Of a DNA stretch of 64,000 nucleotides, positions 1 to 64,000 are shown piece after piece. The notes under the pieces are model-generated. The model was given only the letters and a program-made list of their open reading frames with translations. It searched no databases and was not told where the DNA came from. Source of the DNA: Marinobacter sp. LQ44 (lineage in GTDB: Bacteria; Pseudomonadota; Gammaproteobacteria; Pseudomonadales; Oleiphilaceae); assembly GCF_001447155.2 (NCBI RefSeq), contig NZ_CP014754.1, positions 1 through 64,000 on the forward strand. Direction: 5' to 3'. Each line of letters opens with the position of its first letter. Position 1 is the first letter of the stretch. A program made the translations under genes and the position numbers.

Positions 1-196
1 CTGAGAAGCCGAAGAGCTAGGCGTGCTGGTGAAGGTTTGGTGGTTCCAAATCGAGACAGCAGAACGACGCTTTTCGGCTTCTCAGAAGCTCCCGAAGGGC
101 TTGCCTCTGAGGACTCTGAGCCGGTGTTGTCAGTCCTTGATGTGGAACCACCACATCTGCCGACTGACGCCTTGGTCAGAGTCCTCAGAGGCAAGC
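1..196. repeat. Two long hairpins with complementary loops
   Basis: Two adjacent inverted repeats occupy the region before nadA. In the first, 1-17 pairs with 69-85 (one G-T wobble), with further internal pairing ending in a 5-bp stem 36-40/46-50 around loop 41-45. In the second, 99-119 pairs perfectly with 176-196 over 21 bp; inside it 129-135 pairs with 162-168 and 139-145 with 151-157, leaving loop 146-150. The two terminal loops, TGGTT and AACCA, are exact reverse complements. The first hairpin starts at the window edge and could continue upstream. No known RNA family or mobile-element end was recognised. A short open frame at 23-214 runs across the hairpins and looks non-coding. The rest of 197-301 holds the nadA promoter. 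Confidence 0.7.
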
Positions 197-260
197 AGTA
201 GATTAAGGAATTAGCCAGACGGGACACTGGGTTACAGCCCCATGAAAACACGCCCGGAAG

Positions 261-269
261 TGATATACT
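261..269 (+). promoter_or_regulatory. Extended -10 promoter element for nadA
   Basis: TGATATACT matches an extended -10 (TGnTATAAT-like, TATACT at 264-269). It lies about 33 nt before the preferred nadA start at 302. No good -35 was found, which fits an extended -10 promoter. It also argues against starting translation at 242, since that codon would lie upstream of the transcript. Confidence 0.4.
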
Positions 270-301
270 CTCGCGGTAACAGTAACTTCAGAGATCCAGA
301 A

Positions 302-1363
302 ATGACACGAGCGCAAGACCGTATCCTTGTTCAGGAACATCTGGCACACGAAGCGGAGCCAAAGGCCCTGAGTGCCAGCGAGAAAGCTGAGCTTGAGGCA
401 CGCATCAAGGCAGCCCTCAAAGAGAAGGATGCTGTGCTCGTGGCCCATTACTACACAGATCCGGATATCCAGCGTCTTGCCGAGGAAACCGGCGGCTGTG
501 TTGCCGATTCCCTGGAAATGGCACGGTTTGGTAACCAGCATCCTGCGTCTACGGTGGTGGTGGCTGGTGTCCGTTTCATGGGTGAAACCGCCAAGATTCT
601 GAATCCCGAGAAGCGGGTGCTGATGCCCACGCTGGAGGCTACCTGCTCCCTCGATATTGGCTGCCCCGCGGATGAGTTTTCCGCTTTCTGCGATCAACAT
701 TCGGACCGGACGGTGGTGGTGTACGCGAACACTTCTGCGGCCGTAAAGGCGAGGGCGGACTGGGTGGTGACCTCCAGCTGCGCCCAGGCCATTGTTGAGC
801 ATCTGGATGCCAGAGGGGAGAAGATCCTGTGGGCGCCGGACAAACACCTGGGCCACTACGTGCAGAAGACAACGGGCGCTGATGTGTTGTTGTGGGATGG
901 CTCCTGTATCGTGCATGAAGAGTTCAAGCATCGGGGCCTGGAAGATCTCAAGGCGCTTTATCCCGAGGCAGCTGTACTGGTGCATCCGGAATCTCCCGAC
1001 GCGGTGGTGGAGATGGCTGATGTGGTCGGTTCAACCTCTCAGTTGATTCACGCGGTCCAGACGCTGCCCAATGAAGAATTCATCGTGGCCACGGATAACG
1101 GTATTTTCTACAAGATGCAGCAACTGGCGCCCAACAAGACGCTGATTGAAGCTCCAACGGCGGGTAATGGCGCCACCTGTCGCAGTTGTGCCCACTGCCC
1201 CTGGATGGCTATGAACGGCCTTGAGAACCTGCTTGCGGTGTTGGAACGGGGCGATCAGGAAGTGCTGGTTGACCCGACCCTGCGTGAAGATGCGTTGCGC
1301 CCGCTGCGCCGGATGCTGGATTTCACCGCCAACATGAACCTGAAAGCTGCCGGAAACGCCTGA
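302..1363 (+). CDS. nadA: Quinolinate synthase NadA
   Basis: NadA condenses iminoaspartate with dihydroxyacetone phosphate to quinolinate in de novo NAD synthesis; it is a cytoplasmic [4Fe-4S] enzyme. With the start at 302 the product is 353 aa, the usual length. The three expected cluster cysteines are present at about residues 115 (in [11 protein letters not shown]), 202 (in [10 protein letters not shown]) and 299 (last Cys of CRSCAHCPW). The frame is open back to an ATG at 242, which would add 20 residues. That ATG has no ribosome site and lies upstream of a likely -10 element, so 302 is preferred. The gene stands alone and converges on bepA with a 9-nt gap. Confidence 0.97.
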
Positions 1364-1372
1364 CCATCCCCG

Positions 1373-2842
1373 TTAGCCTCGCCGGGCTTGCAGTCTGTCA
1401 GTAATGTCGTTCAGGCGTTCGTTGACTACCTGCCGTTCGGCAGACCCGGCGGGCAGCTTTTCCTGGGCCTGGCGCAACTGGCGTTGGGCGGATTGCAAGT
1501 CCCCCATCAGGGCATAGTATTCTGCCCGTGCGCGGTGCACACCCACGATATTCCTGGCCATGCCCTCGGCTTCGGCGAGTCGTAACCAGATCTGTTCCCG
1601 TTCCGGCAGGCGCCGGGCCAGGTCCCGCAGCAAGCCGGCGGCGGTATCCCCATTTCCGTCGGCAATCTCGATTTCCGCGAGTGTCCAGGTGATGGGGTAG
1701 TTGCGCGGGTTTCTGGATAACGCCTGCCGCAGCAATGTCCGTGCGTCTTCATAACGTTTCTGGTCCAGCATCACGTCGGCCAGGGTCACCTGAAAGGTAA
1801 TTCTGCCCGGGCTGCCGTCCAGAAGTTCCCGCAGTATGCGCTCGGCCTTGTCGTATTGCTGGTTGCGCTGATAGGCCACGGCCAGCCCGTAGCGAATGGC
1901 GTCGTTGCGTTTGGCATCATCCCTTGCCAGGTAATCCTCGAACGTCTCGACTGCCAGTTGCGCTGACGAGGCGTAACGCACCTGCAGGCGGCTACGAACC
2001 AGGTGATATTCCTGGCCATCCCGGATGCGTTCGTCGGGATACTGTTCCGCCCGGTTGCGGCTGTCGGCGACCCGGTTCTGGGTTAATGGGTGGGTCGACA
2101 GGTACTCGGGCATCTGATTTCCCTGTAGCCGGTTCTGTCTCATCATGATTTCGAACATTTCCGGCATGCCGCGCGGGTCGAGGCCGGCGTTGGCCAGAAT
2201 CTCCATGCCCACCCGGTCGGCCTCCTGTTCATGGGCCCGGCTGTAGGCCAGCATGTTCTGGATTGACAGGGCCTGGGTGCCGGCGATGGCGGCAATGCCA
2301 ATATCGGATTGGGTAACCGCGGACAGCACGATACCGGCGATCATCCCGGCCAGTGTCAGCGGTGCGCTGGTTTCCTGTTGCTCCATGCGGCGGGCAAAGT
2401 GACGTTGGCTCAAATGCGCCAGTTCGTGGGCCATGACCGAGGCAAACTGCTGTTCCGTTGCGGCATTGAGGAACAGTCCACCATTAACGCCCACGATACC
2501 GCCCGGGACGGCGAAGGCGTTAAGGGCAGGGCTGTCGATCAGAACCAGCTTCAGTTCCCGGTTATCCAGCGGGGCAGAGGGCACCAGTTTGTAGGTAATG
2601 GCGTGCAGGTAGTCGTATACCAGCGGGTCTTGTATCTGGGGTGCGGAACGCCGGATAGACGCCATCACCTGCTGGCCGATTTCCGCTTCCTGCTGGCCGG
2701 AAATGAGGCCCGCGCTGCCGCCTATGCTGGGCAGGCTGGATTCCTGGGCATGGCTGAACCCGCCGGAGAGCAGCAGGGGGAGTGCCAGAGCAAATGTGGT
2801 CAGTAAACGGCAGACAGGATTCTGGCGATCAGTTCGATTCAT
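1373..2842 (-). CDS. bepA: M48 metalloprotease with TPR region (BepA/YfgC type)
   Basis: Periplasmic zinc metallopeptidase, 489 aa, of the BepA family, which helps assemble or degrade outer-membrane proteins such as LptD in E. coli. An N-terminal signal peptide is visible (hydrophobic stretch about residues 12-28, cleavage near SHAQ). The zinc motif HELAH is at 139-143 and the downstream zinc-binding glutamate lies in HEQEAD near 204-209. The C-terminal half, from about residue 280, consists of helical TPR-like repeats ending in a basic tail. Length and domain order match E. coli BepA (487 aa). It is divergent from tusA. The symbol rests on family resemblance, since several M48-TPR paralogues exist. 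Confidence 0.9.
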   Translation of the reverse strand: MNRTDRQNPVCRLLTTFALALPLLLSGGFSHAQESSLPSIGGSAGLISGQQEAEIGQQVMASIRRSAPQIQDPLVYDYLHAITYKLVPSAPLDNRELKLVLIDSPALNAFAVPGGIVGVNGGLFLNAATEQQFASVMAHELAHLSQRHFARRMEQQETSAPLTLAGMIAGIVLSAVTQSDIGIAAIAGTQALSIQNMLAYSRAHEQEADRVGMEILANAGLDPRGMPEMFEIMMRQNRLQGNQMPEYLSTHPLTQNRVADSRNRAEQYPDERIRDGQEYHLVRSRLQVRYASSAQLAVETFEDYLARDDAKRNDAIRYGLAVAYQRNQQYDKAERILRELLDGSPGRITFQVTLADVMLDQKRYEDARTLLRQALSRNPRNYPITWTLAEIEIADGNGDTAAGLLRDLARRLPEREQIWLRLAEAEGMARNIVGVHRARAEYYALMGDLQSAQRQLRQAQEKLPAGSAERQVVNERLNDITDRLQARRG

Positions 2843-2998
2843 GGATTTCAGTCACACCCGTGGGGATTTGCCACTTTGACATCAGCATAGCCCGGAAAGT
2901 TCTTATCTGTATTACGAAGACTTGAGATGCAATAGGGTAACACCCCCGGCATAATGCCTGCTCGATTATTGGATAAATGGTAATGGTGTTCGCTTAAC

Positions 2999-3226
2999 AT
3001 GGCTGATCGAATTCTGGATGCCTCCGGGCTGCGTTGCCCGATGCCACTTCTCAAAACAAAGCTGGAACTCAACGCCATGAATGCCGGGCAAGAGCTTGAA
3101 GTGATTGCAACGGATTCGGGTTCTGCCCGGGATATCCCGGCCTGGCTTGGAATGTCTTCTCATACTTTGGTCAGCCAGTCAGAGCATCACGGCGAATTCC
3201 GTTTCGTGATAAAGTGCGGCGGTTAA
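2999..3226 (+). CDS. tusA: TusA-family sulfur carrier protein
   Basis: Small cytoplasmic sulfurtransferase of 75 aa. The signature CPxP is present as RCPMPLL with the persulfide-carrying Cys at residue 13, followed by the KTKLEL helix and the typical beta-alpha-beta fold. In E. coli TusA passes sulfur to TusBCD for tRNA 2-thiouridine synthesis. TusA-like proteins also serve other sulfur-transfer routes, so the exact partner is not certain. It is followed after about 16 nt by the AI-2E family permease gene and is probably co-transcribed with it. Confidence 0.9.
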   Translation: MADRILDASGLRCPMPLLKTKLELNAMNAGQELEVIATDSGSARDIPAWLGMSSHTLVSQSEHHGEFRFVIKCGG

Positions 3227-3242
3227 TCTTCCGGAGTTGTTC

Positions 3243-4319
3243 ATGGTCAGAATTCTGCGCGGTCTAGCCCACAAGTATTTTTCTGATGAAGAAGCAGTGA
3301 TTCTGTTTCTGCTTCTGGTTACCGGTACGGTTTTTGTCATTCTGTTCGGCGCCATGCTGGCACCGGCGATCGCGTCATTGATTATCGCGTTTATCCTTCA
3401 GGGCCTGGTTGCCAAGCTGCACAAGATGGGTGTACCCGAACTGGTGGCGATCATCAGCGTGTTTGTGGTGTTCCTCGGTGTTCTGGTCGGGTTTATTTTC
3501 GGGCTGTTGCCACTGATCTGGACGCAGGTCAGTAACCTTGCCGGTGAAGCACCTCGAATCATTCGCGAGCTTCAGTCTTACCTTGAGCTCCTGCCGGAGG
3601 AATATCCTCATCTGATTTCCATGGAGGCAGTAGACACCATATACCGCCAGGTATCGGCAGAAGTCGCTCATATGACCCAGGTACTGGTCTCGTTCTCTCT
3701 ATCAAGCATTCCAGACCTGGTAGCGCTGCTGATCTACATGGTCCTGGTGCCGATTCTGGTGTTCTTTTTCATGAAAGACCGACGTGTACTGGTCGCTTCC
3801 ATTGGCCGGATGCTGCCTCCCCAGCGCCCGATGATGATTCGCATCTGGCAGGAGGTAAATCTCCAGTGCGCAAATTACGTCCGGGGCAAGGCAGTTGAAA
3901 TTCTGATCGTTGGCGTGGTCACTTACGCCGCCTTCAAGCTTCTGGGTATGCCCTACGCAGCATTGCTGTCATTGCTGGTAGGCTTGAGCGTGGTGGTTCC
4001 TTACATCGGCGCCGCCGTGGTCACCATTCCGGTCGCGGTGATCGCCCTGTTTGCGTTCGGCTGGAGTTCCCATTTCATCTGGGTAATGGTGGTATATGGC
4101 ATCATTCAGGCGCTGGATGGCAATGTGTTGGTGCCTATCCTGTTCTCGGAGGTGAACAACCTGCACCCGGTTGCCATTATCGTGGCGGTTCTGTTCTTCG
4201 GCGGTATCTGGGGGTTGTGGGGCGTGTTCTTTGCGATTCCGCTGGCCACCATGTTCAAGGCGGTGTTTGCTGCCTGGCCGGTGAAGGAATCCGAGCCCTC
4301 ACCGGCGGCATCAGAGTAG
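3243..4319 (+). CDS. AI-2E family transporter (PerM-like permease)
   Basis: Polytopic inner-membrane protein of 358 aa in the AI-2E transporter/PerM family (PF01594). Hydrophobic segments cluster at about residues 20-55, 70-95, 155-185 and 210-330, with the usual hydrophilic stretch between about 95 and 150 and a family-typical C-terminal region (PILFSEVNNLHP, GGIWGLWG). Family members have been linked to quorum-signal export or to sodium-proton exchange; the substrate here cannot be deduced. The start at ATG 3243 is preferred over the in-frame TTG at 3237 because CCGGAG (3231-3236) sits 6 nt before it. It follows tusA closely and converges on bcp. Confidence 0.9.
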   Translation: MVRILRGLAHKYFSDEEAVILFLLLVTGTVFVILFGAMLAPAIASLIIAFILQGLVAKLHKMGVPELVAIISVFVVFLGVLVGFIFGLLPLIWTQVSNLAGEAPRIIRELQSYLELLPEEYPHLISMEAVDTIYRQVSAEVAHMTQVLVSFSLSSIPDLVALLIYMVLVPILVFFFMKDRRVLVASIGRMLPPQRPMMIRIWQEVNLQCANYVRGKAVEILIVGVVTYAAFKLLGMPYAALLSLLVGLSVVVPYIGAAVVTIPVAVIALFAFGWSSHFIWVMVVYGIIQALDGNVLVPILFSEVNNLHPVAIIVAVLFFGGIWGLWGVFFAIPLATMFKAVFAAWPVKESEPSPAASE

Positions 4320-4320
4320 G

Positions 4321-4788
4321 TCAGAGTGCCTTGACGGCTTCCAGTACCTCGTCGGCGTGGCCATTTACCTTAACGCCACGCCACTCCCGTCTCAGGATGC
4401 CTTCCTTGTCGATCAGGAAGGTACTACGCTCGATACCCAGGTGCTCCTTGCCGTACAGTTTTTTCAGTTTGATCACATCAAACAGCTTGCACAGGGCCTC
4501 GTCTTTGTCCGAGATCAGGTGGAACGGAAACTGATGCTTGCTCCGGAAATTGGCGTGAGCCTTGAGCCCGTCTCTGGATACACCAAAGATTTCGGTATCA
4601 AGCTCGCGGAACTGAGGCATCCTGTCCCGGAAATCCTGGCCTTCGGTGGTACATCCGGGTGTGTTGTCCTTCGGGTAGAAGTAGATGACGACGTTTTTAC
4701 CCCGGAGGTCGGCCAGTCTGATAATCTGGTCGTCGGTCGCCTCGGCTTCAAAATCGGGCACGGGTTGGTTCAATGCTACGGATGACAT
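4321..4788 (-). CDS. bcp: Thioredoxin-dependent thiol peroxidase (Bcp/PrxQ)
   Basis: Peroxiredoxin of 155 aa that reduces hydrogen peroxide and organic hydroperoxides using thioredoxin. The peroxidatic cysteine is residue 46 in the motif YPKDNTPGCTTE. The resolving cysteine found five residues later in E. coli Bcp is missing here (the segment reads CTTEGQDF). Another cysteine occurs at about residue 95 (EALCKLF), so the enzyme may be of 1-Cys type or use another partner. It is divergent from dapA; the two share a roughly 75-nt intergenic region. Confidence 0.93.
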   Translation of the reverse strand: MSSVALNQPVPDFEAEATDDQIIRLADLRGKNVVIYFYPKDNTPGCTTEGQDFRDRMPQFRELDTEIFGVSRDGLKAHANFRSKHQFPFHLISDKDEALCKLFDVIKLKKLYGKEHLGIERSTFLIDKEGILRREWRGVKVNGHADEVLEAVKAL

Positions 4789-4862
4789 GACATCTCCTTT
4801 AATTCCCTTGTGTCAGTTCGAGCCCAACATTACCATATCGCTTTTATTCGGACGGAGTTTTT

Positions 4863-5741
4863 ATGATTACGGGTAGCCTTGTCGCGCTGGTCACGCCCAT
4901 GCATCCAAACGGTGACATTCACTGGGAGGATCTGGACAAGCTGGTGGACTTTCATATTGAAAACGGCACGCACGGCATCGTTGCTGTGGGTACCACCGGC
5001 GAATCCGCAACGCTGGACCCCGAGGAGCATTGTCGGGTTATCGGCCACATCATAAAACGGGTCGATGGCCGGATTCCTGTTATCGCCGGCACCGGTGGTA
5101 ACAGTACTCGGGAAGCCATTGAGCTGACGTCCGAAGCCCATAAGCTGGGGGCCGATGCCTGTCTGTTGGTGGTGCCTTATTACAACAAGCCAACCCAGGA
5201 GGGTCTCTATCAGCACTTCAAAGCCATTGCCGAGGCCGTGCCGGGCATGAGTCAGATGCTTTACAACGTGCCTGGCCGCACAGCGTGCGACATGCTAAAT
5301 GAAACCGTACTGCGCCTGGCGGATATCCCCAATATCGTTGCCATCAAAGACGCTACCGGCAACATTCCCCGTGGTGCCGAGCTGATCGAAGCCCTGGATG
5401 GCCGCCTGGCGGTCTACTCCGGCGACGATGCCACCGCAGCAGACCTGATGCTGGCGGGCGCCAAGGGCAATGTGTCTGTGACTGCCAACGTGGCGCCCAA
5501 AGCCATGTCCCAGTTGTGCGAGGCGGCCATCAAAGGTGACGAAGCCGAGACACATCGTCTGAATGACCTGCTGATGCCGCTGAACCGCAAGCTGTTCCTG
5601 GAAGCCAACCCGATTCCGGTTAAATGGGCACTGCATCGCATGGGGATGATCGGTGAGGGCATTCGCTTGCCGCTGACGCCGCTGAGCGAGAAGTTCCACG
5701 CCGAGGTGGAAGATGCACTTAAGGCCTCAGGTGTTCTCTGA
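4863..5741 (+). CDS. dapA: 4-hydroxy-tetrahydrodipicolinate synthase DapA
   Basis: First committed enzyme of the lysine/diaminopimelate branch: condenses pyruvate with aspartate semialdehyde. It is a 292-aa TIM-barrel aldolase of normal length. The Schiff-base lysine is residue 162 (VAIKDATGN), the catalytic tyrosine is residue 134 (LYNVPGRT) and the substrate threonines lie in GTTGES (43-48). ACGGAG lies just before the ATG. It is the first gene of a dapA-bamC-purC run, an order familiar in gammaproteobacteria. Confidence 0.97.
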
Positions 5742-5775
5742 GGCCAACCGATTCCCGTTTTACCGGAGTAACTCG

Positions 5776-6870
5776 ATGCAGGTTCCTGGAAGAGCCCGTA
5801 ACACCAAGACATTCCTGTTCCGGCCGTTAGCCGGGCTCCTGTTGGCCAGCACCCTGGTTGGGTGTGGCATCCTGGAGGATCGCTCCCAGCGATACGTTCA
5901 CGCGCCGGAAGGCGAACCGATCAAGGTTCCCGAGGGTGCAGACGATTCCAGGCTGAGCCAGATCATGCCGGTTCGGAGCATCAATACGGATGATTCACGC
6001 CGGCTGTTTCCGTCTTCCATCCCGCGCCCACCGGACATGACCTCGGAAATTCTGGATCAGAACTACGTGATCGAGGAACTGGATGGTCGTGTCTGGCTTC
6101 TGGTCAACGAAGTGCCCGGCCGCCTGTGGCCGGTCGCCAGTGCCTGGATGAACGATGCCGGCCTTGGCGTGGCTTATGATAACCCCCAGTTGGGTATCCT
6201 CCAGAGTGAACTGGCCAACTTCAGCAAGCGCAGCCGTGACATGCTGGGGCTGGCTGATGACCCGGTCGCTCAGGAGCCCCGGGTGCTTTTGCAGATGCGA
6301 TTGGCTCCGGGCATTCGACGCAAGACCACCGAAATCCGGCTACGGATTCTGGAGCTTGATGACGCGCCTGACGGGCTCGTTGCCTGGCAGTCGGATCAGG
6401 AATCCGACACCCGCGCCCAGGGCAGGAAAAAAGCGCTGTTGGCCGAGCTTGGTGAATTCATGAAGCAGCGTGAAGACAGCAAGTCGTTCTCACGGGCGGC
6501 ATCGGGCATGATTGCCCAGCCATTGGTGAGGCTGCTGTCTGAAGATGACCAGGCGGTCGCTGTGCGCGTTGAGCTTGATTTCGGCCGCACCTGGGCGGAA
6601 GTGAACCGTTCCCTTGAGGAGATTGGCGCAGACATCCAGGACCTTAACCGGAGTGAGCGTTGGTTCCACGTGGACTTCCGTACCGAAGACGAACGCACCC
6701 CGGGCTGGTTCTCCTGGTTTAGCAATAAGGCCGAACCCCGCCACACCCATACCGTGAACATTGAACAGCGTGAAGACGCCCTGTTTGTCACAGCTGAGAG
6801 GCTGGACAGCTATACTGGTGAGTACAGCGCGTCAGACCTGCTCACACAACTATTTGAACACCTGTATTGA
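5776..6870 (+). CDS. bamC: Outer-membrane assembly lipoprotein BamC
   Basis: Lipoprotein component of the BAM complex that folds outer-membrane beta-barrels. The 364-aa product begins with a signal peptide whose lipobox is LVGCGIL (lipidated Cys near residue 30). This is followed by a low-structure N-terminal stretch and two helix-grip domains, as in NlpB/BamC. The frame is open back to 5713 inside dapA, but CCGGAG at 5761-5766 precedes the ATG at 5776 and the signal peptide starts there. Its position between dapA and purC is the conserved context of bamC. Confidence 0.92.
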   Translation: MQVPGRARNTKTFLFRPLAGLLLASTLVGCGILEDRSQRYVHAPEGEPIKVPEGADDSRLSQIMPVRSINTDDSRRLFPSSIPRPPDMTSEILDQNYVIEELDGRVWLLVNEVPGRLWPVASAWMNDAGLGVAYDNPQLGILQSELANFSKRSRDMLGLADDPVAQEPRVLLQMRLAPGIRRKTTEIRLRILELDDAPDGLVAWQSDQESDTRAQGRKKALLAELGEFMKQREDSKSFSRAASGMIAQPLVRLLSEDDQAVAVRVELDFGRTWAEVNRSLEEIGADIQDLNRSERWFHVDFRTEDERTPGWFSWFSNKAEPRHTHTVNIEQREDALFVTAERLDSYTGEYSASDLLTQLFEHLY

Positions 6871-6914
6871 TTCGGGGCGGCCGGCAAGGCCGCTGTCCGA
6901 TTCTGGAGATCTAA

Positions 6915-7628
6915 ATGGAAAAGCGCGAAGAACTATACGCGGGCAAAGCCAAATCGGTATTCCGCACAGACGACCCGAACCGTTTTGTACTGGTGTTCCG
7001 GGATGACACCTCCGCCTTTGATGGCGAGAAGAAAGAACAGCTGAACCGAAAGGGCATGGTGAACAACAAGTTCAATGCCTTCATCATGGACAAGCTCGAA
7101 GCAGCAGGCATTCCGACCCACTTCGAGGGCCTGTTGTCTGACACTGAATCCCTGGTGAAAAAGCTCGAGATGATTCCGGTTGAGTGCGTGGTTCGAAATA
7201 TCTCGGCCGGCAGCCTGTGCCGTCGATTGGGCGTGGAAGAAGGCCAGGAGCTTAACCCGCCGACCTTCGAACTGTTCCTGAAGAACGACGCGCTGCACGA
7301 CCCCATGGTGAACGAGTCACTGGCGGTCAGCTTTGGTTGGGCCAGCGCTGAGGAACTGGCGCGCATGAAAGAACTCACCTACAAGGTGAATGACGTACTC
7401 AAAGCCCTGTTTGATGACGCCGGCATGTTGCTGGTGGACTACAAGCTGGAGTTTGGTCGCAGCGAAGGCCAGATCGTATTGGGTGATGAATTCAGCCCGG
7501 ATGGCTGTCGTATCTGGGATAAGGAAACCCGTAAAAAGATGGATAAAGACCGCTTCCGCCAGGGCCTGGGTGAAGTGATCGAAACCTACGAAGAAGTGGG
7601 GCGTCGTCTGGGTATCCAGTTCGACTGA
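6915..7628 (+). CDS. purC: Phosphoribosylaminoimidazole-succinocarboxamide synthase PurC
   Basis: ATP-dependent ligase of purine biosynthesis that joins aspartate to CAIR to give SAICAR. The product is 237 aa, the usual length for the short bacterial form. Clear family motifs are YAGKAKSVF at the N-terminus, [10 protein letters not shown], the [12 protein letters not shown] core, and DYKLEFG followed by [12 protein letters not shown] near the C-terminus. The preceding GGAG gives a good ribosome site. It follows bamC by about 44 nt. Confidence 0.97.
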
Positions 7629-7657
7629 ATATAAAAACCGACAACAACGGGTGTGAT

Positions 7658-8392
7658 ATGCGTAAATTGATGATGGTAATGGGCGCGAGCATGCTGGCTG
7701 CCGCTCCAGTGGTCTCCGCGGATATTCTGGGCGTAGGCGCCACGGTTGGCTACTGGGATGCCGACTATTCGGGCGAGGCGTCCAAAGGCAACGACCGGGT
7801 AGATCTGGAGCGGGACCTCAACCTCAGCAGCGATTCCAATGCCAATCTCACCGCGTATTTCGAACACCCGGTTCCGGTGCTGCCAAACGTACGGCTGGCT
7901 TATACCCGTACGAAGCAGAGCGGTAATGGCCAGCTGGATGTAACTTATGATGGTATTACTGCCGGCGCGAATGTTCGCTCTGAGCTCGAGCTGGAACAGC
8001 TGGACGTCACCCTGTATTACGAAATCCTGGATAACTGGGTGAATCTGGATCTTGGCCTGACCGTTCGGGATTTCTCGGGCGAGTTACTTGTTCAGAACAG
8101 GAACGACACCAGCCAGTTCTCTGAAACCAAGGCCGACGCCGTGTTACCCCTGGTCTACGCAGCCGCCCGCTTTGACCTGCCATTCACCGGGGTTTCTGTG
8201 GGTGGTGACGCCAACGCCATTACCTACGATGGCGGCTCGGTCTACGACTTCAACGTGTATGGGCAGTATGAAATGTCGCTGCTGCAGTTGCGGGCGGGCT
8301 ATCGCCAGATTTCTCTCGACTATGAGGACGGCGACGACAACCTGGATATCGAACTCAGCGGCCCGTTTGTCAGCGCTGGCCTCCGATTCTGA
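7658..8392 (+). CDS. TIGR04219-type outer-membrane beta-barrel protein
   Basis: Exported protein of 244 aa. A signal peptide (MRKLMMVMGASMLAAAPVVSA) is followed by alternating hydrophobic/polar strands and a C-terminal phenylalanine (SAGLRF), the hallmark of BAM substrates. The overall pattern (DILGVGATVGYWDADYSG start, repeated aromatic strands) recalls the TIGR04219 family. No enzymatic function can be assigned. It lies 29 nt after purC and ends at a strong terminator. Confidence 0.8.
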   Translation: MRKLMMVMGASMLAAAPVVSADILGVGATVGYWDADYSGEASKGNDRVDLERDLNLSSDSNANLTAYFEHPVPVLPNVRLAYTRTKQSGNGQLDVTYDGITAGANVRSELELEQLDVTLYYEILDNWVNLDLGLTVRDFSGELLVQNRNDTSQFSETKADAVLPLVYAAARFDLPFTGVSVGGDANAITYDGGSVYDFNVYGQYEMSLLQLRAGYRQISLDYEDGDDNLDIELSGPFVSAGLRF

Positions 8393-8405
8393 GTTAGCAT
8401 TAAAA

Positions 8406-8427
8406 GGCGCCCCCGGGCGCCATTTTT
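8406..8427 (+). terminator. Rho-independent terminator
   Basis: GGCGCC (8406-8411) pairs with GGCGCC (8416-8421) around a CCCG loop and is followed by ATTTTT. It closes the barrel-protein transcript just before the epimerase gene. Confidence 0.8.
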
Positions 8428-8442
8428 CATGGAGAACAGATC

Positions 8443-9450
8443 TTGAAAATCCTCGTTACCGGAACCGCCGGCTTTATTGGTTCACACCTGGCCCATCGAC
8501 TGCTGGATCGCGGCGATGAAGTGATCGGCGTGGATAACGTGAACGATTATTACGACGTGAACCTCAAAGAAGCCCGGCTTGCCCGGTTAACCGGGAAGGC
8601 AGGATTCACCGAAGTGCGCCAGGACGTGGCGGACAGACAAGCAATGGAAGCCTTGTTCCGAGAGCACAAACCCGAGAGGGTAGTGCACCTGGCGGCCCAG
8701 GCCGGCGTCCGTTACTCCCTTGAAAATCCCCATGCTTACGTGGACGCCAACCTGGTTGGCTTCATGAATATCCTCGAAGGCTGTCGCCATAACGATGTAA
8801 AGCACCTGGTGTACGCGTCCAGCAGCTCGGTCTACGGTGCCAACGAAACCATGCCGTTCTCGGTGCATGATAACGTGGATCATCCCCTGAGCCTGTATGC
8901 GGCCTCCAAGAAGGCCAACGAGCTGATGGCGCACACCTACAGCCACCTGTACAACCTGCCCACCACTGGCCTGCGGTTCTTCACCGTATACGGCCCATGG
9001 GGCCGGCCAGACATGGCGCTGTTTATCTTCACCAAAAAGATCCTGGCCGGTGAGCCCATTGACGTGTTCAACCATGGCCATCACCGCCGGGATTTCACCT
9101 ACATTGACGACATCGTTGAAGGTGTTATCCGCACCCTGGACCATGTGGCAGAAGCCAATCCGGACTGGTCTGGCGAGAAGCCGGACCCTGGCACCGGTAA
9201 AGGCCCGTACCGGATCTACAACATCGGTAGTAACAACCCGGTAGAGCTGTCCCGCTTTATTGAAATCATTGAAGAGCGTGTGGGCAAGAAAGCGGAAAAG
9301 AACCTGCTGCCACTGCAGCCGGGTGATGTGCCGGCCACCTACGCCAATGTGGATGACTTGATCACAGACGTAGGCTACAAACCCGACACTACAGTGGAAG
9401 AGGGCATCGCCAACTTTGTGGATTGGTATCGGGATTTCTACAAGGTGTAA
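8443..9450 (+). CDS. NAD-dependent epimerase, UDP-glucuronate 4-epimerase-like
   Basis: Short-chain dehydrogenase/reductase of 335 aa with the Rossmann motif [10 protein letters not shown] (residues 7-16), SSSSVYG and the catalytic Y-x3-K as YAASKKANE. The spacing and segments such as [16 protein letters not shown] and [13 protein letters not shown] are those of UDP-glucuronate/UDP-galacturonate 4-epimerases of capsule pathways. The start is TTG at 8443, with GGAGA at 8431-8435; there is no better ATG in frame. It is monocistronic between two terminators. It could supply a uronic-acid precursor to the exopolysaccharide locus further down, which is inference. Confidence 0.9.
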
Positions 9451-9471
9451 AAGCCGGGTTAGCGTCAGTAC

Positions 9472-9504
9472 AAAAACAGCCAGCGCAATACGCTGGCTGT
9501 TTTT
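9472..9504. terminator. Bidirectional terminator
   Basis: ACAGCCAGCG (9476-9485) pairs with CGCTGGCTGT (9491-9500) around CAATA. It is flanked by an A-run on one side and a T-run on the other, so it can serve both the epimerase gene and the convergent vWA gene. Confidence 0.9.
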
Positions 9505-9528
9505 GTTGGTATACGACTATTCAGGCAC

Positions 9529-10368
9529 TCACACCGCCACTGACGCCACGGGGCGCCTGCGATAACGTGTAAATATTCCCAACAGTCCCAGGCCAATCAG
9601 CGCCAGAGAAGATGGCTCCGGTACGGATGCGGACGGCTGGCAAGCCGGGTGTGTCGGGTTCAGCTGACAGAAATCCAGGGTTTCCTGAAGTTTCTTGTTC
9701 GCAAAATCGGTCACGAACTGCTGAACAATCGTTTGATCTGATGTGTTAAACAGGTTCAGATCAAAGACGGTTCCGCCATGGTTAGTAATGAGGTCGGTGT
9801 AAGACGCGGGTGTACCGTAGAGCGGGCCCAAAACACCGTTGTAGAGAGCATTATTCGCTGTGAGCAATCCGTCAAGCAACGACTCTGAGACAGCCTGGCC
9901 GCCGACGCTGCCCCGTGCAACCGTATCACCATTGGATGGTTCATCCGTCAGAATAATAATGTTCTTGACGGCATTGCTTCGGAACGAAAACAGATCATTC
10001 TGGCCATCCAAAGCATTCAGGGCAAAAGCGGTGGCGGTGTAGCCTGGTTCAATCCAACCGTTAATCTTCAATCCCTGCGCTGCGGTGGCAAAACTGGTGG
10101 GATCGGTCAGATCGGTTACCATCCGTGGAACGGCGGCACTATCACCATAACCCACCAGCCCGTACCGGGCGTCGACTTGCCCGGTGCCGGTGAGGATGCT
10201 GGCAAACAACCCGATGTTGTCCCGTAGATTTGCCTGGACAGTTCCCATGGAACCAGATTCGTCAACGACAAAGACAATATCGCTGAGGATTGGAGCGGCA
10301 TGCACCGGAGCGATAGCGGCCGCCGTCGAAAGTATCAAACCTGAAAGAAATCGCTTGAGTTTCATCAT
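9529..10368 (-). CDS. von Willebrand factor A protein with PEP-CTERM sorting tail
   Basis: Exported 279-aa protein. After a signal peptide ending near VHAAP it has a vWA domain with the metal-binding MIDAS motif DESGS (D36, S38, S40). The C-terminus carries a complete PEP-CTERM signal: VPEP at about 249-252, a hydrophobic helix (LALIGLGLLGIF) and a basic cluster (RYRRR). Such tails are recognised by exosortase, which removes them and releases or anchors the protein at the surface in exopolysaccharide-producing bacteria. The gene is isolated, about 27 kb from the exopolysaccharide locus, and is preceded by a sigma-54-type promoter. The ligand of the vWA domain is unknown. Confidence 0.9.
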   Translation of the reverse strand: MMKLKRFLSGLILSTAAAIAPVHAAPILSDIVFVVDESGSMGTVQANLRDNIGLFASILTGTGQVDARYGLVGYGDSAAVPRMVTDLTDPTSFATAAQGLKINGWIEPGYTATAFALNALDGQNDLFSFRSNAVKNIIILTDEPSNGDTVARGSVGGQAVSESLLDGLLTANNALYNGVLGPLYGTPASYTDLITNHGGTVFDLNLFNTSDQTIVQQFVTDFANKKLQETLDFCQLNPTHPACQPSASVPEPSSLALIGLGLLGIFTRYRRRPVASVAV

Positions 10369-10470
10369 CGTTACCTCATCCAGACTGAGTGCTGTAGGCG
10401 GGCATCCGTACCGTACTGCTTTACCGGCTGACTCCCGAGTAGTTACACCTATGCAGGCATCAGTAAGCCC

Positions 10471-10486
10471 TGCATAGCCTGTGCCA
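10471..10486 (-). promoter_or_regulatory. Sigma-54 (-24/-12) promoter for the PEP-CTERM vWA gene
   Basis: On the minus strand the sequence reads TGGCACAGGCTATGCA, with GG and GC separated by exactly 10 nt. This is close to the sigma-54 consensus TGGCACGNNNNTTGCW (about two mismatches). It would start transcription near 10460, leaving a leader of about 90 nt. The element also overlaps a short inverted repeat (ATGCAGG at 10451-10457 with CCTGCAT at 10469-10475). The remaining 10487-10618 shows nothing further. Confidence 0.65.
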
Positions 10487-10618
10487 CAAGGCTTAACGCA
10501 AGCCTAACGCGCTGTGATGCCGGGATATTCTTCAGGTTCTGGCTGAAAAGCTTAGATATGACGCATCTGATATGTATAGAAAGCTGACATTGTTTTGCGG
10601 GGGCTGTAACCAACAGCG

Positions 10619-11425
10619 TTAGTTAATATCCTGCGAAGGGGCGCTGAAGTTTCTTGCTTTCCCGGTCAGTGGGCAAACAAACTGAAGCTGAACGGCCTTC
10701 AGGCAAAGCCCGGAGGGGTGGGGGCTGCCGTAAAGCTTGTCACCGACGATGGCGTGGCCAATACCTGCAAGATGCCGGCGAATCTGATGTTTGCGCCCGG
10801 TTTCGATAAGCACCTGTACGTCGGAGGTGTTTTCCTCGGGATCTATCGCCAGGGTGGTGACGCGGCTCAGGGATTCCTTGCCGTCGAGTGGCGCGTCGAT
10901 GACAAGGTCATCCGCATTCAGGTGGCCGGTCACGGTAGCCTGGTAGGTCTTGGTGACGGTGCGGCCGGAGAACAGTTGGGACAGAGCACCGGCCGCTTTG
11001 CTGTCGTGGGCTACCAGCATCAGCCCGGCAGCATCGGCGTCCAGCCGGTGTACCAGATAACAGGGCCTGCTCAAGGCAACCTCTGCCAGCCGAAGCAGGC
11101 TGCAGTGGTCACCCCATTGGGAACCCTGGGCTAACAGGCCGTGGGGTTTGTACCAGAGGCTGTAGCGGCCCAGGTCTTCTAGCAGATCAGGTTGCTCCGG
11201 CTTGAGGCCCAGCACCTGGTCATCGTAGAACAGTTGAATCCGGGTGCCTGGCTTTAACTCCCGTTTGGCTTTTCGCAACCGAACCTGCTTGCCCTTCTGG
11301 GGCCACCAGCAGGCACCTTTGGCCATGGCATCCTTGATTCGCTGCTTGGGGAGCCCTGACGCCTCGGCTAGCGCATCGACGGCAAGTTGTGATTCCGAAA
11401 CGGTCAGGTCCAGGGTACGTCTCAT
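10619..11425 (-). CDS. RluA-family 23S/tRNA pseudouridine synthase
   Basis: RNA-modifying enzyme of 268 aa. The catalytic region HRLDADAAGL matches the RluA-family signature HRLDxxTSG/AxG with the catalytic aspartate inside it. An S4-like basic N-terminal part (QVRLRKAKRELKPGTRIQLFY) precedes the catalytic domain, and the C-terminal GRKHQIRRHLAGIGHAIVGD segment is typical. The target uridine cannot be named from sequence alone. It is divergent from the ROK kinase gene. Confidence 0.9.
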   Translation of the reverse strand: MRRTLDLTVSESQLAVDALAEASGLPKQRIKDAMAKGACWWPQKGKQVRLRKAKRELKPGTRIQLFYDDQVLGLKPEQPDLLEDLGRYSLWYKPHGLLAQGSQWGDHCSLLRLAEVALSRPCYLVHRLDADAAGLMLVAHDSKAAGALSQLFSGRTVTKTYQATVTGHLNADDLVIDAPLDGKESLSRVTTLAIDPEENTSDVQVLIETGRKHQIRRHLAGIGHAIVGDKLYGSPHPSGLCLKAVQLQFVCPLTGKARNFSAPSQDIN

Positions 11426-11528
11426 GGCCGGGGGTGGTCGCTCTGGTTAGGATGGGTAAAGTCTGGGATTATAGCCAAAAGCGCAGTCAGTTTATGCAGC
11501 AAACCGATACCAAAGGCGATCTTTACGA

Positions 11529-12455
11529 ATGTCCAAACGCTGGTTAACCGGTATTGATCTGGGAGGCACCAAAACGGAAGTGATCCTGCTGGATGAGAAC
11601 CACCAGGAACACTTTCGGCATCGGGTGCCAACCCCTGCCGGTGACTATCAGGCCACCCTGGCCACCATCCAAACACTGATCGAACGAGCCGAACAATATG
11701 CCAGCCAACGCGGCTTGCCGGTAGGCATTGGTATTCCGGGAACGGTGTCTGGCGTTACCGGTCTAATCAAGAACGCCAATTCCACCTGGCTCAATGGCAG
11801 GCCCATGGCGGATGACCTTGGCCAACTGCTGGGCCGATCGGTTGCCCTGACCAACGATGCCAACTGCCTGGCATTATCGGAAGCCACAGATGGTGCAGGG
11901 AAGGATGCAAGCGTTGTCTTCGCTGCCATTCTGGGAACTGGTTGTGGCGCTGGAATCAGTGTGGATGGGCGACTGTTGACGGGCCCCAATGGTGTGGCCG
12001 GTGAGTGGGGGCATAACCCGTTGCCCTGGACACCACAGGGAGACCTGGATGAACGTCCTTGCTTTTGCGGGCAACGAGGCTGTAACGAGACCTTTCTGTC
12101 TGGTACCGGCTTCAGCTTGACCCATCGGCTATCCTGGGGCGACAAAGCCTCGGCACAGGAGATTGTTGCCGGCGCTCGGCAGGGCGACCGCAAGTGCCGT
12201 TTGACGTTGGACCTCTATATTGAGCATCTGGCCAAGGGCCTGGCCGCCGTTATCAATCTTCTGGACCCAGATATGATTGTGTTGGGTGGTGGCATGAGCA
12301 ATGTGCCGGAACTCTACCAATCCCTGCCGGGGCGGCTGCCGCAGTATGTTTTCGGTGGCGAATGCTCGACCCAGGTCCGGCCAGCGATACACGGCGATTC
12401 CAGTGGCGTGCGCGGGGCAGCATGGTTGGCGGCCCAGGAAACAGATCCGGCATAA
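11529..12455 (+). CDS. ROK-family sugar kinase (fructokinase/N-acetylhexosamine kinase type)
   Basis: ATP-dependent sugar kinase of 308 aa. The N-terminal phosphate motif is DLGGTKTEV. The ROK zinc site CFCGQRGC and the preceding EWGHNPLP histidine are intact, as in Mak and NagK. The family phosphorylates fructose, glucose, mannose or N-acetylglucosamine; sequence alone does not decide which. It is followed after 7 nt by the DUF2897 gene and is probably co-transcribed with it. Confidence 0.88.
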   Translation: MSKRWLTGIDLGGTKTEVILLDENHQEHFRHRVPTPAGDYQATLATIQTLIERAEQYASQRGLPVGIGIPGTVSGVTGLIKNANSTWLNGRPMADDLGQLLGRSVALTNDANCLALSEATDGAGKDASVVFAAILGTGCGAGISVDGRLLTGPNGVAGEWGHNPLPWTPQGDLDERPCFCGQRGCNETFLSGTGFSLTHRLSWGDKASAQEIVAGARQGDRKCRLTLDLYIEHLAKGLAAVINLLDPDMIVLGGGMSNVPELYQSLPGRLPQYVFGGECSTQVRPAIHGDSSGVRGAAWLAAQETDPA

Positions 12456-12462
12456 GGAGAAC

Positions 12463-12639
12463 ATGATGCCTGCAATAGGATGGATATTTATACTGCTCGC
12501 CTTCGGCATGGTTATCGGCAGTCTTCTGTTGTTGAGAGACAGCAGCAACATGAAAATTCCCGAGCACAAGCTGGAGAAAATCCGTAAACGAAAAGCAGAG
12601 CTGGAAGAGAAGGAAAAACAGGAAAAGGACGACTGGTAA
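12463..12639 (+). CDS. Small DUF2897-like membrane protein
   Basis: Predicted 58-aa protein with one N-terminal transmembrane helix (about residues 5-24) followed by a highly charged Lys/Glu-rich cytoplasmic tail ending in KDDW. This is the pattern of the DUF2897 family; its function is unknown. AAGGAG stands a few bases before ATGATG, so the start is at 12463 or 12466. The frame is open further upstream inside the ROK gene, but that part is out-of-frame overlap. It lies directly downstream of the ROK kinase. Confidence 0.75.
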   Translation: MMPAIGWIFILLAFGMVIGSLLLLRDSSNMKIPEHKLEKIRKRKAELEEKEKQEKDDW

Positions 12640-12662
12640 TCAGCGATGATTCGCGCAGGCAT

Positions 12663-12702
12663 AAAAAAAGCCAGTTCTCACGTTGCTCGTAAGTAACTGA
12701 CT
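12663..12702 (-). terminator. Terminator of the tRNA-Val transcript
   Basis: On the minus strand an AGTCAGTT...AACTGGCT stem with a long loop is followed by seven T residues, placed about 14 nt after the tRNA 3' end. Confidence 0.7.
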
Positions 12703-12715
12703 TTCTTTGCAGAAT

Positions 12716-12792
<77 letters not shown>

Positions 12793-12847
12793 GTATCCTG
12801 CAACGGGGTGGAAATATACGGATTTCGTTCCCCTTGGTCAACCTCTT

Positions 12848-13801
12848 TCAGGCAGTTTTTACCGGTTTCAGAAAGCCTTTGATGGCGCGGCTCAGAGCGT
12901 TCCAGCGGTTCACCAGCAGCGCCATGAAAATCAGCCCACACCCCGCCAGTTGCAGCGCAGACATGGTCTCACCAAACCAGGCTGCGGCAAACAGTGCCAC
13001 CCACACGGGTTCCAGCACCAGAATCACCACGCCGTGACTGTGTACCGAAAGGCTCTGTGCATAGGTCTGCAGCAGAAAGCGCCCGGCTGTGCCGACGATG
13101 GCACTGGCCAGCACCCAAACCATCAGAATGGGCGGCGGGTTGTTGAGAGTGGGTGCCCAGGGCTCGCTGATAGCAGACTCCACCAGGGTTACCAGGCCCA
13201 CTGTCAGCAGGGCCAGGGCGGTCAGGGGCAGCGCCGGCACCTTTCGCTTCTCGATTGTTTCGCCCCGTTTATTGGTGACCGTTCGCTGATTGGCGGCGCG
13301 GGTGTTGAGCGTGAAGTAAAGCGCAAAGATAAACGCGGCCACAACGAAGTACAGCTGGCCCGGATCCGGCCGGAAACCGTTCTCAAGGGATAGCAGGGCC
13401 AGGCCCGCTACCGCAATCGGTATGGCAAGCCAGGTACTTAGTGGCTGGGATTCACCGAATACCACGCGGGCAATGATTGGCACAATCACAACCCCAAGAC
13501 TGGTGAGAAACGCGCCTTCACCCATGCTATCGCCATGGAACAGGCCCAGTATCCAGCAGCTCATGGCAATGCCAAACACCAGGCCGACGCCCATGCTCCG
13601 TTTCACCTGGTCGGCATCCAACCGGCGCAGGGCCGGCAGCGCAATCAGCGCCAACACGCCGCCGGCGATCAGAAACCGGGCCGCCATGAACATCAACGGT
13701 GGCATCATCAGTACGGCTTCTTTAGAAAACATCCAGCTGATCGCGGCCAGGAGGGTAACGACAACCAGCAACAGATCGGATTTGTGAGCGTCAGACATCA
13801 A
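12848..13801 (-). CDS. EamA/DMT-superfamily transporter
   Basis: Inner-membrane protein of 317 aa made of two homologous EamA repeats, giving about ten hydrophobic helices. A charged cytoplasmic stretch (about residues 155-185, containing NKRGETIEKRK) separates the halves. The second half carries the typical LEPVWVALFAAAWFGE motif. The substrate cannot be predicted; relatives export amino acids or other metabolites. It is monocistronic next to the tRNA. Confidence 0.88.
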   Translation of the reverse strand: MMSDAHKSDLLLVVVTLLAAISWMFSKEAVLMMPPLMFMAARFLIAGGVLALIALPALRRLDADQVKRSMGVGLVFGIAMSCWILGLFHGDSMGEGAFLTSLGVVIVPIIARVVFGESQPLSTWLAIPIAVAGLALLSLENGFRPDPGQLYFVVAAFIFALYFTLNTRAANQRTVTNKRGETIEKRKVPALPLTALALLTVGLVTLVESAISEPWAPTLNNPPPILMVWVLASAIVGTAGRFLLQTYAQSLSVHSHGVVILVLEPVWVALFAAAWFGETMSALQLAGCGLIFMALLVNRWNALSRAIKGFLKPVKTA

Positions 13802-13934
13802 GAAACTGGCTCCGGTCAGGCAGAGTGAAGTGCAAGGAAGGGTAAATCTATAGTTTGCGAACTAAAAAAGAAAGCAGCGAAAACCGAGAGGGAGGGAGAT
13901 GGCTCATCCCTGAGCCCGGCCAACAACCGTGGTG

Positions 13935-15023
13935 TCAGTTGTTGAGCGTGGTATACAGCAGGTTGGACATGCTGGTCTGGTTGGAGTTCGGGACCTCGAC
14001 ATACTGGTCACCGGAGCCCCAAAGTTGCCACCAGGCCCGCTGGTTGTAAGTGCGGCTGGCGAAGTCGATCTGTAAGCCATTGAGCACAGTGTTGTTCACC
14101 ACCGGCACAGAGATGTTGCCGGTCTGGGTATCCTTTACGGCACTGTGGTTGGCGCCTTCGCTCATCAGAATCGGGTAGTGATTGTAATAAAGGCCAGAAG
14201 GACCATTCTGCCCGCTTACCTTGCCCGCCAGACTGATACTGTTGGAGCACGAATCTATGCCGCTGGCGGTGGTGGCGCCGCAGGCGGAGTGGGTGGGTAC
14301 CACGCCGTCATCGGTGCCGGCAATGAAGGGTTTGGTGATTCCTCCGTAGGACGAACCGCCACCGACAAAGCGCAGCCGGGGAATAGCCGTGGGGCCTACC
14401 GACAGGTTGCGGGCGGTGTTGGTTTGCAGGTCATTGACCACGCCCAGGTTGTCGGGCTGTGGATCAATCCCGGTGAACGCACGCACAGCTTGTTTTACCG
14501 GCCAGTTATACCAGCTGTCGTTATAGGCAATGCTGACTGCCAGGTCGGCCAGTTCGGTACCGCCGCCAGCCCCCGCAAGATCCATGACCGCGAGGATTTT
14601 CAGCGGTTGCAGGCCTTCGGATTGCAGCCAGCGAGCCTGGTTCTCCAGGAGGTGGCGGGTAACCAGGTCACTGGTGGAATGGGTCACGACAATGCAGTAA
14701 TTGTTGCACAATCCCTGCTGACTGATTTGTCGAACCTGCTGGTAGGCTTGCTGCGCAATCTCGCCTTCCACCCGGCCGTTACTGGCCCAGTCGATGCGCG
14801 CTTCGGCGCGGTTCAGCCAGTAATCCCGCCAGTAGTCTTCTCCGGCCTGTTTCACCTCTTGCATGTTGGCGGGGGCCTGGGACAGGTTTTCCATCATGAA
14901 ACCGTGCACCAGGATCACATTGTGGCCCGCCAGTTGGGCCTGCGCCGTTGTGGCGAACAATCCGCCTGCCAGCGCTATCGATAATGCAGTTTTACTCAGG
15001 CATCTTTTGTTTTTGTTGATCAT
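13935..15023 (-). CDS. Secreted alpha/beta-hydrolase (lipase/esterase-like)
   Basis: Exported protein of 362 aa; the signal peptide ends near TAQAQ (residue 30). The alpha/beta-hydrolase fold is suggested by VILVHGF (oxyanion-hole region, 37-42), a nucleophile region VVTHSTSD with Ser116, a candidate acid in GTDDGVVP, and a candidate histidine in GANHSAVKD. The nucleophile elbow is THSTS instead of the canonical GxSxG, so both flanking glycines are replaced. This could mean altered specificity or loss of activity. The gene follows an Ig-like exported protein by 34 nt and is probably in the same transcript. No lipase foldase motif was found nearby. Confidence 0.75.
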   Translation of the reverse strand: MINKNKRCLSKTALSIALAGGLFATTAQAQLAGHNVILVHGFMMENLSQAPANMQEVKQAGEDYWRDYWLNRAEARIDWASNGRVEGEIAQQAYQQVRQISQQGLCNNYCIVVTHSTSDLVTRHLLENQARWLQSEGLQPLKILAVMDLAGAGGGTELADLAVSIAYNDSWYNWPVKQAVRAFTGIDPQPDNLGVVNDLQTNTARNLSVGPTAIPRLRFVGGGSSYGGITKPFIAGTDDGVVPTHSACGATTASGIDSCSNSISLAGKVSGQNGPSGLYYNHYPILMSEGANHSAVKDTQTGNISVPVVNNTVLNGLQIDFASRTYNQRAWWQLWGSGDQYVEVPNSNQTSMSNLLYTTLNN

Positions 15024-15057
15024 TGCTTGCTCCGTTTTCCGGTTTTATTGTTGTTTA

Positions 15058-16131
15058 TCAGAACTTGTCGGCCAGCTGCCTCAGCAACGCCGCCCGTTGC
15101 TCTGATTCTGTGTTCACCGCAGGTGTGTCACGCAGGTTGCCAAGATCCGGCGGTGAAAACTCATAGCCATCGTCTGGGCCGAAGGCGTAATGGGTGCGAT
15201 CGCCAGGGCGGTCCGGCATTTGGCGTAACTGCAGGTTTCGGAGTTGCAGCTGGCCTTCGATGTCCTGGTTCGCCAACACGCTGCCATGGGCCTTGAGCAC
15301 AAGCGTACCGCTGCCCCCGCTCAGGGATTCTTCAGTACTGAGTTGGGCCAGAGCGCGCTGGCCGTTGTATAGCTGGGCGGACAGCGCATAGTAGCCGGCG
15401 TGGTCCGGATCGAAACGGACTGGGATAACCAGGTCATTGCCGGACACGTAGGGTGAGTCGATACCACCGAAGTCGCCGAGATCAGGTTCAATGGAGAGAG
15501 ACGACACATGCCGGACCGGCTTTCCATCAACCCTGGCCTCTACAATCAGCCGGTATTCGCCTGGCTCATGATCGGAAGTGATCGTTCCCTGGTAGTAGCC
15601 GCTGTCTTCCGTGGCAGACAGGTCTGCTGAATCGGCCTTGCCCCTCTTGGTGGCCGACTCAAGTGTTGCCGAGAGGGTATCGCCGAACACCTGCCGGCCA
15701 CTCAGGGACGCCACCACAAGAATGGGCTCACCCTGGGTAAAGCGGAACTTGTCGAGTGTCACGATGAAGCGGCCGTCGTCTTCCAGTGGCAATTCAACCG
15801 GGTGGTACCGGTTACCCTGGTAAGCTTCGGCCTGGGCGGTGGTCAATGGTACCGAGTAGTCGGGGTAGCGGGCGCTTCGCTGGTAGTCGTCTGCAACGCT
15901 GGCGAGCATGAACCCCAGGGCGTTGTCAGAGGGAGCAGGCGCGACCGAACTGTTGACCTCACTCGTCGCTGGCGTGCTGCCGCCCGCCATGGCGCTTGCT
16001 TCCTGATGATCAGACTGGCTGCCGAAAGGCAGCCAACGGAACTTGCCGTCGTTATCTGCGGACAACAGCCACGCAGTACCTGAAATACTGGCCACCGCTA
16101 CGGCGGTAGCCATCAGTGTCTTGTAAGGCAT
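15058..16131 (-). CDS. Exported Ig-like/DUF4785-like protein, partner of the lipase-like gene
   Basis: A 357-aa protein with an N-terminal hydrophobic segment (residues 7-24) that acts as a signal or anchor, then a polar Ser/Ala/Pro linker to about residue 70. The rest is rich in beta-strands, with two apparent Ig-like modules (FTQGEPILVVASLSG and PYVSGNDLVIPVRF regions). It somewhat recalls DUF4785-type proteins, but I am not sure of that family. It does not contain the RxxFDY motif of lipase-specific foldases. Being just upstream of the lipase-like gene suggests a role in its folding, export or surface attachment, which is inference. Confidence 0.6.
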   Translation of the reverse strand: MPYKTLMATAVAVASISGTAWLLSADNDGKFRWLPFGSQSDHQEASAMAGGSTPATSEVNSSVAPAPSDNALGFMLASVADDYQRSARYPDYSVPLTTAQAEAYQGNRYHPVELPLEDDGRFIVTLDKFRFTQGEPILVVASLSGRQVFGDTLSATLESATKRGKADSADLSATEDSGYYQGTITSDHEPGEYRLIVEARVDGKPVRHVSSLSIEPDLGDFGGIDSPYVSGNDLVIPVRFDPDHAGYYALSAQLYNGQRALAQLSTEESLSGGSGTLVLKAHGSVLANQDIEGQLQLRNLQLRQMPDRPGDRTHYAFGPDDGYEFSPPDLGNLRDTPAVNTESEQRAALLRQLADKF

Positions 16132-16192
16132 GTAGAATCACCTTCTTATTGTTATTTCACTGCTTTTGGTTAAAGAGTAACCATAGCCAGTT

Positions 16193-16247
16193 TTGTCGTA
16201 ACCGGCATGAAAGTTGTCCGACAATGCGCCACTTTCACTCTAAAGTG
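16193..16247. promoter_or_regulatory. Inverted repeats upstream of the Ig-like/lipase genes
   Basis: Two dyads lie in the intergenic region before the Ig-like gene. CACTTT (16230-16235) and AAAGTG (16242-16247) form a perfect 6-bp dyad with a 6-bp spacer. TTGTCCGACAA at 16214-16224 is a near-perfect palindrome with a further TTGTCG at 16193. They could be operators; the regulator is unknown. Confidence 0.35.
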
Positions 16248-16267
16248 TGATAGACCTCACAATGGCA

Positions 16268-16858
16268 TTAGTCCTTGATCGCCTCAAAGGCAAAACGCAG
16301 TACTACCTCGTCACCGACCATGCCTTCGTCGATTCCGTAAGTCATACCCCAATCGCTTCGCTTGATCACGGCCGACGCACTGAGGCCGAGTGTGTATTCT
16401 TCGTGCCCGAAGGGATATACGTCAGCCTTGTTGAGGGTGACATCCACATCCACGGGGTTGGTCTTGCCCAGAAGCGTGAGATCGCCGGTGACGATGCCTG
16501 TGTTGTCTCCCGTGCGTTCGAAGCCGGTGACGGTAAAGGTGATGTCCTTGTGTCTTCTTGTGTCCAGGAAATCCTTGTTGCGCAGGTGATCATCCCGTTT
16601 ACCGTGATTGCTGAATACGCTGTTCGCCTTGAAGGCCAGTTCACCGGATGACAGCTCCCCGGTCTGTTCGTCATAGACGAATTCGCCTTTCACCTCGCGA
16701 AACATGCCCATGACCGGGGCGTAGCCGATGTGCATCACCTCAAAGACCATGGAGAAGTGCTCATCGTCCACCTGGAATCTGGTTGGTTGTGCCTGCAGCA
16801 GCGGCGCGGTGGAGAGCAGGGTGGCTGCCAGGGTTGCGGTGGCGAGTTTAGTTTTCAT
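16268..16858 (-). CDS. YceI-family periplasmic protein
   Basis: Predicted 196-aa exported protein with signal peptide MKTKLATATLAATLLSTAPLLQA and the YceI lipocalin-like barrel. This family binds isoprenoid or fatty amide ligands in an elongated cavity and is often induced by high pH or osmotic stress. Family-typical segments are FEVMHIGYAPVMGMF, KDFLDTRRHKDITF and GDLTLLGKTNPVDVDV. The frame is open 90 bases further upstream, but AAAGGAGA just before 16858 and the signal peptide fix the start. It overlaps the CDP-alcohol transferase gene by about 11 nt, so the two are co-transcribed. Confidence 0.9.
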   Translation of the reverse strand: MKTKLATATLAATLLSTAPLLQAQPTRFQVDDEHFSMVFEVMHIGYAPVMGMFREVKGEFVYDEQTGELSSGELAFKANSVFSNHGKRDDHLRNKDFLDTRRHKDITFTVTGFERTGDNTGIVTGDLTLLGKTNPVDVDVTLNKADVYPFGHEEYTLGLSASAVIKRSDWGMTYGIDEGMVGDEVVLRFAFEAIKD

Positions 16859-17582
16859 GATAGTGTCTCCTTTGGTAGAGCCAGCGAACATCCAGCGCAA
16901 ACGACCAACCCAGAAGGGCCAGTGCCATGGCCAGTGTGGTGCCGGCAAACCCGGTGGGGGTAAGAGGAAGTATGGCGATCATCAGCGTAACAATCTGCCA
17001 TACGCATACTGTTTTGCGCCGGAAACTGTCCGGCAGTGGTTGGTTGAGCCACGTCAGGAAATGGCTGGCGGCCAGAAAGCCATAGCGCATCAGGGCAAGC
17101 ATCAATACCCATGGCCCGGCTTTGCCGACAGCCATCGTGGCAACGCATAAGCCGAGGATAAACAGCGCATCCAGCTCCATGTCGAACCGGGCGCCGAATT
17201 CACTGTTGCTGTTGGTGGCCCGGGCCACCTTGCCATCCACGCCATCAAGGATCAGCGCAATGAGGCAGGCCACGGCGTAAATCCACAACGCGGAAGAATC
17301 GGCAGCGGACAGAAACGGCGCCCAGGCCACCAGGGAAACGACCAGGATGGATCGAAGCAGGGTAGTGCGGTTGGCCCAGCCAAAGTTTTGTCGGGCTGGC
17401 CAACGCGTAAGTATCAAGGCGCCCTGGGTGGCGAAGATCAGAATCGCCAGCAGACCGAACCAGCCGGGCGGGCTGAACCATTCGTGCACGGACAGCAACA
17501 CCAAAAACAGCAGTAGGGCAGCCCAACCAAGCTCCCTCACAGTGGCAGGAATCTGAAATGTTGCCGGGCGAATCGAATCCAT
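16848..17582 (-). CDS. CDP-alcohol phosphatidyltransferase family membrane protein
   Basis: Integral membrane enzyme of 244 aa. The full signature DGx2ARx8Gx3Dx3D is present at residues 116-138 (D116, G117, A120, R121, G130, D134, D138), so the metal-binding and catalytic residues are intact. The family transfers a phospho-group from a CDP-linked donor to an alcohol, usually making phospholipids such as PG, PS or PI. The alcohol acceptor here is unknown. The gene is divergent from the MDR dehydrogenase gene and sits at the edge of the PTPS/glycosyltransferase cluster. Confidence 0.88.
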   Translation of the reverse strand: MDSIRPATFQIPATVRELGWAALLLFLVLLSVHEWFSPPGWFGLLAILIFATQGALILTRWPARQNFGWANRTTLLRSILVVSLVAWAPFLSAADSSALWIYAVACLIALILDGVDGKVARATNSNSEFGARFDMELDALFILGLCVATMAVGKAGPWVLMLALMRYGFLAASHFLTWLNQPLPDSFRRKTVCVWQIVTLMIAILPLTPTGFAGTTLAMALALLGWSFALDVRWLYQRRHYHEN

Positions 17583-17693
17583 ATCCGAGCGTTTCCGTAT
17601 AGCCTGACTGGTACGTGTGTTAGGCCCCGTTCTATGACTATAGTTTGGGGTAGATGCTTTTGCTTACGGAGATAACAAGAGAATGGACTGTTT

Positions 17694-18677
17694 ATGACGT
17701 CATCAGGGAATCAGGCGTTCTGGGTGACTGGCCCGGGTCAGGGGGAACTTCGGCCGGCGACTCTGGAATGGCCTGAGAGTGCCGGGGGAGAGATCGTTAC
17801 CGTGCGCACGCTGTATTCCGGGATCAGCCGGGGCACGGAATCACTGGTATTTAACAATCGGGTTCCACAGGACGAATACCTTCGAATGCGCGCACCCTTT
17901 CAGGAGGGCCAGTTTCCGTTTCCGGTCAAATATGGCTATGCCAATGTTGGCGAAGTGCAGGACGGGCCAGAGCACCTCATGGGTAAGCGGGTCTTTTGCC
18001 TGTACCCCCACCAGAGGCACTACCGCGTGCCGGCCAGTGCCGTCACCGCACTGCCGGACGATCTGCCGCCGGGACGCGCCATTCTTGCTGCCAATATGGA
18101 AACCGCCATTAACGGGCTCTGGGATGCCGAGCCCGCTGTAGGTGACCGGGTTGCCGTGGTTGGCCTGGGGGTGGTCGGGCTTCTGGTGGCCTGGCTGGTC
18201 AAACAGATTCCCGGCACCCAGCTGCTGGCTGTCGATACCAATGAGTCCAGGGCTGACATTGCCAAAGCTTTGGGGCTTCCATTCACAACCGAGGCTTCGG
18301 CCCGTGATTGCGACCTGGTGATTCATGCATCCGGCCGGAGCGAGGGGTTGTCATCAGCCCTGTCCATGGCCGGGCCAGAAGCTCGCATTGTGGAGCTTAG
18401 CTGGTATGGCAACGAACCGGTCACGGTTCCCCTTGGCCATGCCTTTCATCCTAACCGCCTTGAACTTAAATCCAGCCAGGTAGGGCAGATTCCGCCGCAC
18501 AGGCAGCCCCGTTGGAGTTATGCACGGCGGCTTGAGCTTGCACTGCAGTTGCTCAGAGCGCCTGAGCTGGACAACCTGATCAGCGGTGAATCCCGGTTTG
18601 ACGAACTTCCTGCGGTTGCCAGCACCATATTGTCACCAGCAGGGGATGCGCTCTGCCATCGAATTACCTATTCCTGA
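17694..18677 (+). CDS. Zinc-less MDR dehydrogenase (BchC-like)
   Basis: Medium-chain dehydrogenase/reductase of 327 aa with a Rossmann motif VGLGVVGLLVA at about 157-167. The usual zinc-ligand Cys segment (GICGSD) is replaced by SGISRGTES, as in the BchC-like branch of the superfamily. The four structural-zinc cysteines are also absent, so it is probably a metal-independent NAD(P)(H) oxidoreductase. It begins a four-gene run (MDR, PTPS-fold, glycosyltransferase-methyltransferase, membrane protein) with short gaps or overlaps, implying a shared pathway. The substrate is unknown. Confidence 0.8.
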   Translation: MTSSGNQAFWVTGPGQGELRPATLEWPESAGGEIVTVRTLYSGISRGTESLVFNNRVPQDEYLRMRAPFQEGQFPFPVKYGYANVGEVQDGPEHLMGKRVFCLYPHQRHYRVPASAVTALPDDLPPGRAILAANMETAINGLWDAEPAVGDRVAVVGLGVVGLLVAWLVKQIPGTQLLAVDTNESRADIAKALGLPFTTEASARDCDLVIHASGRSEGLSSALSMAGPEARIVELSWYGNEPVTVPLGHAFHPNRLELKSSQVGQIPPHRQPRWSYARRLELALQLLRAPELDNLISGESRFDELPAVASTILSPAGDALCHRITYS

Positions 18678-18686
18678 GGAAACACT

Positions 18687-19085
18687 ATGTTCAGTTTGAC
18701 CGTTCGCGATCACATGATGATTGCTCACAGCTTTAAAGGAGAAATCTTTGGTCCGGCGCAAGGGCTTCATGGCGCCACCTACGTGGTAGACGTGACCTTC
18801 GAGCGACACGTGCTGGACGATAACGATTTGATTGTGGATATTGGCCAGGCGTCTGACCTGCTGAAAGAGGTCCTTTCGGAATTCAACATGAAGAACCTGG
18901 ACGACTTGCAGGAATTCAAAGGCCGGAACACCACCACGGAATTCATGGCGCAAGTTGTGTTCAATCGCATGGCTGCCGCCATTCATGCCGGCCGCCTTGG
19001 TGAAGAGGGCCGGCAGGTTGCCGGCCTTAAAGTGACTTTGGGCGAGTCGCACCTGGCCTGGGCCAGTTACCATGCCGGCATCTGA
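18687..19085 (+). CDS. 6-pyruvoyl-tetrahydropterin synthase/QueD-fold protein lacking the catalytic triad
   Basis: A 132-aa member of the PTPS/QueD superfamily, normally a zinc enzyme acting on dihydroneopterin triphosphate. Aligned by eye with E. coli QueD, the first zinc histidine (His14, in IAHSF) and the next (His28) are kept, but the HGH motif reads HGA (Ala30). The nucleophilic Cys four residues before it is Ala24. The LDH segment supplying the catalytic Asp and His reads F66-N67-M68. The pterin-anchoring glutamate remains (E120, in LGESHLAW). It may bind a pterin or related ring but should not carry out the standard reaction. It begins 9 nt after the MDR gene and overlaps the next gene by 14 nt. 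Confidence 0.85.
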   Translation: MFSLTVRDHMMIAHSFKGEIFGPAQGLHGATYVVDVTFERHVLDDNDLIVDIGQASDLLKEVLSEFNMKNLDDLQEFKGRNTTTEFMAQVVFNRMAAAIHAGRLGEEGRQVAGLKVTLGESHLAWASYHAGI

Positions 19086-21003
19086 TCTATGGTTTGTGGT
19101 TCCCGGTGATCCTGACCAGAACACCGGTGGGTACCGATATGTGCAGCGCCTGGTGGCGGCATCGCGCCAGGCGGGGGTAAACGCGCGGGTTCAGGGGCTT
19201 GCTGGGTGCTTTCCGAGACCGGATCAAACTGCTACCAATGCCATGCAAGAGTTCCTGACGTCTCTGCCGGACAACACGTTAGTGGTGCTTGACGGGCTTG
19301 CCATGGGGGCCATGCCAGACGTGCTGGAGCGCCACGGCACACGCTTGCGGCTTGTGGCGCTGGTACACCATCCGCTGGCGGATGAGACCGGACTATCCCA
19401 GGAGCAACTGGCCTGGTTTCGGGAAGCTGAAAGGCAATCCCTGGCCCAGGTCGGCAGGGTGGTCACGACCAGTGAGTACACTGCCCACCGCGTGCAACAG
19501 GAGTATGGTGTGCCGTCCTGGAAGATTACGACGGCGCAGCCGGCCGTGGACGCCCTGTTCTTCCAGATGGAGCGCGACCACTTGGACAAGCCCATGAGGC
19601 TCTTGTGTGTGGGGCATCTATCCCCCCGGAAGGTGCAGCACCAACTGGTCGATGCCCTCGCCACTTTGCGGGAACTGCCGTGGCAATGCACCCTGGTGGG
19701 GGCGGAGGATCGTGATCCGGACTATGCGCTGGCCCTTCGCAGTGCCATCGCCCGGCACGGACTGGCTGATCGTATTCAGCTTCTTGGAGAGCTATCGGAA
19801 CCCGCGCTGGAGGAGGCCTACCGCCGGGCGGATCTGTTCGTGTTTCCGTCGCTCTACGAAGGCTATGGCATGGTCATCGATGAAGCCCTGGCCGCGGGCT
19901 TGCCGGTGTTGTCTTCCGATGGCGGCGCGCTGGCGTTGACCACCAGCAAACCCGGAGCCCGGAATTTTCCGGCTGGCAATGCGAAGGTCCTGGCGTCAGA
20001 ACTTCGCAATCTCCTGACGAATACCGCAGATTTTTCGGATCTGGCGCGACGTGCGCGGGCCCATCGGTCAGATATTCGCCAGTGGTCAGATACCACAAGG
20101 GAATTCCTCGGCAGTCTGGGCATCAGCGTTGAGGGTGATCCTGCAAGATTCTCTGGCCAGTGGCTGGAAGCCCGGGAGCCCGCGGATCATGCTGCCAGAA
20201 GCCGGGCCTTGACGGATACGCTGGCAAACTGGCTAACCGTGGAATACAACACGAAAGCCGCCGGAAAACCGGCCGGTGATCCGTTGCATCTGGTGGACAT
20301 AGGCAGTGGGCGGGGTTCTAACCCCGGTTATCTGATTCCCCGTTTGCCGGTCCCCCAGCGGTGGACATTGATTGAACCGGATCAGCATCTGCTGGGGCTG
20401 GCCTGCCATCGGGTTGAGGCCCTGGATGCCCCGGCGGTTCCCCTGATGCGAGAGCTAACCCCGCACAACCTGGATGAGCTATTGCCAGACGATGCCGCCC
20501 TGGTCACGGCATCGGCCCTGATTGACCTGGTCTCAGAACACTGGCTTCGTGCCTTTTCCAGTGCCGTGGTGCGAAGGCGGGCGGGTGTTCTGGTAGTGAT
20601 TAGCTACAGCGGGCACTTTGACCTGGCGCCTTCCCATGCCTCCGACGCCCTGGTACAGGAGCTGGTGAATCAGCACCAGCATGGCGATAAAGGCAGCGGA
20701 GCGGCATTGGGTCCCGAAGCAACCGGGGTTTTGGAGAAACTGCTGCGTGAGGCAGGTTATACCGTCACGGTAGAGCAGAGCCAATGGCATCTCAGCCCGG
20801 GCCAGGGCGGCACGAGTGCTGAGTTGATCACCATGCTAATGACGGGTTGGGCGGATGCCGCCTGCCAGCAGAACCCGGCTGCGGAGGCTGAGATCAGAAC
20901 CTGGCTGGCAGACAGGCAGGATCAGTTGGCCCGTCACGAACTGCGGGTGGTGGTTGATCACCTGGACCTACTTGGGTTACCCGACTCAGGTTTGCCGGCA
21001 TGA
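19072..21003 (+). CDS. Glycosyltransferase (GT4) fused to a SAM methyltransferase
   Basis: A 643-aa two-domain protein. Residues 1 to about 360 form a GT-B glycosyltransferase of family 4: donor-site segment LCVGHLSPRKVQHQLVDAL and the EX7E region EGYGMVIDEAL near 262-272. Residues about 400-600 carry a Rossmann methyltransferase with motif I LVDIGSGRGSNPGYL near 404-418 and an acidic motif II region (LIEPDQHLL). No signal peptide or membrane segment is seen. The start overlaps the PTPS-fold gene, and its stop overlaps the next start (ATGA-type), showing tight translational coupling. The fusion implies that the same small molecule is glycosylated and methylated. Confidence 0.85.
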   Translation: MPASDLWFVVPGDPDQNTGGYRYVQRLVAASRQAGVNARVQGLAGCFPRPDQTATNAMQEFLTSLPDNTLVVLDGLAMGAMPDVLERHGTRLRLVALVHHPLADETGLSQEQLAWFREAERQSLAQVGRVVTTSEYTAHRVQQEYGVPSWKITTAQPAVDALFFQMERDHLDKPMRLLCVGHLSPRKVQHQLVDALATLRELPWQCTLVGAEDRDPDYALALRSAIARHGLADRIQLLGELSEPALEEAYRRADLFVFPSLYEGYGMVIDEALAAGLPVLSSDGGALALTTSKPGARNFPAGNAKVLASELRNLLTNTADFSDLARRARAHRSDIRQWSDTTREFLGSLGISVEGDPARFSGQWLEAREPADHAARSRALTDTLANWLTVEYNTKAAGKPAGDPLHLVDIGSGRGSNPGYLIPRLPVPQRWTLIEPDQHLLGLACHRVEALDAPAVPLMRELTPHNLDELLPDDAALVTASALIDLVSEHWLRAFSSAVVRRRAGVLVVISYSGHFDLAPSHASDALVQELVNQHQHGDKGSGAALGPEATGVLEKLLREAGYTVTVEQSQWHLSPGQGGTSAELITMLMTGWADAACQQNPAAEAEIRTWLADRQDQLARHELRVVVDHLDLLGLPDSGLPA

Positions 21004-21962
21004 TGCGCCAGCGGCCATGGCCAAAGCTGCTGCTTCGGTGGGCTGCGACCCTTATTATCCTGGTGCTGGTGTTACGGTTTGTGGACCTGTCCGGTCTGAT
21101 AGCCAGGCTCCGATCCATATCGCCCTCACTGATCGCCCTGGCCCTGGCGGTTTCCATCTTCCAGGTGGTGCTGTCCGCCTGGCGTTGGCGTTATACCGCC
21201 GGCAGGCTGGGTGTTTCGGTGCCGATGACCTTTGCCGTTCGGGAATATTACCTGGCCACTTTTCTGAACCAGGTGCTGCCGGGTGGTGTTATGGGGGATG
21301 TGAACCGTGCCTGGAGGCACAGCCGGGCGCAAGGGCAGCGAGCCCCTGAGCGTTCGGGGCAGCTTTCGGCAGTTCATGCGGTAGTCCTTGAACGGTTGTC
21401 CGGGCAGTTGGTGTTGTTCCCGGTGGTCTTGCTCGCCGTGGTTGCGCTCTGGAGTGCCGGGGCTTTCAGTGGGCAGCGGGTAGCGGCGCAATTATCCTTG
21501 AACCCGGTCTACTGGCTGTTGCCTCCTCTGCTGGTTGGCGTTGGTATCTGGCTGTTGTGGGTTAGTGGTCGGCTTGCCTCACTGCGGCGATACCTTGGGC
21601 GCCTGGGTGCCGATCTCAGGCGGGCATTTGCTGGCTGGCGCAATGGTTCGGTGCAGTTGTTTACTTCCCTTGCCGTTCTGGGCACCTATTTGACGGTGTT
21701 TGTGTTGTTGGCGTTGGGTATGGGCCTGGCGACCGATGCCAGCAGTCTGTTTCTGACCGCTGCCCTGTGTCTGTTATTGCTTCTGGCGATGGTGGTGCCG
21801 ATTACGGTGTCTGGCTGGGGTGTCCGTGAAGGCGCAGCAGCCCTGCTTTGGCCCGCGGTTGGGTTACCGGCAGAGCAGGGGGTGGCGATCAGTATTGGCT
21901 ACGGTGCGTTGATATTCCTGGCCAGCTGGCCGGGGGCGCTGGTGCTTCTCAAACGCGCCTGA
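21000..21962 (+). CDS. LPG-synthase-TM/flippase-like membrane protein
   Basis: Integral membrane protein of 320 aa with about eight hydrophobic helices, in the lysylphosphatidylglycerol synthase TM (UPF0104/AglD-like) family. Typical segments are LNQVLPGGVMGDVNRAW (residues 82-98) and ITVSGWGVREGAAALLW near 269-285. Relatives act as lipid or glycolipid flippases or work with polyisoprenoid-linked sugars. Coupling to the GT-methyltransferase suggests handling of its lipid-linked product, which is inference. It converges with no gap on the RibD-like gene. Confidence 0.82.
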   Translation: MMRQRPWPKLLLRWAATLIILVLVLRFVDLSGLIARLRSISPSLIALALAVSIFQVVLSAWRWRYTAGRLGVSVPMTFAVREYYLATFLNQVLPGGVMGDVNRAWRHSRAQGQRAPERSGQLSAVHAVVLERLSGQLVLFPVVLLAVVALWSAGAFSGQRVAAQLSLNPVYWLLPPLLVGVGIWLLWVSGRLASLRRYLGRLGADLRRAFAGWRNGSVQLFTSLAVLGTYLTVFVLLALGMGLATDASSLFLTAALCLLLLLAMVVPITVSGWGVREGAAALLWPAVGLPAEQGVAISIGYGALIFLASWPGALVLLKRA

Positions 21963-22829
21963 TCAATTCCAGCGCCTCTCGAAGGCCAGGTCGAACAGCA
22001 TGTCACTGCCCAGATTGACCAGCTGGGCCCGCGGGCGCAGGGCATCATCCAGTTGGTCGATTTCCGGCAGTGAGAATGCCGGCCGCCCACTGCCGATGAT
22101 CATCGGAGCCACCATGACATGCAGTCTGTCTAGCAGCCCTGCTTTGAGGAAGGATGAAACGGTTACACCGCCGCCCTCAATAAAGATTTTGCGAAGTCCG
22201 TAGTCCTGTAATACTTGAAGAATATGCTCCGGTGGCACCGGTGAAGGGTCGTCGGCAGCCCCGAGACAGGGAATAGTGGTTACCTGGCCGATGCGGGCGG
22301 GCTTTTGGGCCGGGTCGTATTCACCGGCAACCAGATGCAGTGTGGGTGCTGCGTTGTCGGTAAACAGGTGGTGGCTGCGGGGCACCCGGTTATGGCGATC
22401 AATCACCACCCGTACCGGGTTGGGCCCGTTGGCACGGCGAACCGTCAGCCTTGGGTTGTCAGTGGCAGCGGTGCCGGCACCGACCACCACCGCATCGCAC
22501 AGGGCGCGAATGCGGTGCAGGTGGGTAATGCCATCGTCGCCGTTGATAAACCGGGAACAGCCGGTCACTGTGGCAATGCGGCCGTCCAGGCTCTGACCAA
22601 GCTGACCAATCACATGGTTACCCGCCGGGCGCCTGATGGGCTGGCACAGGGGCAGGAAAAGCGATATCAGATTCCTGGCATCTTCGGTTGCCTGATGCAC
22701 CAACTCCCAGCTTTTGCCGTTAATCCGCAGCGCGGGTTGGCTGGTTCCCGGCAGGGGAAGGGTGACATTGCTGCGGTTGCTGGCATTCAGTATGAGCTTC
22801 CAGGCAGTGTCTGTATCCAGGGTGGCCAT
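21963..22829 (-). CDS. RibD C-terminal-type reductase (DHFR fold), stand-alone
   Basis: A 288-aa protein carrying a RibD-type pyrimidine/pterin reductase domain without the N-terminal deaminase. Motifs include GQLGQSLDGRIATVTG, INGDDGITHLHRIRALCDAVVVGAGTAATDNPRLTVR-like organisation and FIEGGGVTVSSFL in the NADPH-binding part. The first 80 residues are not recognised. The family reduces the ribosyl group of a pyrimidine riboflavin precursor, and relatives reduce pterins or folates. Standing next to a PTPS-fold protein, a related heterocycle is a plausible substrate, but this is inference. It is convergent with the membrane-protein gene. Confidence 0.82.
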   Translation of the reverse strand: MATLDTDTAWKLILNASNRSNVTLPLPGTSQPALRINGKSWELVHQATEDARNLISLFLPLCQPIRRPAGNHVIGQLGQSLDGRIATVTGCSRFINGDDGITHLHRIRALCDAVVVGAGTAATDNPRLTVRRANGPNPVRVVIDRHNRVPRSHHLFTDNAAPTLHLVAGEYDPAQKPARIGQVTTIPCLGAADDPSPVPPEHILQVLQDYGLRKIFIEGGGVTVSSFLKAGLLDRLHVMVAPMIIGSGRPAFSLPEIDQLDDALRPRAQLVNLGSDMLFDLAFERRWN

Positions 22830-22948
22830 GGCGTTCCCGTTTGTTGGTTTTGTGGTTTCAGTATAAGCAGATTGTGTGCAAAGCTATATGTACGATACAT
22901 TTCCGGATTGATTCACTTTTCCAGCCAATTTTTCAGGGACACTGAGCT

Positions 22949-23365
22949 ATGCGGTACCTGCAGTCCTTTCATCGCCGCTTGCGGCAACTCCGGCAGACCG
23001 GGCAGCTGTCTTTGGCGGATGTGGCTAATATGTGCGGTGTGGACGAAGCCCGGGTAGGCAGCTGGGAGGCCACAGATCCCAAGCAGCGGAGCTATCCGGG
23101 TGTCAGTGAGCTGCTGGATGTGTGTCTGAAAACCGAAACGCCGTTGGATCAACTGCTGGATATGGATGATGGCGGTGACAGCGGTCAGCTGGAGTTGCCG
23201 GGGCTGGCGTTCAGTAACAGCGATGATTTGTCTGTAGCGTTGAAAGAGCTGGAACGGGAGCTGAACCGATTGCAGCTATCAGAGGAAGAGTTGGAACTGC
23301 TGCGCCGGTTCCGCAAGGCAACCGCGGAAAACCGGCGCATGGTCCTTCAGCTGCTGGGGCGTTAA
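22949..23365 (+). CDS. Small XRE-like HTH protein
   Basis: A 138-aa protein whose N-terminal 65 residues resemble an XRE/Cro helix-turn-helix (LADVANMCGVDEARVGSWE). An acidic linker follows, then a C-terminal helical segment (about 90-138) likely to form a short coiled coil (LKELERELNRLQLSEEELELLRRF region). It could be a DNA-binding regulator. No membrane segment is present. It lies between the divergent RibD-like gene and the convergent galU; its targets are unknown. Confidence 0.7.
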   Translation: MRYLQSFHRRLRQLRQTGQLSLADVANMCGVDEARVGSWEATDPKQRSYPGVSELLDVCLKTETPLDQLLDMDDGGDSGQLELPGLAFSNSDDLSVALKELERELNRLQLSEEELELLRRFRKATAENRRMVLQLLGR

Positions 23366-23383
23366 CCGCCCCGGTAAGCCAGG

Positions 23384-24220
23384 TTACTTGCCTTTTTTGT
23401 AGATATTCTCGTAAACGTAGTTGGTGGCTTCCACAAAGCCGTCGATGCTGCCGCAGTCAAAGCGCTGGCCCTTGAACTGGTACGCCAGCACACAACCGTT
23501 CTTCGCCTGTTCCAGCAGGGCATCGGTAATCTGGACCTCGCCGTTCTTGCCAGGAGAGGTGCTTTCGATAATATCGAAGATATCCGGTGTCAGGATGTAC
23601 CGGCCAATGATGGCGAGGTTGCTGGGTGCGTCCTCCGGAGCTGGCTTTTCCACCATGTCGGTAATTCGGTACAGGCCGTCTTTCATGGACTCGCCGGCAA
23701 TCACACCGTATTTGTGGGTTTCATCCTGCGGCACTTCTTCGATGGCCACGATGGAGCAGCGGAACTGGTTGTACAGTTTCACCATCTGCGCCAGAACACC
23801 ATCCCCGCCTTCCGGCCCCACACAGAAGTCATCAGCCAGCACCACCGCGAACGGGTTGTCACCCACCAGGTTGCGGCCAGTCAGAATGGCATGCCCCAAG
23901 CCTTTCATCTCGTTCTGACGGGTGAAAGCAAAGGTGTTGTTGGTGATCAGGTCGCGAATGGAGGTTAGCAGGCCTTCTTTTCCGGTTCCGGCAATCTGGT
24001 GTTCCAACTCGTAGCTGATGTCGAAGTGATCCTCGATGGCACGCTTGCCACGGCCGGTTACGAAACCGAACTCGTGGATTCCGGCTTCGGCAGCTTCCTC
24101 TACGCCGTACTGAACCAGCGGCTTGTTAACGATCGGCAGGATCTCTTTCGGCATGGCCTTGGTGGCAGGGAGAAAGCGGGTGCCGTAGCCGGCTACCGGG
24201 AAAAGGCACTTTTTGATCAT
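23384..24220 (-). CDS. galU: UTP-glucose-1-phosphate uridylyltransferase GalU
   Basis: Makes UDP-glucose from UTP and glucose-1-phosphate, feeding exopolysaccharide, periplasmic glucan and lipopolysaccharide synthesis. The 278-aa product begins MIKKCLFPVAGYGTRFLPATK, with the nucleotide-binding GxGTRxxPxTK motif and KEILPIVNKP. The frame stays open to 24406, adding about 60 unrelated residues. However, AAGGA lies close upstream of 24220 and the family start is at MIKK, so the shorter form is chosen. It neighbours opgGH, which use UDP-glucose. Confidence 0.96.
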   Translation of the reverse strand: MIKKCLFPVAGYGTRFLPATKAMPKEILPIVNKPLVQYGVEEAAEAGIHEFGFVTGRGKRAIEDHFDISYELEHQIAGTGKEGLLTSIRDLITNNTFAFTRQNEMKGLGHAILTGRNLVGDNPFAVVLADDFCVGPEGGDGVLAQMVKLYNQFRCSIVAIEEVPQDETHKYGVIAGESMKDGLYRITDMVEKPAPEDAPSNLAIIGRYILTPDIFDIIESTSPGKNGEVQITDALLEQAKNGCVLAYQFKGQRFDCGSIDGFVEATNYVYENIYKKGK

Positions 24221-24537
24221 GGTGTTCATCCTTAGTTTGAATCTTGCATGCTGGGAGCCGTCCCACAAAGTGTGCCAAGTGTAACCAAGTTGTTTCGCGA
24301 GTTGGAGGGTTTCATTTCTGAATGTTGATTGTTGGTAATTCTGTGACCTGTTTCCTGCTGTCGCTGAGCGATTGAAATATCTCGAAAATAGTTTCAGTTG
24401 GCGCACTAAGACACTGATTTAAGTAAACATTAAAATTGTAAAATTATGATGACAAGGGTGGTTGCTCGGCTCTCCATAATTTAAAGTGGCAAAGCTTCAG
24501 CACATTTACACGATCTTGACACTTCTACGGGTACTGA
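24221..24537. other. 317-nt intergenic region, galU to ShlB-like gene
   Basis: Divergent non-coding region. It is AT-rich around 24420-24450, where both promoters could lie, but no promoter could be assigned with confidence. Neither terminator nor RNA gene was seen. A TGGCAC stretch on the minus strand lacks a proper -12 element and was not called. Confidence 0.5.
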
Positions 24538-25746
24538 ATGGCACATCCGCTGGTCGCAAAACGGCACGGCCCTCAACTGAGCTCCATTGCACTGTTTTCG
24601 TGCGCACTGGCTGTATTTTCGGTGCAGGGGGGTGCCAGCGAGCTTTCACTCTCCGAGCAGAATGCTCTCAGCACCCAGGAAGCCCTGTTTGCTCAGGACC
24701 GTTTGAAAGCCACCCGCGAGCATTGGCTACGGTCGAAATTCGAGTTTTCAGGACGTACCAACGACGATTCAGATCGCCTTGACGGCACGCTGAACCTTGG
24801 GTTGAAGAATATGTTCGGTGAAAGTCATCGGGCTGATCTTCGATACGCGGACTCCAAGACTTATCGAGTCAGTAACGAGCGCAAGGTCCTTGGGTTTGGC
24901 TATGGCTTGCCGGTGGGGCTCAACCAGCTGAGAATGGAGCTGACCAACACCGCCTATGATGAAGTGTCGAGGGTTGAGGGGGCCCGCTATCAGAAGGCCG
25001 GCCGAATTCGCGACGTGGCCGTAACCGGAAGCCGGCCGCTGTTCTCCGTCAGCGGTTACAGTATCCGGGGGCGGGCAGGGTATAACTCTGTAACCCGTTC
25101 GTGGACCCGGCAGAGCGATGAAAACCACAGAAATCACTACGAGGTATCCACCCTGGGCTTTGAAGCCCTGGGGCGCCATGACCTGGTGGGCGGCTTCAGT
25201 CTCTCCAGTGGATTCAGGGCTGTCACTGGCATTGAGGCAGAGGCGGAACGCACGGCGGTTGGTTATCAGGATTCCCAGGACGATCAGTTCGGGCGAATGT
25301 TGTTTACGGCGTCCCTGGACCGGGAAATGCTGGACTGGCAATGGGATCTTGAAGGGCAATATCAAATTGCTTCTGCGGACATTCCCGGATCTCACCGTCT
25401 GCAGGTTGCTGGCTCAGCGCTTTCGACGGGTTTTAGCGGCCAATCCCTGAGTGTGGCGGAGGGTGGCTGGCTGCGGCTCGGTAGCCGCAGCCCCACCTTT
25501 AACGTGCCGTTTTTCCCCCAAATGCTGTCCAGTGTCAGGCTGTCGGTGCTGCGGGGCTGGGTTCCCGACGTATCGTTCCAGCAGGACCAGTCGGGCCATG
25601 TCACCTCCGGGGAGCTGTCCCTCGGCCTTTCTGCCCGCAAGTTCAGTGCCGATGTCAGCGTTGGCCGGGTACTTGGAACAACCACCGAAGCCATTGTTGT
25701 TCCGGACCACCCGGATGTGCGGCTTTCCATGAGCTTAAAAATATAG
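24538..25746 (+). CDS. ShlB/TpsB-like outer-membrane barrel without POTRA domains
   Basis: Exported protein of 402 aa. The signal peptide spans residues 16-34 (LSSIALFSCALAVFSVQGGA). From about residue 65 the sequence consists of amphipathic strands resembling the ShlB hemolysin-secretion barrel (DGTLNLGLKNMFGESHRADLRY, FGYGLPVGLNQLRMEL, then ARYQKAGRIRDVAVTGSRPLF). The POTRA domains of real two-partner transporters are absent, as is a recognisable VRGF motif of the constriction loop, and the protein ends in LSMSLKI rather than a clear C-terminal Phe. No TpsA partner is adjacent. It precedes opgG by 90 nt, so a role in exporting or anchoring periplasmic glucan is possible but speculative. Confidence 0.65.
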   Translation: MAHPLVAKRHGPQLSSIALFSCALAVFSVQGGASELSLSEQNALSTQEALFAQDRLKATREHWLRSKFEFSGRTNDDSDRLDGTLNLGLKNMFGESHRADLRYADSKTYRVSNERKVLGFGYGLPVGLNQLRMELTNTAYDEVSRVEGARYQKAGRIRDVAVTGSRPLFSVSGYSIRGRAGYNSVTRSWTRQSDENHRNHYEVSTLGFEALGRHDLVGGFSLSSGFRAVTGIEAEAERTAVGYQDSQDDQFGRMLFTASLDREMLDWQWDLEGQYQIASADIPGSHRLQVAGSALSTGFSGQSLSVAEGGWLRLGSRSPTFNVPFFPQMLSSVRLSVLRGWVPDVSFQQDQSGHVTSGELSLGLSARKFSADVSVGRVLGTTTEAIVVPDHPDVRLSMSLKI

Positions 25747-25835
25747 TGTCTGATCGCTTACGAAGTTGTCACTTGTAGATTCCCTCCGCCCTGATGCTAG
25801 ATTGAAGTAATCACCCGTGGACTGAGGAAGGATCT

Positions 25836-27374
25836 ATGCGCTCAGGGACAGTATGGCTTGTGGTTCTGGGTTTGATGTCATTCACCACAGTGACGGCAGC
25901 CGAGTTCCGGTTTGAGGATGTGGTGGAGCAGGCTCGTGAACGGGCTGGTTCAGCTTACCAGGCTCCCGACACCATCCCGGATTTTATGCGGAATCTCAGC
26001 TATCAGGACTATCAGTCGATCCGGTTTGATCCCGAGAAAAACCTGTGGAAAGAGGCGTCATCGAAGTTTCAGGTAATGCTTGTTCCGGCCGGGAAGTTCT
26101 ACACGCGCCCGGTCAATATATACGTTGTGGATGCCGAAGGTGTCAGCAAGCTGGAATTCGATAAAAGCCTGTTCAACATGCCCGATAGTGAGTTGAGCAA
26201 GCGGGTACCCGCAGATCTCGGTTACGCCGGCTTCAAACTAACCTTTCCTTTCGATGGCCCGGACATCGCCAACCAGTTTCTGGTTTTTGCCGGGGCCAGC
26301 TACTTCCGGGGTGTCAGCAAGGACACCGCCTTTGGTTTGTCGGCCCGAGGTGTGGCGGTTGACACCGGATTGCCTTCTGGTGAGCAGTTTCCTGACTTCA
26401 CAGACTTCTGGCTGGTGCGCCCTGCACGTAACAGCGAAGAGATGCGGGTTTACGCCCTGCTTGATGGTCCGTCACTGACCGGGGCCTACCAGTTTACGGT
26501 CTATCCAAAAGAAGAGACCCGACTTGATGTGAAAGCCAGGCTGTTTATCCGTGACGACATTGAATTGCTCGGACTGGCCCCGCTTACCTCCATGTTCTTT
26601 TATGGTGAGAATACTCCGCGACCTGACGGCGAGTGGCGACCGCAAGTACACGACTCCGATGGCCTGCTCATTCACGACGGCGAATCCGGAGAGTGGCTAT
26701 GGCGCCCACTTATCAATCCCAAAAGACTTGCCACGAGTTTCCATCAGACCAGTCGCATTGCTGGATTCGGGCTGATACAGCGAGATACGGAATTCCGCCA
26801 TTTTGAAGATCTGGAAGCCCGTTACGAGCGCCGTCCCAGTGCCTGGGTTTCGATGGACGATGACTGGGGAGCGGGTGACGTTGTCTTGGTGGAAATCCCG
26901 ACCGACGATGAAACCAACGACAATATAGTGGCGTTCTGGAGTCCCGACGATAAGGTTACCGGTGGGGCAGAGCGGTCGCTTGAGTATTCCATGACATTCG
27001 GTGGGCCAGATGTTGCCCGCCATCCGGGCGGGAAGGCTGTCAATACGTTCATCGGCGCCGGTGATCGCATTGGCGGTGGTGATCAGTCCGGTGCTTACCG
27101 TGTTCTGGTTGACTTTGCAGGCGGCAAGCTTGCAGACATCGAGCCCGATGCACCGGTGGTCAGCAAGGTCTCAGGTGGCGATGGTGTCGAGGTTCTCGAG
27201 CATTTTGTTGAATGGGTGCAGCCCGAGAATAAGTGGCGCCTGTCGATATTAGCGAGGCCTGCGAAAGACAGTATTCTGCAGTTGCGCGGTTATCTGGAGT
27301 TAGATGACCAGGTGGTCACCGAAACCTGGACTTACTCATTACCGCCAGGTGCCGGGCCGGGAAGTCAGCGATAA
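25836..27374 (+). CDS. opgG: Osmoregulated periplasmic glucan biosynthesis protein OpgG/OpgD
   Basis: Periplasmic protein of 512 aa with a clear signal peptide (cleavage near VTAAEF). It matches MdoG/OpgG across its length: FRFEDVVEQARERAG, FLVFAGASYFRGVSKDTAFGLSARG-type core, and the C-terminal Ig-like domain. OpgG-type proteins act on the beta-glucan backbone in the periplasm, and the OpgD paralogue is structurally similar, so the symbol is tentative between the two. AGGAAGGA upstream gives a good ribosome site. It is followed by a small ORF and opgH, the usual opgGH order. Confidence 0.92.
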   Translation: MRSGTVWLVVLGLMSFTTVTAAEFRFEDVVEQARERAGSAYQAPDTIPDFMRNLSYQDYQSIRFDPEKNLWKEASSKFQVMLVPAGKFYTRPVNIYVVDAEGVSKLEFDKSLFNMPDSELSKRVPADLGYAGFKLTFPFDGPDIANQFLVFAGASYFRGVSKDTAFGLSARGVAVDTGLPSGEQFPDFTDFWLVRPARNSEEMRVYALLDGPSLTGAYQFTVYPKEETRLDVKARLFIRDDIELLGLAPLTSMFFYGENTPRPDGEWRPQVHDSDGLLIHDGESGEWLWRPLINPKRLATSFHQTSRIAGFGLIQRDTEFRHFEDLEARYERRPSAWVSMDDDWGAGDVVLVEIPTDDETNDNIVAFWSPDDKVTGGAERSLEYSMTFGGPDVARHPGGKAVNTFIGAGDRIGGGDQSGAYRVLVDFAGGKLADIEPDAPVVSKVSGGDGVEVLEHFVEWVQPENKWRLSILARPAKDSILQLRGYLELDDQVVTETWTYSLPPGAGPGSQR

Positions 27375-27387
27375 CAGGGGGAACGGT

Positions 27388-27651
27388 ATGGATGCCATGA
27401 ACCAGTATCAGTTACTCGGGCGCCTGCTTGTGTACCTTGAAGCCTGTGGGTTGGAATTGAATACCGCCACGTTCGACACTGCCCTCAAGATGCTCTCGGA
27501 TTTACAGCAGTCGGCCGCACAGCCTGAGGATTTTGACTGGCTCCTTGAACGCATTCCTCATTACTTCCGGATTGCGGAGGACGCACTGCCCAAGGTTGCC
27601 CCACCATTCCAGCGTGGCAGTATCGGGTACTACGCACATGGCTCATCCTGA
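27388..27651 (+). CDS. Unknown 87-aa protein between opgG and opgH
   Basis: Small, mostly helical soluble protein, MDAMNQYQLLGRLLVY at the start, with no signal peptide or membrane helix. It has a GGGGGAA ribosome-site-like tract about 7 nt before the ATG. The frame is open further upstream inside opgG, but the start at 27388 is supported. It overlaps the proposed opgH start (27638) by 14 nt, implying coupled translation. It resembles nothing I recognise; a role in glucan synthesis regulation is a guess. Confidence 0.6.
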   Translation: MDAMNQYQLLGRLLVYLEACGLELNTATFDTALKMLSDLQQSAAQPEDFDWLLERIPHYFRIAEDALPKVAPPFQRGSIGYYAHGSS

Positions 27652-29751
27652 GAAAAAGTGCAGAACGTGGCGTCTGCGGGCAGCGGTCAGGCGGTGTGTG
27701 CTGATCTTGCTGGTTGGCGGCCAGACCCTGATTGCCGGCAATTTGCTTCTGCAGGTGCTGCCTTACCATGGGGGCTCGCCCGTGGAAGTCGGTATCGTCC
27801 TTCTTTTCGCCCTGTTGTACGTCTGGATTTCGTTTGGTTTCTGGATGGCGGTATACGGCTTTGTTCTCCGGTTGTTGGGTGGTGACCGACACTCCCTGAT
27901 TAACCGCCATTCCTCCCCTGAAATTGACGCAGCGCCGCTTTCCCGGACGGCTGTGGTAATGCCGATCTATCACGAGCCGGTGAGGTGGACTCTGGAAGGC
28001 CTCAAGGCCGTGTACCGGGATCTTGAGCGCAGCGGAGAGCTCGACCAGTTTGATTTCTTTATCCTGTCGGACAGCCAGGACCCTGAGGTCTGGCTGGAGG
28101 AGCAAGCCGCCTGGTACCGGTTGGTAACAGAGCTGGGGGCAGAAGGGAGGATTTTTTACCGTAGACGTCGGGTTAACCTGAACTTCAAAAGCGGTAATGT
28201 CGCAGATTTCCTGCGTCGCTGGGGTCGAGGGTATGAATATATGGTTGTTCTGGATGCAGACAGCCTGTTAGCCGGCGACACCATCAGGAAAATGGTTCGT
28301 TTGATGAACCTTGAGCCAAGGGTTGGCATCCTGCAAAGCGCACCGACAGTGATTAACGGCCAGTCGGCTTTCGCCAGAATTCAACAGTTCGCCAGCAGGC
28401 TCTACTCGCCGTTGTTTGCCACCGGGCTGGCGGCCATACAGATGGGCGATGCGGTCTTCTGGGGCCACAACGCGATCATTCGCGTGGCGCCATTCATGTC
28501 TCACTGTGGGTTGCGTAAGTTGTCAGGGTTTGGCATCTGGCGCGGGCCGATCATGAGCCACGATTTCGTGGAAGCGGCGTTTCTGGGGCGGGCCGGATAC
28601 GAAGTGTGGCTGGAACCGACGTTGGCCCATAGCTATGAAGAATCCCCTCCAACACTGGATGATGAGCTTGCCCGGGATCAGCGTTGGTCGAAGGGAAATC
28701 TGCAGCATGCCTTCCTTATGCTGCTGGCCCCGAAGCTCCGAATGGCTCACCGTCTGGCGTTCCTGAACGGCATCATGGCTTACGCGGCCTCGCCGTTGTG
28801 GCTGGCCTTTCTGGTGTTGACCACGATTGCCGCCGTACAGCTAACCCTGGCTCCGATAGATTACTTCCCGGACGGTCATGAAAGTCTTTTCCCTCTATGG
28901 CCCGAGTGGCGGCCCGAGTGGGCGATTCTCCTTGTGACCAGTACGCTGGCCCTTCTTTTTTTACCAAAGTTTCTGGCCGTCGCGGATGTCGTCCTGAAAG
29001 GCGAATTGAGAAGGTATGGAGGGGGGGGCGCCTTTTGATCAGTGTTTTTCTGGAGATCATGGTTTCCGTGCTCCTGGCGCCCATCCGGATGTTGGCCCAT
29101 AGCCGATTCGTTGTCTCGGCACTGTTAAACCTCCGACTGGGCTGGGCGGCCCAGAACCGAACAGAAGAGATTCGCTGGCGGGATGCGCTGGTACAGCATC
29201 TGCCAGGTTTTCTGGTTGGTGGTGGTTGGTCATTGTTCGCGATGGCACTCGACCCTATGTTTTTCTATTGGTCCTTGCCTGTTTCGGTACCGCTGATACT
29301 GGCGGCACCAACGACGGTCTGGCTGAGTCGGATCAGCAAAGGAGAAGCTCTGGGGCGATATCACCTGTTACAGATACCAGACACCCTGACCCCGATCCCG
29401 TTACTGGAAGACGCACGGAAGTTGCGAGAACGGCTGTCCGTGGATCAGGAACTGACACCGTTGGAGCGGGCGATCATTGTGCCGCCGGCTAACCGCCTTC
29501 ATCGGCACCTTGCCCGGCCCAAGGCCCGGGGGGCGAAACGGGCATCGATAGATGCGGCCGTCGAACAATGCGTGAAATCCGGCTACCCGACGATGGATAA
29601 GAAGGCGCTTTCTCTTGCCCTGGAGGATGCCCAGGCTCTTGCTGACTTGCATAAATGTGCTTGGAATGCTCCGGTTTCGTCGTTCTGGGGCGCACGCGTA
29701 CAGGCGTTTGTAGAAAGGCGACTCAACCAGACTGTAGACAATACGACTTAA
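27638..29751 (+). pseudogene. opgH: Glucan glucosyltransferase OpgH, interrupted by a frameshift
   Basis: Inner-membrane GT2 enzyme that polymerises UDP-glucose into the periplasmic glucan backbone. The first frame (27638-29038) covers two N-terminal helices, the DxD segment VLDADSLLAG, a second acidic motif near MSHDFVEAA, the QxxRW-type motif RDQRWSKGN and two further helices. It then ends shortly after GGGGAF. The remaining C-terminal membrane and cytoplasmic part continues in another frame from about 29020 to 29751. The break is at the G8 tract 29021-29028. One extra G, or two fewer, would join the frames into about 704 aa. It could be a real mutation, a phase switch, programmed -1 slippage or a sequencing error. 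Confidence 0.85.
29021..29028 (+). repeat. G8 homopolymer at the opgH frame break
   Basis: Eight consecutive G residues follow GGA. In the upstream frame the tract reads GGG GGG GGC and reaches a stop 10 nt after the tract (29036-29038). The downstream opgH frame is -1 relative to it. Such tracts are prone to slippage during replication, transcription or translation. Confidence 0.9.
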
Positions 29752-29763
29752 GATAGAGGTTCT

Positions 29764-29827
29764 ATTGTTGACAATCCGGGTTGTTGGGCGTAATTTCACC
29801 AGCATCACTCATTGGATTGTTAACAAA
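29764..29827 (+). promoter_or_regulatory. Promoter with two ATTGTTNACAAT operators before the GntR gene
   Basis: TTGACA (29768-29773) and TAATTT (29791-29796) form a -35/-10 pair with a 17-nt spacer. A near-palindrome ATTGTTGACAAT (29764-29775) covers the -35, and a second copy ATTGTTAACAAA (29816-29827) ends just before the ATG at 29830. The positions fit autorepression by the adjacent GntR-family protein. The second site occupies the place where a ribosome site would be expected. Confidence 0.6.
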
Positions 29828-29829
29828 AC

Positions 29830-30510
29830 ATGGTTCAAGCTCCGGCCCAAGTACATACTCGTGCAGATGAAGCCTTTGATTGTCTGCAAACCGCCATCGT
29901 GATGGGTGACCTTGCGCCCGGTGAAAAGATCGGCGAAGTCGAACTCTGCTCCCGCTTTAATCTCACCCGTGGTCCCCTGAGAGAGGCGCTTGGCCGCCTT
30001 GAGTCCCGTGGTTTGCTGGTGCGCCGGCCCCATGCTGGTGTGAAAGTGGTGTCTGTCAGTGCTGAAGAGCTGCTGGAGCTGTACCGGATTCGTGAAGTTA
30101 TGGAAGGGTTGGCTGCCCGCCAGGCTGCCGAACGGATGACCGATGAGGAAATCCGCGACTTGAAAGCTACACTGGATAGTCACGAGAAAATGATTGAAGA
30201 AGCCCAGGGCCAGGCCTATTACCAGGCTGAGGGTGACTACGATTTCCACCACCGGATTGCCACCGGCAGCCGCAACACCAAGCTGGCCCAGATGCTGTTG
30301 GGCGATCTGTATTACATGGTGCGCATGTACCGTTACCGGTTGAGCACCTCCGCCGGGCGCCCGCACATGGCGCTGGGTGAACACCGCCGTATCGTCGAAG
30401 CCATTGCCCAGCGCGATGGCGAACTCGCCGAATTCCTTATGAAAAGACACATCAATGCCGCACGCCAGAATATCGAACAAAAGATTCAGCAAGGCGTGTT
30501 AACAATCTGA
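29830..30510 (+). CDS. GntR-family (FCD domain) regulator of the methylcitrate operon
   Basis: Transcription factor of 226 aa. It has an N-terminal winged helix (KIGEVELCSRFNLTRGPLREALGRLESRGLL, about 38-68) and a C-terminal all-helical FCD domain with metal-ligand-like Asp/His residues (GDYDFHHRIA, GEHRRIVEAI). Regulators of this type commonly precede prpB in gammaproteobacteria and respond to a propionate-pathway metabolite. No Shine-Dalgarno is visible before the ATG; the leader there is operator sequence, so translation may be weak. It is 18 nt upstream of prpB and a third operator copy lies at its end. Confidence 0.9.
   Translation: MVQAPAQVHTRADEAFDCLQTAIVMGDLAPGEKIGEVELCSRFNLTRGPLREALGRLESRGLLVRRPHAGVKVVSVSAEELLELYRIREVMEGLAARQAAERMTDEEIRDLKATLDSHEKMIEEAQGQAYYQAEGDYDFHHRIATGSRNTKLAQMLLGDLYYMVRMYRYRLSTSAGRPHMALGEHRRIVEAIAQRDGELAEFLMKRHINAARQNIEQKIQQGVLTI
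30497..30506. promoter_or_regulatory. Third GntR operator-like site, before prpB
   Basis: TGTTAACAAT repeats the core of the two sites upstream of the GntR gene. It lies in the last codons of that gene, 23 nt before the prpB start, where it could control readthrough or an internal promoter. Confidence 0.5.
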
Positions 30511-30528
30511 TCCAAGAGGTAATGTCCC

Positions 30529-31416
30529 ATGGCTAACCAACACTCCCCGGGCGCTCGTTTCCGCAAGGCCCTGAAAGAAAACCAACCACTGCAGATCGTT
30601 GGTACCATCAACGCCTACACCGCCATGATGGCGGAGCGGGTAGGGCACCAGGCCATCTATTTGTCGGGTGGTGGCGTAGCCAACGCCTCCTATGGCCTGC
30701 CGGATCTGGGCATGACCACCATGAACGACGTTGTTGAAGACGTGCGCCGCATCACTGCCGCCACAGAAGTGCCGCTGCTGGTTGATATCGACACCGGCTG
30801 GGGTGGCGCGTTCAACATCGGCCGCACCATTCGTGAAATGGAACGTGCCGGCGCTGCGGCTGTGCATATTGAAGACCAGGTGGCCCAGAAACGCTGTGGT
30901 CACCGTCCGAACAAAGAGATCGTGTCCAAAGAAGAGATGGTCGACCGCATCAAGGCTGCTGCCGATGCCCGCCAGGACAAAGACTTCTTCATCATGGCCC
31001 GCACCGACGCCTTCCAGAAAGAAGGCCTGGAAGCCGCCATCGACCGCGCCAAAGCCTGCATCGAAGCTGGTGCCGACGGCATCTTCGCCGAAGCCGTTCA
31101 CGAACTGAGCGACTACAAAGCCTTCGCCGAAGCCATCGACGCCCCGATCCTGGCCAACATCACCGAATTCGGCGCCACCCCGCTGTACAACCGCTCCGAA
31201 CTGGCCGACGCCGGCGCCGCCATGGTTCTGTACCCCCTGAGCGCCTTCCGCGCCATGAACAAAGCCGCCCTGGCCGTGTACCAGAACATCCTGGAAAAAG
31301 GCGACCAGAAAGATGTGGTAGACCTGATGCAAACCCGAATGGAACTGTACGATTTCCTCAACTACCACGACTTCGAACAAAAACTGGACCAGCTGTTTGC
31401 CCAGAAGAAGGACTAA
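30529..31416 (+). CDS. prpB: 2-methylisocitrate lyase PrpB
   Basis: Cleaves 2-methylisocitrate into pyruvate and succinate, the last step of the methylcitrate cycle for propionate use. The 295-aa product has the isocitrate-lyase-superfamily signature KRCGH with catalytic Cys123, the metal-binding DIDTGWGG (86-93) and ARTDAF further on. The length is normal. AGAGGT lies about 9 nt upstream of the start. It is first in the prpB-prpC-acnD-prpF operon; a repeat-filled gap of 298 nt separates it from prpC. Confidence 0.97.
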
Positions 31417-31437
31417 TAAGGGCTGCCGGGGTCTGAA

Positions 31438-31547
31438 GGGGTCTGTCCCCGAACGGGGACTGACCCCACTTTGGAACAGCGGACTCCGGACTAAGGGGTC
31501 TGTCCCCGAACGGGGACTGACCCCATTTTGGAACAGCGGACTCCGGA
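31438..31547. repeat. Tandem pair of 53-nt palindromic repeats (GGGGTCTGTCCCC type)
   Basis: Two copies, 31438-31490 and 31495-31547, differ at essentially one base. Each contains a hairpin GGGGTCTGTCCCC-GAA-CGGGGACTGACCCC followed by TTTGGAACAGCGGACTCCGGA. They lie in the prpB-prpC gap and belong to the class of extragenic palindromes dispersed in many gammaproteobacterial chromosomes. No transposase is nearby. Confidence 0.85.
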
Positions 31548-31564
31548 GAATGACCGAGGTAAAA

Positions 31565-31594
31565 GTGGGTCAGACCCCATGCGGGGTCAGACCC
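31565..31594. repeat. Palindrome GGGTCAGACCCC (first copy)
   Basis: GGGTCAGACCCC (31567-31578) and GGGGTCAGACCC (31583-31594) form a stem around ATGC. It is preceded by AAAAGTG, as is the copy at 31639. Confidence 0.85.
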
Positions 31595-31638
31595 GATAGA
31601 CGCAATGGGTTCTAGTCCCTGCATCAACGGGCAAAAGT

Positions 31639-31680
31639 GGGTCAGACCCCATTCGGGGTCAGACCCTGGGGACTGACCCC
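31639..31680. repeat. Palindrome GGGTCAGACCCC (second copy) with extra arm
   Basis: GGGTCAGACCCC (31639-31650) pairs with GGGGTCAGACCC (31655-31666) and is followed by TGGGGACTGACCCC (31667-31680), the arm of the other repeat type. This shows the two repeat types nested together shortly before prpC. Confidence 0.85.
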
Positions 31681-31714
31681 TTAACAGAAAAATCAGAAAC
31701 AACGGGAGACCAAC

Positions 31715-32848
31715 ATGGCTGAAGCAAAGAAACTGAGTGGCGCAGGCCTGCGAGGCCAGGTAGCTGGCGAAACCGCGCTGTGTACCGTCGGTAAAACCGG
31801 CACCGGCCTGACCTACCGAGGCTACGACGTAACCGATCTCGCCGCCAACGCCCAGTTTGAAGAAGTAGCCTACCTGCTACTACGCGGCAAACTGCCTAAC
31901 CAGGCCGAGCTAAACGCCTACAAAGCCAAGCTCAAAAGCCTGCGCAACCTGCCAGACGCCCTGAAACTGGTGCTTGAGCAAATCCCCAAAGACGCTCACC
32001 CCATGGACGTGATGCGCACCGGCTGCTCCATGCTGGGTAACCTGGAAACCGAAAACGATTTCAGCGAGCAGGACGACAAGATCGACCGCATGCTGGCCAC
32101 TTTCCCGGCCATCATTACCTACTGGTACCGCTTCGCCCACGAAGGTGTCCGCATCGACACCGCCAACAGCGAATGCGATTCCATCGGTGGTCTGTTCCTG
32201 GAGCTGCTGCACGGCAAGAAGCCCAGCGAGTTGCACGAGCGGGTAATGAACGTTTCCCTGATTCTGTATGCGGAGCATGAGTTCAACGCCTCCACCTTTA
32301 CCGCCCGCGTCTGCGCCTCCACACTCTCTGACATCCACAGCTGCGTAACCGGCGCCATCGGCTCCCTGCGCGGCCCGCTGCACGGCGGCGCCAATGAGGC
32401 AGCCATGGAACTGATCCAGCGTTTCCAGACGCCGGAAGAAGCCGAAGCTGGCCTGATGGGCATGCTGGAACGCAAAGAGAAAATCATGGGCTTCGGACAC
32501 GCCATCTACAAAGAGTCCGACCCGCGCAACGCCATCATCAAGCAGTGGTCCGAGAAGCTGGCCAAAGAAGTGGGCGACACCGTGCTGTACCCGGTTTCTG
32601 TGCGTTGTGAAGAAGTCATGTGGCGCGAGAAGAAACTGTTCTGCAACGCCGATTTCTTCCATGCATCTGCTTATCACTTCATGGGCATCCCCACCGAACT
32701 GTTCACACCCATCTTCGTGATGTCGCGGGTATCCGGCTGGACCGCCCACGTGAAAGAACAACGCGCCAACAACCGCATCATCCGCCCGAGCGCGGACTAC
32801 ACTGGTCCTGAGCATCAGGATTGGTTGCCGATCGAAGAGCGGAGCTGA
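31715..32848 (+). CDS. prpC: 2-methylcitrate synthase PrpC
   Basis: Condenses propionyl-CoA with oxaloacetate. The 377-aa protein is a citrate-synthase-fold enzyme. Motifs include the histidine segment LRGPLHGGANEAAME and GFGHAIYKESDPRN, with the catalytic Asp in the FCNADFFHA region. Its place between prpB and acnD distinguishes it from the TCA citrate synthase. It ends 5 nt before acnD, so the two are translated in tandem. Confidence 0.96.
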   Translation: MAEAKKLSGAGLRGQVAGETALCTVGKTGTGLTYRGYDVTDLAANAQFEEVAYLLLRGKLPNQAELNAYKAKLKSLRNLPDALKLVLEQIPKDAHPMDVMRTGCSMLGNLETENDFSEQDDKIDRMLATFPAIITYWYRFAHEGVRIDTANSECDSIGGLFLELLHGKKPSELHERVMNVSLILYAEHEFNASTFTARVCASTLSDIHSCVTGAIGSLRGPLHGGANEAAMELIQRFQTPEEAEAGLMGMLERKEKIMGFGHAIYKESDPRNAIIKQWSEKLAKEVGDTVLYPVSVRCEEVMWREKKLFCNADFFHASAYHFMGIPTELFTPIFVMSRVSGWTAHVKEQRANNRIIRPSADYTGPEHQDWLPIEERS

Positions 32849-32853
32849 TTATT

Positions 32854-35478
32854 ATGAACACCGAATTCAGAAAACCCCTTCCAGGCACCGACCTGGAATA
32901 CTACGACACCCGCCAGGCGGTGGAGGCCATCCAGCCCGGCGCCTACGCTAAGCTGCCATACACCTCAAAGATCCTGGCCGAACAGCTGGTTCGCCGCTGT
33001 GACAAGGAATCCCTTACCGATTCCCTGAAGCAACTGATTGAACGCCGCCGCGACCTGGACTTCCCCTGGTACCCGGCTCGCGTGGTGTGCCACGACATCC
33101 TGGGCCAGACCGCCCTGGTGGACCTGGCGGGGCTGCGTGACGCCATCGCAGAGAAGGGCGGAGACCCCGCCAAAGTGAACCCGGTGGTACAAACCCAACT
33201 GATCGTGGATCACTCCCTGGCCGTTGAGGCTCCCGGCTTTGACCCGGACGCCTTTGAAAAGAACCGTGCCATCGAAGACCGCCGCAATGAAGACCGTTTC
33301 CATTTCATCAACTGGACCCGCACCGCGTTCAAGAACGTAGACGTGATTCCAGCCGGTAACGGCATCATGCACCAGATCAACCTGGAGAAAATGTCTCCGG
33401 TGATCCAGAACCGCCCGGATGAAGACGGTCACCCCATTGCGTTCCCTGATACCTGCGTGGGCACCGATAGCCATACCCCGCACATCGACGCGCTGGGTGT
33501 GATTGCAGTCGGTGTGGGCGGCCTGGAAGCGGAAACCGTGATGCTCGGCCGTCCGTCCATGATGCGCCTGCCGGATATCGTGGGTGTGAAGCTGACTGGC
33601 AAGCGCCAGCCGGGCATCACTGCCACCGATATCGTGCTGGCCATTACCGAATTCCTGCGTAAGGAGCGCGTGGTTGGCGCCTATCTGGAATTCTTCGGAG
33701 AAGGTGCGTCCAGCCTCACCATCGGTGACCGTGCCACCATTTCCAACATGACCCCGGAATACGGCGCCACCGCCGCGATGTTCTACATCGATGAGCAGAC
33801 CACCGATTACCTCAAGCTCACCGGCCGTGAGCCGGAGCAGGTGGATCTGGTAGAGAAATACGCCAGGGAAACCGGCCTGTGGGCCAGCGAAATGACCGAA
33901 GCCCAGTACGAGCGTGTGCTGGAGTTTGATCTGTCTACCGTGGTGCGAAACGTGGCTGGCCCGTCCAACCCGCATCGCCGTGTTGCCACGTCTGACCTGC
34001 ACGACCGCGGCATTGCCGTGAATCTGGATAAAGCGCTTGAAGAAGAGAAGAAGGGCCTGATGCCCGATGGCGCCGTAATCATCGCAGCCATTACCTCCTG
34101 CACCAACACCTCCAACCCGCGCAACGTTGTGGCGGCCGGCCTGCTGGCCAAGAAAGCCAACGAGCTGGGGCTGGTGCGTAAGCCGTGGGTGAAATCTTCC
34201 TTCGCGCCGGGCTCCAAGGTTGCCCGCCTGTACCTGGAAGAAGCCGGTCTGCTGCCGGAACTGGAAAAGCTGGGCTTCGGTATCGTGGCCTATGCCTGCA
34301 CCACCTGTAACGGTATGTCTGGCGCCCTGGACCCGAAAATCCAGCAGGAGATCATCGACCGGGATCTGTATTCCACCGCCGTGCTCTCCGGTAACCGAAA
34401 CTTCGACGGCCGGATTCACCCTTACGCCAAACAGGCGTTCCTGGCGTCACCTCCGCTGGTTGTCGCCTACGCCATCGCCGGTACCGTGCGTTTTGATATC
34501 GAGCGTGACGCCCTGGGTTACAGCAAGGATGGCAAGCCGGTCACCCTGAAAGACCTGTGGCCGTCTGATGAAGAAATCGACCGCATTGTGGGCGAATTTG
34601 TGAAGCCGGAGCAGTTCAAGCAGGTGTACATCCCGATGTTCAACCTGGATGAGGCGGAGCAGGCCAAGAGCCCGCTGTACGAGTGGCGCCCGCAGTCCAC
34701 CTACATCCGTCGCCCGCCGTACTGGGAAGGCACCATGGCCGCCGAGCGCGCGCTCAAGGGCATGCGCCCGCTGGCTATCCTGCCGGACAACATCACCACC
34801 GACCACCTGTCGCCGTCCAACGCCATCATGATGGACTCGGCAGCCGGTGAGTACCTGCACAAAATGGGGCTGCCGGAAGAAGACTTCAACTCCTACGCCA
34901 CCCACCGTGGTGACCACCTGACCGCCCAGCGTGCCACCCTGGCTAACCCGAAACTGTTCAACGAAATGGTTCGGGACGAAAACGGCGAAGTGGTGCAGGG
35001 TTCCCTGGCCCGTGTGGAGCCGGAAGGCAAAACCATGCGTATGTGGGAAGCCATTGAAACCTATATGGAACGCAAACAGCCGTTGATCATCATTGCCGGT
35101 GCAGACTACGGGCAGGGTTCTTCCCGTGACTGGGCGGCGAAGGGCGTTGCTCTGGCGGGCGTGGAAGCGATTGTGGCCGAAGGCTTCGAACGCATTCACC
35201 GCACCAACCTGATCGGCATGGGCGTAATGCCCCTGCAGTTCGAGGAAGGCACCACCCGCCATACCCTGCAGCTGGATGGCACCGAAACCTACGATGTGGA
35301 AGGCAAGGCTGCACCGGGTGCCAAACTGGAGCTCGTGATTCACCGCAAGACCGGCGAAGTGGACCGTGTTCCGGTGATCTGCCGTTTGGATACTGCGGAA
35401 GAGGTGACTGTGTATACCGCCGGCGGCGTACTGCAGCGCTTCGCGCAGGATTTCCTCGCCTCTGAAGGTGCTGCGTAA
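32854..35478 (+). CDS. acnD: Fe/S-dependent 2-methylisocitrate dehydratase AcnD
   Basis: Aconitase-family enzyme that dehydrates 2-methylcitrate in the AcnD/PrpF version of the pathway. The product from 32854 is 874 aa, matching AcnD. The [4Fe-4S] cysteines are visible in ITSCTNTSNP and ACTTCNGMSG. The swivel domain follows (GADYGQGSSRDWAAKG). The frame is open 33 nt further upstream into the end of prpC, but the ATG at 32854 with GGAG about 10 nt before it is preferred. A palindromic repeat separates it from prpF. Confidence 0.96.
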   Translation: MNTEFRKPLPGTDLEYYDTRQAVEAIQPGAYAKLPYTSKILAEQLVRRCDKESLTDSLKQLIERRRDLDFPWYPARVVCHDILGQTALVDLAGLRDAIAEKGGDPAKVNPVVQTQLIVDHSLAVEAPGFDPDAFEKNRAIEDRRNEDRFHFINWTRTAFKNVDVIPAGNGIMHQINLEKMSPVIQNRPDEDGHPIAFPDTCVGTDSHTPHIDALGVIAVGVGGLEAETVMLGRPSMMRLPDIVGVKLTGKRQPGITATDIVLAITEFLRKERVVGAYLEFFGEGASSLTIGDRATISNMTPEYGATAAMFYIDEQTTDYLKLTGREPEQVDLVEKYARETGLWASEMTEAQYERVLEFDLSTVVRNVAGPSNPHRRVATSDLHDRGIAVNLDKALEEEKKGLMPDGAVIIAAITSCTNTSNPRNVVAAGLLAKKANELGLVRKPWVKSSFAPGSKVARLYLEEAGLLPELEKLGFGIVAYACTTCNGMSGALDPKIQQEIIDRDLYSTAVLSGNRNFDGRIHPYAKQAFLASPPLVVAYAIAGTVRFDIERDALGYSKDGKPVTLKDLWPSDEEIDRIVGEFVKPEQFKQVYIPMFNLDEAEQAKSPLYEWRPQSTYIRRPPYWEGTMAAERALKGMRPLAILPDNITTDHLSPSNAIMMDSAAGEYLHKMGLPEEDFNSYATHRGDHLTAQRATLANPKLFNEMVRDENGEVVQGSLARVEPEGKTMRMWEAIETYMERKQPLIIIAGADYGQGSSRDWAAKGVALAGVEAIVAEGFERIHRTNLIGMGVMPLQFEEGTTRHTLQLDGTETYDVEGKAAPGAKLELVIHRKTGEVDRVPVICRLDTAEEVTVYTAGGVLQRFAQDFLASEGAA

Positions 35479-35497
35479 CCAGGCGGCGAGGGAAATA

Positions 35498-35551
35498 GTC
35501 TGACCCCGAGCGCTGATTTTAGGGGGCTGACCCCGTACGGGGTCAGACCCC
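35498..35551. repeat. GGGGTCAGACCCC palindromes between acnD and prpF
   Basis: A single arm GTCTGACCCC (35498-35507) is followed by a full hairpin: GGGGCTGACCCC (35523-35534) pairs with GGGGTCAGACCCC (35539-35551). It is the same repeat family as in the prpB-prpC gap. Thus two of the three gaps in this operon carry it. Confidence 0.85.
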
Positions 35552-35585
35552 ACTTTAGAACCAGACTCCAAACCCGAGGCACACC

Positions 35586-36764
35586 ATGAGCTTCCCCCAA
35601 CAAATAAAAGTCCCCGCCACCTACATGCGTGGCGGCACCAGCAAAGGCGTGTTTTTCCGCCTGCAAGACCTGCCGGAGCCCTGCCAAGTGCCCGGCGAAG
35701 CACGGGACAAGCTGCTGCTGCGAGTCATCGGCAGCCCCGATCCCTACGAAAAGCAGATCGATGGCCTGGGCAACGCCACCTCCAGTACCAGTAAAACGGT
35801 AATCCTGGCGGCGCCAACCCAACCAGACCACGATGTGGACTACCTGTTCGGTCAGGTCTCCATCGATAAGCCGTTCGTGGACTGGAGCGGCAACTGCGGC
35901 AACCTGACAGCTGCGGTAGGCGCCTTCGCCATCAACGGCGGTTTTGTCGCCAAAGACCGCATTCCAGACAACGGTGTCTGTACCGTGCGTATCTGGCAGG
36001 CCAACATCCAGAAAACCATCGTGGCCCATGTACCCATCACCAATGGTGAAGTGCAGGAAACCGGCGATTTCGAACTGGATGGTGTGACCTTCCCGGCCGC
36101 CGAAGTGAAGATCGAATTCATGGACCCGGCCGACGGCGAAGGCGCCATGTTCCCAACCGGCAACCTGGTGGACGAACTGGAGGTGCCGGGCGTCGGTACC
36201 CTGAAAGCCACCATGATCAACGCCGGCATTCCGACCATTTTCCTCAATGCGGAAGATATAGGCTACAAAGGCACTGAACTGCAGAATGACATCAACAGCG
36301 ACCCCAAGGCGCTGGCCATGTTCGAGACCATCCGTGCCCATGGTGCGGTGAAAATGGGCTTGATCAAGGATGTTGCCGAGGCCGCCAACCGCCAACACAC
36401 GCCAAAAGTGGCGTTTGTAGCCAAACCAGTGGATTACGTCTCGTCCAGTGGCAAGCAAATCAAAGCGGCAGACATCGATGTATTGGTCCGCGCGTTGTCC
36501 ATGGGCAAGCTGCACCACGCCATGATGGGCACCGCAGCCGTGGCCATCGCCACCGCGTCCGCCATTCCGGGAACCCTGGTAAACCTGGCGGCCGGCGGCG
36601 GAGACCGCACCGAAGTCACCTTTGGTCACCCCTCCGGAACCCTGGGCGTGGGTGCTGAAGCCAAAGAAGTAAACGGCCAGTGGACCGCCACCAAAGCCAT
36701 CATGAGCCGCAGCGCGCGGATAATCATGGAAGGCTGGGTGAGGGTGCCCGGCGACTGTTTCTGA
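35586..36764 (+). CDS. prpF: 2-methylaconitate cis-trans isomerase PrpF
   Basis: Works with AcnD to convert 2-methyl-trans-aconitate to the cis form. The 392-aa protein has the diaminopimelate-epimerase-like two-domain fold of PrpF: MRGGTSKGVFF at residues 15-25, DWSGNCGNLTAAVGAFAI around 98-115 and a C-terminal GGDRTEVTFGHPSGTLGVG. It is the last gene of the methylcitrate operon; a small hairpin with a T-run follows. Confidence 0.95.
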   Translation: MSFPQQIKVPATYMRGGTSKGVFFRLQDLPEPCQVPGEARDKLLLRVIGSPDPYEKQIDGLGNATSSTSKTVILAAPTQPDHDVDYLFGQVSIDKPFVDWSGNCGNLTAAVGAFAINGGFVAKDRIPDNGVCTVRIWQANIQKTIVAHVPITNGEVQETGDFELDGVTFPAAEVKIEFMDPADGEGAMFPTGNLVDELEVPGVGTLKATMINAGIPTIFLNAEDIGYKGTELQNDINSDPKALAMFETIRAHGAVKMGLIKDVAEAANRQHTPKVAFVAKPVDYVSSSGKQIKAADIDVLVRALSMGKLHHAMMGTAAVAIATASAIPGTLVNLAAGGGDRTEVTFGHPSGTLGVGAEAKEVNGQWTATKAIMSRSARIIMEGWVRVPGDCF

Positions 36765-36809
36765 TTCGTTACAGTCAGACCTGTGAGGTGTTGAAGGATT
36801 TTACACATT

Positions 36810-36830
36810 CCGGATACACCTCCGGTTTTT
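36810..36830 (+). terminator. Weak terminator after prpF
   Basis: CCGGA (36810-36814) pairs with TCCGG (36821-36825), followed by TTTTT. The stem is only 5 bp, so termination may be incomplete. Confidence 0.4.
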
Positions 36831-36880
36831 CCCTTCTGAAGTTCCTCTATCTCCCTGATATTTAAAGCCTGACGTGAAAC

Positions 36881-36896
36881 TGGACAGTTTATTGCT
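36881..36896 (+). promoter_or_regulatory. Sigma-54 (-24/-12) type promoter for the PEP-CTERM gene
   Basis: TGGACAGTTTATTGCT has GG and GC separated by exactly 10 nt and a perfect TTGCT -12 element; the -24 half (TGGACAG) departs from TGGCACG at three positions. It is 75 nt before the GTG start of the PEP-CTERM gene at 36971. The other PEP-CTERM gene in the window has a similar element. Confidence 0.55.
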
Positions 36897-36970
36897 GAAC
36901 GGACCGCTTGGCCGGCGGTTATAAGCGCCGACCAACAACGCGGATTTTTTATCTAAAGGGAGATTAGACA

Positions 36971-37906
36971 GTGAATCGTATTCCTGAATCATTCAAAAAG
37001 CCGGTACTGCTGGCAGGTTGCGCGGCCCTGACACTTGCTTTCTCAGCAACGTCATTGGCGGCACCTATCATCATGGAAGGTGATTATGTTCGTACCGCCA
37101 TCAGCGACAACGGCACGTTGGGTTACGGCGGAACGACCTCCCCTGGCTTGCTGCACGATCCAAGCGGCACACGCAGCTGGGGCGCAGAGGACTATCTGAC
37201 TCCTGGCAGTCCCTGGGAAATGTTTGGTGTGAAGGCCGATCAGTTTGGCAACGTACACAACAACAATGAGTGGCCAAGCAACATTGGTTCCATCTCCCTG
37301 ACGGACATCAGCGGCGGTTCCGCCTTCGATAATCATGTGCTTTGGAGTGGAACCTACGGTGGGATGTTCAATATCACCCACGAATACATCTTCAATGACA
37401 ATTACGAGCGCATTGATATCCTGACGTCCATCGAAGCTCTGACTGACCTTACCGGTCTGAAGTTTCTGCGCGCGATTGATCCGGATCCTGACGTAAACAC
37501 TTACGGCAGCTTCGACACTATCAACACCCGAGGCGGCGCGGGCATTGCCGAGGAAGACTTTGTGAACTCCCAGGGCGCCCAGACCGGCCTGACCCTTGGC
37601 TTGTACACAAACTCCACAATAGAGCATAACACCGGTATTACCTCTTCCTGGAGCAATGACCCGGATGCCTACCTGGCGGGCCAGAACGACGGCAATGGTG
37701 ATAACGTCATCGGCCTGGCGTTCAACATTGGCAACCTGTTCCAGGGTGACCTGGTCAAGCTGAGTTACTCCTATGTGATGGGTGAAACCCTCGACAACGT
37801 CGACATTCCTGACGAGCCTGTGGCGAGTGTTCCTGAGCCGGGGACGTTGGGCCTGCTGGGTCTGGGCCTGGCTGGGTTGCTGGGCGTTCGTCGCCGTAAC
37901 AAGTAA
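36971..37906 (+). CDS. PEP-CTERM sorting-domain protein
   Basis: Exported 311-aa protein. The signal peptide runs to about residue 31 (SLAAPI). The central part is beta-rich with no recognised enzyme domain. The C-terminus is a full PEP-CTERM signal: VPEP at about 287-290, hydrophobic GTLGLLGLGLAGLLG and basic RRRNK. It is expected to be processed by an exosortase and displayed or shed with the exopolysaccharide. The GTG start follows AAGGGAGA (36956-36963). It has its own sigma-54-type promoter and terminator and lies directly upstream of the exopolysaccharide locus. Confidence 0.9.
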   Translation: MNRIPESFKKPVLLAGCAALTLAFSATSLAAPIIMEGDYVRTAISDNGTLGYGGTTSPGLLHDPSGTRSWGAEDYLTPGSPWEMFGVKADQFGNVHNNNEWPSNIGSISLTDISGGSAFDNHVLWSGTYGGMFNITHEYIFNDNYERIDILTSIEALTDLTGLKFLRAIDPDPDVNTYGSFDTINTRGGAGIAEEDFVNSQGAQTGLTLGLYTNSTIEHNTGITSSWSNDPDAYLAGQNDGNGDNVIGLAFNIGNLFQGDLVKLSYSYVMGETLDNVDIPDEPVASVPEPGTLGLLGLGLAGLLGVRRRNK

Positions 37907-37925
37907 ACCCTTGGGTCAAACGTAT

Positions 37926-37964
37926 GATCGGGATCTCATCTGTGAGATTCCGATCTTCGTTTTT
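37926..37964 (+). terminator. Rho-independent terminator of the PEP-CTERM gene
   Basis: GATCGGGATCTCA (37926-37938) pairs with TGAGATTCCGATC (37943-37955), one G-T pair, around TCTG, followed by TTCGTTTTT. It separates the PEP-CTERM gene from the exopolysaccharide operon. Confidence 0.85.
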
Positions 37965-37974
37965 AAAGGACTCA

Positions 37975-38002
37975 TTGAAGTTTCAGGAGATTGAAGTACA
38001 AT
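37975..38002 (+). promoter_or_regulatory. Probable sigma-70 promoter of the exopolysaccharide operon
   Basis: TTGAAG (37975-37980) and TACAAT (37997-38002) with a 16-nt spacer lie about 77 nt before the GTG start at 38079. Confidence 0.5.
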
Positions 38003-38004
38003 TC

Positions 38005-38023
38005 TGTTACGGTTTGTTACGGT
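38005..38023 (+). promoter_or_regulatory. Direct repeat TGTTACGGT x2 in the operon leader
   Basis: TGTTACGGT occurs at 38005-38013 and 38015-38023, a period of 10 bp, one helical turn, directly after the -10 element. It may be a tandem regulator site; no regulator can be named. Confidence 0.4.
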
Positions 38024-38078
38024 GTGTAGCAAAGGATGCTGGCAGTACAGTGCAGTGTGAACCGCACAAGGAGTCGAC

Positions 38079-39491
38079 GTGGCCCACGTCAGATTGTTCA
38101 GACACTATATTCACCTACCTTTTGTCATCCTTGGCCTGATTGATCTGGTCGTGACAGGCTTTGCCTTTGGTTTGGCGGTGTTCTTCCGCTTTTTTGGTGA
38201 AGTCGGTTTCTTTCTTGAACATCTGTTTTTTGTGTTTCCTTCCATCGTTGCTTTTTCCCTGTTTAACCTGCTGGTCATGATTGCATTGGGTGTGCATCAA
38301 TCCCGGGTGGAAGAGGGCATGTCCGGCATGATGCTAAGAACCATCATGGCCATGATTCTTGCCATACCCGTTCACGGTTTTGCTTACTTCGTTGCCGATG
38401 ACTGGCTCTGGTATCTGGGTAGTTTCGGCCTGCTCACCTCCGCCACGGTTCTGGCCATTTTCTCGTTAGGCATAGTGCGCGTCCTGTTCTTTGCCCTGGT
38501 TGGCAAAGAGGCCTTCAAGCGCCGTGTGTTAGTGCTTGGAGCTGGTCACCGGGCAAGACAACTGCTGGAAGATCTCACCACCCCATTCAACCGCAAGGGG
38601 TTCACGCTTGATGGCTTTGTCCCACTTCCGGACGAACCCATCGAAGTGGGTGATCAGCACCTGATCAACCTACCCACATCATTACACGACTACGTATTGC
38701 GCCATCCCGTTCGGGAGATTGTGGTCGCTGTAGATGACCGCCGGCGCGGCTTGCCGATGGAAGACCTTCTGGAATGCAAAATGGAAGGTGTCAGTATTAT
38801 TGACGGTGCCAATTTCTATGAGCGGGAATCGAGGAAAGTGGCCCTGGAAATGATCAGTCACGGTTGGCTGGTGTTCTCGGATGGTTTCTCCGTGTCGTCT
38901 GTCTACGGTGCGGGCAAGCGAACGCTCGATATTCTCGCGGCAGGCACACTGCTGCTGGCGACGTTTCCCATCATGATCCTCACCGCACTTGCCATCAAAC
39001 TGGAAGACGGCTTCAAAGCGCCGGTGATCTATAGCCAGGAGCGGGTAGGGCTGAATAACAAAGTCTTCAAAGTTCATAAGTTCCGCTCGATGATCACCGA
39101 TGCCGAAAAGGACGGAGCGGTCTGGGCAAAAAAGAACGATACCCGGGTAACTCGGGTTGGCGAGTTTATCCGGAAAGTCAGGATCGATGAGCTGCCACAG
39201 ATCTTTAACGTTCTTAACGGCACCATGGCGTTTGTAGGGCCAAGGCCGGAACGCCCGGTATTTGTGGCGCAGTTATCAGAGAAGATCCCGTTTTACTCTG
39301 AACGCCACCGGGTAAAACCAGGACTGACCGGCTGGGCGCAGCTATGCTTTGCCTACGCAGACAACGAAGAAGACACGCGGGAAAAGCTTCGTTACGACCT
39401 TTACTACATCAAGAATCAGAGTTTGCTTCTTGATCTGTTGGTTATAATTCAGACAGTAGAAGTGGTATTGTTCAAAAAAGGATCAAGGTAG
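38079..39491 (+). CDS. Initiating sugar transferase, XrtA/PEP-CTERM type (EpsB-like)
   Basis: Polyisoprenyl-phosphate hexose-1-phosphate transferase of 470 aa that starts repeat-unit assembly on undecaprenyl phosphate at the inner membrane. About four N-terminal helices and a CoA-binding-like domain (VLVLGAGHRARQLL, near 149) precede the C-terminal bacterial sugar transferase domain, which starts at KRTLDILAAGTLL (near 281) and includes KFRSMITDAE, RIDELPQ and VGPRPERP. The overall form matches the TIGR03013 family found beside exosortase A. The GTG start is set by AAGGAG at 38068-38073. First gene of the locus. Confidence 0.9.
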   Translation: MAHVRLFRHYIHLPFVILGLIDLVVTGFAFGLAVFFRFFGEVGFFLEHLFFVFPSIVAFSLFNLLVMIALGVHQSRVEEGMSGMMLRTIMAMILAIPVHGFAYFVADDWLWYLGSFGLLTSATVLAIFSLGIVRVLFFALVGKEAFKRRVLVLGAGHRARQLLEDLTTPFNRKGFTLDGFVPLPDEPIEVGDQHLINLPTSLHDYVLRHPVREIVVAVDDRRRGLPMEDLLECKMEGVSIIDGANFYERESRKVALEMISHGWLVFSDGFSVSSVYGAGKRTLDILAAGTLLLATFPIMILTALAIKLEDGFKAPVIYSQERVGLNNKVFKVHKFRSMITDAEKDGAVWAKKNDTRVTRVGEFIRKVRIDELPQIFNVLNGTMAFVGPRPERPVFVAQLSEKIPFYSERHRVKPGLTGWAQLCFAYADNEEDTREKLRYDLYYIKNQSLLLDLLVIIQTVEVVLFKKGSR

Positions 39492-39555
39492 TTTCGGGAG
39501 TAAGCTGTTCCCGAAACATGGAATGCAGCACGGACCTCACAAGAGAGGGTATACG

Positions 39556-40200
39556 ATGTCACGGAAGTATCTCACCCAAGGGCTGTTTGTGTCCTTCATG
39601 GCGGTAGCTTTGGCAACAGGTTGTGCAGGGCCGTCCGCATCTTCTCCTGACAAGATTCAGCGAGCACTGGCACTGGATACCCGCGACAGTGTGGACCAGT
39701 ACGTGCTCGGTGCGACAGACGTTGTCCGGGTATCTGTGTGGCGCAACGAGGACTTGAGCATCTCCGTGCCGGTACGCCCGGACGGCAAGATTTCCGTACC
39801 GCTGGTTGGTGATGTTCAGGCCAGTGGCAGAACGCCTGAGGAGCTTGCCAGCTCAATCCGGGCATCCCTGGCTGAATATATACGTGAACCGCAGGTAAGC
39901 GTGGTGGTGACCTCCATGGGGAGCCATGAGTTCACTGACCGGGTGCGTGTGACCGGCGCTGTGCGCCAGCCTGTGTCTATTCCTCATCGCAGTGGTATGA
40001 CCGTGCTGGATATGTTTCTCAATGCTGGCGGTGCCAACGAGTTTGCAGCCCTCAACAAGTCCATGCTGTACCGCAAGATGGGCAGCGAGGTAGTTGCCAT
40101 CCCTGTGAAGCTCGACGACATCCTGAGCAAGGGCCAGGTTGAAACCAATTACTCCATGCGCCCGGGCGACATCCTGACCATCCCGGAACGCAGTTTCTGA
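39556..40200 (+). CDS. Polysaccharide export lipoprotein (Wza/EpsE-like, XrtA type)
   Basis: Periplasmic/outer-membrane polysaccharide export protein of 214 aa. The signal peptide ends at lipobox ALATGCAG. The Poly_export domain follows (YVLGATDVVRVSVWRNEDLSISVPVRPDG), then a SLBB-like region (VRVTGAVRQPVSIP). It is much shorter than E. coli Wza, as usual for the XrtA-associated form (TIGR03027-like). The start at 39556, rather than 39523, is supported by GAGAGG upstream and by the signal peptide. It works with the Wzz-type protein downstream. Confidence 0.9.
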   Translation: MSRKYLTQGLFVSFMAVALATGCAGPSASSPDKIQRALALDTRDSVDQYVLGATDVVRVSVWRNEDLSISVPVRPDGKISVPLVGDVQASGRTPEELASSIRASLAEYIREPQVSVVVTSMGSHEFTDRVRVTGAVRQPVSIPHRSGMTVLDMFLNAGGANEFAALNKSMLYRKMGSEVVAIPVKLDDILSKGQVETNYSMRPGDILTIPERSF

Positions 40201-40241
40201 CAGACGTTGTCTGAACCATTGGTCTCGAATCGAGTGTAGTT

Positions 40242-41759
40242 ATGGCATTACCGTTATCGCAGTTACCGCAAGAGATTATTCGCGAAGTGCGCCAGCGCAA
40301 GGGCCTGGCGTTCTTGTTGTTTGTGGTTGTCAGTTTTGCGGTGCTGGGTGCCGGGTTTATATGGCCTTACAAGTACCAGGCAGACACCATTATCTTCGTG
40401 GATGACCGGAATATTATTGCGCCTTTGATGGAAGGGCGTGCGGTTACAACCAAGATAAATGATCGAACATCGGCGGCCCGAGAGCTTCTGATGAGCCGAA
40501 CCTTAATTGAGCGGGTGGCTTCAGACCCGGAGATATACCGCAACGCTTCTATGGACCCGGATGCTTTGGAAGGGCGCATCGCTAAAATCCGAAGTGGGCT
40601 ATCGGTGCGCCCCCGGGGCGACAGCTACTTCAGCATTGGCTTTTCTTCGACTTCCCAAATGGAAGCCTTCCGTGTAGCCCAAAAGCTTGGCCAGGTGTTC
40701 ATAGAAGAGACCAAAGACCGGAAGCGGTCAGAAAGCCGCAACGCCTATGACTTCATCGACAAGCAGGTGAAAAGTTACGAGCAACAACTGACCCAGGCCG
40801 AAAACCGCCTGAAACAGTTTCTCTCCGAAAACACCGACGGCACGGAGCAGGAGGCAAACTCCAGAATGGCTCAGCTGCGTAACCAGCTGGAGTTGGCTCA
40901 GCTGGAAAAGGAAGAGCTGAGAACACGTATTGCTTCTTTGCAAGGACAACTCAACAACATCCGGCCAACCATCCGCCAGGGCAGAACCGAGGATGCGTTC
41001 CGAGAGCGGATTCGGACATTGGAAGAGCGACTGGATGCTCTGAGGCTGCAATATCACGACACCTATCCGGATATCGTTATCACCCAGGAGCAACTCACCG
41101 AACTCAAACGTCAACGAGACATAGCCGCAGCTCAGCAAGGAAGTGCGACCTCTCTTGACGGCGAGGAGGCTGTCAACCCGCTCTACCAGGAACTCAGTGC
41201 TGCGCTTTCCAAAACCCGAGCGGATATGGCGACCATTGATACCCGTATCAACTCGTTACAGCGCCTTATGGAACAGCAAACACAGCGCATGGAGCGCATA
41301 CAGGCAAATAAAGCCCAGTATTCGGAACTCACCCGAGACATGGAAGTAAACCGCGAAATCTATGACGACCTGCTCAAGCGCAGGGAAAAAGCGCGGGTGT
41401 CCATGCATCTAGATATAGAAGGGCAGGGCCTGAATTACCGAATTAACGAAGCAGCCCAGTTCCCCAGAACCCCCTCTGGCCCCCAGTTTTCCATGTTCGC
41501 CATGGCCGGGCTTTTCCTTGGGTTGGCAGCGCCTTTTGGGGCGGTTGCCGGGTTGCTCCAGGTAGATCCCCGAATTCGTGCCCGTAAGCAGCTTGAAGAC
41601 GGCATCGGTTTACCGGTCCTGATCGAAATTCCGGAAGTGCGCACCCCCTTTGAGAAACGCCGGGACCGGCGGGTCACCATGATGGTCGGCATTTTTGTCG
41701 TGTTAACTGCAGCGGTGTATATCACCATCGTTGTGCTCGCCCAACTGGGAGTGATCTGA
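40242..41759 (+). CDS. Chain-length determinant/Wzz-type protein (XrtA type)
   Basis: Inner-membrane co-polymerase of 505 aa. One helix lies near residues 25-45 and another pair near 420-440 and 475-500. Between them is a long periplasmic part with Wzz domain and coiled coil (about 165-380, rich in Glu, Gln, Arg, Leu). It lacks an attached kinase domain; the ATPase-like partner is the next gene, whose ATG overlaps this stop. It is the type seen in exosortase-A loci (TIGR03007-like) and should set polymer length and organise export. Confidence 0.9.
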   Translation: MALPLSQLPQEIIREVRQRKGLAFLLFVVVSFAVLGAGFIWPYKYQADTIIFVDDRNIIAPLMEGRAVTTKINDRTSAARELLMSRTLIERVASDPEIYRNASMDPDALEGRIAKIRSGLSVRPRGDSYFSIGFSSTSQMEAFRVAQKLGQVFIEETKDRKRSESRNAYDFIDKQVKSYEQQLTQAENRLKQFLSENTDGTEQEANSRMAQLRNQLELAQLEKEELRTRIASLQGQLNNIRPTIRQGRTEDAFRERIRTLEERLDALRLQYHDTYPDIVITQEQLTELKRQRDIAAAQQGSATSLDGEEAVNPLYQELSAALSKTRADMATIDTRINSLQRLMEQQTQRMERIQANKAQYSELTRDMEVNREIYDDLLKRREKARVSMHLDIEGQGLNYRINEAAQFPRTPSGPQFSMFAMAGLFLGLAAPFGAVAGLLQVDPRIRARKQLEDGIGLPVLIEIPEVRTPFEKRRDRRVTMMVGIFVVLTAAVYITIVVLAQLGVI

Positions 41760-42658
41760 TGCCAGAACAACGAAATGATCAGCCCGAACTGGATCCAACA
41801 GAGCAACGCTCTGGACAATCAGAGGAGCAAGGCGCTCGCAGTGCGGATGAGCAGTCTTTCTGGTTGAAGCGCAAAGAACGTCTCAAGCAAGAACTCGGAC
41901 ACTTTGACGAAGAAGACTCGAGGATGCTTGTACCCAGTTCCCTTGAACTTGGGCCGGGCGCTGTCGATAAGTACGTCATCAGCAAGCAAATTGTACGGAT
42001 GCAGGAGCCAAGGCGGCTGACACCTGATGATCTGGACGAACGCCGCATTATCTATCCTGAATCCCGCAACCGGACCCTCGTTAACCGGTTTCGGGACCTG
42101 CGGACCAAGCTTCTGGAGCTTTCTGGCGGCAACAATTTCACCCTCGTGGTGAGCGGAGCCTCCTCTGGGGCGGGGTCATCCTTCGTAGCGCTCAACTTGG
42201 CCGCAGCCTTTGCCTTTGACCAGGCGAAAACCGCGCTGATCATTGACTGCAACCTTCGGGATCCGTCCCTGCACACCACGCTCGATGTATTGCCGGAAAC
42301 TGGCCTGACAGACTTCCTGGATGACCCAGACTATGACATCGCCAGAATCCTGTACCCAACGGGTATCCCGAGGCTGAGACTGATCCCGGCCGGCAGCCGT
42401 CGCGAAACGCCGTCGGAATTCTTTACATCGTTCCGAATGAAGCAGTTCCTGCAAGCTGTTCGCCGCCGCTACCCTGATCGCTTTATCGTGTTGGACACGG
42501 CTCCGATCTCTGAATCGCCCGATGCCCGCATTCTCACGGAATTGTGCGACTACGCCATGCTCGTGGTTCCCCATGGCAAGATCACAGCAACCACCGCAGA
42601 GCATGCTGCTACGGCTTTCAACCCGGACAAATTTGTGGGAGCGGTGATCAATGGATAG
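41759..42658 (+). CDS. BY-kinase/ParA-like ATPase with degenerate P-loop
   Basis: A 299-aa cytoplasmic protein of the CpsD/Wzc-kinase-like family that pairs with the Wzz protein. About 100 N-terminal charged residues are followed by the nucleotide domain. The Walker A reads SGASSGAGSSF (residues 132-142), so the lysine of GxGKS/T is replaced by Ser140. Walker A' reads IIDCNLRDP, with Asn in place of the second Asp. Walker B (FIVLDTAPI) is intact. There is no tyrosine-rich tail. It may therefore be a non-kinase scaffold. It overlaps both the gene before (1 nt) and the barrel gene after (8 nt). Confidence 0.85.
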   Translation: MPEQRNDQPELDPTEQRSGQSEEQGARSADEQSFWLKRKERLKQELGHFDEEDSRMLVPSSLELGPGAVDKYVISKQIVRMQEPRRLTPDDLDERRIIYPESRNRTLVNRFRDLRTKLLELSGGNNFTLVVSGASSGAGSSFVALNLAAAFAFDQAKTALIIDCNLRDPSLHTTLDVLPETGLTDFLDDPDYDIARILYPTGIPRLRLIPAGSRRETPSEFFTSFRMKQFLQAVRRRYPDRFIVLDTAPISESPDARILTELCDYAMLVVPHGKITATTAEHAATAFNPDKFVGAVING

Positions 42659-43940
42659 CAGGCAGGGCGCAGGGATGCCCCACAGCAGAATACTGGCTAT
42701 CGGGCTCTTGTTGGCATGTTCTGGTGCTGCAACCACCGCCCAAGGTAATTCAGAGATCACCGGAGGCCTGGACACCCGCTTCACCGACAATGCCCGCAAA
42801 GCCAGTAGCGGTGAAACCAGTGATATGGAAACCCGGGCCTACATCAGAGCTGGCTATCGCACTGACCCCGGCCGCTGTAATGCAGACTTTACCGGTACCC
42901 TGGGCTATTCCTTGTGGCACGACAACTCTTTTGATGACGAAGCCTTTGGAGAGATGGACTTCACCGGTGATTGCGAACTGGCGAACCGTTTTTACTGGGA
43001 TGTCAGCAACAACCTGCGTGAAGTGAACCAGGACGCAACCCAGAGCAACACCCCTGACAACCGAACTCGCAAAAACGTATTCAGCACTGGCCCCCGCTAC
43101 CTTTTGCGCGTGAACGATACCAACTGGCTGAACTTGTCGGCCCGATATGAAAACGTCGAGTTCAGTGAGCCAGAAGAATCAGACAGCGAACGCTACATCG
43201 GCTCTGTGGCGTGGAACCACATCGTAAGCCAGACACTGACTGCAGGTGTGAGCACCTCATACAGCCGTACCGAGTACGACACCGATGCAGAGGTTGATGT
43301 AAAGAGCGCCAGACTGACGTTTTCCAACGTGTGGGCCACCACAAGATTGTCTGGTGCCATCGGGGTGAGCGAAATAGAAACCCGCTTTGGTTCAACCACC
43401 CAAAGCAGCGACGGCCTGATCGGCGAGTTGGACCTCACACGCACCATTACCCCAAGCCTGGATTGGTACCTGCGCGGTGCCCGGGAGCTAACCGACCGCA
43501 CCTCCAGCTTTGACATCCGATTTGGCGAGTTCGAGTTCAACCTGCGTGACAGTATCTCGGTTGAAACGACAACGCTCTCTACCGGTATCAACCAGCGTTA
43601 TTCAGACCGGTCATCGCTGACCGTTGATGTCTATGCCAGCCAGGCGGATTACCTGGAATCACCGGAACGTGAAGACAAGTCTGGGCTTAATGCCCGCTAT
43701 TCCAGGCCGTTTACCGAACTGGCCAGCGGCTACGCCAGCATCGGCTATGACTACACCAAATTCCAGAGCGACCAGGCAGATGACCGCACACTTCGGCTGG
43801 AAGCCGGTACCGAGTACCAGGCCACTCGCGACTTTAATTTGGTGGCGAAAGTTGGGCACGAAAGAAAAGTAAGTGATGTGCCTACCCGGGAGTACGACGA
43901 GAACTGGGTGTTGGTTGGGGTGGAGTACCGGTTCCGGTAA
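42651..43940 (+). CDS. Outer-membrane beta-barrel protein of the XrtA locus (EpsL-like)
   Basis: A 429-aa exported protein. The signal peptide lies at about residues 9-32 (hydrophobic ILAIGLLLACSGAATTA). The rest consists of alternating strands with many Tyr/Arg pairs and ends in VGVEYRFR. It resembles the outer-membrane barrel seen beside exosortase A (TIGR03014/TIGR03016-like), which may assist polymer exit. An alternative start at 42675 (MPHSR) would shorten the N-terminus. Its overlap with the ATPase gene supports one operon. Confidence 0.82.
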   Translation: MDSRQGAGMPHSRILAIGLLLACSGAATTAQGNSEITGGLDTRFTDNARKASSGETSDMETRAYIRAGYRTDPGRCNADFTGTLGYSLWHDNSFDDEAFGEMDFTGDCELANRFYWDVSNNLREVNQDATQSNTPDNRTRKNVFSTGPRYLLRVNDTNWLNLSARYENVEFSEPEESDSERYIGSVAWNHIVSQTLTAGVSTSYSRTEYDTDAEVDVKSARLTFSNVWATTRLSGAIGVSEIETRFGSTTQSSDGLIGELDLTRTITPSLDWYLRGARELTDRTSSFDIRFGEFEFNLRDSISVETTTLSTGINQRYSDRSSLTVDVYASQADYLESPEREDKSGLNARYSRPFTELASGYASIGYDYTKFQSDQADDRTLRLEAGTEYQATRDFNLVAKVGHERKVSDVPTREYDENWVLVGVEYRFR

Positions 43941-43970
43941 ACGGCACAGGATGTGTTTGAGGTGATGGCC

Positions 43971-44870
43971 ATGACAGAGCAAATTAGGAACGCACTGACC
44001 ATCGACGTGGAAGATTACTTCCAGGTAGCTGCGTTGGCAGAGGCCGTTAAATATGATGACTGGTCCAGTATGGAGTATCGTGTAGAAGCCAACACCGATC
44101 GTATCCTCGGTTTATTTGAGAGGGCCGGTGTAAAGGCAACCTTTTTCACGCTGGGCTGGGTTGCCGAACGATCACCGAATCTGGTCAAGCGCATAGCCGA
44201 CGCCGGCCATGAAGTGGCCAGTCATGGTTACAGCCATCAACTGATTTATAACCAGACGCCTGACGTGTTCCAGGAAGAAACCATTCGCTCCAAAGCCATT
44301 CTGGAAGACATCCTCGGGGAACCGGTAACCGGCTACCGCGCAGCCAGCTACTCCATAACAAACCAATCACGGTGGGCCCTGGATATTCTGGCCGAGCAAG
44401 GATTTACCTGGGATTCGTCCATCTTTCCGGTACACCATGACCGTTACGGCATGCCTGGCACCCCGCGATGGCCGCACCGGCTTATGACAGACAAAGGCTA
44501 CGAGCTGGCCGAGTTTCCCCTAAGTACTCTCAAGTTGCCCGGATACACCTTACCGATCGCCGGTGGAGGTTACTTCCGTTTGTTCCCTTACTGGTTCAGC
44601 AAATTCGGTCTTGGCTCTATTAATCGGCAGGGTAAGCCTTTCGTGTTTTATCTGCATCCCTGGGAGGTAGACCCAGGACAGCCCCGCCTTGATGTGAAAT
44701 GGTTCTCCAGATTCCGGCATTACAACAACCTGGATGTGTGCGAACAGCGATTGGCCAAACTGCTCCGGCACTTCAGGTTCACAACCATGAGCAACGTTCT
44801 GAAAGACCAGGGCGTTTTGGACACCCAAACCAAGCCATCGGAAGCCTTCCAAACGGTAGGTGCCGCATGA
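43971..44870 (+). CDS. Polysaccharide deacetylase, XrtA type
   Basis: NodB-type polysaccharide deacetylase of 299 aa. The first Asp pair is in TIDVEDYFQV and the metal histidines in HEVASHGYSHQ. A later segment (TGYRAASYSIT, then RYGMPGTPRWPHRL) matches the XrtA-locus deacetylase family (TIGR03006-like). The in-frame ATG at 43953 lacks a ribosome site, whereas GAGGTG at 43959-43964 serves 43971. It removes acetyl groups from N-acetylated sugars, probably in the periplasm; no signal peptide is seen. Confidence 0.9.
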   Translation: MTEQIRNALTIDVEDYFQVAALAEAVKYDDWSSMEYRVEANTDRILGLFERAGVKATFFTLGWVAERSPNLVKRIADAGHEVASHGYSHQLIYNQTPDVFQEETIRSKAILEDILGEPVTGYRAASYSITNQSRWALDILAEQGFTWDSSIFPVHHDRYGMPGTPRWPHRLMTDKGYELAEFPLSTLKLPGYTLPIAGGGYFRLFPYWFSKFGLGSINRQGKPFVFYLHPWEVDPGQPRLDVKWFSRFRHYNNLDVCEQRLAKLLRHFRFTTMSNVLKDQGVLDTQTKPSEAFQTVGAA

Positions 44871-46024
44871 TGGAGTTTGTGTTCTGGGCGTCTTTTGCAC
44901 TGCTGTTCTATATCTATTTTGGTTACCCGTTGGCGGTGAAAGCTCTGGCGATGCTCAAGCCCAACTCCATAGCTGCTAACGACGATTATTTACCAAAGGT
45001 GTCGATTCTTATTGCTGCTTACAACGAGGCGAAGGATATCGAGGCCACGCTCCGAAACAAGCTGGCTTTGGATTACCCGCAGGAAAAACTGGAAGTTCTG
45101 GTGATATCCGACGAATCTGAAGACGGCACCGATCGCATTGTGGAAGAGGTTGCTGCAGCCGCCGACATACCGATTCGTCTATTCCGTCAGGTACCTAGGC
45201 AAGGCAAGACCGCAGGGCTGAATACACTTGTACCGAAAGCTAATGGCGACATCCTGCTGTTCTCCGACGCGAACTCCCAATGGGACACCCAGGCAGTCCG
45301 AAAGCTGTGCCGAAACTTTGCAGACCCCGAGGTGGGTTACGTAACAGGCAAGATGGTCTACGTACACGCCGACGGTTCCATGGTGGGGGACGGCTGCAGC
45401 GCCTACATGAAATACGAAAACTGGCTGCGCGATCAGGAAACCCGCATTGGTTCCATCGTTGGGGTTGATGGTGGGATTGATGCGATGCGAAAGGAACTCT
45501 ATCAACCGTTGAAGGCTGACCAGTTACCGGATTTTGTTCAACCTCTGACAGTGGTGGAGCAGGGCTACCGCGTTGTTTATGAACCAGAGGCGCTGCTAAA
45601 GGAAGAAGCCCTGAGCGATGGAAGTAGCGAGTTCAGCATGCGAGTACGCGTAAGCCTGCGGGCGTTATGGGCGCTGAAAGATATGAAGCACCTAATGAAT
45701 CCGGCAGGAGACCCAATCTTCGCCTGGCAGCTTATATCCCACAAACTGCTTCGCTACGCCGCATTCGCTCCCATGGTAACCCTTGCGCTTGCGGCCATTT
45801 ATCTGGCGCCCATAAACGGGTTCTATGCATTGGCAGCCACAGGTTATGCACTTTTTCTGTATCTCGCATGGTCGGGTCATAAGAAAGAAAACGAGGGCCA
45901 AGCGCTCTCTACCCTTTATGCGCTGCCGTACTACTTCATGTTGTTAAACCTCGCCTCTTTCCAAGCGTTTGTTGCGTTTTCTAAAGGGGAGAAGAAGGTG
46001 ATTTGGAATCCGAGGAAGGGGTGA
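44867..46024 (+). CDS. GT2-family glycosyltransferase, membrane-anchored
   Basis: A 385-aa GT2 enzyme with one N-terminal helix (residues 3-22), the GT-A domain (ILIAAYNEAKDIEATL, DESEDGTDRI, DANSQWDT), and three C-terminal helices. It overlaps the deacetylase stop by ATGATG, so it starts at 44867 or 44870. The frame is open much further upstream inside the deacetylase gene, but that part is a shadow. It probably extends or synthesises the polymer at the inner membrane. Confidence 0.88.
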   Translation: MMEFVFWASFALLFYIYFGYPLAVKALAMLKPNSIAANDDYLPKVSILIAAYNEAKDIEATLRNKLALDYPQEKLEVLVISDESEDGTDRIVEEVAAAADIPIRLFRQVPRQGKTAGLNTLVPKANGDILLFSDANSQWDTQAVRKLCRNFADPEVGYVTGKMVYVHADGSMVGDGCSAYMKYENWLRDQETRIGSIVGVDGGIDAMRKELYQPLKADQLPDFVQPLTVVEQGYRVVYEPEALLKEEALSDGSSEFSMRVRVSLRALWALKDMKHLMNPAGDPIFAWQLISHKLLRYAAFAPMVTLALAAIYLAPINGFYALAATGYALFLYLAWSGHKKENEGQALSTLYALPYYFMLLNLASFQAFVAFSKGEKKVIWNPRKG

Positions 46025-46025
46025 G

Positions 46026-47156
46026 GTGAGTCTTAAGGTTTTACACCTGATCGACAGCGGCGGACTCTATGGTGCTGAGCGGATGCTACTGACGTTGGTT
46101 GAGGCGCAGCAGTCGCAAGGCCTTAACCCCATGATTCTGAGTGCGGGTGAGCCGGGTATCGAGTCCAAGGGCATCGAAAAAGAGGCAGACCGCTTGGGAC
46201 TCCCAATAACAGTTTGGCGAATGAAACCTGGGTTGAATAGGACTGAAACTCGCAGGATTTGTGAGTGGGCTGATGAATGGGGCGCAGATATCGTCCATTC
46301 CCATGGGTACAAGTTTAATATTCTTTTGGGATTGTTTGGACGCTTTAAAAAAACGGTTCCGGTTGTCACAACAGTACACGGATATGTACATGCGCCCCGA
46401 TTCTCTCGCATGTGGGCTTATGAACTTCTTGATAGGCTCGCTCTGTGGCGAATGAGCGCCGTGGTGCTTGTGGGTGAAGCAATGAAAAGAGAGCTTCCCT
46501 TAATTCTTCGACAATCGTCCCGAATTACCATTATCAGAAACGGGCTGAAGGTTGAGGACATCTTACGTAAGTCAGAGGACTCACTTCCTACAGAAATCAA
46601 TAAGTTTGTCCGTGATCACGATCCAGTGATTCTAGGGGTGGGGCGCCTCTCTCCGGAAAAAGGGTTTACCAAACTCGTCTTGTCGTTTCGCGAATTCAAA
46701 GACAAGTTTCCACGGGCAGGTTTGTTGATCGCAGGAGAGGGGGTTCTCAGAGATACCTTGGAGCGAGAGATTTCCAATAATAAGTTGGAAAAAGATGTCT
46801 TACTGCCGGGCTATTATCCAAATATCCCGGCGTTGATGGCGAGATCCGAAGTATTGGTTATTTCTTCGACGACCGAGGGGCTCCCTATCACGCTGCTTGA
46901 AGCTATGGCGCTTCAACTTCCCATTGTTTCGACCTGTGTAGGGGAGATTCCTAGAGTTCTTGAAAATGGTGCCAACGGAATTCTGGTAAACGGTAGTGAA
47001 AGAGAAATTGCGGGAGCTATGGAATCTGTACTGGAGGATGCCTTGGCAGCTCGTAAGAGGTCCGAGCGCGGAAGGCAGAAAGTGCTACATGAGCTTTCAT
47101 CGCAATCGATGGCGGATCAATACGAGAAAGTTTACTGGAGAGCTTTGGCATCATGA
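46026..47156 (+). CDS. GT4-family glycosyltransferase
   Basis: A 376-aa GT-B glycosyltransferase. The N-terminal acceptor half starts KVLHLIDSGGLYGAERML. The donor half includes VGRLSPEKGFTKLV and the EX7E region EGLPITLLEAM near 286-296. It has a GTG start with a strong GAAGGGG ribosome site at 46013-46020, and no membrane helix. From here the DNA becomes noticeably richer in A/T, especially at third codon positions. Confidence 0.88.
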   Translation: MSLKVLHLIDSGGLYGAERMLLTLVEAQQSQGLNPMILSAGEPGIESKGIEKEADRLGLPITVWRMKPGLNRTETRRICEWADEWGADIVHSHGYKFNILLGLFGRFKKTVPVVTTVHGYVHAPRFSRMWAYELLDRLALWRMSAVVLVGEAMKRELPLILRQSSRITIIRNGLKVEDILRKSEDSLPTEINKFVRDHDPVILGVGRLSPEKGFTKLVLSFREFKDKFPRAGLLIAGEGVLRDTLEREISNNKLEKDVLLPGYYPNIPALMARSEVLVISSTTEGLPITLLEAMALQLPIVSTCVGEIPRVLENGANGILVNGSEREIAGAMESVLEDALAARKRSERGRQKVLHELSSQSMADQYEKVYWRALAS

Positions 47157-48421
47157 AATTGTGGTACCTCCTGAGGTTCGGGCTAGCAAGGCTGACCTTT
47201 ATCCTTCTGCGACTGCCCGTTTCCAGGTTTGAGAAAGAGGTGTCGGGTATCTGGAGTTCGAACCCAGCTGACAGGCAACGGCTATTGGATGCCATTCTCT
47301 TGAAAGTCAAGCCACGGGGAGCAGATGGACATGTCGTTAGTAGCATCGAAGAGGTATCCAAGCAAAAGCCTTTGACGAAGGGCACTTTTCGGGAGGCTGC
47401 TAATTCTGGTCAGAACGAGAGTGCTGGTTTCTCTCGTCATACCGCGGGTACGACAGGAGAACCGACGAGTATTGTCTTGTCCCGCGAGGAGTTGGCACGA
47501 ATGCTGGCTGTTCGTGCATATTGTTATCGGAAGCATGGTTTGCGTCTGGGACAACGAGAAGCCCGAATTTGGGGGAGGGCTGCTAATACCTTAGGTGCGA
47601 AGGTGCGGGACTTACTATTAAACCGACAGGTCTTCTATCCAGCGGAGGGCGATGTAGAGGCTACCGTTGCAAGGCTTGTCAGTTGGAGGCCAGAGTATGT
47701 TTATGGATACACGTCGCTTATTTTGGAGGCTGCCCAAGTCATAAAAAATAAGGGATTCAAACCTACTGGTATTAAAGCAGTGGTTTGCACTGCAGAGGCC
47801 ATTTTGCCAGCCCAGAAGCGATATATCAGCGAAGCGTTCAGAGCGCCGGTTATTGAGGAGTACGGATCAACAGAATTCGACATTATCGCATTCGAGTGTG
47901 CCGGCGGACACATGCATCTGGTTAATCCATGGCTTTGGGTTGAGTCAGAAAATGGTGAGGTTATGGTCACAGATGTTTCCCGCCAATCCCAAAGTCTGGT
48001 TCGTTATCAGTTGGGTGATACCTTAACGGTGCTGGATACTGGCTGTGAGCTTCTTGGCGATACTAAGACCATTGATGAGCTGCGCGGACGGACTGCACAG
48101 CAATTCGCGTATCTGACTGTTGATCACAAGTTTCATGCGGTCGTCTTCGGTCGGGCTCTGGATGCGTACATGAATGCCTTCGACGAATGTTTCAAGTTTA
48201 CTGTTTCGCAATCTGAACTAGGATCTTTTCAGCTCTTTGTGTCGATCGAGCCTTCGCGTGGAGCAGACCATTTAAAGGAATGGGTGAATTTGGAGTTGAG
48301 ATCGCAGTTGAATGTTCAGCAAAACCTAATCATGACGGTTGTCGTCGGAGAAGCCTTTATGAGGAAAGGGAAACACACCTATTTTTTCTTGGATATGGAC
48401 TTCAATGACTGTGGAAAATAA
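47153..48421 (+). CDS. PaaK/CapK-like adenylate-forming ligase
   Basis: A 422-aa protein of the phenylacetate-CoA ligase-like family. The phosphate-binding segment is HTAGTTGEPTSIV and the EYGSTEF motif contacts AMP and metal. Such CapK-like proteins in capsule clusters are thought to activate acyl or amino groups. It lacks an obvious acyl carrier partner. It overlaps the GT4 gene by 4 nt and the CapA gene by 17 nt, so the three form a unit; it may decorate the polymer. Confidence 0.8.
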   Translation: MKLWYLLRFGLARLTFILLRLPVSRFEKEVSGIWSSNPADRQRLLDAILLKVKPRGADGHVVSSIEEVSKQKPLTKGTFREAANSGQNESAGFSRHTAGTTGEPTSIVLSREELARMLAVRAYCYRKHGLRLGQREARIWGRAANTLGAKVRDLLLNRQVFYPAEGDVEATVARLVSWRPEYVYGYTSLILEAAQVIKNKGFKPTGIKAVVCTAEAILPAQKRYISEAFRAPVIEEYGSTEFDIIAFECAGGHMHLVNPWLWVESENGEVMVTDVSRQSQSLVRYQLGDTLTVLDTGCELLGDTKTIDELRGRTAQQFAYLTVDHKFHAVVFGRALDAYMNAFDECFKFTVSQSELGSFQLFVSIEPSRGADHLKEWVNLELRSQLNVQQNLIMTVVVGEAFMRKGKHTYFFLDMDFNDCGK

Positions 48422-49511
48422 GACATTAAGAATCTCAGCAGTGGGGGACATTTCGCTAGGTGACCACCCGGTCTGTGTCGGGCATGGAATGCGCAGCGCG
48501 TTTTCTAAGAGTGGATTTGGAATTGTAGAGGAGATTTCCAAATGCTTTGAAAGCGCAGATCTCGTGCTTGCCAACCTGGAAACAGTTACTTCTGATTTGG
48601 GGTTACGACCACTTAGCTTGGCTTCCTTTGAAATGAGAGGGAATCCTTCACACCTTCAGTTTCTGCGACAAGCCGGTATCGATGTTCTATGTGTTGCAAA
48701 CAACCACTCTATGCAGCATGGAGAGGCCGCCTTCTGGGATACCGTATCTAATGTTCGAAAGGCCGGTATGGATGTGATTGGCCTTGAATCTGGAAACGGC
48801 CCCAATATCCATGTAATTTCTCATGGCGGAATAGAAAGTCACATTTTCAACATTTCTTTAAGGCCTGAGGAATGGGCCGACAGAAATACTGCGCTCCCAT
48901 ATAGTAAAAGAGAAGACCACGCGGATCTGATTGCAGAGGTCGAGAAATTGAGAGCTGCTTGTCCGGGCTTTTTGATTTGCTCGATCCATTGGGGGCTTGA
49001 GTTCCTGGATTATCCGGCCCCAAGCCAGGTTGAGTTAGGGCGTGCGTTGATCGATGCTGGGGTCGATGTGGTGTTTGGACACCATTCACACGTGGTCCAG
49101 CCAGTCGAGAGATACAAAAAGGGTGTGATTTTCTACTCTCTTGGTAACTTCTTATTTGACCTTTGGTCAGAAAACACAAAACAAACACTTGTGGCAAACG
49201 TTGAGTTGGAGGCTGGTCAGGCCCCGCGTGTGAATTGGGTCCCCGTTAAGATTGGTGAAGGATTCCGACTTAAAATTGCTGACCAAGCGACTCAAACAGA
49301 GGTAAATTCACTGCTGTCTTGGGAACGTTTTGAAACGATGGCAAACAAGCCAACTTCCGATGACGACTATTTCGCAAGATACAGGGTTGAAGAGCTGAGG
49401 TTCCGGTACTCCAGCTATCGGTATTTTCTGAGAAATATTCTCAGGTATCCTCCAAATTTTTTGGTTCAGTCCCTGGCGAGAACTGCATACAGAAGACTCA
49501 CGGGAACTTGA
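48405..49511 (+). CDS. CapA-family metallophosphoesterase-like protein
   Basis: A 368-aa protein of the CapA/PgsA family (poly-gamma-glutamate synthesis type). It starts with the GDISLGDHP metal site and carries NLETVTSD, VANNHSMQHG and FGHHSHVVQ metal-binding motifs. No signal peptide is apparent, unlike many CapA proteins that are membrane-anchored. Its place next to the PaaK-like ligase is the main clue: the pair may add an amide- or ester-linked group to the polymer. It converges on the next gene, overlapping it by 14 nt. Confidence 0.85.
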   Translation: MTVENKTLRISAVGDISLGDHPVCVGHGMRSAFSKSGFGIVEEISKCFESADLVLANLETVTSDLGLRPLSLASFEMRGNPSHLQFLRQAGIDVLCVANNHSMQHGEAAFWDTVSNVRKAGMDVIGLESGNGPNIHVISHGGIESHIFNISLRPEEWADRNTALPYSKREDHADLIAEVEKLRAACPGFLICSIHWGLEFLDYPAPSQVELGRALIDAGVDVVFGHHSHVVQPVERYKKGVIFYSLGNFLFDLWSENTKQTLVANVELEAGQAPRVNWVPVKIGEGFRLKIADQATQTEVNSLLSWERFETMANKPTSDDDYFARYRVEELRFRYSSYRYFLRNILRYPPNFLVQSLARTAYRRLTGT

Positions 49512-50700
49512 CCTGTTTTTCAAGCGAGTCGATCACTGCATGAAGGCGCCTTTCATCGTTCGCCCAGTTGTATTTTGACTGAACAGCGCTTACGCCGTTT
49601 GCGCCAAGGGTCGCACGGGTTTCTGGGGATCTGAGAATTTGAAGCTTTTCGGCGATGTCTCTTACATCGTTGTCTCGGCAGACCAGTCCGGATTTGGTTT
49701 CATTAATGATTCTTTCTATGGGCTTGACCTCGGTCGCAAGAACCGGAAGACCAGCGAGCATGTAGTCAAATATTTTATTCGGGATGGTGTGGTTCCAGTG
49801 AGGACAAACACGATAAGTGAGAGCTCCAACGTTAGCTTGGGCCATAAGCTGGTCAACCTGCTCATGTTCCAGCCAACCGTGAACTGTAACCGATTGTTCG
49901 AGGTTCAGTTCTTTTACAAGGTTAATGAGGTTTTCTCGCTCAGATCCTTTGCCAACGATGTCAATCTTGAGAGAGCTAGGCTCGTTACCCATTTTGACGT
50001 AAGCAGAAGCTGCTTTGATAAGAAGGTCGAGACCCCGGAGTTTAGTCAGGAATCCGACGTAGACCAAACGAAGGTTTCTTCCTTGGTGTTGATGTGCGGT
50101 TCCTGAAAACTTTGTGGCGGGTGGAGTATTGCTGACAATTGTTACCTTTCCAGGATCGATGCCTTTGTTAAGAACCCTATCCTGGGACTCCTCAATCATT
50201 ACAAGTGTATGTTCAACCTTGGGTAGCACTTTAGATTCGTAACGAGCTGCCATTGAGGGGCTCTTAGCCAATGTCTCGAGATTCAAGCCCTTACTGAACA
50301 TTCGCGCAGAAGCATACATGTAGGGATAAACCTCTGCCATATCCAAAACTACTTTCACGTTCCTCGATTTTGCGACACTTAGTGCAGTTTTAACCAGAGG
50401 AAGGTCTCGAACGATGATCACAGGGTTCTCAGATCCTGAGATGGCTGCATTAAGTGTGCGGATCCAGAAAGGGTTAAACCATATCGGTACATTCGCAAGT
50501 TTCCGAACTAGCGAATTAGCGGCACCTATCACGGGGAGCCTGATGATCGGCAGGCCGTCACTCTCTGCTACAGGACTGTTGCCGGAAAGGTTGCGAGCAA
50601 CGATAGTAACATTATGGCCACGGTCCCTGAGGCTCTTGGCAATTTTTTCGATCCTCACATCCCATGGGTAGTCTTCCTTGTACAGAACAAATATATCCAT
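49498..50700 (-). CDS. GT4-family glycosyltransferase (inverted in the locus)
   Basis: A 400-aa GT-B glycosyltransferase with N-terminal MDIFVLYKEDYPWDVRIEK, Gly-rich donor-site segment YVGFLTKLRGLDLLI and the tail IFDYMLAGLPVLATEV near 306-321. It is the only gene of the exopolysaccharide locus on the minus strand. Its 3' end overlaps the CapA gene. Composition is AT-rich like its neighbours. Confidence 0.87.
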   Translation of the reverse strand: MDIFVLYKEDYPWDVRIEKIAKSLRDRGHNVTIVARNLSGNSPVAESDGLPIIRLPVIGAANSLVRKLANVPIWFNPFWIRTLNAAISGSENPVIIVRDLPLVKTALSVAKSRNVKVVLDMAEVYPYMYASARMFSKGLNLETLAKSPSMAARYESKVLPKVEHTLVMIEESQDRVLNKGIDPGKVTIVSNTPPATKFSGTAHQHQGRNLRLVYVGFLTKLRGLDLLIKAASAYVKMGNEPSSLKIDIVGKGSERENLINLVKELNLEQSVTVHGWLEHEQVDQLMAQANVGALTYRVCPHWNHTIPNKIFDYMLAGLPVLATEVKPIERIINETKSGLVCRDNDVRDIAEKLQILRSPETRATLGANGVSAVQSKYNWANDERRLHAVIDSLEKQVKFP

Positions 50701-50974
50701 TTTTGATCCCTGCAGAATTTTCTTTTAAATCAGGCCTTATCGGAATTAATTATAAGGTATTGAGCTCAAAGGGTTGAACAAACTAACGAAAATGAGCGTT
50801 GTGTAGAGTACGCAGTCGCAAAATCTGAGACAATAGTTATTATAAATATAGACACCTACAGCGTTTATAGTTGCTTGAGGTCTGGTGGAGATGTTGTACG
50901 AGCGGAGCAAGTGTGGGTGACTCGTCTGCATGGATATTTGGCGATCGTTTCGAGCGTAGCCGGGGGAGATCAAT

Positions 50975-52420
50975 ATGAATAATTCGCTAGCATCTTTAAT
51001 CTCGAAAGGACGGGCAATTAGCGGGGCAAGCTTTTTGATGGCAGCTAGCTTAGCAGCCATCACAACTTCAGTAATGGCAGCCCCGACACTTTCAGGGATC
51101 GATACAGGCACCGCCAGTGAGCTTCGTTCTGGAAACTCAATAACGATAACCGGTTCGGGTTTTGGACGGAAAGAGCAAGGCGCTCCAGTTCTTTTCGATC
51201 ATACGGACGTAACCTGGGAAAATGGAGTCGCCAATAAGTACCAATCTACATTCAACGACATGACGCTAGTAAAACGAGTGAATGTGGATCCCAATACAAT
51301 TTGGACGAAGCCATCACTGCCGGAGGAGCATAGCACCGGAATACTGGTCACCAATTCCAGACCAACTAGGGATGGTAATCCTGGTTCACACTATTACGGG
51401 AAGGGTAATGTGAACTTTTTGGGTTGGCCGAAAGCCAGTGGAGGGGAGAATACAAACTTTGAGTCCACAAAGATGTATTCTGCTTTCTGGATAAAGTTGC
51501 CTTACGACCTTACTAATTATTATGCGATTCCTGCGGAGAAGAAACCATCCGCCTTTGCTACGGGTGGACCAGAAAGTTACGGCGAGTCCATTAAAATTGA
51601 GGGAGTGGATGGCCTGGGAAGGGTAATATCATACGAGGATATTGGTTCGCTCCCTAATGGTTGGCTATTCATTGAGCCACCAAGAGGCGTTTCGATAAAG
51701 GATCTGACTGGTAAGCGGATTGTAGGGCTTGAATCTGGCGCTGAGGTTGTTTTCCCTGAGTCATCCTCACTGGGGAAATTCGATCAGTACGGGTTTCTGT
51801 CTCCCAGGGGGAAATATGCCCGGTTCTGGTCGGATCCGGAAGGTACCGGTTACCGTTTCTCTCTAGCCAATTTGGGACTGTCCGGAACTGGGGCGCCAAT
51901 CTGGACAAATCGCTTTGGAAGTCTTTCTCCTGAGACGGGAAAGTGGAACCTATTTGAGATTGAGATCGATCTTGGCGAGGCTCCCACATTGACTGCGTGG
52001 TTAAACGGGCACGTATACTTAGCAAGCGAGAGCAGCTGGGCTGAAGCAATACTAAGCTCCTCTGTAAATGACACAGCAGGATTAACTATTGCTCTGTTAG
52101 GAATTGATGATTTTATGCCAGTCCCATTCACAGTGGAGTTGGATGATATTTATCTGGATAAAAGCTTACAGAGAGTACTTTTATGCAACAAGGCAACTAT
52201 TGAAGAGGTGCGCAATAGAGGTGCTCATTGTGAGGTTCAGCGACCTGTCTCATGGAGCGACCGGAAGATATCTTTTGATCTTAATTTAGGTTCCTTTAAT
52301 AAAGAAAAAGATAGTGCTTATCTATATGTGTTTGACGCTAATGGAGATGTGAATGTCAAAGGTTGGGAGCTGAGTAAAGTGAACGCACCGTTACCTCCAC
52401 AGGACTTTCAAGCGAAGTAA
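50975..52420 (+). CDS. Unknown secreted beta-rich protein in the exopolysaccharide locus
   Basis: A 481-aa exported protein; the signal peptide covers residues 1-35 (SLAAITTSVMAAP). Residues about 37-100 resemble an IPT/TIG-like Ig module (SITITGSGFGRKEQGAPVLF). The remainder is beta-rich with aromatic residues and a lectin-like look (concanavalin/LamG fold), but no enzyme motif is seen. There is no PEP-CTERM tail. GGGGGAG precedes the ATG. The 274-nt region before it (50701-50974) is AT-rich, probably its promoter, with no other signal recognised. It may bind or modify the polymer. Confidence 0.6.
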   Translation: MNNSLASLISKGRAISGASFLMAASLAAITTSVMAAPTLSGIDTGTASELRSGNSITITGSGFGRKEQGAPVLFDHTDVTWENGVANKYQSTFNDMTLVKRVNVDPNTIWTKPSLPEEHSTGILVTNSRPTRDGNPGSHYYGKGNVNFLGWPKASGGENTNFESTKMYSAFWIKLPYDLTNYYAIPAEKKPSAFATGGPESYGESIKIEGVDGLGRVISYEDIGSLPNGWLFIEPPRGVSIKDLTGKRIVGLESGAEVVFPESSSLGKFDQYGFLSPRGKYARFWSDPEGTGYRFSLANLGLSGTGAPIWTNRFGSLSPETGKWNLFEIEIDLGEAPTLTAWLNGHVYLASESSWAEAILSSSVNDTAGLTIALLGIDDFMPVPFTVELDDIYLDKSLQRVLLCNKATIEEVRNRGAHCEVQRPVSWSDRKISFDLNLGSFNKEKDSAYLYVFDANGDVNVKGWELSKVNAPLPPQDFQAK

Positions 52421-52489
52421 ATTTATGCTCCTTTAATAGATTTCATGTTTAAAGGATTTTTAATAAATAGATTATAAGTGAGCTTTTAG

Positions 52490-53758
52490 ATGACAAGGAA
52501 GTTAAAGAGGGAGGTGATTAACCTCGCCCGTGAGTCAGGTCTTTCCGGATGGCGGTTTCTAGTTCGTTCGTTGTGGCATCGTGCTGTCAGTGGACTAGGG
52601 GCGAGCGCCGATATAAAGCTTGAGAACCTTGCGGGAATATTGTCGCATTTCCCCGCGAATTGCCTTCATAAACGCCAGTTATCGGAGGCACTTATCTTGG
52701 CGGGTTTGGCTAATAGCTCTGTGAAGGGAACGACACCCGTCTCGCTGAGTTACTGTGTTGTTTTAAAACCTTATAGATCGGGTTCAGAGAAAGGTGTGTT
52801 GCTTGTCTCTTTTGAAAACCAGTTGGCGCAGTTGTTAGACTCTGGGAAAATTGAAACGATTATGGATCGTTACTATATTGCGTTTATCCCCTCTTGGAGC
52901 GGATTGTATTCCAGAGAATTATTCCGTTTAGTTTCTGCTGCAGGAAGAAACCCAATATTTGTGATGCCAGTTCATAGTCATGAACGCAATGGATTCTCAA
53001 TACTTGGTGAAAATTGTTATTCACTGCCATTCAACGCAGCCAGTTGGGTTAATCCTGAGTTCTTTGAAGGGCCAGCTCAGAAAAGAGATATTGATTGCCT
53101 GATGGTTGCCAACTTCGCCAGTTTCAAAAGGCACTGGCTGTTATTTAAGGCATTAAAGGAGTTGCCTGAGGATATCCGGGTAACATGTGTTGGCGTTCCT
53201 TTGGGTTCCCGAACCGCTGAGAGCATTCGTCAGGAGGCAGCGGAATACGGGGTATCTGATCAGGTAACGATCGTGGTGGATCCTAGCCAGGAAGAGCTGA
53301 GGCGATATTTTCGAAGGGCAAAGATGTTCTGTGCGATGTCTTACCGCGAGGGGTCGTTTATTGCCGTTGCGGAGTCTTTGATGTCTGGCACGCCTGTGCT
53401 TATGTTTCGCAATGCACATATTGGTACAAAGAGCCTCATCAATGAAAAGACGGGCGGACTGGTGAAGTCTGTCAGGGAGTTACGGAAGAAAATACTGGAG
53501 TACAGGAACTTTGAAGGGCACGATCAGGTTCGTCAGACTGCGATAGATAATATCAGTGCACAGGCTAATTCCCGTAAACTTAACGATATGCTCCGGGACT
53601 GGTCAATCAACAATGGAAAGGCCTGGACGGTTGATATAGAGCCATTCTACAGCCAGCGACTCGACTTTCATTATTTTAATGATGAAAGTCGTGATCGTCT
53701 GGCTGATGATTACAGGTATTTATCCGAGTTAGGTATCTGGTTTCCGAGGTTCTCTTAA
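52490..53758 (+). CDS. GT4-like glycosyltransferase
   Basis: A 422-aa protein. The C-terminal half has the GT-B donor fold with MVANFASFKRHWLLFKAL and the acidic segment YREGSFIAVAESLMSGTPVLMF near 283-304. The N-terminal half is less typical and basic, without signal peptide or helix. It is the first in a run of tightly packed genes to 58208. Confidence 0.78.
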   Translation: MTRKLKREVINLARESGLSGWRFLVRSLWHRAVSGLGASADIKLENLAGILSHFPANCLHKRQLSEALILAGLANSSVKGTTPVSLSYCVVLKPYRSGSEKGVLLVSFENQLAQLLDSGKIETIMDRYYIAFIPSWSGLYSRELFRLVSAAGRNPIFVMPVHSHERNGFSILGENCYSLPFNAASWVNPEFFEGPAQKRDIDCLMVANFASFKRHWLLFKALKELPEDIRVTCVGVPLGSRTAESIRQEAAEYGVSDQVTIVVDPSQEELRRYFRRAKMFCAMSYREGSFIAVAESLMSGTPVLMFRNAHIGTKSLINEKTGGLVKSVRELRKKILEYRNFEGHDQVRQTAIDNISAQANSRKLNDMLRDWSINNGKAWTVDIEPFYSQRLDFHYFNDESRDRLADDYRYLSELGIWFPRFS

Positions 53759-53762
53759 TTTC

Positions 53763-54674
53763 ATGCCCTCCAGGAATAGTGTTGTGCCGTCTTCATCCAA
53801 TGAATTGGTTTCCGTAATCATCCCTTCCTATAATCGTGCAGCCTATATTGAGGCTGCCATTAACTCTGCGCTTGACCAGACTTACGGTCCGGTTGAGGTT
53901 ATTGTCGTGGATGATGGATCGACGGACGGCAGTTACGAAAAGTTACAACAATGGGCAGAACGAGGAGAACTGGTACTTCTGACTCACCCTGAGCGAAGGA
54001 ATCGGGGCCAGTCTGCATCGATTAATCTTGGTATTCAGCAAGCGACCGGTAGCTATATAGCAATCCTAGACAGTGATGACATGTTCGCCAAAGAAAAACT
54101 GGCAGATCAAATGTCGTTCCTGAAAGCTAACCCCGAAACAGGTATGGTTTATGGCCAAGGTCATGCAGTAGATGCTGATGGTAATTTCCTGTTCAAAGTT
54201 CCTGGTGATGGTCATCAGGAACTGAGTGATCCTAACCGGCTACTGCTAGATTGTTACATGGCGCTGCCGGGGGGATCGCTTGTTCGTCGTTCGGTATTTG
54301 AGAAAGCGGGCTTATTTGAGGAGTCTTTTAGGGCTGGCCAGGATCACGATATGGCTATTCGGATCATGGAAGCGACTAAATGCGCTTATTTGCCGAAACT
54401 TGCTTTCTATTACCGCAAACACGACGACTCCATCAGTGTTAAAGGGCTCGAACGTCGCTGGCTTACTGGGCTGGAAATTCTTCGCCGTGCTAATGAACGG
54501 TATCCCTACATGAGAAGCACGATTCGAAAACGCAAAGCGGTGCTTCAATTCAGATTAGGGCAGACCTATTGGCGAGAAAGGCGCAAGGCCAAAGCGTTAC
54601 CGCATCTTATCTCTTCAGGTTTACTTGACCCCACCCGTGCATTGATGGTTCTGATGGGGCGAGAGCAGGTGTAA
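53763..54674 (+). CDS. GT2-family glycosyltransferase
   Basis: A 303-aa GT-A enzyme: VSVIIPSYNRAAYIEAAINSAL near residue 17, VDDGSTDGS near 46-54, then the metal-binding DSDDMFA at about 102. No membrane helices, so it probably acts at the cytoplasmic face. It begins 4 nt after the preceding gene and its stop overlaps the next start by one base. The first 15 residues (MPSRNSVVPSSSNELV) are unusually polar, so the true start could be later. Confidence 0.88.
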   Translation: MPSRNSVVPSSSNELVSVIIPSYNRAAYIEAAINSALDQTYGPVEVIVVDDGSTDGSYEKLQQWAERGELVLLTHPERRNRGQSASINLGIQQATGSYIAILDSDDMFAKEKLADQMSFLKANPETGMVYGQGHAVDADGNFLFKVPGDGHQELSDPNRLLLDCYMALPGGSLVRRSVFEKAGLFEESFRAGQDHDMAIRIMEATKCAYLPKLAFYYRKHDDSISVKGLERRWLTGLEILRRANERYPYMRSTIRKRKAVLQFRLGQTYWRERRKAKALPHLISSGLLDPTRALMVLMGREQV

Positions 54675-55795
54675 TGGATTCCGTACCGCAGCCCATTCTC
54701 TTTGTTATCGACCACTTCCGTAATCCCAATGCTGGTACTGAGGGACAGCTCTTTCAGTTGGTTAAAGGCCTGGATCGAACCAGGTTCAAACCTCACCTGC
54801 TGGTTTTCCGGGATTCGGAGTTTCTTCAGGTCGGCGGATTTCCTTGTGATTACTCGGTTTTGGGACAGCATCGTATTCTTTCTGTGGCTACCTGGTATTC
54901 CCTTTGGCAAACCGCGCGGCGGTACCGAGCTTCTGGTGGCCGCTTGGCTCATGTGTTTTTTAATGATTCCTCGGTCGTCTGTCCGCCGATCTTCCGTTTG
55001 CTTGGCATCGAAACGATTATCTCCAGGCGGGATATGGGGTATTGGTACACCCGCAAGTATCTGGCTCTGTTGAACCTAAGTGGGCGTTTTGTTGCCGCTG
55101 CGATCACCAACAGTCAGGCGGTTAAGGAAGTGACGCTTCGGCATGAGCCTGTTTCTTCAGATAATACCCACGTGATTTACAACGGATACGAATTTGAGGA
55201 CGTGCAACCCTCAATACCTTCCGATCTGCAGGAGTTGCGAGCGGGGAACCCAGATGTAGTATTCGCCGGAATTGTCGCCAACATCCGGCCGATAAAACGG
55301 CTGGAAGATGCGATACGAGCGGTAGGGTTGCTGTCAGGGCAAAGCCCCGCTTTGCATCTGGTTATCATTGGCGATGGTGAGCCCGAGGACCTCAAAGCAA
55401 TGGCAAAAGAGCTGGGAATTGAGGGGCAGGTACACTTCCTGGGCGCGCGTAGCGATGTAAGAGGTTGTCTCGCCGGCCTGGATATCGGCTTGTTATGTTC
55501 TGAATCCGAAGGCTTCTCTAACGCCGTGGTAGAGTATATGCAGGCGGGGTTACCCGTGGTTTGTAGCGCCGTGGGGGGCAATCCGGAAGCCATTGCCCAT
55601 GGAGAAACCGGTTTTTTGTATGGCTGTGGTAATGTAAATGAGTTGGCGGAATGTCTCAGAGCATTGGCTATTGATCGTGATCTCCGTGCCCGTTTGGGAG
55701 AAAATGCAAGCGTTAATGCAAGACAGCGCTTCAGTATGGAAACGATGGTTCGGCAGCATCAGGAAGTTTATGGCTCTCTGCTGAACAAGGAGTAA
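54674..55795 (+). CDS. GT4-family glycosyltransferase
   Basis: A 373-aa GT-B glycosyltransferase with N-terminal FVIDHFRNPNAGTEGQLFQLV, donor segment ANIRPIKRLEDAIRAV and EX7E region SESEGFSNAVVEYMQAGLPVV near 275-295. Nothing in it is odd. It overlaps the GT2 gene by one nucleotide. Confidence 0.88.
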   Translation: MDSVPQPILFVIDHFRNPNAGTEGQLFQLVKGLDRTRFKPHLLVFRDSEFLQVGGFPCDYSVLGQHRILSVATWYSLWQTARRYRASGGRLAHVFFNDSSVVCPPIFRLLGIETIISRRDMGYWYTRKYLALLNLSGRFVAAAITNSQAVKEVTLRHEPVSSDNTHVIYNGYEFEDVQPSIPSDLQELRAGNPDVVFAGIVANIRPIKRLEDAIRAVGLLSGQSPALHLVIIGDGEPEDLKAMAKELGIEGQVHFLGARSDVRGCLAGLDIGLLCSESEGFSNAVVEYMQAGLPVVCSAVGGNPEAIAHGETGFLYGCGNVNELAECLRALAIDRDLRARLGENASVNARQRFSMETMVRQHQEVYGSLLNKE

Positions 55796-55801
55796 TGCAG
55801 T

Positions 55802-56842
55802 ATGGGGTTGTTTTCGAAAACCATTCGCACGCTGGGCCCTTGGGGCGGTTATCAATTAGCTAGACAGATCTGCCGGAACCAACCGCGCATTTTGATGTAT
55901 CACCGGTTCTCCAATCCGCCAGTTAAAGATTGGGCAAGCCCGAAGTACTTTGAACAGCAGGTTCGACACATCAAGGAGAACTATAACTCCTATTCGTTGG
56001 TGGGCTTGATGCAGTACAAACGTGAGCATGGGCATATGCCACGTCACGCCGTTGTCATCACAGTTGATGACGGTTATCGCGATTTTTATCATTATGCGTA
56101 CCCAATCCTAAGGAAATATCAGGTTCCCGCTACACTGTTTGTTACCACCGGCTTTGTAGACCGTAAACTCTGGCTGTGGCCAGATAAGATAACTTGGCTG
56201 TTGAACCAGGTCGACCGGATTCCGGAAACAATAAAGATAGGCGCTTTTTGTAGTGGTTCTGGGCCGGTCAATTTTGAAACTCGTCCGTTCTACTGGCAGC
56301 AGTGGATCACTCACTCACTGTCTTTACCTGACCCTGAAAAGCATTCTTTTATCGATCAGCTTGCTTCCAAGCTAGGAAAGGTATTTCCCCTTTCCATTCC
56401 TCATGAGTTCGAGCCCGTGACTTGGGGTGAGCTTTTAGAAATGCAGGATAATGAAATTGAGATTGGCGGACACACTGTTACTCATCCGTCGCTCGGGCGG
56501 GTAACTGAATCTCAGGCGAGAGAGGAGATCTTTGGTTGCCGAGATACCCTGAATGAAAGGCTGGGAGATCGATATAGAACGTTTTGTTACCCAAATGGGC
56601 AGCCGTCCGATTTCCGGGCTTTTTTGCCGGGCCTTGTTCAAGAAGCTGGATTTCTTGGTGCTGTGACGGCCTTTCCGGATGCTTACGGAACCCGTGATCC
56701 GTTGCTCATGCGTCGCCATGTTAGTGGTGATGACATGTTTCAGTTTTTCAAGTCCGTTTCTGGTGTTGAGTTAGTTGGGTTGAGGCTCCGTAAAGATGTT
56801 CGTATGAGTTTGAGTGGTGTGGTGGCTAGTTATGCCGGTTGA
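55802..56842 (+). CDS. Polysaccharide deacetylase (NodB type), second in the locus
   Basis: A 346-aa NodB-domain protein. The catalytic Asp pair is in VVITVDDGYRDF (near 82) and the metal histidines in EIGGHTVTHPSL (near 222). No signal peptide, which is common in this PEP-CTERM-locus group. It differs from the XrtA-type deacetylase at 43971 in sequence and probably acts on another substituent. The next gene overlaps its end. Confidence 0.85.
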   Translation: MGLFSKTIRTLGPWGGYQLARQICRNQPRILMYHRFSNPPVKDWASPKYFEQQVRHIKENYNSYSLVGLMQYKREHGHMPRHAVVITVDDGYRDFYHYAYPILRKYQVPATLFVTTGFVDRKLWLWPDKITWLLNQVDRIPETIKIGAFCSGSGPVNFETRPFYWQQWITHSLSLPDPEKHSFIDQLASKLGKVFPLSIPHEFEPVTWGELLEMQDNEIEIGGHTVTHPSLGRVTESQAREEIFGCRDTLNERLGDRYRTFCYPNGQPSDFRAFLPGLVQEAGFLGAVTAFPDAYGTRDPLLMRRHVSGDDMFQFFKSVSGVELVGLRLRKDVRMSLSGVVASYAG

Positions 56843-58208
56843 GGGTGTAGCTGCACAGCATCAGACAAAAGTCTCTGATCAGGTGGTCAGCTCATTTACC
56901 TTTGTCTTTTTCCTATATTTCATCCTGGATTTCTTTCTTCGCTTCTCGGTTCGTATACCAGGCTATTCGAATCTGCGTCCCACTTTGGTGGCGGTTGTTA
57001 TTCTTGGGATTCTGCTATTCGTGCAGAGGGAAAAACTGGTCGAGAAGTTTAAGCATCCTGTTTTCAAGCCCGTATTTGTTTTGCTTGCTTACCTAGTAAT
57101 AAGCCTGCCTCTTGTGGAGTGGCCGGGTAGCGTTATCCGAAATAACCTGGATCCTTTTGTTAAAGCTATTGTCTTTTTGTTCTTTACTGCATTGATTGTG
57201 GATACTGGTAAACGACTGGTCTGGTTTGTTGGTGTATTCGTGTTTTGCCAGGTCGTGCGGGTACTTGAGCCGCTATATTTGAATTTGACGCAGGGGTATT
57301 GGGGGAGCTCAACCTATTTGAGTACCAAAGAGTTTGCTAACCGGCTCGCCGGTGCTCCGGCTGACGTGATCAACCCTAACGAACTCGGATTTGTAATCGT
57401 CACGGTAATTCCGTTTTTACACTATCTCCTATGGACGGGCAGGTGGAAGCTGAAAGCTATTTATCTGGTTTTGATGCCATTATTGTTGTACGCCCTGATT
57501 TTAACGATGTCGCGTGGTGCGTTCCTTGCATTGATGGTCGTCAGCTTTTTTATTTTCAAAGAATCTCGGCACAAGACGGCTCTAGTTGGGGTGGCCGTAA
57601 TGGCGATTGTGGCAGCATTTTCCGTGATGACGCCCGTTCAGAAAGAGCGTTATCTCTCAATTATTGACCGTGATGTTGAGGGCGGCGCATCCGCCGAAGG
57701 CCGTATTCAGGGGATGATCCGGGAGTTCCAGCTTGGGCTGACCCGGCCTGTCGTGGGTCATGGACTTGGCACAACGGGGGAAACAAAAGCAAACAAATTG
57801 GGACGACGCCAGGCAAGCCACAATCTATATGCTGAGCTTTTGATTGAGATAGGGGTTGTCGGCTTTGCCATCTTCTTAGCGTTTTTGGTTCGGGCTTTCA
57901 AACAATTGAAACTTCTTCAGGTTGCGTTTGGGAGGGCTGAGCGGACAGATGCGTCGTTCTATGAAAATCTCAATAAAGTATTGATTTGTCTGTTTTGGAT
58001 GTATGCGGTGTATAGCCTCAACTACTGGGGGCTGTCTCAGTACTACTGGTATCTGTTCGGTGGTTTGACCATCGCGTTGGGTCGTCTGGCAATGTCAGGA
58101 GAATCGGCGCCAACGCCTGCAGGGGGATTAGCCATTATCGAATCTAAAGAAAATGGGCGATTCACCCTTGCGGAAAAACTGCGGGACGGCCGGCATCATT
58201 TCAGTTGA
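56832..58208 (+). CDS. O-antigen ligase/polymerase-like membrane protein
   Basis: A 458-aa polytopic protein with about ten hydrophobic helices. It carries the family hallmark SRGAFLALMVVSFF and a periplasmic loop ending ASHNLYAELLIEIGV, typical of Wzy_C/O-antigen ligase proteins. It may polymerise repeat units in the periplasm. An in-frame ATG at 56814 would add six residues; the ATG at 56832 overlaps the deacetylase stop and is preferred. No strong ribosome site at either. Confidence 0.85.
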   Translation: MPVEGVAAQHQTKVSDQVVSSFTFVFFLYFILDFFLRFSVRIPGYSNLRPTLVAVVILGILLFVQREKLVEKFKHPVFKPVFVLLAYLVISLPLVEWPGSVIRNNLDPFVKAIVFLFFTALIVDTGKRLVWFVGVFVFCQVVRVLEPLYLNLTQGYWGSSTYLSTKEFANRLAGAPADVINPNELGFVIVTVIPFLHYLLWTGRWKLKAIYLVLMPLLLYALILTMSRGAFLALMVVSFFIFKESRHKTALVGVAVMAIVAAFSVMTPVQKERYLSIIDRDVEGGASAEGRIQGMIREFQLGLTRPVVGHGLGTTGETKANKLGRRQASHNLYAELLIEIGVVGFAIFLAFLVRAFKQLKLLQVAFGRAERTDASFYENLNKVLICLFWMYAVYSLNYWGLSQYYWYLFGGLTIALGRLAMSGESAPTPAGGLAIIESKENGRFTLAEKLRDGRHHFS

Positions 58209-58259
58209 TACGGAACGCGAGATTAAGGACGACTTAATGAAATCATGGATGTTTAACGT

Positions 58260-59384
58260 ATGAACGTTTTAATGACTGCACTCCAGCCCGGGGGTGGAAT
58301 TCGGACGTTTTTCAGGTACATATACAGCCAGCCGGATTTCAAGGACGATACCTTTACGCTGATCGCACCAGACGCTGACGGGAATCTGTCAGGGTTTCTG
58401 AAGGCTCATGTTGGGCAGGACCGGTTCCGTGGAATTTCGATCCATAGTGGGAAATTGGAGTTTGTTCGAAGGGTTCGATCTACAGTTGCTGCGGATGCTT
58501 TTGATTTGGTCCATTCCCATGGTTTCAGTGCTGGCTTGCTTACGCAGTTAGCAATAACAGCCAGAAAATCTCCGCCCCATTTGATGACGGCCCATGATGT
58601 TTTTCTCCATTCGCAATTTACCGGGTGGAAAGGAAAGGCACGTAAATTGGCCATGGCGCAGCTTTTTAGCCGAATAGACAGTATTCACACCGTAACAGAG
58701 GATGCGACCGGAAACTTCACTACTTTTTTTCCGGGTGTTCGCGCAGATCGTTTAAAGCCGATCCTGCATGGCGTGGATACGGAGTTTTTCAGCCAGGGTG
58801 AGCCAGCAGAGCTTCGTTCCGAACTTGGAATACCAGCCTCGACGCCGCTTATTGGTTTTTTTGGCCGGTTTATGGGGCAGAAGGGCTTTCGTACTCTTGT
58901 GGATGCAATATTGGCAATAAAACAAGAGGGTATCGAGCCGTTGCCCCGTGTTCTGACTTTTGGTTGGGGTGGGTTTATTCGTGAGGACTACGAGTACCTG
59001 ACGAATTTGGGATTGGCGGACCAGTTCGTTCAAATGCCTGCAACCGACAACATGCCCGCCATGATAAAAGCAGTCGATATGGTTGTGATGCCGTCCCGTT
59101 GGGAGGCTTGTGGCTTGTTGGCGATGGAGGTACTTTCGGCCGGTGTTCCCTTGCTATCTACGGATTGCATCGGTCTGCGAGAGGTGGTTGCGGGCTCGCC
59201 CACCCGGATTTTTTCGCCTGGCAGCGCTGAAGGGCTCGCAGCCGCTATAAAAGCGGAGATCGCAAACCCGAGCAGAGACCGCTTTATGGATTACCAGCCA
59301 ATTGCCGTGGAACGTTTTCATATTGGTCGCCCGGCTGCTGAGTTGCGGGCGCTCTACGACGAGCTGGTTGGCCAAACTTCATGA
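58260..59384 (+). CDS. GT4-family glycosyltransferase
   Basis: A 374-aa GT-B glycosyltransferase with N-terminal LQPGGGIRTFFRYIY, donor segment GFFGRFMGQKGFRTLVDAI and the acceptor-site segment PSRWEACGLLAMEVLSAGVPLL near 279-300. Its stop overlaps the flippase start by 4 nt, so the two are coupled. Base composition is returning to the GC-rich local norm here. Confidence 0.88.
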   Translation: MNVLMTALQPGGGIRTFFRYIYSQPDFKDDTFTLIAPDADGNLSGFLKAHVGQDRFRGISIHSGKLEFVRRVRSTVAADAFDLVHSHGFSAGLLTQLAITARKSPPHLMTAHDVFLHSQFTGWKGKARKLAMAQLFSRIDSIHTVTEDATGNFTTFFPGVRADRLKPILHGVDTEFFSQGEPAELRSELGIPASTPLIGFFGRFMGQKGFRTLVDAILAIKQEGIEPLPRVLTFGWGGFIREDYEYLTNLGLADQFVQMPATDNMPAMIKAVDMVVMPSRWEACGLLAMEVLSAGVPLLSTDCIGLREVVAGSPTRIFSPGSAEGLAAAIKAEIANPSRDRFMDYQPIAVERFHIGRPAAELRALYDELVGQTS

Positions 59385-60895
59385 TTCGTACTCTGTTCGT
59401 CAACACTGGTTCCAACGTTCTGGTCATGTTCGTAAAGCTGGTCATTACTTTCATTATGACCCCCGTATTTGTCCACAATCTGGGCAAATACGATTACGGC
59501 CTGTGGGAGATGATTGGTGCGGTTATCGGGTACATGGGCATCCTCGATCTTGGCCTTCGCCCCGCTATCAGCCGTTATGCCGCCAGGCACCAGGCAGAGA
59601 ACGATGAAACCGCGCTTCAGTCTGTCTACATGTCGGCGCTCGCCTTCATGGCGCTGGTTGGGGTGTTGCTGTTCGTGTTCTTTTTCTCGTGGGGATATTG
59701 GTTTGGCGGTACGCTGGCGCCGGAGGGTGAGGCCCATCAGAAGTACACGTTGTTTCTGATTATTATTGGCGCCTACCTGCTGATTTCCTTTCCGGGGTAC
59801 GTGGCAGAAAGCTACCTTGAAGGCTTCCAGAAGTATTATCTGAAAAACAACATTACCATTGTGAACTCGGTGGTTGGCTCGGTACTTTTGTATAGCCTGA
59901 TTACACCGGAAAACGGATTGGTGCTTCTCGCGGGTATTAATGCCATTGGTCTTACGGTGAAGTATCTGCTGTTTATGTGGATTCTTTCGCGCCCAGCCTA
60001 CGGTGCCATTCGTGCACAATGGGGGATGTTTTCCTGGGTACGGTTGCGGGAGCTTATCGTATTCGGGTTCAAGTCCTTTGTTCAGGGTATAGCAACCCGT
60101 GTTGAGAACGCGACAGACGTTCTGGTCATCGGATTGATTCTGGGGCCGGCTATGGTGCCGTTTTACAGCATACCCGCAAACCTGACGCAACACATTCGCG
60201 GACTGGGCTGGACGCTGACTCACGCTTTCATGCCCCTGTTCAGTGGGTTAAGTGCCAAAGCGGAGGATGCGATGATCCGGCGGGTATTCCTGGTGTCATC
60301 GCGGTACGTGGTGAGCATCTTGATGGCAATGGGGACCGGCGCATTGCTATTGGGGGTTCCTTTTATCAATGTTTGGCTGGGCCCGGAATTTGGCGAGAAG
60401 GCCAAGTACCTGATTGTTTTTCTGGTAATGTTTACCATTCTTCCGTTTATCAATCCGTTTGCCAGCCGTTATCTCACGGCGATTAACAAGCATGGTATTT
60501 TTGCCAGGCTTACCCCCATTGCTGCCATTATGAATATTGGGCTGAGCCTGGTTCTGGTGCACCCTTATGGTCTGGAGGGTGTGGCCTTTGCCTCCGTGGT
60601 ACCGGGGCTGATCTTTGTACCTTTGTATCTCCGTTATACCTGTAAGCACTTGGAGCTCCCGGTTTGGGATTATCTCCGTGTGTCTGTGCTGCCCGCATTT
60701 GTGCCTGCCGGGATCATGGCATTGATTCTGTTGGGTATGGGGGAGTATCTGATCTACGATTCCTACGCTGATATTGTTGCCGGTGCACTTCTGAGCAGTC
60801 TTGCCTGGCTTGTGGCGTTTTGGTTACTGGTGTTAAACAGGGAAGAGCGAACGTATCTGGGTGTCCGGATTGCTCGCATGGCGGGAAGGAAATAA
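59381..60895 (+). CDS. Oligosaccharide flippase (Wzx-like)
   Basis: A 504-aa inner-membrane protein of the MATE-like polysaccharide flippase superfamily with about fourteen hydrophobic helices. Characteristic is an N-terminal KLVITFIMTPVFVHNLGKYDYGLWEM region. It should move lipid-linked repeat units across the inner membrane for the polymerase. It ends 3 nt before asnB. Confidence 0.88.
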   Translation: MIRTLFVNTGSNVLVMFVKLVITFIMTPVFVHNLGKYDYGLWEMIGAVIGYMGILDLGLRPAISRYAARHQAENDETALQSVYMSALAFMALVGVLLFVFFFSWGYWFGGTLAPEGEAHQKYTLFLIIIGAYLLISFPGYVAESYLEGFQKYYLKNNITIVNSVVGSVLLYSLITPENGLVLLAGINAIGLTVKYLLFMWILSRPAYGAIRAQWGMFSWVRLRELIVFGFKSFVQGIATRVENATDVLVIGLILGPAMVPFYSIPANLTQHIRGLGWTLTHAFMPLFSGLSAKAEDAMIRRVFLVSSRYVVSILMAMGTGALLLGVPFINVWLGPEFGEKAKYLIVFLVMFTILPFINPFASRYLTAINKHGIFARLTPIAAIMNIGLSLVLVHPYGLEGVAFASVVPGLIFVPLYLRYTCKHLELPVWDYLRVSVLPAFVPAGIMALILLGMGEYLIYDSYADIVAGALLSSLAWLVAFWLLVLNREERTYLGVRIARMAGRK

Positions 60896-60898
60896 CGG

Positions 60899-62827
60899 AT
60901 GTGTGGTTTTGCCGGATTTGTCAGCAAGGAAAGTGTCGCTGAGCCTGAGCAGGTGCTCTCTGACATGGGGCGGGCTATTGCGCATCGGGGGCCCGATGAT
61001 GCAGGCGTCTGGCACCACCCCGGCCTGGGTGCGGGCCTTGTACACCGCCGTTTGTCCATTCAGGATCTGTCCCCCGCTGGTGCCCAGCCAATGGCGTCTG
61101 CCGGTGGGCGATATGTCATCGCGTTCAATGGCGAAGTCTACAACTTCAGGCAGCTTCACTCGGAACTCGTCAAGCTGGGTTGCCAGTTCCGTGGTCACTC
61201 AGACACCGAAGTCATGCTACATGCTATTGAGCAGTGGGGGTTGGCGCCCAGTCTGGCCAGGTTCTCCGGAATGTTTGCGTTCGCTCTGATTGATCTTCAA
61301 GAGAAAACCTTGGTACTTGCACGGGATCGCATGGGCGAAAAGCCCCTTTATTACGGTTATCAGGGAAACGTTCTGCTGTTCGGCTCGGAGTTGAAAGCGC
61401 TGCGCGCTCATCCGGCCTGGCAAGGTGGTGTGGACCAACAGGCGCTGGCGTTGTTGTTGCGCCATAACGTCATTCCAGCCCCCTGGAGCATTCACAAAGG
61501 TATTTTCAAGTTACCTCCTGCCTCAATGGTGACTTTCCAGCTGAACGCGGGGCACAGCAACCCTTTGCCGGAGCCCGAGCGATACTGGCAACTGGAAGAG
61601 TGTTTTGTTGAGAGCCCCATGGGCAGCTTTGACGAGGCCAGTCGTCATTTGGAATCTCTCCTTGGCGATGTAATTGAAGATCAGATGGTGTCGGATGTGC
61701 CGTTGGGCGCCTTCTTGTCTGGCGGCATTGATTCTTCAACGGTTGTGGCGCTGATGCAGGCAAGGGCAACGCAGCGGGTTAAAACCTTCAGTATCGGGTT
61801 TGATGAGGCCGGCTTTAATGAGGCGGAACACGCCGCCGAAGTGGCCCGCCATCTGGGTACTGAGCATACTGAGTTGTATGTCACTCCGAAAGATGCACTG
61901 GGTCTCGTGCCCAGGCTGCCTGAACTTTACGATGAGCCGTTTGCAGACTCCTCCCAGCTGCCAACTTACCTGGTCAGCGAGATGACACGGAAACACGTTA
62001 CGGTGGCTTTGTCCGGAGACGGCGGAGATGAGCTTTTCTGTGGTTATACCCGCTACCCTTCAGTGCTGTCCCGGTGGCAAGGTCGCAACAGCCTCTCCGG
62101 CCTTGGGAGGCGAGCAGCGGCCGCCTTGCCCGAATCTTTGTCGGCAGCGGCTATCAGGGCACTCGTTCCCTCTCAACGTGGTCGTTCCGGGCTTGCGATA
62201 CGCCATCGCCTGAAGGCGGAGCGGGCGTTGGCCCTGTCATCAAGTGTATCCGAGTTCTATCGCCAGTCCGTTTCATTCTGGGCGGAGCCGGAATGTTTCC
62301 GACAGGCAGTTCGCGAGCCCACCTATGGATTAACCCGGCCTTTACCTCCCGGAATTCCAGATGAGAGTCTGAAAACGCTGATGTGGCGGGATCTTAACTG
62401 GTACCTGCCGGATGACATTCTGGTTAAGGTGGACCGCGCAGCGATGGCCTGCAGCCTGGAAACGCGGATTCCCATGCTGGACCCGAAAGTGGTGGCCTTC
62501 GCGCTCTCGCTGCCGTTGGACTATAACCTGAAAGGTGGAGTAGGAAAGCAGGTGCTGCGCAGTGTGCTGTTCCGGCACGTGCCTCGTGAGCTGGTGGATC
62601 GTCCGAAGCAGGGTTTTGCAGTGCCGGTCGGGCAGTGGTTGCGTGGCCCACTTCGGCCATGGGCGGAGTCGCTGTTTGCACCGTCCTTGTTTGGCAAGCA
62701 GGACCTCCTCGATGCGTCTGTTGTAAACGCTTATTGGCAAGAGCACTTGCGGGGCAGGGAAGATTATTCTGCAGAGCTCTGGGGCATTCTGATGTTCCTG
62801 GCCTGGTTGGAGCACACTGGTGGCTGA
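60899..62827 (+). CDS. Asparagine synthase-like glutamine amidotransferase
   Basis: A 642-aa AsnB-type enzyme. N-terminal nucleophile Cys2 follows the start (MCGFAGFV), with the glutaminase domain to about 215 (AHRGPDDAG, FNGEVYNF). The synthetase domain then holds the ATP loop LSGGIDSSTV near 280 and SGDGGDELFCGY near 376. Such proteins in exopolysaccharide loci can amidate sugar carboxyl groups (such as uronic acids). Its similarity to bona fide asparagine synthase means that role cannot be excluded. It overlaps the next gene by 8 nt. Confidence 0.88.
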   Translation: MCGFAGFVSKESVAEPEQVLSDMGRAIAHRGPDDAGVWHHPGLGAGLVHRRLSIQDLSPAGAQPMASAGGRYVIAFNGEVYNFRQLHSELVKLGCQFRGHSDTEVMLHAIEQWGLAPSLARFSGMFAFALIDLQEKTLVLARDRMGEKPLYYGYQGNVLLFGSELKALRAHPAWQGGVDQQALALLLRHNVIPAPWSIHKGIFKLPPASMVTFQLNAGHSNPLPEPERYWQLEECFVESPMGSFDEASRHLESLLGDVIEDQMVSDVPLGAFLSGGIDSSTVVALMQARATQRVKTFSIGFDEAGFNEAEHAAEVARHLGTEHTELYVTPKDALGLVPRLPELYDEPFADSSQLPTYLVSEMTRKHVTVALSGDGGDELFCGYTRYPSVLSRWQGRNSLSGLGRRAAAALPESLSAAAIRALVPSQRGRSGLAIRHRLKAERALALSSSVSEFYRQSVSFWAEPECFRQAVREPTYGLTRPLPPGIPDESLKTLMWRDLNWYLPDDILVKVDRAAMACSLETRIPMLDPKVVAFALSLPLDYNLKGGVGKQVLRSVLFRHVPRELVDRPKQGFAVPVGQWLRGPLRPWAESLFAPSLFGKQDLLDASVVNAYWQEHLRGREDYSAELWGILMFLAWLEHTGG

Positions 62828-63872
62828 AATCACACCCTACAACGATGAACTACACCGGGCGCAGATTCTGGACCTGTTCTCGGATGTCGCTTTCAAGGGC
62901 GACATCTGGAAGTACCAGTTTGTTGAGAACCCCGGCGCCGTTAACCGGGGTTTTGATCCAGTCGTCGCTGTTGATCAGGGGCGGGTGATCGGGTTCAACG
63001 GGGTCGTGCCCGTGTCCATTATCTGGAGGGGCCAACCTATAAACGCCATGTGGAGTTGTGACTTCAAGGTTCGTTCAGATTATCGGGGCAAAGGCGTAGG
63101 TCGGCTGATTAAGGAAGATTTGGCGAAGAAGTCCCCGGTGCTGATGTCCTTCGGCATCAGCCCCGTGGCAGCGATTGTGTTGGAACGCATGGGTTGGCAT
63201 GCGAACCACGACGTGCATTTCCTCAAACGGATATGCAAGCCCCGATCACTCAGGGACGTCGCTTTGATGGTCTATCAGTTTCTTGGCCGGCTTGGCGCCT
63301 CTACCATATCCCAACCCGGGTATGAATCTCGTACTTGTGACGAGCTCCCTGCGCCAAAGGACGTAAATGGCCTCTGGCAAAGGAGTATGGGCGGTTACGA
63401 TAAAACCGTAGTCCGGGATTGGCGCTACCTGGATTGGCGATACCAGAAGCACCCGCTTGCGGAATACAAGTTTATTGAAATTCTCACCCCGGAGGGGCAG
63501 CTTGCGGCTATCGGTGTTGTTCGGGTGGACCAGCAACAGGCTCGCCTGGTGGATTACCTTGGGCCAGCCAAGGCGCTGCCACTCAAGTATTTTCTGGTGA
63601 AAACCATGTTATCGACCTGGCCCGACCTGGCTGCCTATTCGGCTATGACCTCTGATGCAGAATTCAAGCAGGCGATGAGGTCTCTGGGTTTCTATCAAGG
63701 GCGCGAACAGCCGCGTTTCTTTGTCTGGGCTTCACCGCAAATGTCTGATGGCTCGAATCCTGGCCCGTGCAACCAGGGCTGGTTCATTATGGGCGGAGAC
63801 TCTGATGGAGAATTGCTGCAGTCGGCCCGGGAATCCTGGAATCATCAAATTACAAACAGGGACGACGTTTGA
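62820..63872 (+). CDS. GNAT-fold N-acetyltransferase
   Basis: A 350-aa protein with GNAT motif A VRSDYRGKGVGRLIKED near residues 81-97, plus a C-terminal half (WRYLDWRYQKHPL near 202-214) typical of exopolysaccharide-locus GNAT proteins. The GTG start overlaps the end of asnB. It could acetylate an amino sugar of the repeat unit or another small metabolite. No signal peptide. Confidence 0.78.
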   Translation: MAEITPYNDELHRAQILDLFSDVAFKGDIWKYQFVENPGAVNRGFDPVVAVDQGRVIGFNGVVPVSIIWRGQPINAMWSCDFKVRSDYRGKGVGRLIKEDLAKKSPVLMSFGISPVAAIVLERMGWHANHDVHFLKRICKPRSLRDVALMVYQFLGRLGASTISQPGYESRTCDELPAPKDVNGLWQRSMGGYDKTVVRDWRYLDWRYQKHPLAEYKFIEILTPEGQLAAIGVVRVDQQQARLVDYLGPAKALPLKYFLVKTMLSTWPDLAAYSAMTSDAEFKQAMRSLGFYQGREQPRFFVWASPQMSDGSNPGPCNQGWFIMGGDSDGELLQSARESWNHQITNRDDV

Positions 63873-64000
63873 TGTCAGCAAATACTCCGTTGATCAGCAT
63901 TATTACACCAACGTACAACCGGGCGGACTTTATCGCTGAGGCGGTTGAAAGCGTGCTCGCCCAGACCTATCCCCATTTCGAGTTTCTGATTGTGGATGAT
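63872..64000 (+). CDS. GT2-family glycosyltransferase, partial (runs off window)
   Basis: Only the first 43 codons are inside the window. They show the start of a GT-A fold: ISIITPTYNRADFIAEAV near residue 8 and LIVDD at the edge. The ATG overlaps the GNAT stop. The locus therefore continues beyond the window. Confidence 0.85.
   Translation, partial: MSANTPLISIITPTYNRADFIAEAVESVLAQTYPHFEFLIVDD

Follow-up and report, generated by a model that had tools for sequence, protein, structure and literature searches.

A block of seven genes at positions 16268-22829 of the window (the whole 64,000-nucleotide stretch of Marinobacter DNA that was analysed) is inherited as a set, and these genes rather likely build a GTP-derived diaminopyrimidine product, which would be remodelled, glycosylated, methylated, and either coupled to the membrane or flipped across it. 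The block extends from the YceI gene through the RibD_C gene, as delimited by open frames, profile matches, and loci of the same genus, and its features are as follows.

16268-16858, minus strand: YceI-family protein (PF04264, 131.3 bits)
16848-17582, minus strand: CDP-alcohol phosphatidyltransferase (PF01066 CDP-OH_P_transf, 64.4 bits)
17583-17693: intergenic space of 111 bp between the putative divergent operons
17694-18677, plus strand: MDR-family dehydrogenase lacking the zinc Cys motif (ADH_zinc_N and motifs of its relatives)
18687-19085, plus strand: PTPS-IV (T-fold) protein (PF01242, 80.7 bits)
19072-21003, plus strand: GT4 glycosyltransferase (N-terminal half; Glycos_transf_1, 87.8 bits) fused to a predicted class I SAM methyltransferase (C-terminal half)
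21000-21962, plus strand: LPG_synthase_TM (LPG_TM, flippase-like) membrane protein (PF03706, 144 bits)
21963-22829, minus strand: stand-alone RibD_C reductase domain (PF01872, 138.2 bits)

The six genes named in the preliminary description are all open frames at the positions given there and belong to the families named, and its proposal of one conserved biosynthetic block is upheld, although the block is larger by one gene, the minus-strand YceI gene at 16268-16858, which starts with ATG at 16858, behind AAAGGAGA, and overlaps the end of the CDP-alcohol transferase gene. The tight packing of the plus-strand genes between 17694 and 21962 (gaps under 10 nt or overlaps) is likewise confirmed: the MDR and PTPS genes are separated by 9 nt, the PTPS and glycosyltransferase genes overlap by 14 nt, and the glycosyltransferase and LPG_TM genes overlap by 4 nt. 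The LPG_TM and RibD_C genes abut tail to tail. This layout is probably that of two divergent operons (CDP-OH-YceI and MDR-PTPS-GT/MT-LPG_TM) and a convergent RibD_C gene acting as a single biosynthetic unit, with the intergenic space at 17583-17693 as the likely site of both promoters; a sigma-70 scan of 16100-23500 found no site. The HTH gene at 22949-23365 was rejected as a regulator or member of the unit because 13 of 14 non-carriers of the cluster have it (50-74% identity), and it adjoins galU in 12 fetched non-carrier loci. On the other flank, 13935-16131 holds a putative lipase/esterase and a putative lipase chaperone.

Within the genus the cluster is all-or-none, being carried by 22 of 36 genomes and missing from 14, a pattern obtained by searching five of the seven genes singly (MDR, GT/MT, CDP-OH, RibD_C, and YceI), while the PTPS and LPG_TM genes were followed in the fetched genus loci. 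The CDP-alcohol transferase gene is present in 22/22 carriers, as is the cluster copy of YceI (52-97% identity); the GT/MT gene is found in 21/22 (G033 is cut by a contig end) and the RibD_C gene in 20/22 (G033 and G035 are cut by contig ends). Each of these four is found in 0/14 non-carriers, which have at most another YceI copy at about 30% identity. Of 20 loci fetched from the genus, 18 have all seven genes, LPG_TM among them, in the same order and the other two are cut by contig ends; the grouping is therefore more than chance. The site is cleanly empty in three non-carriers, and in a fourth an altered PTPS relic alone remains. Conservation of the neighbourhood, a check suggested at the outset, is thus seen in the genus, and the core recurs beyond gammaproteobacteria. 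Mirror-tree correlations among the cluster genes (0.57-0.94) were set aside as evidence because shared descent alone yields such values. A viral origin was also considered and dropped, as a search reaching close relatives of the window MDR found none on a viral contig.

Relatives sharing this core belong to Halomonadaceae, Burkholderiales, Rhizobium, actinomycetes, Gemmatimonadota, and haloarchaea. A wider scan confirmed at least 586 loci and kept 80; counts per group refer to 59 proteobacterial, 21 actinobacterial, and 4 haloarchaeal loci. YceI is found in 30/59 proteobacterial loci and 1/21 actinobacterial loci, LPG_TM is absent from 20/59 proteobacterial loci, and three genomes of about 1 Mb retain all seven functions. 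Conservation of the set across proteobacteria, actinomycetes, haloarchaea, and such small genomes points to a small molecule valuable to the cell.

The glycosyl, methyl, and membrane functions proposed earlier are corroborated by family matches and conserved loci. The GT/MT fusion protein comprises 643 amino acids, and a GT4 motif pattern matched 88/114 relatives. The methyltransferase half alone has no Pfam match; Methyltransf_25 exceeds its cut-off in three stand-alone relatives of this half, and a glycine-rich SAM pattern written for this analysis matched 75 of 125 members. An AlphaFold2 model of the window methyltransferase half (mean pLDDT 93.3) resembles class I SAM methyltransferases (3mgg, E 3.5e-12), and the C-terminal half is accordingly modelled as a Rossmann-type class I SAM methyltransferase fold. 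Over 130 loci the two halves are fused in 41, the methyltransferase is separate in 76, and 13 gave no match; these counts are from single-half BLAST, as the GT4 and MT profiles cross-match, their seeds and hits including fused proteins. What we take to be the catalytic motif of CDP-alcohol phosphatidyltransferases, DGx2ARx8Gx3Dx3D, occurs in 111/112 relatives, and the transferase gene itself in 50/59 proteobacterial, 19/21 actinobacterial, and 3/4 haloarchaeal loci, a spread that points to a coupled phospho-group. The dehydrogenase is indeed zinc-less, as had been noted: its relatives have the nucleotide-binding glycine motif in 130/130 cases and the zinc Cys pattern in 0/130. Its ADH_zinc_N score (21.8 bits) is under the Pfam cut-off of 31.8, and its best NCBIfam match, BchC (53.7 bits), is likewise far under that model's own cut-off. 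The RibD_C protein scores near-equally with the archaeal (116.5, cut-off 186.45) and bacterial (114.9, cut-off 156.35) equivalog models, under both cut-offs, and DxPxLTxR, presumably the RibD substrate motif, is found in 83/96 relatives. The window genome has two RibD_C copies, namely the cluster copy and the housekeeping RibD (C1:3325266), the latter lying outside the cluster, as does RibBA.

GTP cyclohydrolase genes, the co-occurrence of which had been proposed as a check, were found in many relatives' loci, and they are of type II, or IIa in two haloarchaeal loci. Cyclohydrolase II is encoded in 8/20 gammaproteobacterial loci outside the genus and, among loci of at least 18 kb, in 30/59 proteobacterial and 19/21 actinobacterial loci; cyclohydrolase IIa stands beside MDR in 2/4 haloarchaeal loci. 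A single RibA-RibD_C fusion is encoded in L090 and L093, two of the gammaproteobacterial loci, and the two genes are neighbours in L092. At the window locus and the genus loci no linked cyclohydrolase was found. A dedicated second cyclohydrolase in the genus is unsupported, as the four carriers and four non-carriers tested each have two PF00925 genes; one carrier, G311, has no PF00925 match in an assembly that is 96% complete. In relatives' loci the cyclohydrolase is often joined by a creatininase-family gene. The Tyr/Met position of RibA is presumably the cyclohydrolase-II site, Met being linked to a formylated product. In actinobacterial loci of at least 18 kb the creatininase-family gene occurs in 13/13 with a Met- or His-type RibA at the Tyr site and in 0/6 with the Tyr type (the shorter L152 and L155, both Met with creatininase and in agreement, were dropped), and RibD_C is missing from 12 of those 13. 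The Met/His pairing is not general, the creatininase gene occurring also in 24 of the 29 proteobacterial loci in which RibA can be read as Tyr-type. These proteins match Pfam creatininase, and their best NCBIfam matches, MftE and creatininase, are under cut-off. According to PMC9478397, the creatininase-family formamidase BrbF removes the formyl group from the formylamino intermediate and so yields the diamino one, which by analogy suggests an ArfB/BrbF-type formamidase as a candidate role for this gene, which the window lacks. The early riboflavin steps described there (cyclohydrolase II or archaeal ArfA, formamidase ArfB/BrbF, RibD reductase) use the same families as relatives' loci, whereas the cluster sets go on to PTPS-IV, MDR, GT, MT, and membrane genes, and the housekeeping RibD and RibBA of the window genome sit apart from the cluster.

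In the pathway proposed here, the diaminopyrimidine ribosyl-phosphate known from riboflavin synthesis would come from the host's housekeeping GTP cyclohydrolase II, while many relatives have a cyclohydrolase of their own in the locus. RibD_C would reduce the ribosyl-phosphate or a later compound, the zinc-less PTPS-IV and MDR dehydrogenase would remodel the ring or side chain, GT4 would add a sugar and the SAM enzyme a methyl group, and the CDP-alcohol transferase would couple a phospho-lipid or phospho-alcohol. The resulting amphiphile would be carried outward by LPG_TM with the YceI protein, probably a periplasmic carrier of the product. Several observations count against this pathway: no cyclohydrolase is linked at the window and genus loci, G311 gives no PF00925 match, the pairing of Met/His-type RibA with creatininase is not general, some relatives' loci are without RibD_C, LPG_TM, or YceI, and PTPS-IV genes can stand alone. 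The earlier expectation of a glycosylated, methylated heterocycle or a lipid-linked derivative thus stands as to the conserved glycosyl, methyl, and membrane functions, while for the product and the reactions we infer no more than this putative route. No account of the whole cluster was found in the open literature searched. Co-inheritance, family membership, kept and lost motifs, and cyclohydrolase linkage are established. With its sharp boundaries, its naturally empty sites, and the entry from GTP, the unit lends itself to a direct test of which metabolite or lipid goes missing without the block.

Several other readings share parts of this evidence. Cyclohydrolase I passes through diaminopyrimidine ribosyl-phosphate, and its zinc serves the formyl step, not ring closure. 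A possible but rather unlikely variant is a split GTP cyclohydrolase I, a new pterin route in which cyclohydrolase II/IIa (with a creatininase-type formamidase where needed) would yield diaminopyrimidine ribosyl-phosphate and PTPS-IV would perform the second half only, i.e., Amadori rearrangement and ring closure; the pterin would then be reduced by the DHFR-fold RibD_C, given a sugar and a methyl group, and anchored to a membrane lipid. Such a route would account for a T-fold protein keeping the ring-anchoring Glu without zinc and Cys, and for RibD_C being dispensable in some loci. The RibA-RibD_C fusions and adjacency, together with the frequency of DxPxLTxR, are also consistent with a riboflavin side branch, in which RibA and RibD_C would yield a ribityl-pyrimidine or a lumazine/flavin derivative to be glycosylated and exported in soluble form, the lipid-type genes serving transport only; the absence of RibD_C from 13/21 actinobacterial and 4/4 haloarchaeal loci and the wide presence of the CDP-alcohol transferase in all three groups make this unlikely.

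In cyanobacterial pterin glycosides, on which the preliminary description drew as an analogy, a ring made from GTP carries sugar and methyl groups. The idea of ring, sugar, and methyl is shared, whereas the cyclohydrolase type, PTPS type, and membrane genes differ. A classical pathway of this kind, from cyclohydrolase I through dihydroneopterin triphosphate to a biopterin-like pterin made by a PTPS-type enzyme and a reductase and decorated by GT and MT, would suit a protein of PTPS fold that keeps the ring-anchoring Glu, as well as a dehydrogenase, a reductase family of DHFR fold, and sugar and methyl transfer. By contrast, PTPS-IV is without the catalytic Cys and one zinc ligand of PTPS/QueD, and the analogy is not borne out because the cyclohydrolase linked in relatives' loci is of type II or IIa, which leaves the reading improbable. 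Actinomycetes and haloarchaea use cofactor F420 and are among the PTPS-IV carriers, and section 7 of a 2016 review (PMC5041015) states from unpublished work that PTPS-IV has a role in F420; participation of PTPS-IV and its neighbours in F420 synthesis is nevertheless very improbable here. Of 42 cluster genomes, a sample leaving out actinobacterial and archaeal carriers, G067 alone has an above-cut-off match to CofH (TIGR03551), the one marker used, and the best CofH match in the window genome is 20.6 bits vs a cut-off of 374.1; on CofH alone this reading is largely ruled out for the host.

The PTPS is altered, as described earlier, but it is not new: it belongs to the PTPS-IV subfamily, which has a solved relative and a partly published neighbourhood. 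Ala24 replaces the catalytic Cys, Ala30 replaces the third zinc His, and Glu120 is kept; the motif AxxxHGA, present in the window PTPS and in A1, differs from CxxxHGH and CxxxxxHGH of PTPS-I (QueD) and PTPS-II. Together with a QueD score of 45.0 bits vs a cut-off of 89.25, the motif rules out classic PTPS or QueD function. The FGPAQ signature occurs in the window protein and in 114/121 relatives (FGPA in 120/121), and it is shared with the PTPS-IV subfamily of COG0720 (PMC5041015, section 7; PMC5445326, section 19), to which SCO6650 of Streptomyces coelicolor (PDB 3d7j) belongs; 3d7j matches the window PTPS at E 1.4e-46 and is the sole PDB relative at E 0.001. Section 19 of PMC5445326 reports PF00925 and RibD_C as neighbours of PTPS-IV for 561 sequences; in the window RibD_C is present and PF00925 is unlinked, while in relatives it is linked. 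This link is already in print; that section gives no further neighbours and has none of MDR, GT, MT, CDP-OH, LPG_TM, YceI, and creatininase. PF00925 is described there as a type I (FolE2) enzyme, but its Pfam name is GTP cyclohydrolase II. PTPS-IV proteins are common, yet no published reaction for them was found in the literature searched, and most of the annotated records examined label them as 6-carboxytetrahydropterin synthase. Furthermore, solitary PTPS-IV genes occur on Streptomyces plasmids.

The seven genes considered here are arranged as follows.

16268-16858, minus strand, YceI-family protein
16848-17582, minus strand, CDP-alcohol transferase
17694-18677, plus strand, dehydrogenase (MDR)
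18687-19085, plus strand, PTPS-family protein
19072-21003, plus strand, glycosyltransferase-methyltransferase (GT-MT) fusion, 643 aa
21000-21962, plus strand, LPG-synthase-type membrane protein (LPG_TM)
21963-22829, minus strand, RibD_C (PF01872) protein

All frames named in the preliminary description were found at their coordinates, and the families assigned there agree with profile matches, although the MDR match lies only below Pfam's cut-off. The four plus-strand genes are as tightly packed as proposed, with one gap of 9 nt and overlaps of 14 and 4 nt, and the RibD_C gene abuts LPG_TM, the last of them, tail to tail. A scan of 16100-23500 for sigma-70 promoters yielded no site.

The limits of the unit were examined within the genus. 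An MDR orthologue occurs in 22 of 36 same-genus genomes (56–93% identity) and is absent from 14, and none was found in 21 same-order genomes. This split is repeated by GT-MT, the CDP-alcohol transferase, RibD_C, and the cluster copy of YceI (52–97% identity in carriers), the sole gaps being in G033 (GT-MT, RibD_C) and G035 (RibD_C), where both loci lie at contig ends; these five genes were followed by genome-wise search, and PTPS and LPG_TM in fetched loci. The seven genes keep one order in 18 of 20 carrier loci, the other two (L035 and L052) being cut by contig ends. Non-carrier sites were fetched around the HTH gene (22949-23365) for 12 of the 14 non-carriers. Both flanks are kept in four (L200, L206, L209, and L202), and in the first three approximately 280–300 bp separate the flanks, with no cluster genes. 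The HTH gene itself was ruled out as a member, occurring with and without the cluster. Based on the genus-wide split, the empty sites, and the cluster-independent HTH gene, the unit is therefore the seven genes at 16268-22829; the extent first proposed, 16848-22829, stands as a conserved block and had omitted YceI. The fourth site, L202, carries a lone PTPS-IV open frame (7049-7444) in a genome without the cluster; because M11, G22, P23, and G29, invariant in both PTPS alignments, are altered, this single case may be read as a decaying relic. Several of the cluster genes of G036 (locus L043) are broken up, and its matches to the CDP-alcohol transferase and GT-MT contain in-frame stops, reflecting either sequencing errors or decay. 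The flank genes of the window show up to 90–93% identity to a Marinobacter contig (L111), which makes Marinobacter the probable host genus.

Beyond the genus, the conserved neighborhood that had been suggested as a check was confirmed, its core recurring in gammaproteobacteria, other bacteria, and haloarchaea. Matches to the MDR alignment at E 1e-40 or better were obtained in 21 of 369 sampled gammaproteobacterial genomes, the window's own counted, and the other 20 loci contain PTPS (18), GT (18), RibD_C (17), CDP-alcohol transferase (15), LPG_TM (11), and YceI (8). Two of them show MDR with only the CDP-alcohol transferase (L079) or only RibD_C (L092), and the whole set is kept in three genomes of approximately 1 Mb (G199, G311, and G407; loci L089, L088, and L087). 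A genome-contig scan with the PTPS alignment A3 matched at least 595 stretches, of which at least 586 were confirmed and 80 kept, including loci of Marinobacter, Halomonas, Salinicola, Kushneria, Variovorax, Streptomyces, Micromonospora, Actinoplanes, and Gemmatimonadota. MDR lies on the same strand within 300 bp of PTPS in all 80 kept loci, 61 of them full length, which also contain CDP-alcohol transferase (70), LPG_TM (59), RibD_C (56), RibA (44), creatininase (42), and YceI (33). The cluster is a real, widely conserved orphan pathway, whose core protein subfamily is known but unexplained; no published account of the whole cluster was found in the one open literature library searched. Plasmid versions occur in Rhizobium, Methylosinus, Thiodictyon, Streptomyces, Microbacterium, and haloarchaea. 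Two alpha-/gammaproteobacterial plasmid versions include cytochrome b561-type genes (L097:12497-13054 and L099:13003-13542), and solitary PTPS-IV genes, with the rest of the cluster not adjoining, lie on Streptomyces plasmids (L094:9001-9426 and L101:9001-9399) near MEKHLA-domain, cupin, and BTAD-regulator genes.

PTPS-IV is described with an FGPAQ signature and with PF00925 and PF01872 neighbors (PMC5445326, section 19; PMC5041015, section 7). The signature, with PF01872 in the window's own cluster and PF00925 linked in loci of relatives, identifies the window protein as a predicted PTPS-IV. Its sole PDB relative by sequence at E 0.001 is SCO6650 (3d7j). The 3d7j structure reportedly lacks zinc and the catalytic triad. 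The protein had been described as catalytically altered, and Ala24 and Ala30 indeed replace Cys and His; because both, together with Glu120, are invariant in alignments A1 and A3, the replacement is fixed rather than a sign of decay. PF00925 is GTP cyclohydrolase II in Pfam, whereas section 19 of PMC5445326 names it the type I enzyme (FolE2). A review (PMC5041015) states that PTPS-IV serves F420; for this host that role was rejected on the CofH profile, which exceeds its cut-off in only 1 of 42 cluster genomes (the window's own, 21 same-genus carriers, and 20 others). The clusters L090:7667-10413, L093:7004-9717, and L091:2928-5047 represent another type, with a different PTPS bearing the motif GAENxxHxHxY. 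Besides the cluster gene, the window's genome contains a weak match to the PTPS family (26.3 bits; G000:C1:4241837-4242106, L002) in a 303-aa frame.

The C-terminal half of the GT-MT protein gave no match in a Pfam scan on its own. Relatives of this half are separate genes in 76 of 130 loci and fused in 41, and all three stand-alone relatives scanned matched Methyltransf_25. An AlphaFold2 model (alignment A4, 27 rows; pLDDT 93.3) matches class I SAM methyltransferases in structure, and the proposed fusion is borne out, its methyltransferase half by the stand-alone relatives and this model match.

The suggested search for GTP cyclohydrolase genes found cyclohydrolase II in 8 of the 20 gammaproteobacterial loci outside the genus; L090 and L093 encode it as a fusion with RibD_C, and in L092 the two are neighbors. 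Among 86 loci of at least 18 kb, a count that excludes the 20 same-genus loci, proteobacteria have it in 30 of 59 and actinobacteria in 19 of 21; of the four haloarchaeal loci, two have GTP cyclohydrolase IIa next to MDR and the other two are without it. Creatininase-family genes are frequent companions of the locus cyclohydrolase, and a Sinorhizobium member removes the formyl group from the formylamino intermediate, giving the diamino compound (PMC9478397). At the Tyr site, actinobacterial RibA (cyclohydrolase II) has Met (10), His (3), or Tyr (6). Uncorrected for descent, a creatininase gene accompanies 13/13 Met/His and 0/6 Tyr enzymes, and RibD_C follows the reverse trend (1/13 and 6/6).

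Actinobacterial loci by RibA type
Tyr-type RibA, RibD_C, no creatininase: L154, L161, L163, L164, L168, L176
Met/His-type RibA with creatininase: L147, L153, L158, L159, L162, L170, L172-L174, L181, L183, L184, L100

The pairing is no general rule: of the 29 proteobacterial loci whose RibA can be read as Tyr-type, 24 also have a creatininase gene. The window's genome has no creatininase-family match, and none exceeded the cut-off in 35 same-genus genomes (a weak match occurs in G010); the stand-alone RibA of the window's genome (L197) is Tyr-type, a combination that would fit direct supply of the diamino compound. The carrier G311 has no PF00925 match, which speaks against entry from GTP unless the gene is missing from its assembly.

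The glycine motif for nucleotide binding is kept in 130/130 MDR relatives and the zinc Cys pattern occurs in 0/130, in agreement with the zinc-less dehydrogenase proposed; the CDP-alcohol motif is kept in 111/112 relatives of the transferase. From these features we infer a reaction chain in which GTP would be converted to a diaminopyrimidine phosphate, remodeled by PTPS-IV, MDR, and RibD_C, glycosylated and then methylated, with phospho-coupling, flipping, and finally carriage by YceI as putative later steps. YceI is present in 30/59 proteobacterial, 1/21 actinobacterial, and 0/4 haloarchaeal loci of at least 18 kb, a distribution that would suit an amphiphile needing passage across the periplasm, although half of the proteobacterial loci are without YceI.

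Elsewhere in the window, a frame at 24538-25746 has a ShlB/FhaC-type match (30.7 bits; Pfam cut-off 22.7), and 50975-63872 is a long plus-strand run of close-set frames of 300–640 aa.
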